A model generated the notes under the pieces. It did not search any database. It was not told where the DNA came from and worked only from the letters and a program-made list of their open reading frames with translations. The translations under genes were made by a program, and so were the position numbers. A stretch of 44,547 nucleotides of DNA from a virus, in the IMG/VR virus record IMGVR_UViG_3300030406_003579, positions 1-44,547 of that record; one strand, 5' to 3'. Below, in pieces: positions 1-44,547 of this stretch (its first letter is position 1; each line of letters opens with the position of its first letter).

Positions 1-770
1 TTTTGCCATTGATTGTCTAACTCATTACGTTTTTTATCTACGTAATTTTCTAAAACTGTAGGTATTACTACTTGATTCCATACGTCAGCACTAGTAGCTA
101 CTACATTACCGCTTGGATCTTTATATTCATTATTATACACATCTATATTATAACCTTCTTGTATTGCTAGTTGCGTGTAATGTATATCACCTGTAGCCAT
201 TGTCCACTCTTCTAGCGGATCATAACCGTATGGCTCTGCTAATCTAGTAACGCCACCAAAGTTAAACGACAACTTCTTTTTACCGTTTAGCCTAAATCTT
301 TGCGTGGCTTCGTAATATTCTATGTCTGCAAAACCATCTTTAATATATTCTACTTTTGTAAACCATTTTGGCCTAACATATCTTAAAAAGTGATATTGAT
401 CAAAATATTCTACACCTTCTTGTCTTTTATAATCTACTTCAAATAAGTATTCAAACGGTGATTTACCAACATTGGCAGCATCTGAAAATGATGTTTCAGT
501 ACCATCTTTAAACGGTGTGCTACCTTCATATTGAAATCTTTGTATTTTACGTATACCCATTGTTAATGAGTAATCGTAAGGCGTTATTATAGTATCATAA
601 TCTAACGAACTACCATTAATAGAATATACGTCTTTATCAGATAATGATGTACCACCGTTTGTAGCTACGTAAAATGTAGAAAACTTAAAAGCTTTTTTAA
701 TTTGTGAACAACACTTTTTAGGTGCTGTGCAAGACATTATAAAAATTAATATTAAAAATATATACTTCAT
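1..770 (-). CDS. Putative virion-associated or secreted lipoprotein, 3' end cut by window edge
   Basis: An open frame on the minus strand begins at an ATG at 770 and runs off the left edge, leaving about 256 residues. The N-terminus is a short basic start followed by a strongly hydrophobic stretch (residues 4-12) and Ser13-Cys14, which resembles a lipoprotein signal peptide, although Met at -2 is not an ideal lipobox. Two further cysteines follow at about residues 20-21. The mature part is rich in Tyr, Phe and charged residues and reads like a beta-rich soluble domain. I do not recognise the family. It is the last visible gene of the leftward late operon, 18 bases after the giant 2446-aa gene. 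A membrane-anchored phage protein here could act in lysis or superinfection exclusion; that is inference only. Confidence 0.8.
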   Translation of the reverse strand, partial: MKYIFLILIFIMSCTAPKKCCSQIKKAFKFSTFYVATNGGTSLSDKDVYSINGSSLDYDTIITPYDYSLTMGIRKIQRFQYEGSTPFKDGTETSFSDAANVGKSPFEYLFEVDYKRQEGVEYFDQYHFLRYVRPKWFTKVEYIKDGFADIEYYEATQRFRLNGKKKLSFNFGGVTRLAEPYGYDPLEEWTMATGDIHYTQLAIQEGYNIDVYNNEYKDPSGNVVATSADVWNQVVIPTVLENYVDKKRNELDNQWQ

Positions 771-788
771 AAGTAAATTATTACATGT

Positions 789-3700
789 TTAATCGTGAGC
801 GTAACACCTTGTTTTAGGCTTATCTACCATGTTTTTACATCTAGAGCTATCACGCTTAATAAAGCTACATTGATTTTTGCCTTGTTTCTTTTCTCTTTTC
901 TTTTTCTCTTTCAACTCATCTTTAGCCTCTTGCTGTGCTTGACGTTTTAAATCTAAGTATCTTACATATTGATTTTCTTTGCCTTTATTTACAACTACAC
1001 GCTCACCAACTTGTAAATCCCAAGCGCTCCAACCTAACGTTAAAAATGCTCTTTGCATCGCTGTGTTTTCTTGATTTAAAGCTTCTCTAATATTATCTGT
1101 TTTTCTAAACAACCTATCAAGCGGAACATTAGTAGCAGCTGTTGTAACTTTTGCTGTAGCATCCCAAATAGGATTATTATAATCAAACGTGTCCATGCTA
1201 CCCATTATCTCTCTATTAAATTTATAAGCATTTAATGCACTATAAACTTTTCTAGCTTTAGCACCCATAGGTGGCGAAACTTGCACAGCTTCAACTACTA
1301 CTTGACCATAATCAGCTCTTGATTTTCTTTCAGATTCAGAAATAAATCTCATTATAGTATTTTTAATAGTTGCAACTGCAGCGCCTGTTACACCAGAGCC
1401 TCTTAGTATTGTATCAAGCATACTGTTTGCTATTCTTGTAGCTCTTTGATCTAGCGCGTCGTCTTCTTCGTCATCAAAGCTTAAAGCAAATATAGCTGAT
1501 TGCAAAGCAGAAAATATAACATTTTGTATAGCGCCATAATATAATATTCTTGACACATTACTTCTCCAGTCACCACGATTATTTATTAAGTCTCTAGCAG
1601 CTTTTTTAATTAAACGGTTATATTGCATAGGTGTATTAGCAAAAGCTAATATAAGACGACCTAATGGACTAGCTTGTTGCTGTGATATACGATCAGGTCT
1701 AGCCGACTGCTGAGTCTCTTGAGCTATTTCTTGAAAATCTAAAAACGCTTTTTCTTCTGCAGCTTTTTTGTCCATACCTTGCTTTGTATATGTTTCAACT
1801 CTATTTCTATAAAACGTAGAGCCACCAGAAGCAATAGCAAAGCTATCAGCCATTTGTGTAGGTAAAAAACCTTTTTTAAGTAAATATGCAAGCGCAGCTT
1901 TAGCTTTATTTTGAGCGCCGGCTACAGCATTGGCAAGTTCAGCTTCATTTACATTTATTTGTAAACCTGCACGTCTAGCTTTTAAAAAGTCAGAATTAAA
2001 TAAAGTAGTAAAGTCTGACCAGTATTGTTTTTGATTAGCAAAAGCTTTACCAGCTTTAAATATATTGTTATCGTCAAAGTTTATAAAGTTAACTGTAGAC
2101 AATGTTTGTAGTACAGCTGATCTTGCATTAAAAAACATTATAGCGCCAACAGATCCGTTAACCCAGTTTGTCCAACCTTGACCGTAAGTTCTACCTGAAG
2201 ATCTATTTGTACCGTTTTCCATACGATATAACGAGTCTTCTAAAGCACTTCTAAATCTAGAGCCATATATAGCCTCTATTTTATTCATGTTTTCAGGAGA
2301 AAATATAATATTTTTGTTTTCAATAAACTCTGATAAATATTGTTTTCTACCTATTTTATTTACAATGTTTTCTAAGTCAGAAGCTATAGTTTCTACACTC
2401 CAGTTTTCACCTGGCTCTATCCAACCTTTATCTCTTTTTGATACAATACTTAAAGCATCTGCAAATGTTTTTAAATCTTGATCTGTATTAACAACACTTT
2501 TTAAATAATCTAAATCTCTTTTGGATATGCCTGGAACTTCAAAACCTGCTTTGTCAAACAAGTAAACTCTCACAGCATTATCAAAAGTAAAGCCAGTATC
2601 TTTTTCTATTAACTTACCTAATCTTTTTTTAACGTTAGGTATTTCTTTTCTAAGTAGTTTATAATCTTCTAATATACTCATACGAGCTTCGCTCATTTCA
2701 CGATCAGCTCTACCAAACGGATCTAGTAAAGCTTTTTTCATAAACTCCATATCAGCGTTACCTTGCTCACCTTTGCCATAAAAATCGTATAATAAGCCTG
2801 CAAAGTCTTCAGCTGACGGTGGTACAAAAAATCTATATCTACCTATGTTTTTACCACGCTTTTGACCAACAACTCTTGAAAATGTTTTTTCAGCTGCAAC
2901 ACCTTTTGTTCGCTCAATCATTTTGTTAAACTCAGAGTTTAAATCTTTACTAAATTGTACTCTAGCTTGAACAGACTTACCTTTAATATCTAACTGATCA
3001 AACACATGCTTAACAGCTTCTACGTTAGGTAAAGCGTCGTCAACAAAATACATATCGTTATATCCTTCTTGATATTTTTCTAAAAACCAAGCTGCTTTAG
3101 CATCACCTTCACTTTTACCTAAGCCAGTTATATTTTTTATAGGTATATTTATACCTTGACTTTTTAGCCATTGGTGTATTGGCTCAGCAGCTTCTTGCAT
3201 ACGAGCTGTTAAAACAAACACGTTGCTAGGCCCATACTTGCGTATTTGGTTTTTCATTTTTTGAAGTAGTGGCCCTTCTTTACCGCCACGAACATTTACA
3301 AAATCAGAAAAGTCAAAGCTATATCCTTGCTCAGCATATCTAGGGCCGTCAATAGGCCATTTGTCAGATGGTATTCTAACTGTTTCACCTTCTTTAGTTG
3401 CTGTAACAAAGTTTTCACCGTCTATAATTAATGTTTCGTCAAAGTCAAAAGTAGACATGCCTTTTGAGTCTTTGCTATAAGCTAGTACAGGTCTAACATT
3501 AGATATGTTTTGACTAATGCTAGAGTTTTGCTTTATTTCAGCGTTTGGCTTAATTTTATTTCTAATTTGTAAAAAACTGTTTAAGTTGTTTGTAGCTTGA
3601 GAAGCTGTAATATCTCCATTTAAAAACTGATACAAAAGATTTTGTTGAGTACTAATAGTTGATGCATCGCCATGCAAGCTAGCATCAACACCTAAGCCAA

Positions 3701-6700
3701 ACTCTTCTGCTATAGTTTCACCTCTAGCATTTACTAAATAGTTAGGATTTATTCCGCCATCATTAGCATTTACTAATGGATTAAAATATCTTATCCACTT
3801 AGATTTTAATCCTAACAATATATCAAGATGATATTCTAGCGGCGGCGCTTGGACAAAGTTAAACTTAACGCCATTAATTTCACCTTTAAGCTTTTTATCA
3901 TAAGATAAAGGCAAAGATCCTTGAGCATAGTTTTCAAAAGCACCATCAATATACAACTCTAAGTTACCTTGTAAAGCTCTATTAAATAAAAATTTAGCAA
4001 AGTCACTAGCTGGCAAAGTGTGTTCTTCTACATTTTTTTCATTAAGAGTGTTAGTAAATTCTAATGTTGACGAAACTCTAGCAAAATGACCCATGTTTTG
4101 AGAAGTAGAAGCAAACATAGTAGCAAAATAAGGTATAGTTTCAGGCTGAGCTTGCATTATCTCTTGTATTTTAAGCCATATCTTTTTAGCACCTCTTCTT
4201 GACGATTCGTGATATTGAGAGTTTTTTAGTTTTTCTGCAACTGTTTTGCCAGTTAGTTTGCCATATTTACCTACAGATGAAACAGCTGCAGTTATATCTG
4301 CGTCAGAAGGAGCAAAATTAACACCTTCAACATAATTTAATAAATCTTCTTTACTTGTAAAAGCAAAGTTTCTTTTTCTACCATTAGCTCCAGCTCCAGC
4401 AAAAGTTCCTACAGTTAACATTTCTATTGGAAAGTTAGGCGCTATAGTATTTTTTACAAAGTCTCTATAACTTTGAAGATCTGCGTTATTATTAACTATA
4501 TCTATAGGTTGAACATTTTGAGCCGCAGCGTTAACAACGCTTTTCCAAGCTTTGTTTTCTTGTCGAAGCATTTTATTTAAGTCTGTATCTTCTTTAGAAA
4601 ACATATAATTAGCCATACCGTCAGATATACTAGTTAACTCTGGATTTTGTCTTCTTATTTCTTGATTAGTTATAACTTTGCCAAGTAAATCTGCAAGAGC
4701 TATAACTCTAGCCGATGTATTTCTATTACGCGTTGGCTTGCCATCTATAATGTCTACTAGCTCTAACAGCTCTGAGTCTTTAATATTTGTTCTCTTAACT
4801 TGAGTTTGCAAACCTGCTTTAGTCTTAGCTCTAGACTCTCTTTTATTATAAAGCGCTTCTAATATAGTCCTAGGCACTCCTGTGGCTTTGCCTGATGAGT
4901 CAAATCCTTGCGGTAAAGCTTGTATTACTAAAGCAGCGTTAGTATTAAACCATCTTTGCGCTGAAGCTACTTCTGCGGCTGTAAGATTTGCTTTGCTTTT
5001 AATTTTATCAGGTGATATACCTAATAATTTGCCAATAGTATTTCTAGCAGCGTTTGGTACGCTTTTAAAATTAGACAATGTAGAAAACTTAACATCTTGT
5101 TCGTTTACCTCTGTAGTAATTTCATTTTGTATGTTTAACCTATCAGCTAATACTATGTCTTTAGTTTTTCTACCTGCTTCTGTTGGTGTAGCTTCTTCAA
5201 TAGCTGTCTCTCTTTCAACTTTAGTAGCTACAGCTTCATCGGTCGTAGTTTGAAATATTTGACCAAACCTAGGATCGTCTTTATAAAACTCTTGAAGTCT
5301 AGCATCTAATAGTTTACCTCCAGGTGTAGAAGAGTTTAAGTAGCCCATTACGCTATCGTTTCTATCTGGATTATAGTTATTCAACAAACCTACTAAACCT
5401 CTATTATCATCTAGCACAAAGTTTCTAACTATATCAGCTCTTTCTTCGGCTGTTATACCTTCTATTCTAGGTAATCTTCTATCTACTTCATTAGATAAAG
5501 CGTCGGCAGCTATAAAAGCTGTTCCTTGCTTAGTGCTTGGATTTATTAAGTCAGCTTTCATTGCTTCAACTTCTTGATATATTTTAGAAAACTGAGTCGT
5601 TGGTTTAGCATCTTCTTTACCTTCAACTAACTTACCCTTAGCTCCTTCCGTAGCTGCTTTTATTATTGCTTTATCTATTTTACCTTCAGATATACTAGCT
5701 GTGTAGTCTTTAACAAAATTAAAAACATCTTTACCAGTGTCAAGCCTTACCTCTTTTAAACCTGTTCTTTGTAAAAATCTTCTTATTGTGTCGCCAATTT
5801 TAGTAAAAAAGTTTTCTTCAAATCTTAATGATCCATCAGCTATAGACTCAGACATTAACACAATAACTTCTTCTCCAAAGTTTGCATCTCTTACAAACTC
5901 TCCTTGCTCATTAAACTGACCATAACTAGCTAATCTTTGACCTAAAGCGGTTTTATCACCTTTTATTTTAGACACATGCTCAATTAAAGCATCGCCTAAG
6001 TTGTCTTGTATTTCTTTATTATTACCAATAGTTTTATACAGCAAAGCATGACCTAGCTCATGTATTTCAGTAAGTTTTGGTTGTTTATCTGTGTTTATAA
6101 TTATCTCAAACTCACCGTCACCAAACTGTTTTATAAAACCGTATTGATTTGAAGCTGCTTCAGCCATATCGCCAAGAGTTTGATCATTAGCTATATCGCT
6201 TTTTCCTAGTCGAGTTAATTTACCTTTTATACCAGCTTTACTTAACTCTTTAATTTGTTGTTCAACATTTTCAGCTGTTTTATCAGCTAATATTTGTGTA
6301 GCTCTAGCTTGTGCAGCTTCATAACTATCTCTATATCCTTCTAACGCAGACTTATATTCTTGCTCTGATATTTGTTTTTTATTAAACTTTTTTTGAAGCT
6401 CTACAGCTCTAGCGGCTTGAACATCTGCTATATCATATATGTTTTCAAGCTCTGTAATATCACCTTCACTAAGCTGATTATATATATCGTTACCTTTTTT
6501 TATGTTTTTTTGTAGCTCTTGAGTTTTTACATCTCTTTTTTCTTCAAGACCTTTTATTACAGTAGGATCTTTTGCTTTTTCAATTTGTTGAGATATAGAT
6601 AAAATTTCATTTATTTGAGCTTCTACTTTTAAACCGTCAACATTTTTTCTAGTTTGCGCTACGGCTCTAGCAGAGTAGCTACCCGTTGCTAAACCACTAG

Positions 6701-8129
6701 CGCCTAAAAAACCTTGAACACCAGACTCCATACCTTCAGGACTTTGAGCATACTCTAGTATAGTATTAGAAAAGCTTACGTCTGGATCTATAGCTGATTT
6801 TTTATTATACTCTTCTATACCTCCTTGAAATATTTCTGTAGCAGACTCAGTAACACCGGTAGTTAATATATTTAACGTTGTTTTAGCTTTTGGATTATAG
6901 TTAAATTTATCTCTTACTTTTTTAGGCATTAATTTTGGCGTAGGCATTTTTCCACCTAAAGCTTTTTTAAGCTTTCTATAACCAAGGTACTCAGCGCCAG
7001 CTTGTAAACTAGCTAATCTTATAGCTTGGTCGCCATCATCTTCACCGTCGAGTATTAGCTGCTCTAATGTTTTTCCTTTAGTTTCAGCTATTTCAGTATT
7101 ATAATCAATATAGTTTTGAGCAGCAAAGTCCATAAAGTAACCAGTACCAACTGTACCACTATTGTATATTACAGAGCCACCTACGTTTACTATAGCACTT
7201 AACACAGAAGCTGCTTGATCGCCAAGATTACCTTCAGCAAAAGACTCTATTACACCAAGCGTAGGCTTTCTGTCTTGCTGCTTTTGTTTAAAAGCTTCTA
7301 TTTTTTGTATTCTTTGTTCGTCAGTCAATAAACCTTCTACAAAAGAAGGATATTTATCTTTGTTTCTTTCTATATAAGCGTCAATTCGTTCGTCGCCAAA
7401 TATAGATCTATATACTTGGTCTGTAGCTAAGTCTAAACCTATTCCTTCACCAAAATAATAATCTACAACATTTCTACCGTCTTGAATTAAGTTTGAAAAT
7501 GAATTTTTAATAGACTGCTTAGCAGTTAACTTTTGCTGCTCGCCTTGCTTATTAAACTCGTCAACTCTTTTGTCGTATTCTGCAGATAATGTTTCTAATT
7601 CTTTTTGCCCTGTGCTAAGCTTTTTGTTATAAGCTTTAACTAATGTATTATACTCGTTAACTTGACTTTGAGTTGGAGGATCTACGTTATCTTCTCTAAG
7701 GTTTTGTTTTTCAAAAGTTTTTAATACCTTTGAAGCTTTGCTTATTTCAGTATAAAAATTATTTACTTTAGTTTCTAGCTCTATTTTTTCTTTATCAAGC
7801 TGCTCTTTAAAAGTTAACGGATTTGCTTGAACTTCTGGAAGTGTAATACCTTTAATAGTATCACCTTCTTGACGAGCGCCTGGTAATACATCAAAACCTG
7901 ACTCTTTAGCTTTTTTTACAATTTCTAAATTGTCTGTATAAGTAGGTAGCTCCGAAAAAGAAGCTGCCGAGTTGGATGCCGTACTTTCTGGCTCCGCAGG
8001 GGCATCCACTTTCTGGGGAGCTTGTTCTTTTTTTGTTTCGACGTAGTTTGTAATAAAGCCTTTTATTTCATCATCAGACTTTCCAGCATCGATTAGTTTT
8101 TGAATCTCTAATTCTAACTCTTCGTTCAT
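789..8129 (-). CDS. Giant polyvalent-type internal virion protein with HExxH metallopeptidase and HAD domains
   Basis: This is a 2446-aa protein. A zincin motif HELGH lies at residues 690-694. A HAD-type phosphatase/nucleotidase module spans about 1555-1715, with FDFDET (D1562, D1564), LTAR (T1641) and FVDDA (D1697-D1698). The C-terminus ends in a C-x9-C-x10-C-x2-H knuckle (C2421, C2431, C2442, H2445). The N-terminal 250 residues are charged and coiled-coil-like. A hydrophobic stretch near 2270-2300 follows a segment containing PLGRLILAFANTPMQY, a type of C-terminal region I associate with large marine-phage virion proteins. Multi-enzyme giants of this architecture are known as polyvalent proteins and are thought to be ejected with the genome. 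Its place after the tail genes in the late operon agrees with an ejected or internal role. Enzyme motifs are seen directly; ejection and substrate are inferred. Confidence 0.85.
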   Translation of the reverse strand: MNEELELEIQKLIDAGKSDDEIKGFITNYVETKKEQAPQKVDAPAEPESTASNSAASFSELPTYTDNLEIVKKAKESGFDVLPGARQEGDTIKGITLPEVQANPLTFKEQLDKEKIELETKVNNFYTEISKASKVLKTFEKQNLREDNVDPPTQSQVNEYNTLVKAYNKKLSTGQKELETLSAEYDKRVDEFNKQGEQQKLTAKQSIKNSFSNLIQDGRNVVDYYFGEGIGLDLATDQVYRSIFGDERIDAYIERNKDKYPSFVEGLLTDEQRIQKIEAFKQKQQDRKPTLGVIESFAEGNLGDQAASVLSAIVNVGGSVIYNSGTVGTGYFMDFAAQNYIDYNTEIAETKGKTLEQLILDGEDDGDQAIRLASLQAGAEYLGYRKLKKALGGKMPTPKLMPKKVRDKFNYNPKAKTTLNILTTGVTESATEIFQGGIEEYNKKSAIDPDVSFSNTILEYAQSPEGMESGVQGFLGASGLATGSYSARAVAQTRKNVDGLKVEAQINEILSISQQIEKAKDPTVIKGLEEKRDVKTQELQKNIKKGNDIYNQLSEGDITELENIYDIADVQAARAVELQKKFNKKQISEQEYKSALEGYRDSYEAAQARATQILADKTAENVEQQIKELSKAGIKGKLTRLGKSDIANDQTLGDMAEAASNQYGFIKQFGDGEFEIIINTDKQPKLTEIHELGHALLYKTIGNNKEIQDNLGDALIEHVSKIKGDKTALGQRLASYGQFNEQGEFVRDANFGEEVIVLMSESIADGSLRFEENFFTKIGDTIRRFLQRTGLKEVRLDTGKDVFNFVKDYTASISEGKIDKAIIKAATEGAKGKLVEGKEDAKPTTQFSKIYQEVEAMKADLINPSTKQGTAFIAADALSNEVDRRLPRIEGITAEERADIVRNFVLDDNRGLVGLLNNYNPDRNDSVMGYLNSSTPGGKLLDARLQEFYKDDPRFGQIFQTTTDEAVATKVERETAIEEATPTEAGRKTKDIVLADRLNIQNEITTEVNEQDVKFSTLSNFKSVPNAARNTIGKLLGISPDKIKSKANLTAAEVASAQRWFNTNAALVIQALPQGFDSSGKATGVPRTILEALYNKRESRAKTKAGLQTQVKRTNIKDSELLELVDIIDGKPTRNRNTSARVIALADLLGKVITNQEIRRQNPELTSISDGMANYMFSKEDTDLNKMLRQENKAWKSVVNAAAQNVQPIDIVNNNADLQSYRDFVKNTIAPNFPIEMLTVGTFAGAGANGRKRNFAFTSKEDLLNYVEGVNFAPSDADITAAVSSVGKYGKLTGKTVAEKLKNSQYHESSRRGAKKIWLKIQEIMQAQPETIPYFATMFASTSQNMGHFARVSSTLEFTNTLNEKNVEEHTLPASDFAKFLFNRALQGNLELYIDGAFENYAQGSLPLSYDKKLKGEINGVKFNFVQAPPLEYHLDILLGLKSKWIRYFNPLVNANDGGINPNYLVNARGETIAEEFGLGVDASLHGDASTISTQQNLLYQFLNGDITASQATNNLNSFLQIRNKIKPNAEIKQNSSISQNISNVRPVLAYSKDSKGMSTFDFDETLIIDGENFVTATKEGETVRIPSDKWPIDGPRYAEQGYSFDFSDFVNVRGGKEGPLLQKMKNQIRKYGPSNVFVLTARMQEAAEPIHQWLKSQGINIPIKNITGLGKSEGDAKAAWFLEKYQEGYNDMYFVDDALPNVEAVKHVFDQLDIKGKSVQARVQFSKDLNSEFNKMIERTKGVAAEKTFSRVVGQKRGKNIGRYRFFVPPSAEDFAGLLYDFYGKGEQGNADMEFMKKALLDPFGRADREMSEARMSILEDYKLLRKEIPNVKKRLGKLIEKDTGFTFDNAVRVYLFDKAGFEVPGISKRDLDYLKSVVNTDQDLKTFADALSIVSKRDKGWIEPGENWSVETIASDLENIVNKIGRKQYLSEFIENKNIIFSPENMNKIEAIYGSRFRSALEDSLYRMENGTNRSSGRTYGQGWTNWVNGSVGAIMFFNARSAVLQTLSTVNFINFDDNNIFKAGKAFANQKQYWSDFTTLFNSDFLKARRAGLQINVNEAELANAVAGAQNKAKAALAYLLKKGFLPTQMADSFAIASGGSTFYRNRVETYTKQGMDKKAAEEKAFLDFQEIAQETQQSARPDRISQQQASPLGRLILAFANTPMQYNRLIKKAARDLINNRGDWRSNVSRILYYGAIQNVIFSALQSAIFALSFDDEEDDALDQRATRIANSMLDTILRGSGVTGAAVATIKNTIMRFISESERKSRADYGQVVVEAVQVSPPMGAKARKVYSALNAYKFNREIMGSMDTFDYNNPIWDATAKVTTAATNVPLDRLFRKTDNIREALNQENTAMQRAFLTLGWSAWDLQVGERVVVNKGKENQYVRYLDLKRQAQQEAKDELKEKKKREKKQGKNQCSFIKRDSSRCKNMVDKPKTRCYAHD

Positions 8130-8140
8130 AAAATTTTATT

Positions 8141-9577
8141 TTAAGTAGTAGGATTTTGTATTTCGTTTGCAAATTTTAAATAGTCTGCTAGTGTTTTTTT
8201 AGCTGCAGGCTGAGCACTTCGATCTAAATATTTTGGAGGTTTAGTTGATTTTTTTACATCAAACGTTTTAAGTTGTTTTCTAAACTCTTTTGGTATTTTA
8301 CCCATCGTAAGCAGTTCTGTTTCTGTTATTATATCTGGTTTTTGATTTGCTAAAGTAACAGGATTACCTTTTTCATACATTAAATATCTACCATCAGATT
8401 GTCTTTTAGCAGTTCGAGTAGTTCCAGGTATATTTATTTGTGCGCCTTCAGTGTTATAAGACTCTATGAAAGCATTTACTTCGTTAATAAAAGAATAACT
8501 TGGCTTAGTTCCACCTTTTCCTATGTTTGGCTTTTTCTTGTTAGCAGCCATAGCAAGTATAGCGTTGTTATCTATAAAATCTTTAAAATACCCTAAAAAA
8601 GCATCTGTTAAATCTTCATCTTTTAAAACATCTAACATTTCATCTCTTTGAGCTGGTGTTGTAGCTGTTAAATTATTATCTGCTAGCAATTTGTCTAACC
8701 ATATTGTAGCATAAGCCGACTCAGCGCCTTCTGTTTTATCTGCTGTAAAACCTCCAAATATAATAGGTCTTAATTTTTCAGGAGATGATTTAGCTAAATT
8801 CATCATGCCACTAAAAACTTCTCTTCTTGAGTCTTCGTTCCATTTACCTGAAGCGCCAAGTTTTCTAGCATCGTTAACAAACTCTGACATTTGAGTTTCA
8901 AACTTCAAATCTACCTGTTGTGTAGATTTTAAATCTGTTAAGCTAATAAGCTTTTCACCATCTTTGTAATATCCACCAATTTGTTTTTCACCATTTATTA
9001 CAGGATTCCAAACTACATGGTTTTTAAAGTCACCATCTAATAGCTGCGTGTGCACTAGCATCTCTAGTCTACTTGGGTTAGGATCTGGGTTTTTTTGATT
9101 AGCTACAGCTTCAGAATAAAGTTTATTAATATAATCTTTATCTCTTTTGTAAATCTTAAATTTATCTTTTATAGTAGCAAGTTGATTAACTTCTTGTAGT
9201 TTTTTATTTTTACCTACAAAAGGACTTTCAGATCTTTTAATTAATCTATAAGCTTCTTCGTTGTCTTTTTCTATTTCTTCAGTTAATGTAGCGTTTACTG
9301 CTGGGCTATTTGCAAGATCAAGCATTAAAGGCTTTTTAGATAAATCTTTAGCGTAGTTTTGTAAATCTTTTATTTCATTAGATACAGGTTGGTTTGACTC
9401 TTGCAAGTATTTATTATAAGCAGCTTCAGTATTTTCTAACGCTTGAGAAGCAACTTCAGATAAATCTGTAACGCTTTTATTTATATACTTTACGAACTCA
9501 GTACTTCTAGCAGTATTGTACTTAGTTTGAGCTTCGTTTAGCCTTGTTAATGATTTTTGTAAAAAATTTAATGACAT
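8141..9577 (-). CDS. Hypothetical internal virion protein (478 aa)
   Basis: The predicted protein has 478 residues and no motif I recognise. The first ~130 residues are rich in Ala, Glu, Lys, Asn and Gln and look alpha-helical or coiled-coil; the remainder is mixed alpha/beta with many Lys and Asp. No signal peptide or membrane segment is visible. It lies 11 bases after the 2446-aa gene's start (in transcription order just before it) and 13 bases after the 313-aa coiled-coil protein, all leftward and evidently co-transcribed. In short-tailed phages this position, between the tail proteins and a giant multi-domain protein, is normally taken by internal core or ejection proteins, so that role is inferred from context. 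It could also be a tail accessory protein. Confidence 0.7.
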   Translation of the reverse strand: MSLNFLQKSLTRLNEAQTKYNTARSTEFVKYINKSVTDLSEVASQALENTEAAYNKYLQESNQPVSNEIKDLQNYAKDLSKKPLMLDLANSPAVNATLTEEIEKDNEEAYRLIKRSESPFVGKNKKLQEVNQLATIKDKFKIYKRDKDYINKLYSEAVANQKNPDPNPSRLEMLVHTQLLDGDFKNHVVWNPVINGEKQIGGYYKDGEKLISLTDLKSTQQVDLKFETQMSEFVNDARKLGASGKWNEDSRREVFSGMMNLAKSSPEKLRPIIFGGFTADKTEGAESAYATIWLDKLLADNNLTATTPAQRDEMLDVLKDEDLTDAFLGYFKDFIDNNAILAMAANKKKPNIGKGGTKPSYSFINEVNAFIESYNTEGAQINIPGTTRTAKRQSDGRYLMYEKGNPVTLANQKPDIITETELLTMGKIPKEFRKQLKTFDVKKSTKPPKYLDRSAQPAAKKTLADYLKFANEIQNPTT

Positions 9578-9590
9578 GTCTATTATTTAA

Positions 9591-10532
9591 TTATTCATCA
9601 TCTTGAAATTGCGCGCTAATTGGAGACATATTTCCAAACTCAAATACTCCACTATCTACATTACCACTTAAGTTATCAAGCAAACTACCTGTTTGATTAT
9701 TGCTACCAGTACCACTAAAAGCATTTATAAGTGTTGGCGCTGCGCCTAAAATACTATTAAACAGATTAGTATTTTCTTGTTGTTGCGCTTGAGCTGTTTC
9801 TGTTGCAGAAGCTAGTTGTTGCGCTTGATAACCTAAACCTAGAGCTTCTCTTTCAGCTTGCATTCGCTGCACGTCCATAGCACCTTTAGCTTCAAGTTGT
9901 TGTATATTCATACCAGCTTGAGCTTGCGCCATATCTATTTGTCTTTGCGCGTCAGCTATTCTAAACTCAGCTTGTCTAGCTTGTTCAGCACCTTGAGCTT
10001 TTAATCTTTGGTTTGTAGCTTCTTGAGCACCAATGTCTGCAGCTATTTGTTGTCTAACTTGCGCGTTTTGTTTAGCTAAAAGTCCAGCGATACTAGCAAT
10101 ACCTCCAGCGCCGCCAGCGCCAGCTCTAGCACTTTGTAATATAGCGGCTTGTGACTCTTCAGCCATTTGTCTTTGATAATCTGCAGACTTTAAATTTACA
10201 GTTAAATCTTCAAATTTATTTTCTGTAGATATTTTTTCTAACGGATTTTGTATTCCTTCAAAAGCATTAGTCATGCCGGCAAAAGGATTTGTTATCTCTG
10301 CGCTGGTAAAAGCATCTAACTGACTTTGAAACTCATCTTGTTTTTCAGCTAAGTTTTCATCAATTTTATCGTTTGCTCTACCAGTTAAAAAACCACCAGC
10401 ACCACCTAAAACGCCACCAAGTATAGCGCCAGGTAGTCCAGCTGTAGATCCTTGAGCAGCGCCTGATACTGCACCACCTAATATATCTGTAAATGTATTT
10501 TTTAAAGGACTTTTTAATTCTCCGTAACTCAT
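9591..10532 (-). CDS. Internal virion/ejection-type protein with Gly-rich N-terminus and long coiled coil
   Basis: The 313-aa product starts with a Gly/Ala-rich hydrophobic stretch (about residues 15-52) that could insert in a membrane. A linker follows, then a long Gln/Ala-rich helix (about 120-245) with repeated AQ and QA pairs, and a disordered Gly/Asn/Ser tail. This plan, an amphipathic or glycine-zipper N-terminus plus an alanine-glutamine coiled coil, is that of T7 gp14-like and P22-like ejection proteins in general shape, though I see no sequence identity that proves homology. It sits between the 2507-aa tail protein and the 478-aa protein in the leftward late operon. A membrane-conduit role during DNA ejection is a reasonable inference. 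Confidence 0.7.
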   Translation of the reverse strand: MSYGELKSPLKNTFTDILGGAVSGAAQGSTAGLPGAILGGVLGGAGGFLTGRANDKIDENLAEKQDEFQSQLDAFTSAEITNPFAGMTNAFEGIQNPLEKISTENKFEDLTVNLKSADYQRQMAEESQAAILQSARAGAGGAGGIASIAGLLAKQNAQVRQQIAADIGAQEATNQRLKAQGAEQARQAEFRIADAQRQIDMAQAQAGMNIQQLEAKGAMDVQRMQAEREALGLGYQAQQLASATETAQAQQQENTNLFNSILGAAPTLINAFSGTGSNNQTGSLLDNLSGNVDSGVFEFGNMSPISAQFQDDE

Positions 10533-10561
10533 TTTATTCTTTTATTATATTATTATTACAT

Positions 10562-13500
10562 CTATTTACTGCTTTCTATAGCGTTTAACGCAGCTGAGAA
10601 CAGCTCAGATTTATTATTAAAATCATTGTTTCTCCATACAACTTTAGCATAATAACCTTTTATACTAGAGTGTTCAACAGGACTAGAAGCTAAAACAACT
10701 ATAATTTCAAGTAAACTATTAAAATTGAACAAAGGACTACCAGTTACAAAGTCTGTTGTAGTTGTAGCAGCTGCAAAGTCTACAGGATTAACAAAAGTTG
10801 TTATTATTTGCGTAGAAGTAAATGACTCTATAGTGCCAAGATTTAAGTTTTGACCTATAGTATCTCCTGGCTCGTACGTAGTTACACCGCCGTTTTGATC
10901 TACACTATCTGGATCAAATCTCATTATGCTAGCTTTCATACCCTGCTGTATAGTTGATGCATCAACAAGTCCAAAGTCAAATGTTATTATTAATCTTTGG
11001 CTACCATCAGGATGTGGCGTAATAGCAGTAGGATTACCTAAGGCTGTTGTTAATTTTTTAGAAGCTTCTTCTTTGTTTATAGAAACAGCGTTTGCTCTAT
11101 GCATGAAATTATTATGCCATTTATTTTCTTTATTTTTAAAGTTAATTGACATGCCAACTTCAAGATCTGTATTAGCATCACTTACCCACCAACCATCATG
11201 CTGTAAATTTGTTGATAAAACTCTATCGTTATTGTTAGGTATAATTCTAGCTTGAGATCCTTCGTAGTTAAGATATGTAAAATCTTTTACAGTGCCAGGC
11301 GCTTCATTGTACACTAAAGCAACTCTTGGCTCTTGAATCAACGGTCTTGCTTGATGATAACCAAGGTGATAACCATAAGAAGCTCCTTCATTATCGTGAT
11401 GGTATGTTCTTGGACCTAAATGACTAAAGTATTGATTTTTTAAACTATATCCTTGAGCGCTAGCATAGTATGTGTGGAAGCTGGTCCAAGTGTCTAAGCT
11501 TTCGTCCCAAGCAACAATAAGCCCTTGTGGTATTGGATCTTCAATATCTAAAGCTTGAAACGTAAGACTAGATATTAAATATTCACCTTTATCAATATCA
11601 TAACTACCAAAAAGATAATCTTCAGACTCTCTAGCTTTAGTTAAATAATTTTTAAAGTACGAGTCCATACCTTGATCAGATATTAAAGTCATACCATCTT
11701 TTGATAATCTTATAATAACACCACGCTTAGCATCTGTAAAATAAGATCTAAAACCATAATGAGCAAAAGACTCTGGATTATTTGATATACCATATTCACC
11801 GTCAAAAGCTATAGCTTGACCTAAAACTCTATTTGTAGCTAATAACTCTGGATTTGCATCAGCTTTAAATATAGCGTCTTTGTCAGATAGTACTTTTAAA
11901 ACTTTATCTTCGCAAAGAACTAATAAATCGTTAGCTCTAGAAAATAATTTTTGTACTGTACCGTGATCAGGATTAAATCTTTTAGTTATACCTAACGCTT
12001 CTATAAATTGATTAGTTTCGTTAAAACCGCTGTAAGAGTTGTATACGCCAGAGAATATTAAACCTTCACCAACTTTAACCTCAGCATAATCATCATATAT
12101 ACTAGAAGCTTTAACACCTTTTTGTATTCTAGCTCCATTAAAAGTATTATTTACTGTAGATATTTCTATACCATTACCAAAACAGAAACAGTTATAGTAA
12201 GGTAAAGCTATAGGTAAAACTAAATCGTTAACTAAACTAAAGTTAGATAAATGAGTATGTCTTCTAACAAGTATAATATTACTGTCAACAACACTTTCAG
12301 CAAGAGTAACATATATATGCTCGCCGACATTTAATCTTGCGCCTCTATGCTCTTGTATTTTTAATACTACATGATCTGGCGCGGGTGGAACAGTTATAGT
12401 AACAGCTCTACTTAACGTTAACTCTGTATAAATATCATCATTTATACTATGTCTACCAACGTTAGTTCTAACATTAGTTACTGTTATAGGTGTTAAATCT
12501 ACATCATCTAAAATACTAACTTCACCATCACCATCAACATCACTTGTGTATAACTGTGGGAAAAAGCTATCAGTAACTTGTACACTGCTATTTAAGCTTA
12601 ATCCTCCGCCAGGACCAGGTATTAAAGTTGAATAATAATAAGCTTCAACCATACGGCCAACTTTTACAAACTGTTCGTCAGTATCATCATCTAACACTAT
12701 AGGATAAGCTTGCGAAGCTTCGTAATACAAGTCTACGTCGTAGTTAGGCTTAGGCTTTGTTTCAAACACGCCTTGCGTTTTAGCTGTGTTAGGCCCAGGT
12801 AATATACCTATGTCGTTATTTATTATTAAAGGCCTATCTGTTTTAACATAAACAAAAAACTTACCTTCAAACTGAGCTTCTAAATTTATATCAGTTGCTA
12901 TTGCCGAAGGAGCTTCGTTAGTTATTCTTTGAACAACATATTCTAAAGTTAGGTTATCAGGTTCGTAAAAATTTGTCACGTTTGAAAGCGCTGGATCTGG
13001 TGGACCAGATCTTCTATGAGCTCTTTTTTGAATTAACACATCACCTTCTTGAACTTTATTTCTATGATCAGAGCTAAATATTAATACACTGTTAGCTCCT
13101 TCAGATATATTAGAATTTACATCTTCAATAGAAGTTTCATCTAAACCTGCATCATCTTCTATAAAGTGTAAAACTTGCTCTAGCGGTAAAACATGATAAT
13201 CTAACGATGTATCTTTAACAAAGAACTTGTAAGATTTAGCCCAACTAGGATGTGGGTTTTTAACAGCTACAGTTATTCTTTGTGTTTTCTTAGAATCTTC
13301 TGGCCCTACTTTTACAACAGCTTGTCTATTAGTTAATACCGGTGTTTCTCTACCAAGCTCATCTCTATATACAATACCAACTTGATAAGATCTAAAAGAT
13401 TTTATAGATTCTTGTGGTATTCCAAAATTAGCATTAACACCTGAGTATACACCTTCAAACTGCTCTATAGCACCATCATCTGAGCTAATACCTATAGCCA

Positions 13501-16500
13501 ATGGATTACCATCAGGTCCTAAAACTTCTGCTTGAATTTGATTTACATAAGTATATAAACCAACTTCGAGATTAACTTTTACATCGCTAGAAGCTATAAT
13601 TTCACCAGTATCTACATTTAAAAAGTTATGTTCTATTAAATTATAATCTCTTAAATAATTTCCATAAACTACTCTATTAGCCGTAACTTCTTGAGCTTTA
13701 GCGTTTCTTGGAACTGAATCAAAAGGTCTTAATATTTGATTAGGATCTATTGTTAAACCTAAAGTATTAGCGTTAAATGGATGTAAGCCAGTGTAAGATC
13801 CATTAGCAGGCGAGTTAAATTCACCATCTCTAAAATCATATTTTTTAACAGCATATATATTTGTAGCTTCTTCACTCTTAACAAGTAGCTCTACAGCTTT
13901 AACATCGTGAGGTATATTTTTAGGCGACCAGTCTATTAATCTAAGTAGTCTTATTTCGTTTATTAAAGATATATAAAAGTTTGGCCAGTCTATTTTTTGA
14001 TTTAGTGTTCTCCAAATAACAGTTGTAAAAGGTGCTAAACCAGAGTATTCATTATCTTCGTATTGATACCTGTAAGTAAACCTAAGCATAGCTTCTCTTA
14101 GCGCTCTATCATCGCTTAATCTATCACCACCGCCTACTTCAGACTCTAAACCTACAGACCAAACTTGCGGTAATGGTGGACCATAATATTTATAGTTTTC
14201 TTGACTATCAGGCTGTGGGCTTTCCCAGCCCCAACCTTGAAAAGTTGTAAAATAAGGAGACTTTCTTTCATGAGCGTCGCTAGGTAATACAGCTGCGTTT
14301 TTAGTATGATCACCTTCACCGACCAATGCCATAACTCCGCCGTTTGGTTTTACAAATCTTCTACTTAAATCACCTCTAAGCGTTGGATCTAGCATATCTT
14401 TAGCGTTATTTTCTATTATACGAATAGTTATAACATATTGACTAAAGTGATGTTCTGTAGAGAAAAAGCTTGGTGGTAAATCTATAGGCCCAGAAATACC
14501 AGCTACTGTTTCGCCGTTAGGATCAGTGCCATCAATAAACGACTCATTAACTAATTTATCGTTTAAAAATATAAACTTATCTGTTAAATTATTATAATAA
14601 TTTCCTAGATTATCTTTCCAACCGTTTTCATCAAACACGCCATTTACTACTGCTCCTCCGCCTACACGCATATTTATATGCTCTATTTTTTCTATTCTTG
14701 CTTTAACTCTATCAGCAAAACCATCGTGTCTTCTACCTGCAAACCTTTCTATTTGACCATTGCCAATTTCATCGTTGAAATCTTGACCACCATTAACACC
14801 ACTATAACTGTTGAATGTATCAATCACTTCGTGAGGAGTAATAAAATTGTTTGGTTCACCACCTTCAGTACTACCATAATCAACGTCAGCATATTGTCCT
14901 ACAAGCTCTGTTGCTCTAACATTACCTTGTCCTTCTAATATAATTATATCTCCTACTTGAAAGCCATGTGGCTGCACTACAAATCTACCTGGACCTGTAG
15001 GTCTAAAAGCTCCATTTTCGTTTTGCTCAATACGACCATTGTGTAAAAAGCCTCTATCTTCCATAACATCACCACCTATTCCCCAATACTCACTAATAGA
15101 TGAAATATTATCTAAACCTCCAGTTATATTAACTTGTGAAAATAAACCACCTAAATGATAGGCTCGATCTATAGCATGGCTATTAGGCACTAATGGATTT
15201 GGCATTGCTCCGTAATGATAAAAAACATCGCCTTCAGAACTTGCGTCACCTGAATAACTACCGCCAGGACTAAAGTATTGAAGCAGATCAGTGTTATCTA
15301 CTAAAGGCAAGCCAGATTCAGTTCTTGCTCCAGCTGTACCTCTATATTGCGCAAAAAGAGTAAGACCGTCAACAGTTCCACCATAAACATAGCTAGCCCC
15401 GTCCCAAGAATAACCACCTACTTGTGATATTGGGCCTCCAGTTGTAAGTATATGACCTCCAGTAGGATCATCAGCATAACCAAATGTTGGTCCAAAATCA
15501 ACTAAATTAGAAAACCCTGAGTTTAAGTATTTTTTAAATACAGGATGCGCAACAGCAGTATCAGCAGAGTTGCCAACAACGTTTTGCGGAAACTCTCCAT
15601 GCACTGGAAACATACAAGACTCTATGTTAAACTCATAACCTCCTAAACTACCGTCAAGAAAAATATCACTAGGCATACCAAAAAAGCCAGTACCTGCGCC
15701 TAGTTCTTCAATTCCTACATTACCACCCGCACCGTTTGGTATTCCAAAACCTTTTGACCAAGAGCTCCAAGCTAAAGTATCAGGAACGTCAAGAGTTAAG
15801 CTAGCTCTAAAGTCTTGCATATTAGCGTCGCTAGTAGTGTCAAAAGACGTGCCAAGTAAACGCTCAAAATTATAAAAGCTATCTACATCAGCGCCACTAC
15901 CTTCACCTAATGAATTACCATCAAAAGACAAAGCTTCACCACTTGCTGTTAAAAATCCAGCTTCATTTAAAAACGCAATAGGAAACTGTAGAACTTTACC
16001 TTCTGGGTGATTAGGATGTATAGGAAAAGGATGTGTCATAACACCTCTTGTTCTACCTACTATTTGAGTTTCAGTGCTTATACCGCCTCCAGTAATATCT
16101 GTTAGAACTTTTAAATGCTCTTCTGGATTTGGTCTTAAAACTGTACAATGTGATTCAATAACACCGCCTAAACCAGTATTAATAGCGTCAGCCGCTATAG
16201 CACCGTTTGGATGATGACCTGTAAAATCCCACTCAGGCACACCTTGAAAACCAACAGTATCATCAACATTTTCTTTTAAAAGTCTAGTGTGAAAAAATCT
16301 TCTATCTGTAATCCAGTCAGGATATATTGATTGTTCGTCAGATAAAGTACCAACTCTAGATCTTAATATATTTATTTTTTTAGGTTCGTTTTTAGAGTCT
16401 GTAAAGAATATTAATCCATCAAAAACGTTTATACCTGTAATATATCTATCGCTATAGTTAAAGTCTAATATTCTTTTAGATTTAAAAACAACATTATTAA

Positions 16501-18085
16501 AAGGTGCTATTACAGCGTTAACAAAAACGTTTCGATCATCTTTTAAATAAACTCTATAGCTAGCTCTATCAATATAATCTACATAAATAGCGTCTATAGC
16601 GTCATTAATAGGAGCATTGTTAGGCACTACTGAAGAAGGTGTACCTATTATATTATCATATTGGTAAACACGCATATCTTCTCTAATATCTAAATTACGC
16701 ATGTTAAAACCATCGTTTTCAAGCTGTATGTATGATCTACCTTCATTATCAACGCCATACTCGCTTACACCAGATCTTATTTCATAAACATCGTTAAATA
16801 TTAAATCCATAAGACCCATATCTGTAACGCCACCACTATTAGTCATGCTTTGCGTAGGCTCATACTCATATATAGCGTCTGCTCTAACAACAACATTTGC
16901 TCCACCAATTTCTGTAGGTGGTGGTGGTGGCTCGTCTGCTATTGGTTCACTGCTTATAGGATCTTCCACTAATGGGTCGCTAGTTGACACATCAGTATAA
17001 TATCCTTCTGAGCCATCGCTAAAAGTAGCGGCAAGAAGCAAAGTGTCTAAACTTCCAGCTGGCAAACCATAAACATCATTAATAGTAATATTTTCAATGC
17101 TTACAGACTCTGGAAAACTAACACCTGTGTGGTTTAAAAAACTTTCATTAAACAATATTTGATGTGAAGGAGTAACTCCAGTTACAAGATTTGGAAGAAG
17201 CTCTCCACCAGGAATAGGCTGTGTTAAAGTTACAGTGTTGTCTACAACTGTCACTTCAATTAAACCACTTGAATAATTCTCAATAGCTTCTTTAAAATTT
17301 TGCGCTATTACTGAGCCGTCTGGATGAGGATTAATAATAATTGTAGGTGGCACTACTTGAGGCCCTCCAAATTCATTAGTTTCTTGTGTAGAACCTAGGG
17401 TCATTACTGTACCGTTAGGTTGTACGTTGTATTCTTCTGCAAAATCATTACTAAGTGAAGTATTTGTGTATTGACCCCACTGTATATTAATGTATTCAAC
17501 TAAAATAGGATTACCATCATCATCAACGCTTGGGAAAACACGATCATTAAAAAATAACCACATTTGTTCGCTAAGAGCTGAACTGTTTGGACTTAAATCG
17601 TCAGAATCATCTTCAAAAGTAAAAGTAAATGTACCAGCTGTAGGCGGAACATAAACTGGATCTACAGTATCATCTACTATATCGTCAATAGGTGGAAGTG
17701 GATCTACAATATCTACAACGTCGTCAACAGAGTCTTCAACTATAAAGTTTTCTTGAAAAAGATTATTGACGTGAACTGAGTCTTGAACAAAATGGTAAGC
17801 TAAATCTTTAGCTTTATCTACTGAAGTACCTACTATTTGAGCATCTGTAAAACCTGTTAGTCTAGGTCCAAACGTATTATTAGGCAAGTCGCCTTGATGA
17901 CCCCAACGATCTAACGCTACAATTTCAACGTTAGCTCTAAGAGTTTCAAGTGATCCTTCATTACCTTGAGAAGAGCTACTAACTCTTATATTTAAGGCCT
18001 CGCGATATAAACCTTGGCCTACTAACCTCTCATCAAGGTCAAGATTCATTCCGCCTTTAACAAAAGTTCTTTTTAACTCAGCCAT
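10562..18085 (-). CDS. Giant tail protein (stabilisation/muzzle-like, 2507 aa)
   Basis: The protein has 2507 residues and a composition typical of beta-rich virion proteins (Gly, Asp, Asn, Thr, Val, Tyr; few Cys). The N-terminus carries the pattern FVKGGMNLDLDERL followed by GLYREALNIRV, which I associate with large tail or stabilisation proteins of crAss-like and other Bacteroidota podoviruses. An Asp/Pro-rich low-complexity linker lies at about 115-150 and another Pro run near 385-395. A stretch around 1750-1760 with DVDGDGE could bind Ca2+. It follows the two connector proteins with a 2-base gap and precedes the ejection-type proteins. The most likely role is the main tail/muzzle protein at the portal vertex; host-binding activity is possible but not shown. 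There is no transmembrane segment or enzyme motif that I can see. Confidence 0.75.
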   Translation of the reverse strand: MAELKRTFVKGGMNLDLDERLVGQGLYREALNIRVSSSSQGNEGSLETLRANVEIVALDRWGHQGDLPNNTFGPRLTGFTDAQIVGTSVDKAKDLAYHFVQDSVHVNNLFQENFIVEDSVDDVVDIVDPLPPIDDIVDDTVDPVYVPPTAGTFTFTFEDDSDDLSPNSSALSEQMWLFFNDRVFPSVDDDGNPILVEYINIQWGQYTNTSLSNDFAEEYNVQPNGTVMTLGSTQETNEFGGPQVVPPTIIINPHPDGSVIAQNFKEAIENYSSGLIEVTVVDNTVTLTQPIPGGELLPNLVTGVTPSHQILFNESFLNHTGVSFPESVSIENITINDVYGLPAGSLDTLLLAATFSDGSEGYYTDVSTSDPLVEDPISSEPIADEPPPPPTEIGGANVVVRADAIYEYEPTQSMTNSGGVTDMGLMDLIFNDVYEIRSGVSEYGVDNEGRSYIQLENDGFNMRNLDIREDMRVYQYDNIIGTPSSVVPNNAPINDAIDAIYVDYIDRASYRVYLKDDRNVFVNAVIAPFNNVVFKSKRILDFNYSDRYITGINVFDGLIFFTDSKNEPKKINILRSRVGTLSDEQSIYPDWITDRRFFHTRLLKENVDDTVGFQGVPEWDFTGHHPNGAIAADAINTGLGGVIESHCTVLRPNPEEHLKVLTDITGGGISTETQIVGRTRGVMTHPFPIHPNHPEGKVLQFPIAFLNEAGFLTASGEALSFDGNSLGEGSGADVDSFYNFERLLGTSFDTTSDANMQDFRASLTLDVPDTLAWSSWSKGFGIPNGAGGNVGIEELGAGTGFFGMPSDIFLDGSLGGYEFNIESCMFPVHGEFPQNVVGNSADTAVAHPVFKKYLNSGFSNLVDFGPTFGYADDPTGGHILTTGGPISQVGGYSWDGASYVYGGTVDGLTLFAQYRGTAGARTESGLPLVDNTDLLQYFSPGGSYSGDASSEGDVFYHYGAMPNPLVPNSHAIDRAYHLGGLFSQVNITGGLDNISSISEYWGIGGDVMEDRGFLHNGRIEQNENGAFRPTGPGRFVVQPHGFQVGDIIILEGQGNVRATELVGQYADVDYGSTEGGEPNNFITPHEVIDTFNSYSGVNGGQDFNDEIGNGQIERFAGRRHDGFADRVKARIEKIEHINMRVGGGAVVNGVFDENGWKDNLGNYYNNLTDKFIFLNDKLVNESFIDGTDPNGETVAGISGPIDLPPSFFSTEHHFSQYVITIRIIENNAKDMLDPTLRGDLSRRFVKPNGGVMALVGEGDHTKNAAVLPSDAHERKSPYFTTFQGWGWESPQPDSQENYKYYGPPLPQVWSVGLESEVGGGDRLSDDRALREAMLRFTYRYQYEDNEYSGLAPFTTVIWRTLNQKIDWPNFYISLINEIRLLRLIDWSPKNIPHDVKAVELLVKSEEATNIYAVKKYDFRDGEFNSPANGSYTGLHPFNANTLGLTIDPNQILRPFDSVPRNAKAQEVTANRVVYGNYLRDYNLIEHNFLNVDTGEIIASSDVKVNLEVGLYTYVNQIQAEVLGPDGNPLAIGISSDDGAIEQFEGVYSGVNANFGIPQESIKSFRSYQVGIVYRDELGRETPVLTNRQAVVKVGPEDSKKTQRITVAVKNPHPSWAKSYKFFVKDTSLDYHVLPLEQVLHFIEDDAGLDETSIEDVNSNISEGANSVLIFSSDHRNKVQEGDVLIQKRAHRRSGPPDPALSNVTNFYEPDNLTLEYVVQRITNEAPSAIATDINLEAQFEGKFFVYVKTDRPLIINNDIGILPGPNTAKTQGVFETKPKPNYDVDLYYEASQAYPIVLDDDTDEQFVKVGRMVEAYYYSTLIPGPGGGLSLNSSVQVTDSFFPQLYTSDVDGDGEVSILDDVDLTPITVTNVRTNVGRHSINDDIYTELTLSRAVTITVPPAPDHVVLKIQEHRGARLNVGEHIYVTLAESVVDSNIILVRRHTHLSNFSLVNDLVLPIALPYYNCFCFGNGIEISTVNNTFNGARIQKGVKASSIYDDYAEVKVGEGLIFSGVYNSYSGFNETNQFIEALGITKRFNPDHGTVQKLFSRANDLLVLCEDKVLKVLSDKDAIFKADANPELLATNRVLGQAIAFDGEYGISNNPESFAHYGFRSYFTDAKRGVIIRLSKDGMTLISDQGMDSYFKNYLTKARESEDYLFGSYDIDKGEYLISSLTFQALDIEDPIPQGLIVAWDESLDTWTSFHTYYASAQGYSLKNQYFSHLGPRTYHHDNEGASYGYHLGYHQARPLIQEPRVALVYNEAPGTVKDFTYLNYEGSQARIIPNNNDRVLSTNLQHDGWWVSDANTDLEVGMSINFKNKENKWHNNFMHRANAVSINKEEASKKLTTALGNPTAITPHPDGSQRLIITFDFGLVDASTIQQGMKASIMRFDPDSVDQNGGVTTYEPGDTIGQNLNLGTIESFTSTQIITTFVNPVDFAAATTTTDFVTGSPLFNFNSLLEIIVVLASSPVEHSSIKGYYAKVVWRNNDFNNKSELFSAALNAIESSK

Positions 18086-18087
18086 AC

Positions 18088-19341
18088 TTAGTGCTTAATA
18101 AACTTATTTTGATTTCTTAATACTTGTGCAAACTCTTCTATTTTAAAGTTTGATAATCTTAGCTTAGCGTTTCTTTTAGCCGCTCTAGCTTCTTTTTTTA
18201 ACATCGCTAATATATTACCTGGAATACCAGCTCTAACAGATGCTAAATTATATTGTACATATTTATATAGTGCTTCTTCAGCGAATTTATGTATGATCAT
18301 TTCGTGCTCATCTCCAAGTGAGTCGCTAATATATTCTAAAACAACAGTTTGACCAACTAAACTAGAACCAAATCTTATTCTACCAGTTCTATTGTCTATA
18401 TAATACGATCCGTTTGCTTGAGCTCTTTCAGACTCTAAACCATATCTTCTTCCATAAACATCCATTAAATCATTGTCTGCGTTTGGATCATAAGAAACCG
18501 TAGAATTATTAATTTTTTGCACAGTCTTATAACCAGATAAAGCAGTAGAGCTAAAAACTACAAATGTAACTGTTTCGTCAATAGGATTACCAATAAACTT
18601 ATTTAATGTTATAAGTGGTTCACCTGCTAAAGGAATTAAAGGTAAAGATTTATTTACAGCTATTATACCAGCATCAGCGCTTCTCAAACTATCAAACATA
18701 ATATCAGACATATCTCTATTAGCTTGCAGCATTAATCCTCTTCTAACGTCAGTTATTGATCCTAAAGTAAAACCACTTAAATGATAAACAGGGTTTTGAG
18801 AAGTAGTCGTAGCAGTAGATCTAATTCTACATGTAACTACGTTAGTAGCTACTTGCGTCATTCTTCTTAAATCTTGAAAACCATCTGCTCCGCCACCTTC
18901 GTCTAAACCATCATCTCCTGTGTCAAAGCTTGGCAAACCATTTTCATCTTGCACCATGCGGAAAGCATTACCTGTTTTTCTTTCAGGATATAAAATTCTA
19001 TATAATCCGTTTTTATCTACAACTGAAATTTTAGAATAATTGACATAATCTTTAGGCAGTATAAAAGATAAATCATTAGGCACTTCAAACTCTTGAGCTT
19101 TTATAGATTTTAAAGTATCATAGCTTAATTCTTGCAAACCTCGTTGCGCAAAAAAAGAAACTTCTGTTCTATTAGCTTTTCTTATTATTTTATCTTCTCC
19201 TACATAAGAGATCATAAAGCCATTTAAAAAAGAGTGAAAGTCTGTGTGCTGATATTTAGTTGCTAAAACATTAGCTGAGTTTCCAGAGTCTAACGAAGCA
19301 TTACCATAATAATCTTGATCTGATATAAAGTCTTGCGCCAT
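18088..19341 (-). CDS. Head-tail connector / tail tube adaptor protein (417 aa)
   Basis: The 417-aa product has an N-terminal helical part with FHSFLNGFMISYVGEDK, a middle section reading LPKDYVNYSKISVVD and GLYRILYPER, and a C-terminal helical segment rich in Lys/Arg (about 370-417). The KDYVNY...ISVVD...GLYRILYP pattern recurs in podovirus adaptor proteins encoded beside the ring protein. A Gly/Asp loop (about 140-155) is probably exposed. The gene is separated by one base from the 350-aa gene and by two from the 2507-aa gene, so the three form a tightly coupled tail-assembly block. Role as connector or tail-tube ring is inferred from family resemblance and position; I cannot separate the two. 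Confidence 0.7.
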   Translation of the reverse strand: MAQDFISDQDYYGNASLDSGNSANVLATKYQHTDFHSFLNGFMISYVGEDKIIRKANRTEVSFFAQRGLQELSYDTLKSIKAQEFEVPNDLSFILPKDYVNYSKISVVDKNGLYRILYPERKTGNAFRMVQDENGLPSFDTGDDGLDEGGGADGFQDLRRMTQVATNVVTCRIRSTATTTSQNPVYHLSGFTLGSITDVRRGLMLQANRDMSDIMFDSLRSADAGIIAVNKSLPLIPLAGEPLITLNKFIGNPIDETVTFVVFSSTALSGYKTVQKINNSTVSYDPNADNDLMDVYGRRYGLESERAQANGSYYIDNRTGRIRFGSSLVGQTVVLEYISDSLGDEHEMIIHKFAEEALYKYVQYNLASVRAGIPGNILAMLKKEARAAKRNAKLRLSNFKIEEFAQVLRNQNKFIKH

Positions 19342-19342
19342 A

Positions 19343-20395
19343 TTATCTATTTCTTATTTGTTGTTTTTCTTGAGCTTTAGCTCTACCTACTTGAGATATA
19401 TCTGCTTGTTTTAATTTAACACCAGAAAGTTCTAGTATTTTATTAACTAAAGTAGAGCCTTCAGAAGCATGTATTTCAAAGTCAATTGAAGTGCCTTGAT
19501 TATAAATAGGATAACTTGTGTTACCAAGGTTGTTTTCTACATAACCCCATCTTGGCGTAGCTGGCTTTCTAATATATGATATTATTAAAAGCTCTGGCGC
19601 AACATTAGCATGATCTAAAATACCGTTATGATCAAAGCCTCTAAATCTAGGACTTCTGCCGTGGCCTGGTGGAGTGTCAAACTCACTGCCATCACCTGGC
19701 TGAAAAACACTTGGATCTAAAAAATATCTTTGTTGAGTGTTATAATTGTTAGGATAATTGTCTTTACCAAAAACTCTAATAAAATCATTTTTTTTACCTT
19801 CAAACGTGTAGACAGGTCTTCTCATTGTAGGTCTTGTAAGCTTATTACCCATTATGTTTATAAGCTCTTTTTTACTTACATATTCAGCTTCATTAACAGC
19901 AAAAGCTTTAGGTCCAAAAATATTTTTTTGATTTTCTGGGTCTTTATCAGGCTCAGATCGCTCGTATTCATTTTCTAAACCTTGACTAGCTACACCTCCA
20001 TCAACTCCAGTATCTTCTCCTATTAAAAATTCATCAACAGAAAACTCATTAGTGTCAGACTCAGCTACTAAAACTGTTTGTAATTTGTAAAAATCAGTAG
20101 GAGTAAACATTTGATACCTTCTAAAATTATCTGGTTGAAAAGCTATTTCAGCGCCGTATATTTCTTTTTCAAAATACTCTATTTTTTCTTGAATAATATC
20201 GTGCCTGTCTGAGTGTTCAGTATCATTAGGTCTTGTTCTACCATAAGCCTCTGAGCTATAAAAATAGCTGTCAAATATTTCCATTTGAGCTTGATCAGCA
20301 AAACTATTAAATTCGTTAGGAGTTATATATCCTCTTTGCTCTTTGTTAGCAATATCTAATACTTTCTGATATACTGTGTTAATATTTATCGGCAT
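19343..20395 (-). CDS. Head-tail connector ring protein (350 aa)
   Basis: The N-terminus reads VYQKVLDIANKEQRGYITPN followed by EFNSFADQAQMEIFD. To my knowledge this is a hallmark of a virion ring/connector protein found in crAss-like and flavobacterial podoviruses, encoded downstream of the capsid gene. The rest is polar with several Asn/Asp-rich loops, an ISYIRKPATPRWGYV strand segment at about 270, and a C-terminal helix with KLKQADISQVGRAKAQEKQQ. The length of 350 fits. It begins about 20 bases after a UUCG-loop hairpin that ends the previous transcript, so it may open a transcription unit of its own or be read through at reduced level. Function is inferred from family resemblance and gene order. 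Confidence 0.75.
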   Translation of the reverse strand: MPININTVYQKVLDIANKEQRGYITPNEFNSFADQAQMEIFDSYFYSSEAYGRTRPNDTEHSDRHDIIQEKIEYFEKEIYGAEIAFQPDNFRRYQMFTPTDFYKLQTVLVAESDTNEFSVDEFLIGEDTGVDGGVASQGLENEYERSEPDKDPENQKNIFGPKAFAVNEAEYVSKKELINIMGNKLTRPTMRRPVYTFEGKKNDFIRVFGKDNYPNNYNTQQRYFLDPSVFQPGDGSEFDTPPGHGRSPRFRGFDHNGILDHANVAPELLIISYIRKPATPRWGYVENNLGNTSYPIYNQGTSIDFEIHASEGSTLVNKILELSGVKLKQADISQVGRAKAQEKQQIRNR

Positions 20396-20414
20396 GTTAT
20401 ATTTTTTATAGTTA

Positions 20415-20440
20415 AGTAACCACCCCGAAGAGTGGTTACT
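20415..20440 (-). terminator. Hairpin terminator with cUUCGg tetraloop
   Basis: On the minus (transcribed) strand AGTAACCACTC is followed by loop TTCG and then GGGTGGTTACT, an 11-bp stem with one T.G wobble closed by the very stable C(UUCG)G tetraloop. It lies 14 bases beyond the stop of the 280-aa gene and before the start of the 350-aa ring protein. The run after it is only TTAACTAT, so it may be a weak terminator or a 3'-end stabiliser rather than a full stop. Confidence 0.75.
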
Positions 20441-20453
20441 CTTCTATAAATGA

Positions 20454-21296
20454 TTACGCATTTAAGCGCTTTTCTATGTTGGAGTATATCTCCATACCTT
20501 CATCGGTTTTAAACCAGTGAGCAAGAGCTGTATATGGATGCTCGTCAAATGGAACAGTCATTAACTTTCTACCAGTAGATCCCCATAAAAAGTTTCTCTG
20601 ATCTGTTGAAAGCGTGATAATTCCAAGTTCAGTAGCTTTAATACCAAAGTTTCTAAGCTGCACATTATCGTCAGCGGCTAATTGTAAGAACAGTTTAGGA
20701 TTTTTACGTGCAAATAGCAACAAATCCCTTTTAAGTTCCTTAGAACTCAACTGATTAACTTTAGAGCCTATTTCTGCTCTCATAATAGCTTCAACTAAAT
20801 CTATGTCGATTTTTCTAGCTAAATCTAAAGCTTCTATTTCCATTTCTAAAATATCAAGCTCATTTTCAGCTACAGCTACAGGTTTATGCTCAAAATATAT
20901 TTTGTCTCTATCAGGGTGATATAAAGAAAGTAGTTTTTGTAAAACTGTTTTTTCTTTAGGCACGTACAAACTTCCAGATCTAAACACTATATGCTCTAAT
21001 CTTTGATCACCTGTCATTTCATCTACAAAAGAAGTTCTTTGGTTTTCACAATTTTTTAATTCTCTTTCATAACCTTTCTCTTCATCAAACCAGTAAATAC
21101 CTGCAGACTTAATAGATCTTGATAAAGGTTTTTTATTTCCTTTAAGATAGTACATTCTATCTTTTATTTCCCACTTAGGTTTTTTAGGTTGAGGTTTTTC
21201 TATAACTACCTCTACCATTTTATTTGTAGCTTTAATTTCTGGTTGTGCTACTTCAACTTTTGGCGCAGCTTTTGCTGCAGTTTGTTTTTTTGCCAT
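20454..21296 (-). CDS. Capsid-neighbour structural or assembly protein (280 aa, unknown)
   Basis: The 280-aa product starts with a Lys/Ala/Pro-rich disordered tail (residues 1-40). A compact domain with IKDRMYYLKGNKKPLSRSIK and GIYWFDEEKGYERELK follows, and then a helical C-terminal half with LDILEMEIEALDLARKIDID. I recognise no enzyme motif. The gene lies directly after the major capsid gene and is flanked on both sides by strong UNCG-loop hairpins, so its mRNA is probably bounded separately from both the capsid and the tail genes. It could be a capsid auxiliary or head-completion protein; this rests only on position. The start ATG at 21296 is followed by a normal MAKKQ beginning. Confidence 0.65.
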   Translation of the reverse strand: MAKKQTAAKAAPKVEVAQPEIKATNKMVEVVIEKPQPKKPKWEIKDRMYYLKGNKKPLSRSIKSAGIYWFDEEKGYERELKNCENQRTSFVDEMTGDQRLEHIVFRSGSLYVPKEKTVLQKLLSLYHPDRDKIYFEHKPVAVAENELDILEMEIEALDLARKIDIDLVEAIMRAEIGSKVNQLSSKELKRDLLLFARKNPKLFLQLAADDNVQLRNFGIKATELGIITLSTDQRNFLWGSTGRKLMTVPFDEHPYTALAHWFKTDEGMEIYSNIEKRLNA

Positions 21297-21316
21297 AATA
21301 TAATATAATAAAAGTT

Positions 21317-21346
21317 AAAAAAAAGATCGAGGGCCGTAGCCCTCGA
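21317..21346 (-). terminator. Rho-independent terminator after the major capsid gene
   Basis: The minus strand shows TCGAGGGC, loop TACG, GCCCTCGA (21346 to 21327), a perfect 8-bp GC-rich stem in an AT-rich genome closed by C(UACG)G, another UNCG-type tetraloop. It is followed by TC and then eight T residues (21324-21317). It lies 11 bases after the capsid stop codon. This is the clearest intrinsic terminator in the window. Confidence 0.92.
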
Positions 21347-21357
21347 CCATAATTAAT

Positions 21358-22917
21358 TTACTTCATTAACACGAAGTTGTTAGCACCTTGTACTATTAAA
21401 CATCTTTCAGTTAAGAAGTGGATTTGCATTGCATCTAATGCAGCTGTAGCAGCTCCAACAGATCCAGTAACCCATGACTTCATTCTACGGTCATCAGTTT
21501 GAGAAGCACGGAAACGTACGTGTAAAAACGGACGCTTAATGTTTCTACCTAATTGCTGATCGTAAACAGTTGATGTACCAGCAGGGATAAATAATCCTCT
21601 GATAGCATTAGCACCAGCAGCATCGTTAATACCTCCACGAGTAGCTTTGTCGTTTAAGTAACGGAAATCAGATTTGTAGAAGTCATAAGAACCTCTTCTA
21701 AATCCAGAGAAACCTAAATTTAAAGCCATATCTTCAGAGTTATCAAACACTCCGTAAGAAGTACCACCAGCGTAATAACCGTTCATAGAAGCTAGCATAT
21801 CATCTATAGAAAGAGATACTGCTCTGTTGCAGAAAATCATGTTTTCTTCGATAGCGCCTTGCTTGTCAAATTCAGCTAAAATAGCATCGAACTCAGCTAA
21901 GTCATTAGCAGCGTTAATACCGTTGATACCAGCGGTAATATTACCTCTGTCTTCAAGAGCTGCAAACAAACCTTCAGTACCAACACCAGCAGAACCACCT
22001 ACAGATCCTGGAAGTAAGTCAGAGCCATCAACTAAAGAAGTACCAGTTACAGCAAGTTCAGCTTCTAACATAGACATTTCTACATAGTCAGTAAAACGAG
22101 CGCGAGTATCAGACTCAGCTTTTAAGTACCACAAGTAACCAGAAGCACCCATTTCAGAAGCAACTTCTACCCAACCAATACGAGATGCATCTGATCCAGA
22201 TACTTCGTAGTAGTCTTTCATGATGATTGGCTTGTTTGAGAAAGACTTAAAGTCTGGCTCATTAGCGCCTCTTGAATTAGTAGCAGTAGAAGTACCAGCA
22301 CCAGTAGAACTAGTTTGGTAAGAACCGCCTTTGCTAAACTCAGAACCATAAACTAATATAGTTGTTCCGTTTGATGTTTGAGTAGTAGCGTTGTTAGTTA
22401 AGTTTGCAACTCCATAAGGAGCAACATCGATTTCAGGGGCTGTACCACCTGCAGCTCTAACAGCTACAACTAAACATTTGTGAACTTCTACAGAATTAGC
22501 AACAATAATAGTATCGTTAGGTCTAATACCGTGATCTATTACACCAGCTGTAGTATCTATTGTGTTTCCATCAATATCTGATTCAATAATTAGTGTAGTT
22601 GAAGCAGCACCTGTACCGTGTTGAACACCGGCAAGATCTACTACAGCTCCAGTATAAGATAAATGTAATCTACCTTGCTCAGACCAAACAACTTGGTCAG
22701 AAGTCATAGACTCTTCAGCACCTATTTGAGATAAAAATCCTGAAATAGTTCTCGGTCCGAAAACTTCAGCTTCTTTCTCCATTAGGTCTGGTAAATATTG
22801 TTGAGCCCAGTTTACTCCACCAGCGCTCGCAAAGTCCAAATAATTAGTAGCTAAAGTCTGCTGTTGTGGCGCAGGCACGCTATTTAGATTTGGACCAAAT
22901 GATAATTGATTTGGCAT
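21358..22917 (-). CDS. Major capsid protein
   Basis: The 519-aa product lies in the classic position after the portal and a Glu-rich scaffold-like gene. Near the N-terminus it reads NWAQQYLPDLMEKEAEVFG, then GFLSQIGAEESMTSDQVVWSEQGRL split over residues 60-85, followed by a beta-rich Gly/Thr/Ser insertion (about 90-225) and a mixed alpha/beta core. The C-terminus carries RPFLHVRFRASQTDDRRMKSW and ends shortly after. Composition (Ala, Gly, Thr, Ser, few Lys or Cys) fits an HK97-fold capsid subunit. Its codons and base composition are less AT-biased than its neighbours, as expected for a highly translated gene, and its own strong terminator follows. HK97 fold is inferred from context rather than from an unmistakable motif. 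Confidence 0.85.
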   Translation of the reverse strand: MPNQLSFGPNLNSVPAPQQQTLATNYLDFASAGGVNWAQQYLPDLMEKEAEVFGPRTISGFLSQIGAEESMTSDQVVWSEQGRLHLSYTGAVVDLAGVQHGTGAASTTLIIESDIDGNTIDTTAGVIDHGIRPNDTIIVANSVEVHKCLVVAVRAAGGTAPEIDVAPYGVANLTNNATTQTSNGTTILVYGSEFSKGGSYQTSSTGAGTSTATNSRGANEPDFKSFSNKPIIMKDYYEVSGSDASRIGWVEVASEMGASGYLWYLKAESDTRARFTDYVEMSMLEAELAVTGTSLVDGSDLLPGSVGGSAGVGTEGLFAALEDRGNITAGINGINAANDLAEFDAILAEFDKQGAIEENMIFCNRAVSLSIDDMLASMNGYYAGGTSYGVFDNSEDMALNLGFSGFRRGSYDFYKSDFRYLNDKATRGGINDAAGANAIRGLFIPAGTSTVYDQQLGRNIKRPFLHVRFRASQTDDRRMKSWVTGSVGAATAALDAMQIHFLTERCLIVQGANNFVLMK

Positions 22918-22936
22918 AATCGTTAAATTTTAAATG

Positions 22937-24151
22937 TTATTTACTTTTTTTAATTTTAAACTTAAAATCTGAACTATTATCACCTAAAACTCTAAACTTA
23001 ACTTCGCCATCACCAAACTCTTTGTGAGTTGATCTTGGCTCCATGTCAATGTTTTTTGCTTTATTAACACTGTCTTTTATAGCGTCAGCTTTACCTTGCT
23101 CATAAAAATGTTTAGCAATAGCATCAGCATTCATTGCTGTGAATAAAGATTTGTGATAACCTGAAGCATTATCTATTGTGCCATCTTTACTCAGAAACTT
23201 TCCAAGAAAATTATTAATGTCACCTTGACTTTGCTTTACAGCATTAACATCACTAACTTTGAATCTATACTTTTTATCACCGACGTTATATTCAAAACCT
23301 TTGAACTTATCGTTAAAAACTTGATCAGTTTTTTGTTTAAATACAGATTGTTGTTTTTCGTTTAGAACTTTAGCCTGTTCAGACTTAGAGTTGTAATCGT
23401 TGAAGAATTTAATAGCTTCTTGCTGATCTTGCGTCAACTTAGAACCATTTTTAATCTCTTCATAATACTTAGACTTTTGCCCGTCTAAATAGGCTCTAGC
23501 GTTTGCAACCTGCTCTTTTAACGCTAATTTTTTTCTTTTAATATCTCTATCTTCATCAACTTCTTCATCAAAGCTAAATTGATCTTCCATTAAAAAGCTT
23601 ATTTCTTCGCCACTTAAATGTGGTTTAGTTTTTTTATAATACTCTCTTAATACAGTATCATTATCTATTTCTGAATAATCCTGATTCAGCCTAACATAAT
23701 CTTCTAAGCTACCACCAGTCTCTTCCATAAAGTTTACTAGCTTTTCTAAATTGCCAGGAACTTTTACTTGTAAATTACCAGACTCACTAATGCCAACGTC
23801 AAGACTTTGTTCTTCTTGAGATTGCTCTGTTACTTCTTCTACAACGGTTTGTTCTTGTGCTTCTTCTTCCTGTTGTACTTCTTCAAGTTCTTGTATGGCT
23901 TCGGCACTTTCATCGCCTCCAACCACTCTTGTATCGTCAGCTCTACTTTCATCAGCTTCTGGTTCTGTTGTTTCTTCTTGGTTTTCATTATTGTCTATTG
24001 GTTTACTTAAATCTACTTTAATAACGCTATCGTTACCTGCAGAATCAAATTTAGATTCATCTATAGTTTTTTCTTCTTGTTGAGGTTGTTCAACAGTTTC
24101 ATTAGTTTGTTCAACAACTTCTTCAACAACATTTTCGTTGTTTTCTTCCAT
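22937..24151 (-). CDS. Scaffold-like capsid assembly protein (404 aa, Glu-rich)
   Basis: The 404-aa product has an extremely acidic and low-complexity N-terminal third (residues 1-125, runs of Glu, Gln, Val and Asn). A helical middle and a C-terminal region rich in Lys (about 260-404) follow, ending FKFKIKKSK. An acidic, disordered, helical protein with a basic C-terminus between portal and major capsid genes is the usual appearance of a scaffolding protein. The basic tail could contact the capsid subunits. No protease catalytic motif is visible. The gene is spaced 22 bases from the portal and 19 from the capsid gene. Function is inferred from composition and position; homology to a named scaffold is not shown. 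Confidence 0.7.
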   Translation of the reverse strand: MEENNENVVEEVVEQTNETVEQPQQEEKTIDESKFDSAGNDSVIKVDLSKPIDNNENQEETTEPEADESRADDTRVVGGDESAEAIQELEEVQQEEEAQEQTVVEEVTEQSQEEQSLDVGISESGNLQVKVPGNLEKLVNFMEETGGSLEDYVRLNQDYSEIDNDTVLREYYKKTKPHLSGEEISFLMEDQFSFDEEVDEDRDIKRKKLALKEQVANARAYLDGQKSKYYEEIKNGSKLTQDQQEAIKFFNDYNSKSEQAKVLNEKQQSVFKQKTDQVFNDKFKGFEYNVGDKKYRFKVSDVNAVKQSQGDINNFLGKFLSKDGTIDNASGYHKSLFTAMNADAIAKHFYEQGKADAIKDSVNKAKNIDMEPRSTHKEFGDGEVKFRVLGDNSSDFKFKIKKSK

Positions 24152-24173
24152 AATATAATATAAAATTAGTTAA

Positions 24174-26591
24174 TTATTTAGGACTAAAGGCTTCTAAACC
24201 AAATCCACTTCCGAGTATATCATTACCTGATGACTCAAACTTTTTAGGCGTTGCACCTGTTTTTCTTTGATCTATAAGCTCGCTTTGCTGTGAAGCCTGT
24301 ATTCTAGTCCTTTCATCTTTGCGATCTTCTTTTTCTTTTTCTCTACCTTTTAAATTTTCAGCTTGCATGTTTTGAACTTGCATATTATACTGAAACTCTA
24401 AAGCCATTAATTGTTTTTTAAGTTCAACTTCTTCTTGCATTGCTTTAGACTTAAACTGAGCTTTAGCTTGTTCTATTTGTATATCAGCTTGAGCTTTGCT
24501 AGCATGCTTTTGTTGCTCTAGTTGAGCTGCTATTTGCTGTTGCTGCGCGTTAGTTTGTGCTTGCTTCTGCATGTTTGCTTGTTGAGCTGCGGCAGCTGCT
24601 TGCATTTTCTTTTTTCTTCTAAGCTTTAAAACTTGATTAGCTAGTTTAAGATTTTTAATTTGTCTTATATCTATAGCGTCTTCAAGATCTATACTTTGTT
24701 GTTGTATAGACATTTGTATATTATTCTCTAATCTTTGCTTTTCTTCTTCATCTGGCGCTACTTCTAAAAATATGCCAAAATCATATAAGTGCATTTGGCT
24801 AAGCTCTTCTAAACTAGCAATACTATGAGAACCTATAGCTTGAATAAAAGCTTGTCTAGTTGGAGAAAACTCTAATACATCAGATATTCTAAGTGACATA
24901 GACTCTAACGTGTCTGCTACTAAAAACATACCAGCTTGTAATATATGTCTAGTTGCAGTGTTTGAATTTTGAGCTGCTAACTTTTGAAGTCCAACAAGAG
25001 AGTTTTTATCAGGTGTACTACCATCTCTAGCTTCGTTAAGCCCGGTAGTATCTCGTATCATTTGTAAATAATAATTGTAGTTGCCTATTAAAGCTTGCAT
25101 TTTACTACCACCATTACTATTTCTTATTTCTTGTATTGGTACTTTACCTAAATTTCTATCACCGTCTTGAGTCATTGATCTACCAATAACACTACCTGTT
25201 TGGAAGAACATGTTTAAAGCTTCTTGCGGACTATAGTTTGTACCGTTACCTAAGTCTATTTCAGCTAGACCATCAGCATCTAAATAAATACCGTCAGGTA
25301 TTATTTTAGACATTACTTGCTGTATTTTTAAATGCGTAAGCTGTATCATATCTGCAAAACCAGTGATACGACTTACTATACTTTCAATTCTACCTTCGTA
25401 CATACGAGGAGCAACTATACTATAATTCATTTTTACTTTAGTGTAGTCACTTTTAGGTCTAATCATATTTTTACAAAGCTCCCATCTTAAAAGCTTTTGA
25501 GCGCCTAAAACATAAGCGCCATCATATAATACTTCTATTTGCTTTGATATTCTTTCAAAGTTTTCGCTTTCAGGTGGATTAAAGCTATCATCTTTTTCAA
25601 TAGCTTTATTAGAGCCTGTTGCTGTTTCTTTTATTTTGTAAACATTATTCATGTACGTTTTATAATTAAAATATAAAACTTGTACTATGTTTGTATCTTG
25701 ATCTTGTTTAGAGTATCTATTACCTTTATTAGCTCTGTAATTCTTGCTAGATATATCTTTTAAATCTTCTTCTGTTAAAAATGGAAACTGTTTAGCTAGC
25801 TCGTTTATTGGAACTTCTTTTACTTCACCAGCATAATATATATCTTCAAAAAACGGCGAATCAGTAGTAGAATAAACTAAATTAGCAGGATCAACATAAT
25901 CTAATACAATGCCTTCAGAAGTATTAAATGAAGTTTTTACAGCGCCAATACCTATTACCGCTAAATCATAAAAAAATCTTCTTTTGATTAAATCAAATTT
26001 ATTACCTTTTAATAAAACATTTAAAGCTTGCTCTTGCGCTATTTCAGCTTCTTGCTTGTAGCTAAGCTGCATGTGTAGACCTAGTTCTTCTACACTATCA
26101 GGTAAAGTTTCAGGGTCATTTTCATACATATTAACACCAAGCTCTTTTAAAGAAAAATCTTTTATTTCTTTAAGCTTCATGTCTTTAAGTATAGACTCCA
26201 TGTATTCAGTTCTTTTGCTAGCTCCGTAAGGGTCTTGAGAATAAGCTTTTACTGAATATTCTTTGTCTGACATACCGTTAACTACAATATCTACAAACTT
26301 AGGTATTATAGGCACTGGCTTCCAGTCTAAATTTAAGTAGCTTAAGTCACCATTTATTGATAACTCATCTTTATATTTTTGAATTGGCTGTTCGCCTCTA
26401 GCATAAAGTCTTAAACTTCTAAACGTATCTCCGTTTGAAGTATATCTTCGTGAATAATAATTTTGGCCATCGTTGTTATTGTAAAACCATTCAGCCTCAA
26501 TAGCTTTTGCTATTTTTAAACCGTAATCATAACTTACTTTTTCTATGTCGCTTACAACTTGACTTGGAAAATAATTGCCTGGTGACTTCAT
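24174..26591 (-). CDS. Portal protein
   Basis: The 805-aa product lies between the large terminase (2-base gap) and scaffold genes. It contains segments typical of crAss-like portals: RSLRLYARGEQPIQKYKDEL, LDWKPVPIIPKFVDIVVNGM, and a long central wing/stem region. The C-terminal ~160 residues (about 645-760) are a Gln/Ala/Lys-rich coiled coil that would form the portal barrel. Length is in the range for podovirus portals with a barrel. As the dodecameric ring at the packaging vertex it would bind the terminase and connector proteins encoded on either side. Family call is by sequence feel and synteny and is quite secure. Confidence 0.88.
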   Translation of the reverse strand: MKSPGNYFPSQVVSDIEKVSYDYGLKIAKAIEAEWFYNNNDGQNYYSRRYTSNGDTFRSLRLYARGEQPIQKYKDELSINGDLSYLNLDWKPVPIIPKFVDIVVNGMSDKEYSVKAYSQDPYGASKRTEYMESILKDMKLKEIKDFSLKELGVNMYENDPETLPDSVEELGLHMQLSYKQEAEIAQEQALNVLLKGNKFDLIKRRFFYDLAVIGIGAVKTSFNTSEGIVLDYVDPANLVYSTTDSPFFEDIYYAGEVKEVPINELAKQFPFLTEEDLKDISSKNYRANKGNRYSKQDQDTNIVQVLYFNYKTYMNNVYKIKETATGSNKAIEKDDSFNPPESENFERISKQIEVLYDGAYVLGAQKLLRWELCKNMIRPKSDYTKVKMNYSIVAPRMYEGRIESIVSRITGFADMIQLTHLKIQQVMSKIIPDGIYLDADGLAEIDLGNGTNYSPQEALNMFFQTGSVIGRSMTQDGDRNLGKVPIQEIRNSNGGSKMQALIGNYNYYLQMIRDTTGLNEARDGSTPDKNSLVGLQKLAAQNSNTATRHILQAGMFLVADTLESMSLRISDVLEFSPTRQAFIQAIGSHSIASLEELSQMHLYDFGIFLEVAPDEEEKQRLENNIQMSIQQQSIDLEDAIDIRQIKNLKLANQVLKLRRKKKMQAAAAAQQANMQKQAQTNAQQQQIAAQLEQQKHASKAQADIQIEQAKAQFKSKAMQEEVELKKQLMALEFQYNMQVQNMQAENLKGREKEKEDRKDERTRIQASQQSELIDQRKTGATPKKFESSGNDILGSGFGLEAFSPK

Positions 26592-26593
26592 AC

Positions 26594-28807
26594 TTATTTA
26601 ATTATCTTTGATGTATAGCCTTCATTACTAAATCTAGCTATATTTATATTTAGTTTTGGTATTGATTTTTTTGATACTGGAGAGTATAAATGTCTATTAC
26701 AACCCATTATCGCTAAACCACTACTTATTGAAGCATCGTGTTTTGTTCTTTTATTTATATCAAACTTTGCCCAATCATTTAACGTTTCATTAAAATAAAC
26801 AGTTCCGTAACTACCATCTTGTTTAATACCGACATGATCGTTAATATACATTTCAATAGCAGCTGCATGCGCTTGTTTAATGTCTTCGCTAGAGTTTGGC
26901 ATACCACCAACTTCTCTTTCAGTGGTTGAAAGTTTATTCCAAACTTTATCTGGTCTGTTCATACTAAAACCTCTATAGCCTCTTCGTTTTAAATAATACA
27001 GAAGTCTTGGTTTATTATTTTCTGCAAGCAGTGGCATACCGTAAAATACTAATGCCATTAACACATCTTCAAAAAATATTTCAGCGGTTTGTGGTCTAGC
27101 TATATATTCTAAAAAAAACGTGTTAGCAGGAGCGTCTTCCATACTAAACTTAGTTAATCCATGAAGAGATCCGTTGGATCCTCTACCATCAACAGTACCG
27201 CTAATATCATAACTATCGCAGCCAAAAGCGCCCATGTGTTCATTTCCAGGATATTTAACTCCATTTTTTATTATCACTCTATTTTGAAGATTTATATTAG
27301 GCACCCAGCTAACTTTAAATCTTCCGTTAGGGTCTGGATTAAAAATAACCGCAGTGTCTTTAATACCGCCAACCCATTGAAAACTACCCTGCGTTACTAC
27401 TGCAGAGTTTCTTATACCTTCGTTATAGTCTATTTGCTCGTATATCTTTGCTAAGTTAAATAAACTATTTTTTGTTTCATCTCTAAACGCATGCTCTTCA
27501 GTTCTTGGAAACTGCCTGTAAAATTCGTTTAACGCATCTTGATCACCTTTTAATCCATCAGCTTCATTTTCCCAGTGGTTTATAACTCCTACATCTATTA
27601 ATTCACCGTGTGGTCCGTATACATCATTGCTAGGGTTATTAAATGTAGGTTGTCCGTATTCGTCAATAAATCCTTCATAGTTCCATTCCATTGGCATAAA
27701 CAAAGAATATAAACCAGACTTTGTTTGTCCATTTTTATTTCTACTTCTGACATCTGAGTCATTGTATAGTTTTTTAAAGTTATCACCACCTTTATCTAAC
27801 GAATTACTCGTTGAGCCCATCATGCACTTACCTACTATACGAGCACCTAGCCTTAAACAAGTTTTAGTTACCCGCCAATTGTTTAAAATATTATCAGGTC
27901 TTTCCCACTTACCACTTTCGTCGTGAACTAGCAAATTAAGTTTTTCACCGTCATAGCTGTTATCGCCTGTGTTTTTCCAATCAATAGTAGTATCAAGTCC
28001 AACCAACTCTTCCTGCTTTTCGTTTGCAGTAATTTTCTTACGCGTAAACTTACTTGCAGGAACCCTATAAGCAAGTTCACTTTTAGGTCTGTCCATACCG
28101 TCTTGTATCGGTTTGAAGAAAAACGGATAGTTGACAGATATTGGCACAACTTTATCGGTAAACATTTTTTTAGCATCAGCACCACTTTTAGATAATATTC
28201 CATATCTAGCATCACTCGAAATAGTAGCCAAGTTAACAGTTTCAGCTGAGCTCATAAACGAAAAACCACTACGTCTGTTTTTTAAATAACACATACCGTA
28301 ACATCTTTCATCAGCTTTACAAGCTTCCCAAAATATAAAGAACAGTCTGTTGGCCTCTCTAAAATCTGGAGCACCAACGTCTATTTTACTCCATTGTAAA
28401 TACATATAATGACTACCAGTTATATATGTTGGCTTATCATTATTGTAAAACCAAAAACCTTCATCACGACGTTTAAACTCTTCGTCTATATAGTCGTACC
28501 ATTGATCTTTAGCTTCTTCTGGATAATTCCTCCAGTCAAATATACTTTTTAGTTTACTTAACTCTTTAGGATATTCTATCCTTTGCCATTTGTTTCTGTC
28601 GAACAAATGCAGTTTTTGCGGTTTACTCGGCAACCCAATTCGCAAATTTTGTATCTCCAATATTTGTCCAATGCATCCAGTTTTTGAGATAACCACAATA
28701 TCATGTTCTTTATTGTACCCATATTTCCATAAACGTTTTTTGTTAAGTCGACTTATTGTAGTCTTCTTAACTGGTTCGACAATTTTATATAGTGTTTGTT
28801 CGTACAT
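26594..28807 (-). CDS. terL: Terminase large subunit
   Basis: The 737-aa packaging motor has an ATPase part followed by a nuclease part. A degenerate Walker A lies at about 176-183 (KNRRSGFS, lacking the usual GK[ST] but keeping the basic/Gly/Ser pattern). Walker B is LNLLVHDE (290-297). A coupling motif is likely in CMMGSTSN (328-335). The nuclease domain starts with FGCDSYDISG (acidic residues D531 and D534), with further acidic candidates near E596 and in a later HDAS segment. The gene overlaps the upstream 92-aa gene by one base (TAATG) and is followed two bases later by the portal. Degenerate Walker A sequences are common in this branch of terminases. Confidence 0.92.
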   Translation of the reverse strand: MYEQTLYKIVEPVKKTTISRLNKKRLWKYGYNKEHDIVVISKTGCIGQILEIQNLRIGLPSKPQKLHLFDRNKWQRIEYPKELSKLKSIFDWRNYPEEAKDQWYDYIDEEFKRRDEGFWFYNNDKPTYITGSHYMYLQWSKIDVGAPDFREANRLFFIFWEACKADERCYGMCYLKNRRSGFSFMSSAETVNLATISSDARYGILSKSGADAKKMFTDKVVPISVNYPFFFKPIQDGMDRPKSELAYRVPASKFTRKKITANEKQEELVGLDTTIDWKNTGDNSYDGEKLNLLVHDESGKWERPDNILNNWRVTKTCLRLGARIVGKCMMGSTSNSLDKGGDNFKKLYNDSDVRSRNKNGQTKSGLYSLFMPMEWNYEGFIDEYGQPTFNNPSNDVYGPHGELIDVGVINHWENEADGLKGDQDALNEFYRQFPRTEEHAFRDETKNSLFNLAKIYEQIDYNEGIRNSAVVTQGSFQWVGGIKDTAVIFNPDPNGRFKVSWVPNINLQNRVIIKNGVKYPGNEHMGAFGCDSYDISGTVDGRGSNGSLHGLTKFSMEDAPANTFFLEYIARPQTAEIFFEDVLMALVFYGMPLLAENNKPRLLYYLKRRGYRGFSMNRPDKVWNKLSTTEREVGGMPNSSEDIKQAHAAAIEMYINDHVGIKQDGSYGTVYFNETLNDWAKFDINKRTKHDASISSGLAIMGCNRHLYSPVSKKSIPKLNINIARFSNEGYTSKIIK

Positions 28808-29085
28808 TACTTAGATCTTCCTTCAGCAAAGCCTTTAAACACTTTCTCTTTTTTATTTTCAGGCTCTTTGCCTTCTAATATATTTTCTTCTTCTTGTATA
28901 CGGTTAAGTATTTCAAAAGCATCGAATATAGCTAACTTTTTAGTAGCAGCTGCGTTTTTTAATCTGTCAGCAGAAACATCATCTTCAGTATTAGTTATTA
29001 TTTGCTCTTCAGCAACTTTAATTAACTCTTTAACTGCTTTGTGCCCAGCTTGGATTATAAACTTCTTCGTTTCTTTGATATTCAT
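28807..29085 (-). CDS. Candidate terminase small subunit or packaging accessory protein
   Basis: The 92-aa protein is almost wholly helical by composition, with the conserved-looking stretch SADRLKNAAATKKLAIFDAF (residues 39-58) and a basic C-terminal tail. It sits immediately before the large terminase with a one-base TAATG overlap, which couples their translation. Its start lies inside the previous gene, overlapping it by 56 bases; no other in-frame ATG is available until the terminase, so I keep this start. Position suggests a small terminase or packaging helper. It is shorter than most small terminases and I see no clear helix-turn-helix, so the call is tentative. Confidence 0.6.
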   Translation of the reverse strand: MNIKETKKFIIQAGHKAVKELIKVAEEQIITNTEDDVSADRLKNAAATKKLAIFDAFEILNRIQEEENILEGKEPENKKEKVFKGFAEGRSK

Positions 29086-29617
29086 ATTTAATTGTAATAA
29101 ATTTATTATGTACTCTAAAAAGTCTTTTGCCTTCTAATACAAACTCGTATTGAGAAAAAGGTGTGTAGCTAACTACATCACCTTCATTAAACTCTTCGTT
29201 ACCGTATATAACAACACCTTTATTAGGATGCTCTATTTTTCTATTCATAGATAATTCTTCTATAAAAGGCTGTACAAAACAATAACCTTGCAAAGGCTTC
29301 CATTTATCTCTTTTATAAGCATAAACTTGGTCTTTTTGCACAAAATACTTATTGTCTTCAAAATAGCTTTTACTGTTCTTTTCTCTACCTTTTACATCGT
29401 ACCACCTTCTAAACACATTATGATGAACTAATACTGTATCTCCAATTTTAAGTTCAGTGTCAAAAGACATAGGCAAAGATATTATTTCAGCTAATCTGTT
29501 AACATATTTAGCGTCTTCTATGCTAGTGTTTATTATTAACTCTTTATCGTTAACATTAACAGAATTTTTATATCTATTGCCAATAGGTTTTACTATATAG
29601 TTGTTTATAGCTTTCAC
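29030..29617 (-). CDS. Tandem GroES-fold protein (195 aa)
   Basis: This protein looks like two GroES-like beta-barrels in a row. Repeat one begins MKAINNYIVKPIG and has KIGDTVLVHH and a closing FVQKDQVYAY (residues ~1-105). Repeat two begins GYCFVQPF and has NKGVVIYGNE, NEGDVVSYTP and a closing FRVHNKFITIKYE (~110-182). Both show the order strand, loop, GD-V-strand, aromatic/Gly turn, final strand seen in GroES, and the opening closely matches the phage's own GroES ([10 protein letters not shown]). Tandem GroES proteins are known in chloroplasts. The start is GTG at 29617 in a TAGTG overlap with the previous gene's stop. It lies next to the terminase genes, so a role in folding virion or packaging proteins with the phage GroEL is inferred. 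Confidence 0.65.
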   Translation of the reverse strand: MKAINNYIVKPIGNRYKNSVNVNDKELIINTSIEDAKYVNRLAEIISLPMSFDTELKIGDTVLVHHNVFRRWYDVKGREKNSKSYFEDNKYFVQKDQVYAYKRDKWKPLQGYCFVQPFIEELSMNRKIEHPNKGVVIYGNEEFNEGDVVSYTPFSQYEFVLEGKRLFRVHNKFITIKYEYQRNEEVYNPSWAQSS

Positions 29618-29850
29618 TAGTATTCAAGATTATATTCAACAGAAACAGCCATGTTTTTATTAAAATCTTTCCAAGGCATTACATCTTTATTTTTTTTAAT
29701 GTAAATACTGTATTTTTCAGACTCTTCAATAATATCACAAATAGTATGGCCTCCGTAAACCTCTTGACCTACAGAGTAGTGCATTGAATCTATTTTGTAA
29801 TCTTTACCTATTGTTATCTTTCTTATTAGCTTCGTTGTCTCCATTTTCAT
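29617..29850 (-). CDS. Small hypothetical protein (77 aa)
   Basis: The product has 77 residues, with LIRKITIGKDYKIDSMHYSV near the N-terminus and PWKDFNKNMAVSVEYNLEY at the end. Alternating hydrophobic and polar residues suggest a small beta-barrel or sheet. It overlaps the preceding 105-aa gene by 47 bases and the following tandem GroES gene by one base (TAGTG). A second Met at residue 3 is an alternative start. Proteins with a terminal WKDFNKNMP/A-like signature occur in similar packaging-region positions in related phages as far as I recall, but I do not know a function. Confidence 0.6.
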   Translation of the reverse strand: MKMETTKLIRKITIGKDYKIDSMHYSVGQEVYGGHTICDIIEESEKYSIYIKKNKDVMPWKDFNKNMAVSVEYNLEY

Positions 29851-30121
29851 TATATTTAATTTCTCCAGTTTTTATATCAATATCGCATGAGCCATATTTT
29901 TCTTGAAAACCTTTTTTTGTTTCTTCAATAAATTTATTTATAGTCATAATGTCATGGCTTATTAAATGCTTTTTATGCTCTAATACGCCTAGCTCTCTAT
30001 GAGCCATATCTAGTGACTTAACAACTTGCTGTAAAGACTCTAGTTCATTTTTTTCTATATTTGTTGGTTTAGTTAAGTCTATAATTTCTTCTTTTACTTT
30101 TGGTGTTTTTCTTTTTGCCAT
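29804..30121 (-). CDS. Small coiled-coil protein (105 aa)
   Basis: A basic N-terminal tail (MAKRKTPKVKEE) is followed by a helical stretch with heptad-like spacing (residues 24-75: LESLQQVVKSLDMAHRELG and onward) and a C-terminal IDIKTGEIKYNENG strand with a polar tail. No membrane segment or catalytic motif is visible. It lies in the late operon between the coiled-coil 206-aa gene and the small 77-aa gene, 14 bases from the former and overlapping the latter by 47 bases. Function unknown; the context suggests a small virion or assembly factor. Confidence 0.6.
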   Translation of the reverse strand: MAKRKTPKVKEEIIDLTKPTNIEKNELESLQQVVKSLDMAHRELGVLEHKKHLISHDIMTINKFIEETKKGFQEKYGSCDIDIKTGEIKYNENGDNEANKKDNNR

Positions 30122-30135
30122 TTTATTTAATTTAA

Positions 30136-30756
30136 TTAATAATTACTACGATAGGTACCTCCTGTCGTTTGTGTTGTTGTAGTTTGTTGTTGCGGTTGGT
30201 TTAAACCTAAAACTAAATTACTCTCTTGCGTTTGTTCAATTGTTTCGATTGTAGTATCAATAGTTGCTTGAGCTTTTAATAAAAGATCTATGTCTACACG
30301 CTCGCTGTCTATTAATTCTTGCAGCTTTTCAGGTGTAGATTTTTGAGCTAACTTTTTATCTAGTTCTATTTTATTTTTTTCGCTATTTAAAATATTTAAA
30401 GACTGATTTATATTTTTTATTTTATTTCTAATTATACTATTAAGTCTTTTTACTCCTTGAAGCTTTTTAACTTTTAAAGCTTCTTCAAGCTCTTTTATTT
30501 CTTGATTAAGATTATTTATTCTATTTGAGATTATATTAAAAGCTTGATTAGCTTCAGAAACATATTGTTCGTAACTAGATTTTGTTTTAACTCTAATATT
30601 AGCTGGATGGAACTTACCAGCCATGTAGCCAGTTACGCCTTCATACTCGTGCGTATGATAACCAAACATACGAGGAGAGCTAGTAGCTCCGTATGATATA
30701 GCTTCACTTTTATTAGTGAATAATGGTATATTATCTATATACGTAAGTATAGGCAT
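30136..30756 (-). CDS. Virion-like coiled-coil protein (206 aa), possible head or tail fibre component
   Basis: I place the start at the ATG at 30756 (MPILTYIDNIPLF), because it overlaps the previous stop in a TAATG junction; a longer reading from 30810 would run 55 bases inside the upstream gene. The N-terminal domain contains SSPRMFGYHTHEYEG followed by GYMAGKFHPA, a His/Gly-rich pattern. A long coiled coil (about 65-165) follows, then a Gln/Thr-rich tail (about 180-206) ending TGGTYRSNY. Small N-terminal domain plus coiled coil plus polar tail suggests a trimeric fibre or spike element. Function is inferred. Confidence 0.62.
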   Translation of the reverse strand: MPILTYIDNIPLFTNKSEAISYGATSSPRMFGYHTHEYEGVTGYMAGKFHPANIRVKTKSSYEQYVSEANQAFNIISNRINNLNQEIKELEEALKVKKLQGVKRLNSIIRNKIKNINQSLNILNSEKNKIELDKKLAQKSTPEKLQELIDSERVDIDLLLKAQATIDTTIETIEQTQESNLVLGLNQPQQQTTTTQTTGGTYRSNY

Positions 30757-31400
30757 TATACGCCGAAATAACAAATTACACCAGCCGCAGAAGGAGTAAA
30801 GTGTGTCCATCTACCATATATAGTAACTCCTTTTGGAAATACTTGATTTGAAGCTGTTAAACCACCAGCACCGTGAACACTGTCTAAAAATATTAAACCT
30901 TGATTGTTTGGAGTTATGTCAGCGTCTATTTGTATTGTTGTTGAATTAGTTACTTTAGTTACTTTAACACCTTGCTTGTTTGGTCCTTTAACTATTGGCA
31001 CTGGAGTTTCAGCATCAATAGTTATACCAGTAGTATCAGTATCACCTTGAGCAACTAATAAAACATATTGGCCAACTGCTATTTTATCACTACCAGTAGT
31101 TAAAGTTATGTCATTATGAGCATTAACATTTACATTTCCAATATCACTAGCATGAAGACCGTTGAAGTTTGCAAAGTTGTCTGCAGCTTGAATGTCTCCA
31201 CTAGTGCCTTGTATGTTTATATAGTTAGGCCCGTTTCTATCTAGTTTTTCAGAAGTTAAAACAGTTGGTGTATTATCATCTAAAAAAGTTATAGCAGTTA
31301 TAACTAAACCTGCTGGTGGAACTATTGGCTTTGCTAAGTCAGTATAAGCACTACCCATTTGGCCAAAGTTATATGCTACGTCTTGTGAATTTTGTCCCAT
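30756..31400 (-). CDS. Beta-rich virion protein (214 aa)
   Basis: The 214-aa product is rich in Thr, Asn, Gly, Val and Ile with almost no Cys and reads as a beta-sandwich. After an N-terminal tail (MGQNSQDVAYNFGQMGSAY), several strand-like segments alternate with Asp/Asn loops, including VTKVTNSTTIQIDADI, and the end is GRWTHFTPSAAGVICYFGV. Gene context is the late operon between the holin (2-base gap) and the coiled-coil protein (TAATG overlap). Capsid decoration, tail or head-fibre base are all possible; I see nothing to choose between them. Confidence 0.6.
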   Translation of the reverse strand: MGQNSQDVAYNFGQMGSAYTDLAKPIVPPAGLVITAITFLDDNTPTVLTSEKLDRNGPNYINIQGTSGDIQAADNFANFNGLHASDIGNVNVNAHNDITLTTGSDKIAVGQYVLLVAQGDTDTTGITIDAETPVPIVKGPNKQGVKVTKVTNSTTIQIDADITPNNQGLIFLDSVHGAGGLTASNQVFPKGVTIYGRWTHFTPSAAGVICYFGV

Positions 31401-31401
31401 T

Positions 31402-31824
31402 TTATTTTTCTTTTATTTGTTCGTTTTTCTTTGAACTTCCGCCGAAGAAGAAGTCGATTATTGTGTTTACTTTAGCACTCATAGCGCCAAATATCGTTGA
31501 TATAAAGCTTATTTCAAATTCACCTAAATCTATAGTTTTAGTTACAAAATAATTAAACATTACAAACGTAATGCCAAAATAAGCTATAGTAAATAACGTA
31601 GCTAATACTTTTTGAATAATAGCATCGTCTTTATATAGATCACGTGCAGATTTACGATCTTCAACTTCTTTTGCAAAAGCTTCACGTTCTGCGTCTAATA
31701 ATAATTTTTTTAAAGCTAATTTAGCTTCGTCTCTTTCTTTATCTGTAGTTATTACTTTGTCAAGTATGCCTTCAGCATTATCTACTATCTTGCCAAATAA
31801 ACCACCTACTAAATTGTTTATCAT
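31402..31824 (-). CDS. Holin (3-TM/GTA-type family candidate)
   Basis: The 140-aa product has a charged helical N-terminal half (residues 25-70, with ERDEAKLALKKLLLDAERE), then two or more hydrophobic segments: VLATLFTIAYFGITFVMFNYF (about 74-94; first 20 residues quoted approximately) and ISFISTIFGAMSAKVNTIIDFFF (about 103-125), and a short Lys-rich tail. The combination of an AKEVEDRKSARDLYKDD-type amphipathic region followed by membrane helices is what I know from the 3-TM holins of gene-transfer agents and phages. It overlaps the HExxH gene by 4 bases (ATGA), making a plausible lysis pair. It would form the lesion in the inner membrane at the end of infection. Confidence 0.72.
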   Translation of the reverse strand: MINNLVGGLFGKIVDNAEGILDKVITTDKERDEAKLALKKLLLDAEREAFAKEVEDRKSARDLYKDDAIIQKVLATLFTIAYFGITFVMFNYFVTKTIDLGEFEISFISTIFGAMSAKVNTIIDFFFGGSSKKNEQIKEK

Positions 31825-32162
31825 ACTTTATCGTTTTCCCAAGGCAACTCTTTATCACCTTCTTCGTATTTTTTACCTGTATTTGGATCTGTTATGTAAC
31901 CATAACCTCTCGGCCAGATTTGGCCTTGATGATATACAGCGTTGTCATCGTAAGTTGTTCTACCTATTTTCATATCTGTTTGATGCTGCACTTCGTGCAC
32001 AACAACTCTTTCAACTTGTTCTTCAGGTACATTGACGTTAACATATATAGATCCGTCATTGTTAGCTTCACCCATAATGCCATCTTCTAGCTTTTTCCTA
32101 AATATAGGCGTACTGCTAGAAGTTCTTATTTGTCTTTTTTCGCTACCTAGTTTGAACGCCAT
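31821..32162 (-). CDS. Small HExxH putative metallopeptidase
   Basis: The 113-aa protein contains VVVHEVQHQTDMKIG, with HEVQH at residues 56-60, the canonical zinc-binding and catalytic core of zincins. A third ligand could be His78. It begins MAFKLGSEKRQIR, sharing MAFK with two other proteins of this operon. It overlaps the tiny basic gene upstream (TAATG) and the holin downstream (ATGA), so the three are translationally coupled. No signal peptide is visible. It may be a virion maturation protease or part of the lysis module; alternatively an inactive structural zincin. No other endolysin is recognisable in this window. Confidence 0.6.
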   Translation of the reverse strand: MAFKLGSEKRQIRTSSSTPIFRKKLEDGIMGEANNDGSIYVNVNVPEEQVERVVVHEVQHQTDMKIGRTTYDDNAVYHQGQIWPRGYGYITDPNTGKKYEEGDKELPWENDKV

Positions 32163-32311
32163 TAGTAATCTGTATATTTTTTTATTTCTTTCCTAGCCTC
32201 TTTAGTTAGCTTGCCTTCTTTTCTTAATTTTTTTCTAGCAGCTCTTTTAGCTTTACGCAGCTCTTTATTACCAAAAAGCTGCATAGGAGTTTTTTTCATT
32301 TTAAATGCCAT
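32162..32311 (-). CDS. Tiny basic protein (49 aa) with MAFKMK start
   Basis: A 49-codon frame starts at an ATG at 32311 that overlaps the previous stop (TAATG) and ends at a TAA that overlaps the next start (TAATG), strong evidence that it is translated. The sequence begins MAFKMKKTPMQLFG and continues as a Lys/Arg/Ala helix (NKELRKAKRAARKKLRKEGK), about 40% basic. It shares its first six residues with the Met/Lys-repeat protein at 35429-36175. A nucleic-acid-binding or capsid-internal role would fit the charge; no homologue is known to me. Confidence 0.75.
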   Translation of the reverse strand: MAFKMKKTPMQLFGNKELRKAKRAARKKLRKEGKLTKEARKEIKKYTDY

Positions 32312-32751
32312 TATCTTTGTGGATCTTTAATCATATCATCAATAGCCTTATTAAAGACTTTGTCAGTATATGTTTTATTATTGTAGAACACGCTTCTATC
32401 TGATACTGGTAAATCTTCTTCTCCGAGTAAGATACGATATATTCTACTTATTAACTGGCTGCATTTAAACGAAGTTTTAAAAACGCTGTACTTAATCGTA
32501 GTTCGATTTCGATGACGCCACACTTCAATCCAGCCTAGCTTTCTTAGTTTATCCCACCGCTTCTTGTCCCAGCTCATGGTATAAGTACCATCTATAAATT
32601 CTTGTCTTGTAAACCTACCTTGACAGTCTAAAAATATTAGTAGTTCAAGCTCGGCATCTGTTAACCCGTAAGTCTTACAAGCCCACTTTCTAGTGAGCCT
32701 GTAATACTTAAGGATTTTTAATTCACGTAGATCGTGACTAGTTAATCTCAT
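32311..32751 (-). CDS. Winged-helix-like DNA-binding protein (146 aa)
   Basis: The 146-aa product shows LTDAELELLIFLDCQGRFTR (about 26-45), then a helix rich in Trp/Lys/Arg, and LRKLGWIEVWRHRNRTTIKY (about 70-89), the order of helix, recognition helix and wing seen in MarR-like winged helices. After it comes a basic helical tail with SRIYRILLGEEDLP. A transcription regulator among late structural genes could control late expression, but structural winged-helix proteins also occur in phage heads. It is coupled to the tiny basic gene downstream. No cysteine-rich or enzymatic motif. Confidence 0.55.
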   Translation of the reverse strand: MRLTSHDLRELKILKYYRLTRKWACKTYGLTDAELELLIFLDCQGRFTRQEFIDGTYTMSWDKKRWDKLRKLGWIEVWRHRNRTTIKYSVFKTSFKCSQLISRIYRILLGEEDLPVSDRSVFYNNKTYTDKVFNKAIDDMIKDPQR

Positions 32752-32757
32752 TTAAGA

Positions 32758-33186
32758 TTAGTCAGCGTTCTCCACATGTAATACCGTTGCTCCAGTTACA
32801 CCAACAATGTCAGTTTCTGGGTGATTAGACGGTCTGTCAGCATATCCATCAAAAAGCGTGATAAATCCTTCGTCGTGTGGGAAACCGTTAAACGCTTTGA
32901 TTAAGTTAATCATAACATCTTTTTGTCCGTACTGAGCGCAAGCTAAAACAACAACGTCACAGTTATCACCTTGAACGTCATCTGCGTCGCCGCCTGAGCC
33001 AGTAGAAGCTTTAGGAGTAAAAAACAAAGACAAAGCGTCGTCATCGTCAGTTACAGCGCCTTTTTGATCTGAAGTACCAGAGCACATTCCTCTAAAAGAG
33101 CTTAAAGGATATACTGTTGATCCAGTAGCCTCATCATCTTCAAGAGCAGTTGCGCCACCTACTCTTACATATAAATACTTTTCCAT
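32758..33186 (-). CDS. Hypothetical acidic virion-like protein (142 aa)
   Basis: The 142-aa product is acidic (many Asp), rich in Gly, Ala, Val and Thr, and starts MEKYLYVRVGGATALEDDEA. It includes strand-like VVVLACAQYGQKDVMINLI and ends VTGATVLHVENAD. It carries several Asp clusters (TDDDDA, GGDADD) that might bind divalent ions. Its codon choice is less AT-biased than most neighbours, rather like the capsid gene, which hints at high expression. It is preceded by a 75-base spacer after the groES gene. A small capsid or decoration protein is a guess only. Confidence 0.6.
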   Translation of the reverse strand: MEKYLYVRVGGATALEDDEATGSTVYPLSSFRGMCSGTSDQKGAVTDDDDALSLFFTPKASTGSGGDADDVQGDNCDVVVLACAQYGQKDVMINLIKAFNGFPHDEGFITLFDGYADRPSNHPETDIVGVTGATVLHVENAD

Positions 33187-33261
33187 TTTTAAAATTTTTA
33201 ATGATTAATAAATAATTTGTTTTAGATTTTTTGTTTACAGTCTGTGGACTATGGTTTATGT

Positions 33262-33519
33262 TTAATCTACTAGTACAATATCACTTGCTTTAATAACAAA
33301 ATAAAGCTTGCCTTCAAATTCTATTCCGTGACCAGCATGCTTATCATACCAGATAACATCACCATCTTTTATAAATTCTATTAAATTGCCAGTTGATATG
33401 ACTTTACCTTTAGAATATCTAACGTCTTCGTCAGCGTCTTCTTTAATAATTAAGCCAGCAACTTTCTTTTCTGTTTGTTTTATCTTATCGATAACTACAT
33501 AATAATTAACTGCCTTCAT
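33262..33519 (-). CDS. groS: GroES-like co-chaperonin
   Basis: The 85-aa protein matches GroES in size (about 97 in E. coli) and pattern. It has [13 protein letters not shown] at the start, a short mobile-loop region with KVAGLIIKED (residues 19-28), KGKVISTG, a GDVIWYDKHAGHGIEFEG core, and the closing LYFVIKASDIVLVD. The mobile-loop IIK tripeptide is where the hydrophobic contact with GroEL would be (IVL in the host protein). The gene overlaps the 3' end of groEL by 14 bases and follows it in the transcript, the reverse of the bacterial groES-groEL order. It should cap the phage GroEL (and perhaps the host's). Confidence 0.88.
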   Translation of the reverse strand: MKAVNYYVVIDKIKQTEKKVAGLIIKEDADEDVRYSKGKVISTGNLIEFIKDGDVIWYDKHAGHGIEFEGKLYFVIKASDIVLVD

Positions 33520-35074
33520 TTACACGTATATTTGAAATTACACAATCAGCAGAAATTATTGTCGATGCTACTGAAGCTGCGTTAGTAAGCGCTGTCTTAG
33601 TAACAAGTACAGGATCAATAATACCTTCTTCTACCATATTTACATATTCACCGTTAATTACATTTATACCAATGCCTTCTTCTTCTGGAAACTCAACGTC
33701 TAAATATATGCCGGCATTATCTAATATAGTAGCCATAGGTGCTATTATAGAAGTTAATAACACTTCTTCACCTTCGTTAGAAGGTTTGATTTTTTTTGCA
33801 GCGTTAAAGAGGGCTATGCCGCCTCCTGGCACTATACCTTCTTTCAAAGCAGCTTTAACTGCGTATACAGCATCTTCAACTCTGTCTTTCTTTTCTTTTA
33901 GCTCTACTTTAGAGTTAGCACCTACTTTAACTATAGCTACACTACCGGACAATATAGCAAGCCTGTCTTCTAGCTTCTTCTTCATAAAGCCGTTTTTCTC
34001 GTCAGCTACGAGCTTTGCGACGTGATCAATACGCTCTTCTATATCTGAAGTTATTTCTTCTAATGTTATAACAGTATTTTTTTCATCAGTCTTAATAAAC
34101 TCAGCTTCACCTAAGTGCTCTGGTGTTATAGTATCAAGATCATCGCCTAAGTCTTCATTAAACAATGTGCAACCAGTTAATATAGCTACATCTTCACATG
34201 TGTCTTTTTTAGTAGGGCCAAAGCCAGGTAGATCAATAATATTAACTTTAATGTTACCTTTTATTTTATTCATCATAAGCGCAGACTTAACTTGATCGGC
34301 TACTGGCGCTATAATTAATAAAGATCTATTATTTTTAATAACATGTTCTAATACTTTTTGTATTTTACGTATATTAGGTATTTCTGACATACACATCAAT
34401 ATTAGTGGATTATCTAGATCACAGCATTGCTTGTCAGTATTAGTTACAAAGTTAGTAGAAACTAACCCACAGTCAAACTGAACACCATCTACAGTCTCTA
34501 CATACGTTTCGTCTGTATCTGATGCTTCCATAAGCACAACACCGTCTTTACCTACAGTCTTATAAGCTTCTGCTATAATAGCACCTAGCTCTTGATCGTT
34601 ATTACAGCTAATGCTAGCTACGTGATCTAGCATGTCGTCGTTAACTTCTATTTTAATAGAGTCTAAATATTCAATAACTTTAGCTACAGCAGTATCAATG
34701 CCTTGCTTAATTTCTCGAACGTTGTTAGTTTGTAGTGTTTTGTATACTTCTTGAAGCAAGCTTTCAGCCAAGACGGTAGCCGTTGTGGTACCGTCACCCG
34801 CTTCCTTGACTGTTTTGCTTGCAGCTTCTTTAATGAGAGTAGCGCCAATGTTCTCTACGGGATCTAATAGTGTTACAGATTGCGCGACCGTAACACCATC
34901 TTTTGTGATCACTGGCTTTCCTCGGCCATCTTCATAGATTACGCACTTGCCAGAAGCGCCGAGAGTTGATTTTACTGCCAATGCTAACTTATTAACACCA
35001 GCGATTATTCGGTTTTTGGCATTATCGCCAAAATTAAGCTCTTTTACGAGCTCACTTGGTAAATTATATTCCAT
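33506..35074 (-). CDS. groL: GroEL-like chaperonin
   Basis: The 522-aa protein keeps the group I chaperonin ATPase marks: KDGVTVA (58-64), [11 protein letters not shown] (93-103), VEDAVYA with the catalytic-type D401, and PGGGIAL (416-422), plus the [15 protein letters not shown] equatorial hinge (371-385) and [18 protein letters not shown] near the end. The C-terminal Gly-Gly-Met repeat tail is absent, as in several phage chaperonins, giving a length somewhat below the bacterial 545-550. The apical domain is divergent. It is the first of the groEL-groES pair and lies in the late operon, so capsid or tail protein folding is its likely job. It could be of host origin but is strongly diverged. 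Confidence 0.95.
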
Positions 35075-35100
35075 TATATTAAATTAAATTAGGTTTTTTA

Positions 35101-35397
35101 CTATTTTTTGAACGATTTTACAACTTTTGGCCCTTTTGTAGCCTCTAGTTTTTTAGTAAAATGCTCAATACTACCGTCTATTGCAGATTCTGCGCCTTCT
35201 AAAGTCTCTCTACGCGTAACATCTGACCATTTGTCAGCATCGTCAGGGTGATTTACTTCAGTTTGGTAGTAACCATTAGGTAATTGGGTTATTCGCCAGT
35301 TTTCTTTGTTGGCAAGGTGTTCCCATTGGCCCTTGGTTTTATCATTTACTTGTGGATTTCCGGTCCACGTACTAGTTTTATAATACAAATACGTCAT
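35101..35397 (-). CDS. Small hypothetical protein (98 aa)
   Basis: The 98-aa product is rich in Trp, Lys, Asp and Thr, starting MTYLYYKTSTWTG and containing KGQWEHLANKENWRITQLP, PNGYYQTEVNHPDDADKWSD and a C-terminal amphipathic helix (ETLEGAESAIDGSIEHFTKK). Its chemistry suggests a small soluble alpha/beta protein. It lies 26 bases upstream of groEL and 31 downstream of the Met/Lys-repeat gene, in the same leftward transcript. I do not recognise the family and cannot assign a function. Confidence 0.65.
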   Translation of the reverse strand: MTYLYYKTSTWTGNPQVNDKTKGQWEHLANKENWRITQLPNGYYQTEVNHPDDADKWSDVTRRETLEGAESAIDGSIEHFTKKLEATKGPKVVKSFKK

Positions 35398-35428
35398 TTT
35401 TGGTTTTATTTATTGGTTAATAATTGAT

Positions 35429-36175
35429 TTATTTTTTGTGTCCCATTTTTTTAGGAGACTTATGACCCATCTTTTTTGGAGAGTGGCCCATTTTCATAGA
35501 AGAATCTTTCTTCATTTTATTTGGTGCAGCTTTAATTGCTTTTTTTAAGCCTTCGTTTAGTTTATCTTGATCTCCAACAAGAGGCTTTTTCATAGCAGAT
35601 TCTTTTTTCATCTTCATAGCCGCATCTTTTTTCATAGGCTTAGCAGAAGAACCACTTGTTCTTGTTGGTTTTAACGATGCTAAAGCTTCTCTTTTTTCTT
35701 TTTCGCTTAATCCTGGTTTAAGAAATGGCTTTATAGATGCTGCTGTAAGATTAACTATTTCACCTTTATTCGTTATAGTTGCAACTCCACCTTCACTCAT
35801 TGATACTTTAGGTTTATTTGTAAAGTAATCTACTTTCATAGGAGTTTTTTCTTTTAACTTCATAGCAGACTTGTCTTTCATCTTCATTGGCTCTTCTTTC
35901 TTCAACTTCATAGCAGACTCTTTTTTCATAGTCATAGTGCTTTTCATATCATTAGCGCCTTTACCGTCCATAGCAAAGTCAGGAACCATCTTACCGTCAG
36001 GTCCTTTTACCATGTTCAATTTTTCTTTCATCGCAGCTTCTTTCTTGAGCTTCATTGCAGACTCTTCTTTAAGCTTCATAGCTTTTGCTGCTTTCATTTT
36101 CATAGCAGACTTAACCGCCATCTTCATAGGTTTAGTTCCGCCGATCATTGGGAACCCTTTCATTTTGAATGCCAT
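35429..36175 (-). CDS. Met/Lys-repeat basic protein (248 aa), first gene of the leftward operon
   Basis: The 248-aa protein is dominated by a degenerate short repeat of the form SAMKMKK / SAMKLKE / DAAMKMKK / EPMKMKD, about 15 copies, and ends with two KKMGH blocks (residues 230-248). It is highly basic. The start MAFKMKGFPMIGG shares MAFKMK with the 49-aa gene. A more ordinary segment (about 112-160) contains ATITNKGEIVNLTAA and LSEKEKREALASLKP. The first gene of the late module, it starts only some 220 bases from the divergent early promoter. The lysine spacing recalls histone-H1-like or nucleoid proteins, so DNA binding or packing is possible; a virion interior role is an alternative. The function is unknown. 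Confidence 0.8.
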   Translation of the reverse strand: MAFKMKGFPMIGGTKPMKMAVKSAMKMKAAKAMKLKEESAMKLKKEAAMKEKLNMVKGPDGKMVPDFAMDGKGANDMKSTMTMKKESAMKLKKEEPMKMKDKSAMKLKEKTPMKVDYFTNKPKVSMSEGGVATITNKGEIVNLTAASIKPFLKPGLSEKEKREALASLKPTRTSGSSAKPMKKDAAMKMKKESAMKKPLVGDQDKLNEGLKKAIKAAPNKMKKDSSMKMGHSPKKMGHKSPKKMGHKK

Positions 36176-36390
36176 TGTTTATTTTTTTAATAGTTATAAC
36201 TATAAGTAGTAATTACATAAAAATAGGTATTATAAATATTTAAGTAAAGTGCTGCCCCCACCTATATACTCGTACTTACTTTGTGTAAACGCATTATGTT
36301 TATACTAGGCCCCCTTTTTATTTTATGTATGTACAAAATTTTTTGCATTTTACATTTACATATATACTTACTATATATTTTTTTACAAAC
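36176..36390. other. Divergent control region between late (left) and early (right) modules
   Basis: The region has no credible gene on either strand. It separates the leftward late operon from the rightward early genes and must carry at least the leftward promoter, for which I could not identify a convincing match to Bacteroidota (TTTG...TAnnTTTG) or to the early motif. Two GCCCCC tracts (36254-36259, 36309-36314) stand out against the AT-rich background, and a third occurs at 36698-36703. The remainder is A/T-rich with several TATATA stretches. An origin or regulator-binding role is possible but not shown. Confidence 0.5.
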
Positions 36391-36417
36391 TAGTTACGAC
36401 ATGTGTTGGATAATATA
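36391..36417 (+). promoter_or_regulatory. Early promoter-like repeat copy 1
   Basis: TAGTTACGA, six bases, TTGGATAATATA. The second half is identical to copies 2, 3, 4 and 6; the first half differs at two positions. It lies 36 bases before the ATG of the first early gene. Confidence 0.8.
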
Positions 36418-36452
36418 GATGTAAATAAATTATAAACTTAAACTAAATTATT

Positions 36453-36683
36453 ATGTCACAATTAACTCTTACTAAAAAGAGATTTGTAATCTCTAAATCA
36501 CTAATCGGTCAAAATGTATTAATAACATTTACTAACAAAAAAGGTGAAACGTATACTTATGACCACGACGCGGTCTACAGTGCGAATCAAGAAAAGTTTG
36601 AAACTATGAACTGTTTTCAAAAGTATGGTAATTACACCAATAGTAATAATGTACCAACATTCGGTCGTAAGTTCACAGTGTAA
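36453..36683 (+). CDS. First early protein (76 aa), unknown
   Basis: The 76-aa basic product (MSQLTLTKKRFVISKSLIGQ start) has the look of a small beta-rich protein, with LIGQNVLITFTNKKGETYTYD and a Phe/Tyr/Asn-rich C-terminal half ending FGRKFTV. It has one cysteine (position ~54), no signal peptide and no membrane segment. It is the first gene of the early module and is driven by promoter-like copy 1, with a small hairpin at its stop codon. Early single-gene units like this commonly make host-takeover factors; the function is unknown. Confidence 0.75.
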   Translation: MSQLTLTKKRFVISKSLIGQNVLITFTNKKGETYTYDHDAVYSANQEKFETMNCFQKYGNYTNSNNVPTFGRKFTV

Positions 36684-36692
36684 AAACTGTGA
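36673..36692 (+). terminator. Short hairpin overlapping the stop codon of the first early gene
   Basis: TCACAGT (36673-36679) can pair perfectly with ACTGTGA (36686-36692) around a six-base loop, GTAAAA, that contains the stop codon. No T-run follows, only CACTTGCCCCCTACTATA, so termination is doubtful; it might protect the mRNA 3' end or be chance. Confidence 0.3.
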
Positions 36693-36740
36693 CACTTGCC
36701 CCCTACTATACTTAACTTAACAACCTAATGTCACACTATT

Positions 36741-36839
36741 ATGATACATGATATTACTATACTAATACTACTCGGAATAATTTTACAATATATTGAAAAG
36801 TGTATTGTCGAGAAAGAGAGTGAACAGAACAACTCGTAA
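36741..36839 (+). CDS. Tiny membrane peptide candidate (32 aa)
   Basis: A 32-codon frame starts at ATG 36741: MIHDITILILLGIILQYIEK then a Glu/Asn-rich tail. The first 20 residues form one hydrophobic helix followed by charged residues, giving a single-pass architecture. It sits alone between two other early genes, with a stop before the next. Being short, it could be chance, but hydrophobic mini-proteins are common in early phage regions and the frame is clean. Confidence 0.45.
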   Translation: MIHDITILILLGIILQYIEKCIVEKESEQNNS

Positions 36840-36873
36840 CTAAATTTATTAACTAAATAAAATACCTACTTTT

Positions 36874-36999
36874 ATGTTAAATACTTATATCAGAAATATC
36901 AAATCGTTTTATAGAAACAACTACTCTTGTTTGATTATGTTGAAATACACTATTCGATTTATACTTTGTAATGTATTTGGTAAAAAATACACAAAATAA
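36874..36999 (+). CDS. Small basic hydrophobic protein (41 aa)
   Basis: A 41-codon frame starts at ATG 36874 after an A/T-rich leader and ends at a TAA that also begins promoter-like copy 2. The sequence MLNTYIRNIKSFYRNNYSCL then a Met/Leu/Ile/Phe-rich stretch and a Lys-rich end (VFGKKYTK) is amphipathic with a basic N-terminus, compatible with a membrane-associated peptide. The shared stop-codon/promoter junction is a pattern seen for several confident genes here, which supports it. Confidence 0.5.
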   Translation: MLNTYIRNIKSFYRNNYSCLIMLKYTIRFILCNVFGKKYTK

Positions 37000-37023
37000 A
37001 AACGATACTTGTTGGATAATATA
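36997..37023 (+). promoter_or_regulatory. Early promoter-like repeat copy 2
   Basis: TAAAAACGA, six bases (TACTTG), TTGGATAATATA. The TAA is the stop of the preceding gene. The next start (37047) is 35 bases from the TTGG. Confidence 0.85.
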
Positions 37024-37046
37024 TATGAATTTAAACTTTAAAAATT

Positions 37047-37214
37047 ATGGAATTTATTAGAACTTTTACATGTGATTTAACTGGAGAAACAGTTAACATT
37101 TACCTAACACCTCAAGGTGAAGAAGTATGTCTTTCTTCTGAGGAAGATTACTCTCAGTTTCCTGAAGACGAACAAGAAATTGAGTCAATATGTATTGAGT
37201 ATTTGTTATCATAA
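37047..37214 (+). CDS. Small acidic protein (55 aa)
   Basis: A 55-codon frame starts at ATG 37047, 35 bases after the second promoter half. It begins MEFIRTFTCDLTGETVNIYL and continues with a strongly acidic second half (about 13 Glu/Asp in residues 25-52, EEDYSQFPEDEQEIESICIE). The N-terminal half alternates hydrophobic and polar residues as in a beta hairpin. Acidic mini-proteins in early phage modules often mimic DNA or bind host enzymes; that is speculation here. Bounded on both sides by promoter-like copies 2 and 3, so it is probably a one-gene unit. Confidence 0.7.
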   Translation: MEFIRTFTCDLTGETVNIYLTPQGEEVCLSSEEDYSQFPEDEQEIESICIEYLLS

Positions 37215-37221
37215 CACAAAT

Positions 37222-37248
37222 TAAATACGACTCAAGTTGGATAATATA
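37222..37248 (+). promoter_or_regulatory. Early promoter-like repeat copy 3
   Basis: TAAATACGA, six bases (CTCAAG), TTGGATAATATA; full match to consensus. It shares with copy 2 a further identical downstream stretch, TATGAATTTAAACT. The next start (37271) is 34 bases from the TTGG. Confidence 0.88.
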
Positions 37249-37270
37249 TATGAATTTAAACTAATAAAAT

Positions 37271-37465
37271 ATGTCAAAGAAAATAATTAATAAAGTTGTA
37301 GATGAAACAGTAGATACTATAATAGATACTATAGATGAAGTACTAGTAGATTATATGTATGACTATGGTAACTATGAAGAGTCAAATGAAAAATTCTTTA
37401 ATGATAAAGAAGAGATGTTTGTTAAAGTAGTAGAAGAATTATATAACAGAATAAATAATAAGTGA
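37271..37465 (+). CDS. Small acidic helical protein (64 aa)
   Basis: The 64-aa product starts MSKKIINKVVDETVDTIIDT and continues as a mostly helical, acidic, Tyr-rich sequence. Repeated D-x-x-x-D/E spacing suggests an amphipathic helix pair. It is expressed from promoter-like copy 3 and is followed after one base by the 37-aa gene. No known domain; function unknown. Confidence 0.65.
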   Translation: MSKKIINKVVDETVDTIIDTIDEVLVDYMYDYGNYEESNEKFFNDKEEMFVKVVEELYNRINNK

Positions 37466-37466
37466 T

Positions 37467-37580
37467 ATGAAAGTAACTAATAAAATAACAGGTGAAGACA
37501 TAACTAAATATGTCATCGGTTTACTAGAAGGTTTAATTACTCAAGATGAGTTTGAAGAACTAACTATGATTACAAAATAA
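37467..37580 (+). CDS. Tiny protein (37 aa)
   Basis: A 37-codon frame begins one base after the previous stop (TAAGTGATATG region, ATG at 37467), starting MKVTNKITGEDITKYVIGLL and containing EGLITQDEFEELTMITK. Its end TAA is the first three bases of promoter-like copy 4. The pattern of helix with ITGEDI..., ...EGLITQDEFEEL recalls short two-helix modules. Close coupling to the 64-aa gene supports translation. Confidence 0.6.
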   Translation: MKVTNKITGEDITKYVIGLLEGLITQDEFEELTMITK

Positions 37581-37604
37581 ATACGTTACTCGTTGGATAA
37601 TATA
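37578..37604 (+). promoter_or_regulatory. Early promoter-like repeat copy 4
   Basis: TAAATACGT, six bases (TACTCG), TTGGATAATATA. The opening TAA is the stop of the preceding gene. The next start (37627) is 34 bases from the TTGG. Confidence 0.86.
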
Positions 37605-37626
37605 AATAAACTTAATAAAATATACT

Positions 37627-37851
37627 ATGTCAAACTTTAAATCAGACTCATCAACTAATATAATTAAATTAAATAACCAAACTTATATACCATTTCAACT
37701 TCACCAATTACCGAAGTACTATAATGAAATACCTTTATCAGAACAATTTAATTTAAAAGGTTACTGTTATATAAACTTAACTTCTTTAAAATCTCACAAC
37801 AAAGATATTCATACTCTAAATAAAGACTTAGATTATACTCAAAGAAGATAA
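37627..37851 (+). CDS. Small hypothetical protein (74 aa)
   Basis: The 74-aa product is rich in Asn, Leu, Tyr and Ser, starting MSNFKSDSSTNIIKLNNQTY with a beta-like middle (PFQLHQLPKYYNEIPLSEQF) and a basic tail (LDYTQRR). No motif, membrane segment or signal peptide is visible. It forms a single-gene unit between promoter-like copies 4 and 5. Unknown function. Confidence 0.6.
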   Translation: MSNFKSDSSTNIIKLNNQTYIPFQLHQLPKYYNEIPLSEQFNLKGYCYINLTSLKSHNKDIHTLNKDLDYTQRR

Positions 37852-37856
37852 CAAAA

Positions 37857-37883
37857 TAAATACGATTACTAATGGATAATAAT
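37857..37883 (+). promoter_or_regulatory. Early promoter-like repeat copy 5 (variant)
   Basis: TAAATACGA, six bases (TTACTA), ATGGATAATAAT. Two or three positions of the second half deviate. Its ATGG creates an in-frame ATG at 37872 that a gene finder would take as a start, so it argues for the later start at 37890. Confidence 0.8.
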
Positions 37884-37889
37884 AACGAT

Positions 37890-38081
37890 ATGAAAATTAA
37901 ATTAAAAGAACTAGAGGCACTACTAGTCAGTCACGACTGGTACTATATGATGAGTGACGATAACAGATACTACAAACAAGGTAGAAAGTCATTTGAATTA
38001 ATAACTAAATTAATGTTCGAGTTAAAAGAAGGTGGTTATTACACCGAAGCGAACGAGTTGTATGATAAATATAGTAAATAA
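37890..38081 (+). CDS. Small helical protein (63 aa), start shifted to avoid the promoter
   Basis: The product from ATG 37890 starts MKIKLKELEALLVSHDWYYM and continues with DDNRYYKQGRKSFELITKLM and a Tyr/Glu-rich end; the sequence is helix-rich and charged. An upstream in-frame ATG at 37872 would add six residues (MDNNND), but that ATG lies within promoter-like copy 5, so a transcript started there would lack it. I therefore favour 37890, which would need a very short leader. It is followed one base later by the exported 94-aa gene. Function unknown. Confidence 0.62.
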   Translation: MKIKLKELEALLVSHDWYYMMSDDNRYYKQGRKSFELITKLMFELKEGGYYTEANELYDKYSK

Positions 38082-38082
38082 T

Positions 38083-38367
38083 ATGAATAAAATTAAATTA
38101 ACAGTAGCGACATTACTACTAGGTGGTATGTGTTACGGTCAAGTTCAAGTAAAAGACGACGCTTTAACTAAAAAAATAGCGTACATTGAGTCAAAAAATA
38201 CTATTGAAGATATGATAGAGTGGATGCGAGCAGACATTAAAACTGGTTTAGTAAGAGCAGAAGTTGGTCAATCTTATGTTGAAAACTTATACGAACTACT
38301 ATCAAGACTAGAAGATATTAATGCAGGTTACATATTTGACTGCGAAAACTGTGATGAACTAGATTAA
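38083..38367 (+). CDS. Exported small protein with Sec signal peptide (94 aa)
   Basis: The natural start is ATG 38083 (MNKIKLTVATLLLGGMCYGQ), directly after the previous stop; a longer frame from 38032 would overlap the upstream gene and hide a clear signal peptide (basic n-region residues 2-5, hydrophobic 6-15, small residues before Gln20). The mature part (about 74 residues) is acidic and helical with KKIAYIESKNTIEDMIEWMR and a C-terminal DCENCDELD. Export from an early gene suggests modification of the host envelope, for example superinfection exclusion; this is inference. Confidence 0.68.
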   Translation: MNKIKLTVATLLLGGMCYGQVQVKDDALTKKIAYIESKNTIEDMIEWMRADIKTGLVRAEVGQSYVENLYELLSRLEDINAGYIFDCENCDELD

Positions 38368-38368
38368 T

Positions 38369-38575
38369 ATGACAATAACTATAAAACAAATCGGTAAAAC
38401 TTACAAGGTAAGTGACGATAATACGATAGAAATAACTCACGAGCACGATGCGGTAGTGTCTGTATGTGGCGAATACTACAAAAATAAATACACTGGCGAG
38501 TGGTTAAGTGAGTTAGAAGCCGAGCAGGCAATGATAGACAAGTACGAAGAAGATGAATCAAACAAGTATTACTAA
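38369..38575 (+). CDS. Small acidic protein (68 aa)
   Basis: The 68-aa product starts MTITIKQIGKTYKVSDDNTI and contains EITHEHDAVVSVCGEYYKNK and TGEWLSELEAEQAMIDKYEE. The first half looks like beta strands, the second like an acidic helix. It begins one base after the stop of the exported 94-aa gene and its stop overlaps the next mini-gene's start (TAATG). No known motif; function unknown. Confidence 0.62.
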   Translation: MTITIKQIGKTYKVSDDNTIEITHEHDAVVSVCGEYYKNKYTGEWLSELEAEQAMIDKYEEDESNKYY

Positions 38576-38646
38576 TGTTTGAGTGGGCGTGGGTAATATG
38601 CGCTTGCTGGTATTTAGGCAATGCAATACATAGACAAGATAAATGA
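38575..38646 (+). CDS. 23-aa membrane mini-protein, coupled at both ends
   Basis: A 23-codon frame begins in a TAATG overlap with the 68-aa gene and ends in an ATGA overlap with the 125-aa gene. The peptide MFEWAWVICACWYLGNAIHR plus QDK is a hydrophobic helix with two Cys and three Trp and a short charged end. The perfect head-to-tail coupling on both sides is the evidence for a real gene; without it a frame this short would not be callable. Confidence 0.6.
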   Translation: MFEWAWVICACWYLGNAIHRQDK

Positions 38647-39020
38647 GAAAGATTACATTATCAGTAGCTGTACTACTAGGTAGTTTAGCTGCTAAAGCAC
38701 AGACAGAATACATAGATGTTACTAGTAAAAAACCGTTTGGCAGAAGTGAAATGGTAGTCTACAATGATGACGTTAACTATAACGATTTAGAATACTTTTA
38801 CTTAGGTAGGTTTACTAAAAAATACCATTGGATAAAGTATACTAACGCTAAAAAAATTATTTTATCACTAAATGATGACAAAGGTGACAAACGAGAAATA
38901 TGTACAAAGCAAAATGATTTTAGAGCATACTGCGAAGTTGTAGATGCTTTTGCTAGTCAATACCTTATTAATGTAACAACAGAAAAATTCCAAATATGGA
39001 TTTCAAAACCTTTAAAATAA
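38643..39020 (+). CDS. Exported protein with Sec signal peptide (125 aa)
   Basis: The 125-aa precursor begins MRKITLSVAVLLGSLAAKAQ, a textbook signal peptide with an AxA-like cleavage site (AKA before Gln20). The mature domain (about 105 aa) is mixed, with aromatic-rich segments such as NDLEYFYLGRFTKKYHWIKY, two Cys, and a C-terminal FQIWISKPLK. It is translationally coupled to the 23-aa membrane peptide. Together with the 94-aa protein, it shows that the early region places at least two proteins in the periplasm or outside. A superinfection-exclusion role is possible but unproven. Confidence 0.7.
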   Translation: MRKITLSVAVLLGSLAAKAQTEYIDVTSKKPFGRSEMVVYNDDVNYNDLEYFYLGRFTKKYHWIKYTNAKKIILSLNDDKGDKREICTKQNDFRAYCEVVDAFASQYLINVTTEKFQIWISKPLK

Positions 39021-39025
39021 AAATT

Positions 39026-39127
39026 ATGAGAAAATTTTCACACACAGACTTAGCAATGATAGGTGGTGCAGCAGCATTACTAGGCTCAATAGTATTTATG
39101 TTAATGTCTCACGGTATTACAAATTAA
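39026..39127 (+). CDS. Small single-pass membrane protein (33 aa)
   Basis: A 33-codon frame from ATG 39026 reads MRKFSHTDLAMIGGAAALLG followed by SIVFMLMSHGITN: a short polar N-terminus and one glycine/alanine-rich hydrophobic helix. It follows the exported 125-aa gene by five bases and its TAA stop is the first three bases of promoter-like copy 6. A tiny inner-membrane peptide of unknown role. Confidence 0.55.
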   Translation: MRKFSHTDLAMIGGAAALLGSIVFMLMSHGITN

Positions 39128-39151
39128 ATACGATTACCGTTGGATAATATA
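39125..39151 (+). promoter_or_regulatory. Early promoter-like repeat copy 6
   Basis: TAAATACGA, six bases (TTACCG), TTGGATAATATA; perfect consensus. It starts at the stop codon of the 33-aa gene and drives the zinc-ribbon gene and the structured segment 39398-39571, ending at the U-tract at 39567. The next start (39186) is 46 bases from the TTGG. Confidence 0.88.
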
Positions 39152-39185
39152 TATGACAAAAGCTTATTAAATAAAATTAAATAAT

Positions 39186-39398
39186 ATGAATTACTGTAAA
39201 TGTGGTGAGCCCGTACATCCAGTTAGACAAAAATACGGGTACAAAACGTGTGTTAGCTGTAGTAATGTAGAGCGTGTCGCATCGGCACCTATTACTAATC
39301 ATAAAACAGGTAACACAATACAAATAGTATCGCAAGCACAATCTATTGCGATAGCAAAGGCAAGTCGCCGTAAAGGTTACGGCACATGTCTTAGGTAA
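39186..39398 (+). CDS. Small zinc-ribbon-like protein (70 aa)
   Basis: The 70-aa product has CxC near the N-terminus (CKCGEPVHPVRQKYGYKTC) and CVSC about 17 residues later, a four-Cys arrangement like DksA/TraR-type or small phage zinc ribbons. The middle (SAPITNHKTGNTIQIVSQAQ) is strand-like and the C-terminus is basic (ASRRKGYGTCLR). It is driven by promoter-like copy 6. Its stop TAA overlaps the base of the long RNA stem that follows. In the -1 frame after the stop, 16 more sense codons (VIKRGKAKVVGTKKSK) continue a Lys-rich tail, so a frameshifted longer form is conceivable. A transcription regulator role is plausible. Confidence 0.7.
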   Translation: MNYCKCGEPVHPVRQKYGYKTCVSCSNVERVASAPITNHKTGNTIQIVSQAQSIAIAKASRRKGYGTCLR

Positions 39399-39571
39399 TA
39401 AAGAGAGGAAAAGCCAAAGTTGTAGGCACGAAGAAATCTAAGTAAGACCTATGTAAAAGACTAAAGTGCTCTCTTTATAATATACGAGTGTGGCGCGTGA
39501 GACGTGTAGTTCCTTGCAGCAATAGCTCATGAGTGAACATCTTACTCACTTGGCCACCTCGTTTTTTATTA
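39398..39571 (+). ncRNA. Candidate two-domain structured RNA, unknown class
   Basis: This gene-free stretch of 174 bases has two structural domains visible by hand. Domain 1: ATAAAGAGAG (39398-39407) pairs perfectly with CTCTCTTTAT (39469-39478), 10 bp enclosing 61 bases. Domain 2: ACGAG, a bulged T, GTGGC, then GTGAG (39484-39501) pairs with CTCAC, GCCAC and CTCGT (39545-39562), 15 bp with a small internal loop (GC/TTG) enclosing 43 bases, followed by six T (39562-39567), like an intrinsic terminator. It is notably GC-richer than its surroundings and lacks tRNA T-arm sequence. The upstream zinc-ribbon gene and promoter-like copy 6 make it one transcription unit. Identity and function unknown. 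Confidence 0.6.
39484..39567 (+). terminator. Extended stem plus U-tract ending the zinc-ribbon/RNA unit
   Basis: The outer 10 bp of domain 2 (ACGAG/CTCGT and GTGGC/GCCAC with one bulged T) directly precedes TTTTTTATT. The stem closes over a 70-base interior, larger than a normal terminator, so the element probably doubles as a structured RNA end. The next gene starts 23 bases beyond the U-tract. Confidence 0.6.
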
Positions 39572-39589
39572 ACTATTAAATTAAACAAT

Positions 39590-39784
39590 ATGACTATATT
39601 GACAGTATTAGACTTTGAAGAAGGATTAGTATATCAATACGATATACGTCAAGCTTTCGATATGAAAGAATTACAAGTAGAAGACTTTGAAAAGATTATA
39701 ATTGACCAAGGTCACAAGTTAGATGATTGTGAGTGGATGACGCACAGTGATGATACTATAAATAAAATTAAAATTGAATTATGA
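39590..39784 (+). CDS. Small acidic protein (64 aa)
   Basis: I choose ATG 39590 (MTILTVLDFEEGLVYQYDIR), preceded by the A/T-rich leader typical of this phage; an in-frame ATG at 39533 would start inside the terminator stem. The 64-aa product is acidic, with VEDFEKIIIDQGHKLDDCEW and a hydrophilic end. Its stop overlaps the next start (ATGA). The same LxxFEKxI-type helical pattern occurs in other small phage proteins but I do not recognise a family. Confidence 0.65.
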   Translation: MTILTVLDFEEGLVYQYDIRQAFDMKELQVEDFEKIIIDQGHKLDDCEWMTHSDDTINKIKIEL

Positions 39785-40314
39785 AATATAAAGTAACAAC
39801 AGCTACCGAAGCATTGCAAGTATTTGACATGCTCGGTATTAAAAACGTCTCAACAAGGCGGCAAAAGAAAAATGGTACACAAGTATACGAGCTACCTATA
39901 CAACAAATGTGGCAAACACTTAACCCAAAACCTTTACGCTTTGCCTGTTACAGGTCAGGCTATATACGTAATGTAAGTGAATATAATTCAAGTGCTTATC
40001 AAATTAACAAAACTAAAAAGGTAGAAGTAAATGAATATCATAACTATTATGAACAAACAAAGCGTATACTTATACCTAATTACGATGAGCGATTAGTATA
40101 CTTAGCTAATTTTATACTAAAAAATTACTATCAAAAACCTACATACTTAATAAACGACTATGTTATTAAGTGTTTAAAAGAAGCTTATTTAAGAGATTAC
40201 AATAACAGTCCTAACAATAGACTACCGTTTGGCGATATTGTACATCCAGACTCTTCGCCAGTAGATGATATAAAAGTAATTATCAACGGGCATAGATATA
40301 ACCTCACAAACTAA
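39781..40314 (+). CDS. Hypothetical early protein (177 aa)
   Basis: The 177-aa basic product begins MKYKVTTATEALQVFDMLGI and has a Tyr-rich middle (YRSGYIRNVSEYNSSAYQIN, then NEYHNYYEQTKRILIPNYDE). The C-terminal half includes KPTYLINDYVIKCLKEAYLR and SPVDDIKVIINGHRYNLTN. It looks like an alpha/beta protein with positive charge that might contact nucleic acid. It is translationally coupled (ATGA) to the 64-aa gene and its stop codon begins promoter-like copy 7. Unknown function. Confidence 0.65.
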   Translation: MKYKVTTATEALQVFDMLGIKNVSTRRQKKNGTQVYELPIQQMWQTLNPKPLRFACYRSGYIRNVSEYNSSAYQINKTKKVEVNEYHNYYEQTKRILIPNYDERLVYLANFILKNYYQKPTYLINDYVIKCLKEAYLRDYNNSPNNRLPFGDIVHPDSSPVDDIKVIINGHRYNLTN

Positions 40315-40338
40315 ATACGAATACTAACGGATAATAAT
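40312..40338 (+). promoter_or_regulatory. Early promoter-like repeat copy 7 (variant)
   Basis: TAAATACGA, six bases (ATACTA), ACGGATAATAAT. It starts at the stop codon of the 177-aa gene. The next start (40362) is 35 bases from the GG motif, like copies 2-4. Confidence 0.82.
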
Positions 40339-40361
40339 ATAAACCAATTAAATAAACCATT

Positions 40362-40733
40362 ATGAATAAAGTAGAATTAGAAGCAAAGATAGAAGCTTTG
40401 CAAACAGCTCTTGATACTAAAACACAAGAGCAAAATGCGTATCGAGGTCAAATTGATACACTTAAAAAACAACTAGAAGACTTAAGCAAACCAAAGCTTA
40501 CATTAGAACAATTTGACGAGCTACAAGAAGCTATTGAAAAAGGTATTATGAACTACGACTTCAGTGACCAAGACTGCTACAGCATTGACTTCGGTATTGA
40601 CTATGATGGTAGAGTGCATTGTGAGTCGCTTGAGTTTGATAATGCTGATGACTTAGGTAGAGAAATATTTAGCTACGTAGAACGTTTGTTCGGCGAAGCA
40701 GATGAAGATAATAACCAAGAAAACCAAGATTAA
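40362..40733 (+). CDS. Coiled-coil acidic protein (123 aa)
   Basis: Residues 1-48 form a clear coiled coil (MNKVELEAKIEALQTALDTK, then EQNAYRGQIDTLKKQLEDLS). After it comes an acidic alpha/beta domain with DYDFSDQDCYSIDFGIDYDG (approximate) and a Glu/Asp/Asn-rich tail. Its architecture (coiled-coil dimeriser plus acidic globular domain) suggests a protein-protein interaction factor. It begins a unit driven by promoter-like copy 7. Function unknown. Confidence 0.65.
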   Translation: MNKVELEAKIEALQTALDTKTQEQNAYRGQIDTLKKQLEDLSKPKLTLEQFDELQEAIEKGIMNYDFSDQDCYSIDFGIDYDGRVHCESLEFDNADDLGREIFSYVERLFGEADEDNNQENQD

Positions 40734-40734
40734 T

Positions 40735-40971
40735 ATGAAAACATTATGGCAAAAGCTAAAACCAGAAATTAAACAAGCTATAAAAGACCAACAAGATAAA
40801 TACCCTTCTATGGTTGAAGGCGTTAAAATATCGTTGAAAGAAAATTACTTCTGGTCGCACTTAACTATTGGCCAAGCAAGAGATATTATTTACTTTACAG
40901 ATTTAACTTTAGCTAGCTTATCTAGTTACGACTGGTCGTACGGCGAAAAATTTATTATATGCGAAGATTAA
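40735..40971 (+). CDS. Small hypothetical protein (78 aa)
   Basis: The start ATG 40735 follows the previous stop with one base between; a longer frame from 40702 would overlap the upstream gene. The product begins MKTLWQKLKPEIKQAIKDQQ and has KENYFWSHLTIGQARDIIYF and a Ser/Tyr-rich end (SYDWSYGEKFIICED). It is helix-rich with several Trp, no motif I know, and belongs to the copy 7 transcript. Confidence 0.62.
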   Translation: MKTLWQKLKPEIKQAIKDQQDKYPSMVEGVKISLKENYFWSHLTIGQARDIIYFTDLTLASLSSYDWSYGEKFIICED

Positions 40972-40979
40972 TATACGAT

Positions 40980-41066
40980 ATGTACTATAAAGATGAAATA
41001 TCTATAGACATAGCAATTAAATTATTAGATAAATTAAATGAACTTTCAAATAAAAAACGAAGATGA
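40980..41066 (+). CDS. Tiny helical protein (28 aa)
   Basis: A 28-codon frame from ATG 40980 reads MYYKDEISIDIAIKLLDKLN followed by ELSNKKRR, a single amphipathic helix with a basic end. Its TGA stop overlaps the next ATG (ATGA, 41063), suggesting translational coupling. As with the other mini-genes, coupling is the main support. A degenerate look-alike of the promoter element (TACGA at 40974-40978) precedes it. Confidence 0.5.
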   Translation: MYYKDEISIDIAIKLLDKLNELSNKKRR

Positions 41067-41335
41067 CAGGACAAGAAGTAGAAGATTATATTAAAAACGA
41101 ACTTGGTTGTGAGCCAAGACATAATGTATATGCTATAGCAGATGCAGCAGATGAGCTAGCGTATTTATATAGTAATAGTACAACAGCTAAAGAAATTGTT
41201 GAGTTTATGTTAGCAAATAAACCAATACCAGGTTTAGCTACTCACAGTTATGGCTTTCATAGTCGTAGTGGTAGAAGAGTACGAGACATGTTTTCAGAAT
41301 ATTATAACAGTTATATAAGAAACAATGGCAACTAG
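41063..41335 (+). CDS. Hypothetical early protein (90 aa)
   Basis: The 90-aa product begins MTGQEVEDYIKNELGCEPRH and contains DAADELAYLYSNSTTAKEIV and GLATHSYGFHSRSGRRVRDM. The second part (GFHSRSGRRVRDMF) is Arg-rich and might bind nucleic acid. Helical, with one Cys and several His. It overlaps the 28-aa gene at its start (ATGA) and the following gene by 11 bases. Function not known. Confidence 0.62.
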   Translation: MTGQEVEDYIKNELGCEPRHNVYAIADAADELAYLYSNSTTAKEIVEFMLANKPIPGLATHSYGFHSRSGRRVRDMFSEYYNSYIRNNGN

Positions 41336-41786
41336 AGCATTAATATGTTTTGCTAAGCGTGAAGATAAAGTATCGTTTAGCGACTTTCAATTATACGACG
41401 ACTGCGGTAGAGCAAGAGTTACACACCAAATATACCATCATTATGATGGCGCACCTGATTTTTTAGGTATTGCACTAGCAGACTTTATTAATAATGTAGG
41501 TGATAAACACAACGGTGTGCATTGTTTTGCAGCTCAGTTATTAACACACTTAAAGCTAGGTATACACTACGGTAAATGTAGTAATGATTCACACAATGTA
41601 TATTTAGAAACACCAGGTGATGAACACGGTGACCTTGACTACACATATTATTTATGGTGGGGTAAAAATGAAATATGGATTAGTATATTTAGATATGACC
41701 ACACTACTGCTGACCACTGTATATTCGTAGGTCAAGCACGTAATCTTATATATAAATACAAACTAAATACGAACTCTGATGGATAA
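41325..41786 (+). CDS. Hypothetical protein of a phage family (153 aa)
   Basis: The 153-aa product starts MATRALICFAKREDKVSFSD and is His/Asp/Tyr-rich (THQIYHHYDGAPDFLGIALA, NGVHCFAAQLLTHLKLGIHY, YDHTTADHCIFVGQARNLIY). The spacing of His, Cys and Asp would allow metal binding but no named motif is evident. MATRALICF-type starts occur in unrelated phages as a recurrent small family, as far as I recall. Its last codons (KLNTNSDG then stop) are also the bases of promoter-like copy 8. It overlaps both neighbours. Confidence 0.65.
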   Translation: MATRALICFAKREDKVSFSDFQLYDDCGRARVTHQIYHHYDGAPDFLGIALADFINNVGDKHNGVHCFAAQLLTHLKLGIHYGKCSNDSHNVYLETPGDEHGDLDYTYYLWWGKNEIWISIFRYDHTTADHCIFVGQARNLIYKYKLNTNSDG

Positions 41787-41790
41787 TATG
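41764..41790 (+). promoter_or_regulatory. Early promoter-like repeat copy 8, overlapping gene end
   Basis: TAAATACGA, six bases (ACTCTG), ATGGATAATATG. This copy lies inside the C-terminal codons of the 153-aa gene and runs over its stop codon and over the ATG of the next gene. The exact spacer is kept even though it must also encode protein, which argues that the element is functional. Confidence 0.8.
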
Positions 41791-42045
41791 AACGACGAAC
41801 AAATGCAAAAGCTAGCTAAATATATAGCAGCAGATCTTACTAAAAGAATTTATGGTATTGCAAATCCTGCCACTGAAGATAATGATATGATGTGGTATGC
41901 AGACAGAGATGATGACCACGCTGTTGGTGAGTTAGCTAGGCTAATGACATTATTAAATCTATATCAAGACAGAGAAGAATATGAAAAGTGCCATTTAATA
42001 AACAAGCACATTAAAAGATTAGAAAAAATAGTAGAAAATTTATGA
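41779..42045 (+). CDS. Helical acidic protein (88 aa), start uncertain
   Basis: The 88-aa reading starts at ATG 41779 (MDNMNDEQMQKLAKYIAADL), but this ATG and the next one (41788) lie in promoter-like copy 8. A transcript starting downstream of that element would use ATG 41803 or be fed from an upstream promoter. The protein is helix-rich with ARLMTLLNLYQDREEYEKCH and a Lys-rich end. It overlaps the ligase start by 4 bases (ATGA), so it is probably translated with ligase. Confidence 0.6.
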   Translation: MDNMNDEQMQKLAKYIAADLTKRIYGIANPATEDNDMMWYADRDDDHAVGELARLMTLLNLYQDREEYEKCHLINKHIKRLEKIVENL

Positions 42046-42884
42046 TGAGAAAAAAACCAATGCTAGCATATCCTGTTAGCGACAAACCAATTGATTATAC
42101 CCAACCTGTATTTATGCAACCAAAGCTTGATGGCGTGCGTTGTCTTATACAGTATGACAATAGCGTAGTAACAGCTTATTCACGTACAGGTAAACAGTGG
42201 TTAAATATTGACCACATACTACAAAGTCTTAAACCTTTCTTTCAAGATAATCCTAACGTTATACTCGATGGCGAGCTATACAATCATGCTCTGCGAGATG
42301 ACTTTGAAAAGATTATATCTTGCGTACGCAAACAAAAGCCTACAGCTATCGACAAGGCTGAATCACGTAAACTTGTACAGTTTCACTGTTACGATATTGT
42401 AGATGAAACACTTGACTTTCAATCGCGTAGTATAAGACTTAATACATTATTAAAGCCAACATACGGCATTAAACTAGTTAAAACCATAGCTGAAATAACA
42501 GATCAATACCAAGCTCACGCTTACCACGATCTAAATCTAAAAGCTGGCTACGAAGGCTCTATACTACGTCTAAACGATGCCTATCAATGTAAACGTTCAC
42601 ACAGCTTACGTAAGTTCAAAGACTTTCACGATGCTGAAGCTACACTAACTAGCTGGGTCGAAGGTAAAGGCAAGCGTGCTGGTACTATTGGCAAGTTTAT
42701 GGCTATCGATGCTGATGGTAATGAGTTTGGCATGCCAGTTATGGACAATTTTAAAAAGTTACAAACAATGTTTGATGAGATGAAAACTTGGGTTGGCAAA
42801 GAAGCTACGTTTACATACTTTGAGCGTACAAAAGCCAACAGTTACAGACATCCATTATTTAAAGCAATACGTGATTATGAATAA
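42042..42884 (+). CDS. ATP-dependent DNA ligase
   Basis: The 280-aa protein carries the nucleotidyltransferase motifs in order: motif I QPKLDGVR with the adenylated Lys28, motif III LDGELY (75-80), motif IIIa VQFHCYDIVDE, motif IV EGSILR (171-176), and motif V LRKFKDF (189-195; K191, K193). A short OB-fold C-terminal part follows. It is a small ligase of T7 or Chlorella-virus size class. It would seal nicks in replication and repair. A second Met at residue 2 is an alternative start. It overlaps the preceding gene by 4 bases and the next mini-gene by 8 bases. Confidence 0.93.
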   Translation: MMRKKPMLAYPVSDKPIDYTQPVFMQPKLDGVRCLIQYDNSVVTAYSRTGKQWLNIDHILQSLKPFFQDNPNVILDGELYNHALRDDFEKIISCVRKQKPTAIDKAESRKLVQFHCYDIVDETLDFQSRSIRLNTLLKPTYGIKLVKTIAEITDQYQAHAYHDLNLKAGYEGSILRLNDAYQCKRSHSLRKFKDFHDAEATLTSWVEGKGKRAGTIGKFMAIDADGNEFGMPVMDNFKKLQTMFDEMKTWVGKEATFTYFERTKANSYRHPLFKAIRDYE

Positions 42885-43002
42885 AAAGTTAAAAAACCGA
42901 ATCAATAAGTTTAATAAAATTAAATATCCTAATGATAATTCTAAAAGAATTATTATAGCATCGTTAAAACCGGCTGTGACAGCAGCCTCTAAGAATAAAT
43001 AG
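42877..43002 (+). CDS. Tiny basic protein (41 aa)
   Basis: The frame from ATG 42877 overlaps the ligase end by 8 bases and reads MNKKLKNRINKFNKIKYPND, then NSKRIIIASLKPAVTAASKNK. It is Lys-rich (about 25%) and hydrophilic with a single hydrophobic patch (IIIAS), suggesting a nucleic-acid- or membrane-associated peptide. An in-frame ATG at 42793 lies within the ligase and is less likely. Function unknown. Confidence 0.5.
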   Translation: MNKKLKNRINKFNKIKYPNDNSKRIIIASLKPAVTAASKNK

Positions 43003-43012
43003 TAGCAGGCTA

Positions 43013-43633
43013 ATGTCACACGATAGAAACCTAACATACCTAAACAACAAACGTTTAATATACAGGCGACATCCAGTATCAGACAAACCAGACATTGATA
43101 CTAAAGAGTTTATGTATTTTAAAAACGGTACGCATCAATGCTACGAGCTATTTAGATCAACAGCAAAGATTACTACGTATCGTTCACTTAAATGGCATTT
43201 ACTAGTACTTTGGTATTTAAACCCTAACCTCAATCAAGACGACTTTATACAACTAGCTGAATATATAGTACACAAGCCAAATGGCTTTGTAAGTTTTAAC
43301 GTATCAGAACGTTTGCTAGAAAAAGTTGTCTACGAGGTTAGCATGTCTGACCTTGATCGTCCACCTAAAAACAAACTACGTAAAGTTATATTTAAACCGT
43401 TTAGTGGTTTAACAAAAGAACAAAAATTATCTATTGTAGGCCAGCTAGTTGGTCAAAGTCCTAGAGTTTGTTCTGACGACATATATGCTGTTATGATAGA
43501 TATGCATGACATGGGCAAAAAAATTACAATAGGACGCATTGCAGGCTTATTAGACTGTTCATCGCGTACAATACACAGACACATGTGTAATGAACTTAAA
43601 AAAGAAAAAGAACTACTTAATCAACAACTATGA
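43013..43633 (+). CDS. HTH DNA-binding protein (206 aa), gene adjacent to sigma
   Basis: The 206-aa product has a basic N-terminal part (YLNNKRLIYRRHPVSDKPD), a central segment with FSGLTKEQKLSIVGQLVGQS, and a C-terminal HTH-like stretch at about 170-195, KITIGRIAGLLDCSSRTIHR followed by a Lys/Glu helix. The HTH pattern (x-T-I-G-R-I-A-G-L-L-D-C-S-S-R-T-I-H-R-H) is the sort used by transcription regulators. It overlaps the sigma-factor gene by 4 bases, so it might be an accessory or anti-sigma-like partner. Function is inferred. Confidence 0.6.
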   Translation: MSHDRNLTYLNNKRLIYRRHPVSDKPDIDTKEFMYFKNGTHQCYELFRSTAKITTYRSLKWHLLVLWYLNPNLNQDDFIQLAEYIVHKPNGFVSFNVSERLLEKVVYEVSMSDLDRPPKNKLRKVIFKPFSGLTKEQKLSIVGQLVGQSPRVCSDDIYAVMIDMHDMGKKITIGRIAGLLDCSSRTIHRHMCNELKKEKELLNQQL

Positions 43634-44382
43634 AACAATACGATTCAAATAATTTTAGTAGATATAAAAAAGATGTTAAAGCTTCTCAACCACAAAACAA
43701 AGCTTGGCATGAATATAAGCGTGATGAACTTATAATTAAGTTTATGCCTCTTGTTGAAAACATAGCCCGTAAGTTTAAAGATAGTGATGCTGCAAATGGT
43801 ATAGTATCTTTACCTGATAGAATACAGTTTGGCCACATAGGCTTAATTAAAGCTGTAGACAAAATACAATGGAAACAAATATTTGAATCAAAAGATCCTG
43901 AGAAAACAATTAAGTCTTATTTTGCTAAGCGTATACGTGGTGCAATACGTAGAGCTACTGATACTAACAGGTCAGGTATGCGTATACCTGAGCATAAGCT
44001 AAATGATATTAGAAAAAACTTTGATAATGAAAGTAATTCAACATTATTTTTTAACTCTATGTTTGATAGCATTGACCATCAGCTTGATGATGAAAACTCT
44101 TATCTATACCAAATAGAAGATAAGTCAGAAGATCCTTTACGAAAAGAAAAACTACACGGTATAATAAGAGATATTATGTTGAAACATTTATCTGAAAAAG
44201 AATATCATGTAGTAAGATTAAGCTATGGACTTGGCTGTGATAAATTATCTGCAAAGCAAATAGCTAATAAACTAAATATGCAAGGCACTAGCTCTTTTGT
44301 TAGAGTTTCACAACTAAAAAAGCAAGCAATTGAAAAGCTTAAAAATGTTTTAGATCACTCGCAAGTGACTGACTATCTGTAA
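43630..44382 (+). CDS. Phage sigma-70-family factor
   Basis: The 250-aa protein shows region 2 (about 27-112), with RDELIIKFMPLVENIARKFK, FGHIGLIKAVDKI and SYFAKRIRGAIRRATDTNR (core binding and -10 recognition helix), a short region-3-like GMRIPEHKLNDIRKN, and region 4 (about 185-242), with LSEKEYHVVRLSYGLGCDKL and the HTH AKQIANKLNMQGTSSFVRVS. It lacks region 1.1 and is the size of a compact alternative or phage sigma. It lies 2-7 kb downstream of the eight promoter-like repeats and is translationally coupled to the preceding HTH gene. It may direct host RNA polymerase to those repeats or, alternatively, to the late promoters. Confidence 0.88.
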   Translation: MKQYDSNNFSRYKKDVKASQPQNKAWHEYKRDELIIKFMPLVENIARKFKDSDAANGIVSLPDRIQFGHIGLIKAVDKIQWKQIFESKDPEKTIKSYFAKRIRGAIRRATDTNRSGMRIPEHKLNDIRKNFDNESNSTLFFNSMFDSIDHQLDDENSYLYQIEDKSEDPLRKEKLHGIIRDIMLKHLSEKEYHVVRLSYGLGCDKLSAKQIANKLNMQGTSSFVRVSQLKKQAIEKLKNVLDHSQVTDYL

Positions 44383-44390
44383 GTTACTTG
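44362..44390 (+). terminator. Weak hairpin at the sigma gene end
   Basis: CAAGTGAC (44362-44369) can pair with GTTACTTG (44383-44390), 8 bp with one G.T, over a 13-base loop that includes the sigma stop codon. Only TTAAATATC follows, so termination is uncertain. Confidence 0.3.
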
Positions 44391-44443
44391 TTAAATATCA
44401 ACTGTTATATGTAATTATATATATACACTAAACCAATATACCA

Positions 44444-44547
44444 ATGACAGATTTAACTAAAAAATTAGCTGATGTACAGACTAAGTTAAAAGCTAAAAAG
44501 TCTTCATATAATAGCTTTGGTAAATACTATTTTCGTAAAGCTGAAGA
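44444..44547 (+). CDS. ERF-like single-strand annealing protein, N-terminus only
   Basis: The frame starts at ATG 44444 (MTDLTKKLADVQTKLKAKKS) and continues SYNSFGKYYFRKAE to the window edge, 34 residues. The pattern K-L-x-x-V/I-Q-x-x-L-K-A-x-K-x-x-Y-N-x-F-G-x-Y-x-x-R is the classic N-terminus of ERF family phage recombinases, which anneal single-stranded DNA during recombination and replication. A 61-base A/T-rich spacer separates it from the sigma gene. Only the N-terminus is visible, so the call rests on that signature. Confidence 0.78.
   Translation, partial: MTDLTKKLADVQTKLKAKKSSYNSFGKYYFRKAE

Follow-up and report, generated by a model that had tools for sequence, protein, structure and literature searches.

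Eight early-strand repeats of an uncultured marine phage are very probably promoters of a phage-specific class

The locus and its eight repeats

The window, that is, the whole 44,547-nucleotide stretch of viral DNA that was analysed, makes up most of a 45.7-kb IMG/VR record; its late genes point leftward and its early genes rightward. The terminase shares 64% identity with that of MW202828, and its distance from the terminases of Elemovirus and other Flavobacteriaceae phages is greater; related terminase and/or portal proteins, chaperonin genes and divergent gene modules are found in Pervagoviridae (phi38:1), Elemovirus, Maribacter phage Panino and MW202828. On the plus strand lies a gene (43630..44382) for a 250-aa phage sigma-70-family factor with regions 2, 3.0-like and 4, identified by PHROG, Pfam, NCBIfam, PDB-profile and structure matches. 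Its best PDB-profile match was FliA, with a score far below the FliA family cut-off, and in a structure model with a mean pLDDT of 69 about 97 residues of the predicted region 2 could be superposed on known sigma structures, at 2.5-2.7 A. Directly before the sigma gene, and overlapping it, is the gene (43013..43633, plus strand) for a 206-aa protein with C-terminal helix-turn-helix (HTH)-like helices, a candidate co-regulator. This protein gave a weak HTH_11 hit and its C-terminal helices were predicted with pLDDT over 90, while a structure search with it returned no reliable match; it is present in 188 of the 202 sources of the sigma survey.

A sequence-only reading of the window had reported eight plus-strand copies of a bipartite repeat, opening at 36391, 36997, 37222, 37578, 37857, 39125, 40312 and 41764, and all eight are there, on that strand. 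Seven were recovered at three or fewer mismatches, compared with none in 100 shuffles, and the copy at 40312, with four mismatches, appeared at a looser threshold. A weight matrix built from 404 copies in relatives returned exactly these eight sites across the whole window, scoring 37-45 bits, while nothing else in it reached 12 bits, which also bears out the observation that the leftward late module has none. The consensus first proposed fared less well, as only the copies at 37222 and 39125 match it exactly, and the conserved unit proved longer in both directions, reaching from TTACAAAC upstream to AAAT-purine downstream. The sequence confirms that the opening TAA overlaps the stop codon of the preceding gene (copies 2, 4, 6 and 7) and that, in four copies, 34-35 bases lie between TTGG and the next ATG.

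Measured from the first base of the upstream block to the predicted transcription start, copy 1 occupies 36383..36421, with the block (-38..-22) at 36383-36399, GATAAT at 36409-36414, a predicted start at G36421 and a 32-nt leader before the ATG at 36453. Copies 2, 3 and 4 follow at 36989..37027 (GATAAT 37015-37020, start G37027, 20-nt leader, ATG 37047), 37214..37252 (GATAAT 37240-37245, start G37252, 19-nt leader, ATG 37271) and 37570..37608 (GATAAT 37596-37601, start A37608, 19-nt leader, ATG 37627), all on the plus strand, as are copy 6 at 39117..39155 (GATAAT 39143-39148, start G39155, 31-nt leader, ATG 39186) and copy 7 at 40304..40342 (GATAAT 40330-40335, start A40342, 20-nt leader, ATG 40362). 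Copy 5, at 37849..37887 (plus strand, GATAAT 37875-37880, start G37887), would leave a leader of 3 nt before an ATG at 37890, and copy 8, at 41756..41794 (plus strand, GATAAT 41782-41787, start G41794), one of 9 nt before an in-frame ATG at 41803. The listed starts of the genes behind these two copies, 37872 and 41779, fall within the promoter, and should probably be moved to 37890 and 41803, respectively. The predicted start is a purine in all eight copies.

Conserved unit, distribution and start-site signature

An exact-pattern scan found the motif in at least 119 IMG/VR stretches, and alignment of 404 non-redundant copies gave the conserved unit TTACAAACTAAATACGA-N7-TGGATAATATAAAT-R, which was the same with 587 copies. 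Relative to the inferred +1, the upstream block occupies -38..-22 and GATAAT -12..-7. The block, TTACAAACTAAATACGA, is 17 bp long and consists of two TAC(A/G)A half-sites, 11 bp apart. The spacing is rigid: AATACGA and GATAATAT are separated by nine bases in 310 instances and by eight in one, with zero instances of any other gap in the range of four to thirteen. Ten near-complete relatives carry 5-13 copies per genome, nearly all on one strand and in the early region, and a survey of 201 sigma-bearing sources placed 906 of 918 copies on the strand of the sigma gene, i.e., the early strand. Among 84,980 bacterial and archaeal genomes there was no motif regulon, the 52 hits being scattered and near the roughly 30 estimated by chance, and a host regulon was therefore rejected. 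Rfam gave no match at the gathering threshold and one sub-threshold chance match only. Gapped repeats noticed in phi38:1 and Panino were set aside, as they resemble tRNA T-arms rather than promoters.

Evidence of function is found downstream of GATAAT. The matrix with which the 587 non-redundant copies were collected left out all positions downstream of the -10 region, and yet 580 of the copies have a purine at +1, where the flanking bases are 63% purine (P about 3e-103). Where no start codon lies at that position the purine is kept in about 218 of 220 copies (99%). When open frames of 40 codons or more are considered, their start codons gather on the same base, with 67 exactly on +1 as opposed to one a base before it and two a base after it, and only 17 of 511 gene starts lie upstream of +1. 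About 13% of the genes with an assigned start would thus be leaderless, compared with 5.5% of messages in F. psychrophilum (PMC9723704). The start codons of leadered genes are preceded by A at -3 in 86% of cases and by A at -11 and -12 in 84-90%, a context in line with the determinants of F. johnsoniae, A-3 and A-12/A-13 (PMC6847099).

The purine at +1, together with the start codons piled upon it, points to promoters with a predictable start, and the placing of +1 puts GATAAT at -12..-7, so that the near-invariant A and T of the motif logo fall at -11 and -7. In known promoters, the bases at these two positions are the ones captured by sigma region 2. We therefore regard it as almost certain, on the evidence of sequence, that the eight repeats are promoters; the viruses that carry them form a very common, unstudied marine group related to Flavobacteria phages. 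That they form a phage-specific class, as first proposed, is strongly supported by the start-site signature, the rigid geometry, the restriction to the early strand, the lack of a host regulon and the co-occurrence with a phage sigma factor.

The same signature weighs against a reading in which the repeats are not promoters at all and instead serve as protein-binding sites or start-associated sequences (operators, stoperators or translation signals). Stoperators and start-associated sequences of actinobacteriophages have one orientation and lie close to start codons, and the repeats resemble them in both respects. However, a purine at +1 whatever the distance to the start codon, with ATGs piled up at that base, would be unexpected of an operator or RNA element, A-11 and T-7 are near-invariant, and this reading is very improbable.

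The polymerase that would read the promoters

The sequence-only reading had held that the repeat matches neither the E. coli nor the Bacteroidota consensus, and both the logo and genome scans uphold this. Compared with E. coli sigma70 promoters (TTGACA, 16-18 bp, TATAAT), GATAAT matches at five of six positions, but -36..-31 here reads ACAAAC, and a scan with the generic E. coli consensus gave no excess (41 vs 43). The promoters of Bacteroidota sigmaA (TTTG / TAnnTTTG) share with the motif A-11, T-7 and the leader context of F. johnsoniae, and probably the host core enzyme; the motif lacks TTTG at -33 and lacks TAnnTTTG. A scan with the exact sigmaA consensus showed no excess over shuffles, and within the early module it gave no host-type site on the early strand. 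Closer in some respects are the promoters of FliA/sigma28 (group 3), TAAA-N15-GCCGATAA, which have GATAA at -10 with G-12 in common with the motif, whereas here the TAAA is about 4 bp nearer the -10, GCC is absent and the upstream block is longer. The sigma factors of F. psychrophilum comprise only sigmaA (TAnnTTTG), one sigma54 and seven ECF factors (PMC9723704), a repertoire to which a GATAAT promoter looks foreign.

The reading that we favour, and consider probable, is that host RNA polymerase equipped with the phage sigma factor (43630..44382) uses the GATAAT promoters. Redirected by this factor, the host enzyme would open the DNA at GATAAT (-12..-7) and start RNA at the +1 purine, seven bases past it, with the -38..-22 block standing in for a -35 element, its reader being sigma region 4 and/or a phage activator. 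The transcripts would either begin with AUG, i.e., be leaderless, or carry a short A-rich leader with a flavobacterial start-codon context, and the class would drive the genes of the early strand, among them the stretch running up to the sigma gene. Since the promoters lead into that gene, the class should be self-amplifying. With the sigma gene situated beyond the eighth copy, on its downstream side, the class may be delayed-early or middle in timing. The original designation as an early-gene class thus holds as to the strand, while "early" may be inexact as to time. Transcription from the motif, its recognition by the phage sigma factor and its timing are all three things that we infer from sequence.

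The sigma gene was found in 25 of 26 motif-bearing records, and the exception, G023, is cut off within the ligase gene, which normally stands just before the HTH and sigma genes. Both the sigma gene and the motif were undetected in MW202828, elemoA, phi38:1 and Panino. This co-occurrence could instead reflect shared ancestry. Against recognition by the phage sigma factor, furthermore, stands the position of its gene downstream of the very promoters that it is to activate, which leaves the first round of its synthesis unaccounted for.

Alternatively, the repeats could be immediate-early promoters that the host sigmaA holoenzyme reads with the help of an activator, of phage or host origin, bound at -38..-22; the phage sigma factor would then serve other (late) genes. 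The promoters do precede the first early genes and the sigma operon itself, the long block of two half-sites with its 11-bp period resembles an activator site, and a co-conserved HTH-like protein exists. Yet the -10 element is GATAAT, not the TAnnTTTG found at -12..-5 in flavobacterial sigmaA promoters (PMC9723704), and the class follows the phage sigma gene, going undetected in relatives that lack it. We consider this explanation unlikely, though the best placed of the alternatives.

The sequence-only reading had named a phage polymerase or a modified host polymerase as the likely reader; a sigma-modified host enzyme fits, and a phage polymerase found no support. The T7 promoter is TAATACGACTCACTATAGGG, and the AATACGA of the motif stands 8-9 bases before a GG, much as in T7, which might bring to mind a single-subunit RNA polymerase of the T7 type, encoded by the phage and starting at the conserved GG. 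However, PF00940 was found in none of the 26 motif-bearing records, the T7 positive control being found at E 1e-109, the start signature is found not at the GG but 12 bases beyond its second G, on the downstream side, and the base preceding GATAAT is G, A, T or C depending on the genome. A giant late protein was considered as a virion RNA polymerase and dropped, as it matches no polymerase family and has a HAD-like segment in its conserved part. A T7-like enzyme is thus highly unlikely.

Host polymerase redirected by a phage sigma factor has good precedents, as in phiEco32, phage 7-11, T4 (gp55) and SPO1 (gp28 and gp33/34) a phage sigma-70-family protein likewise goes with a phage-specific promoter class across one gene module. 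The promoters of phage 7-11 were also found by sequence alone, and its motif is a short -10 element of the TGTGATGTTATA type (PMC4331800). Those systems belong to phages of Proteobacteria or Firmicutes, and what sets the present one apart is its 17-bp upstream block at a rigid distance, its GATAAT -10, its many leaderless starts and its location on the early strand. The kind, a phage sigma factor with cognate promoters, is therefore already known, and what is new is the variant of this lineage. No earlier description of its promoter class was found in the open papers searched, and a literature text search for the motif string returned unrelated papers only.

Replaced upstream blocks and the meaning of the promoter class

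The canonical motif was missing from six sigma loci for which 4 kb or more of upstream sequence was available, and four of these had other upstream blocks before the same GATAAT and start region: CTCACC...TTAAATAATTT in L427, TCGAATTATAATACGA in L476, CACGGACTTA in L492 and a diverged form of the block in L445. In L427 and L451 the recognition helix of the sigma factor has K for R225 and K for Q228. Raw mutual information had shown several links, among them one of residue 228 in the recognition helix with base -30; when changes were counted on the tree in a phylogeny-aware co-change test, no link between a sigma residue and a promoter base survived correction. Sigma region 4.2 had changed no more than the rest of the protein where the upstream block was replaced, and other altered recognition helices keep the canonical block. 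Hence the reader of the -38..-22 block may be sigma region 4, another phage protein (e.g., the co-conserved 206-aa HTH protein), or both. A tentative further step, and one we would not lean on, is a modular promoter, in which the -10/start half would be read by the conserved phage sigma factor and the -38..-22 half would be a separate address for a fast-evolving phage determinant, be it region 4 or the HTH protein. The upstream half has been swapped several times in relatives, and if the modular reading is true, each lineage would own its early transcription and could be insulated from co-infecting relatives.

E. coli promoters fail in Bacteroidota, and the promoter-sigma pair might be of use there as an orthogonal expression tool; it also raises a testable question, namely, what first turns on a promoter class that leads into the gene for its own sigma factor. 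For an abundant lineage of marine phages, uncultured and related to Flavobacteriaceae phages, the repeats provide a transcription map at the level of sequence, with start sites, gene starts and leaderless messages predictable in hundreds of genomes.

Inverted repeat and sigma block around the HTH gene

The start codon of the gene for the 206-aa HTH protein, which directly precedes and overlaps the phage sigma gene, is itself overlapped by a conserved inverted repeat, GTGACA-N3-GCC...GGC-N3-TGTCAC (window 42976-43019), whose predicted RNA hairpin has a z of -3.2. The repeat recurs in related genomes (G002:14124, G003:58198, G005:47988, G006:45812, G007:59675, G009:55666 and G012:6909), and several relatives have it at the junction where the early and late genes diverge. 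Its role may be that of an operator bound by the HTH protein, or of a hairpin acting in translation. A stretch resembling it is also present at about 36692-36738 of the window.

In the relative G017, the ligase-HTH-sigma block occurs twice, at 1617-4444 and 63297-65658 (stretches L499-L502). The two blocks differ in sequence, their sigma factors being 65% and 76% identical to that of the window, and they represent either a true duplication or a mixed assembly. The related genome MW202828 carries about 14-15 copies of the palindrome GTGTCGTTAACGACAC (L207/L208), which we regard as stoperator-like, and also a gene annotated as a repressor.

Promoter variants and a non-coding element

Single weak copies of the promoter motif are found on the opposite (late) strand in two relatives, at L223:8156 (G005 48156, minus strand; score 18.8) and L242:6293 (G010 26293, minus strand; score 23.0), both close to the first early promoter, and their use on the late side is possible. 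In relatives' stretches L427, L476, L492 and L445 the upstream block has been swapped, with the GATAAT and the start region behind it unchanged.

Downstream of promoter copy 6 in the window is a conserved non-coding element (39480-39567), TATACGAGYGTGGCGCGTGAG...CTCACTTGGCCACCTCGTTTT, in which two conserved halves that can pair with each other flank a variable middle. No Rfam family matched it with a score reaching the gathering threshold. Stretches L303, L306, L307, L315, L317, L319, L346 and L366 share the element.

Giant proteins

Two genes on the minus strand encode very large proteins. The 2507-aa product (10562-18085, minus strand) matches PF25731, the crassvirus muzzle family, at its N-terminus, with a score at the family cut-off. 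The last late gene (789-8129, minus strand) encodes a 2446-aa protein with a conserved C-terminal part and a HAD-like DFDET segment mid-protein; searches of Pfam and PHROG returned no match to it, and it is possibly an ejection protein.
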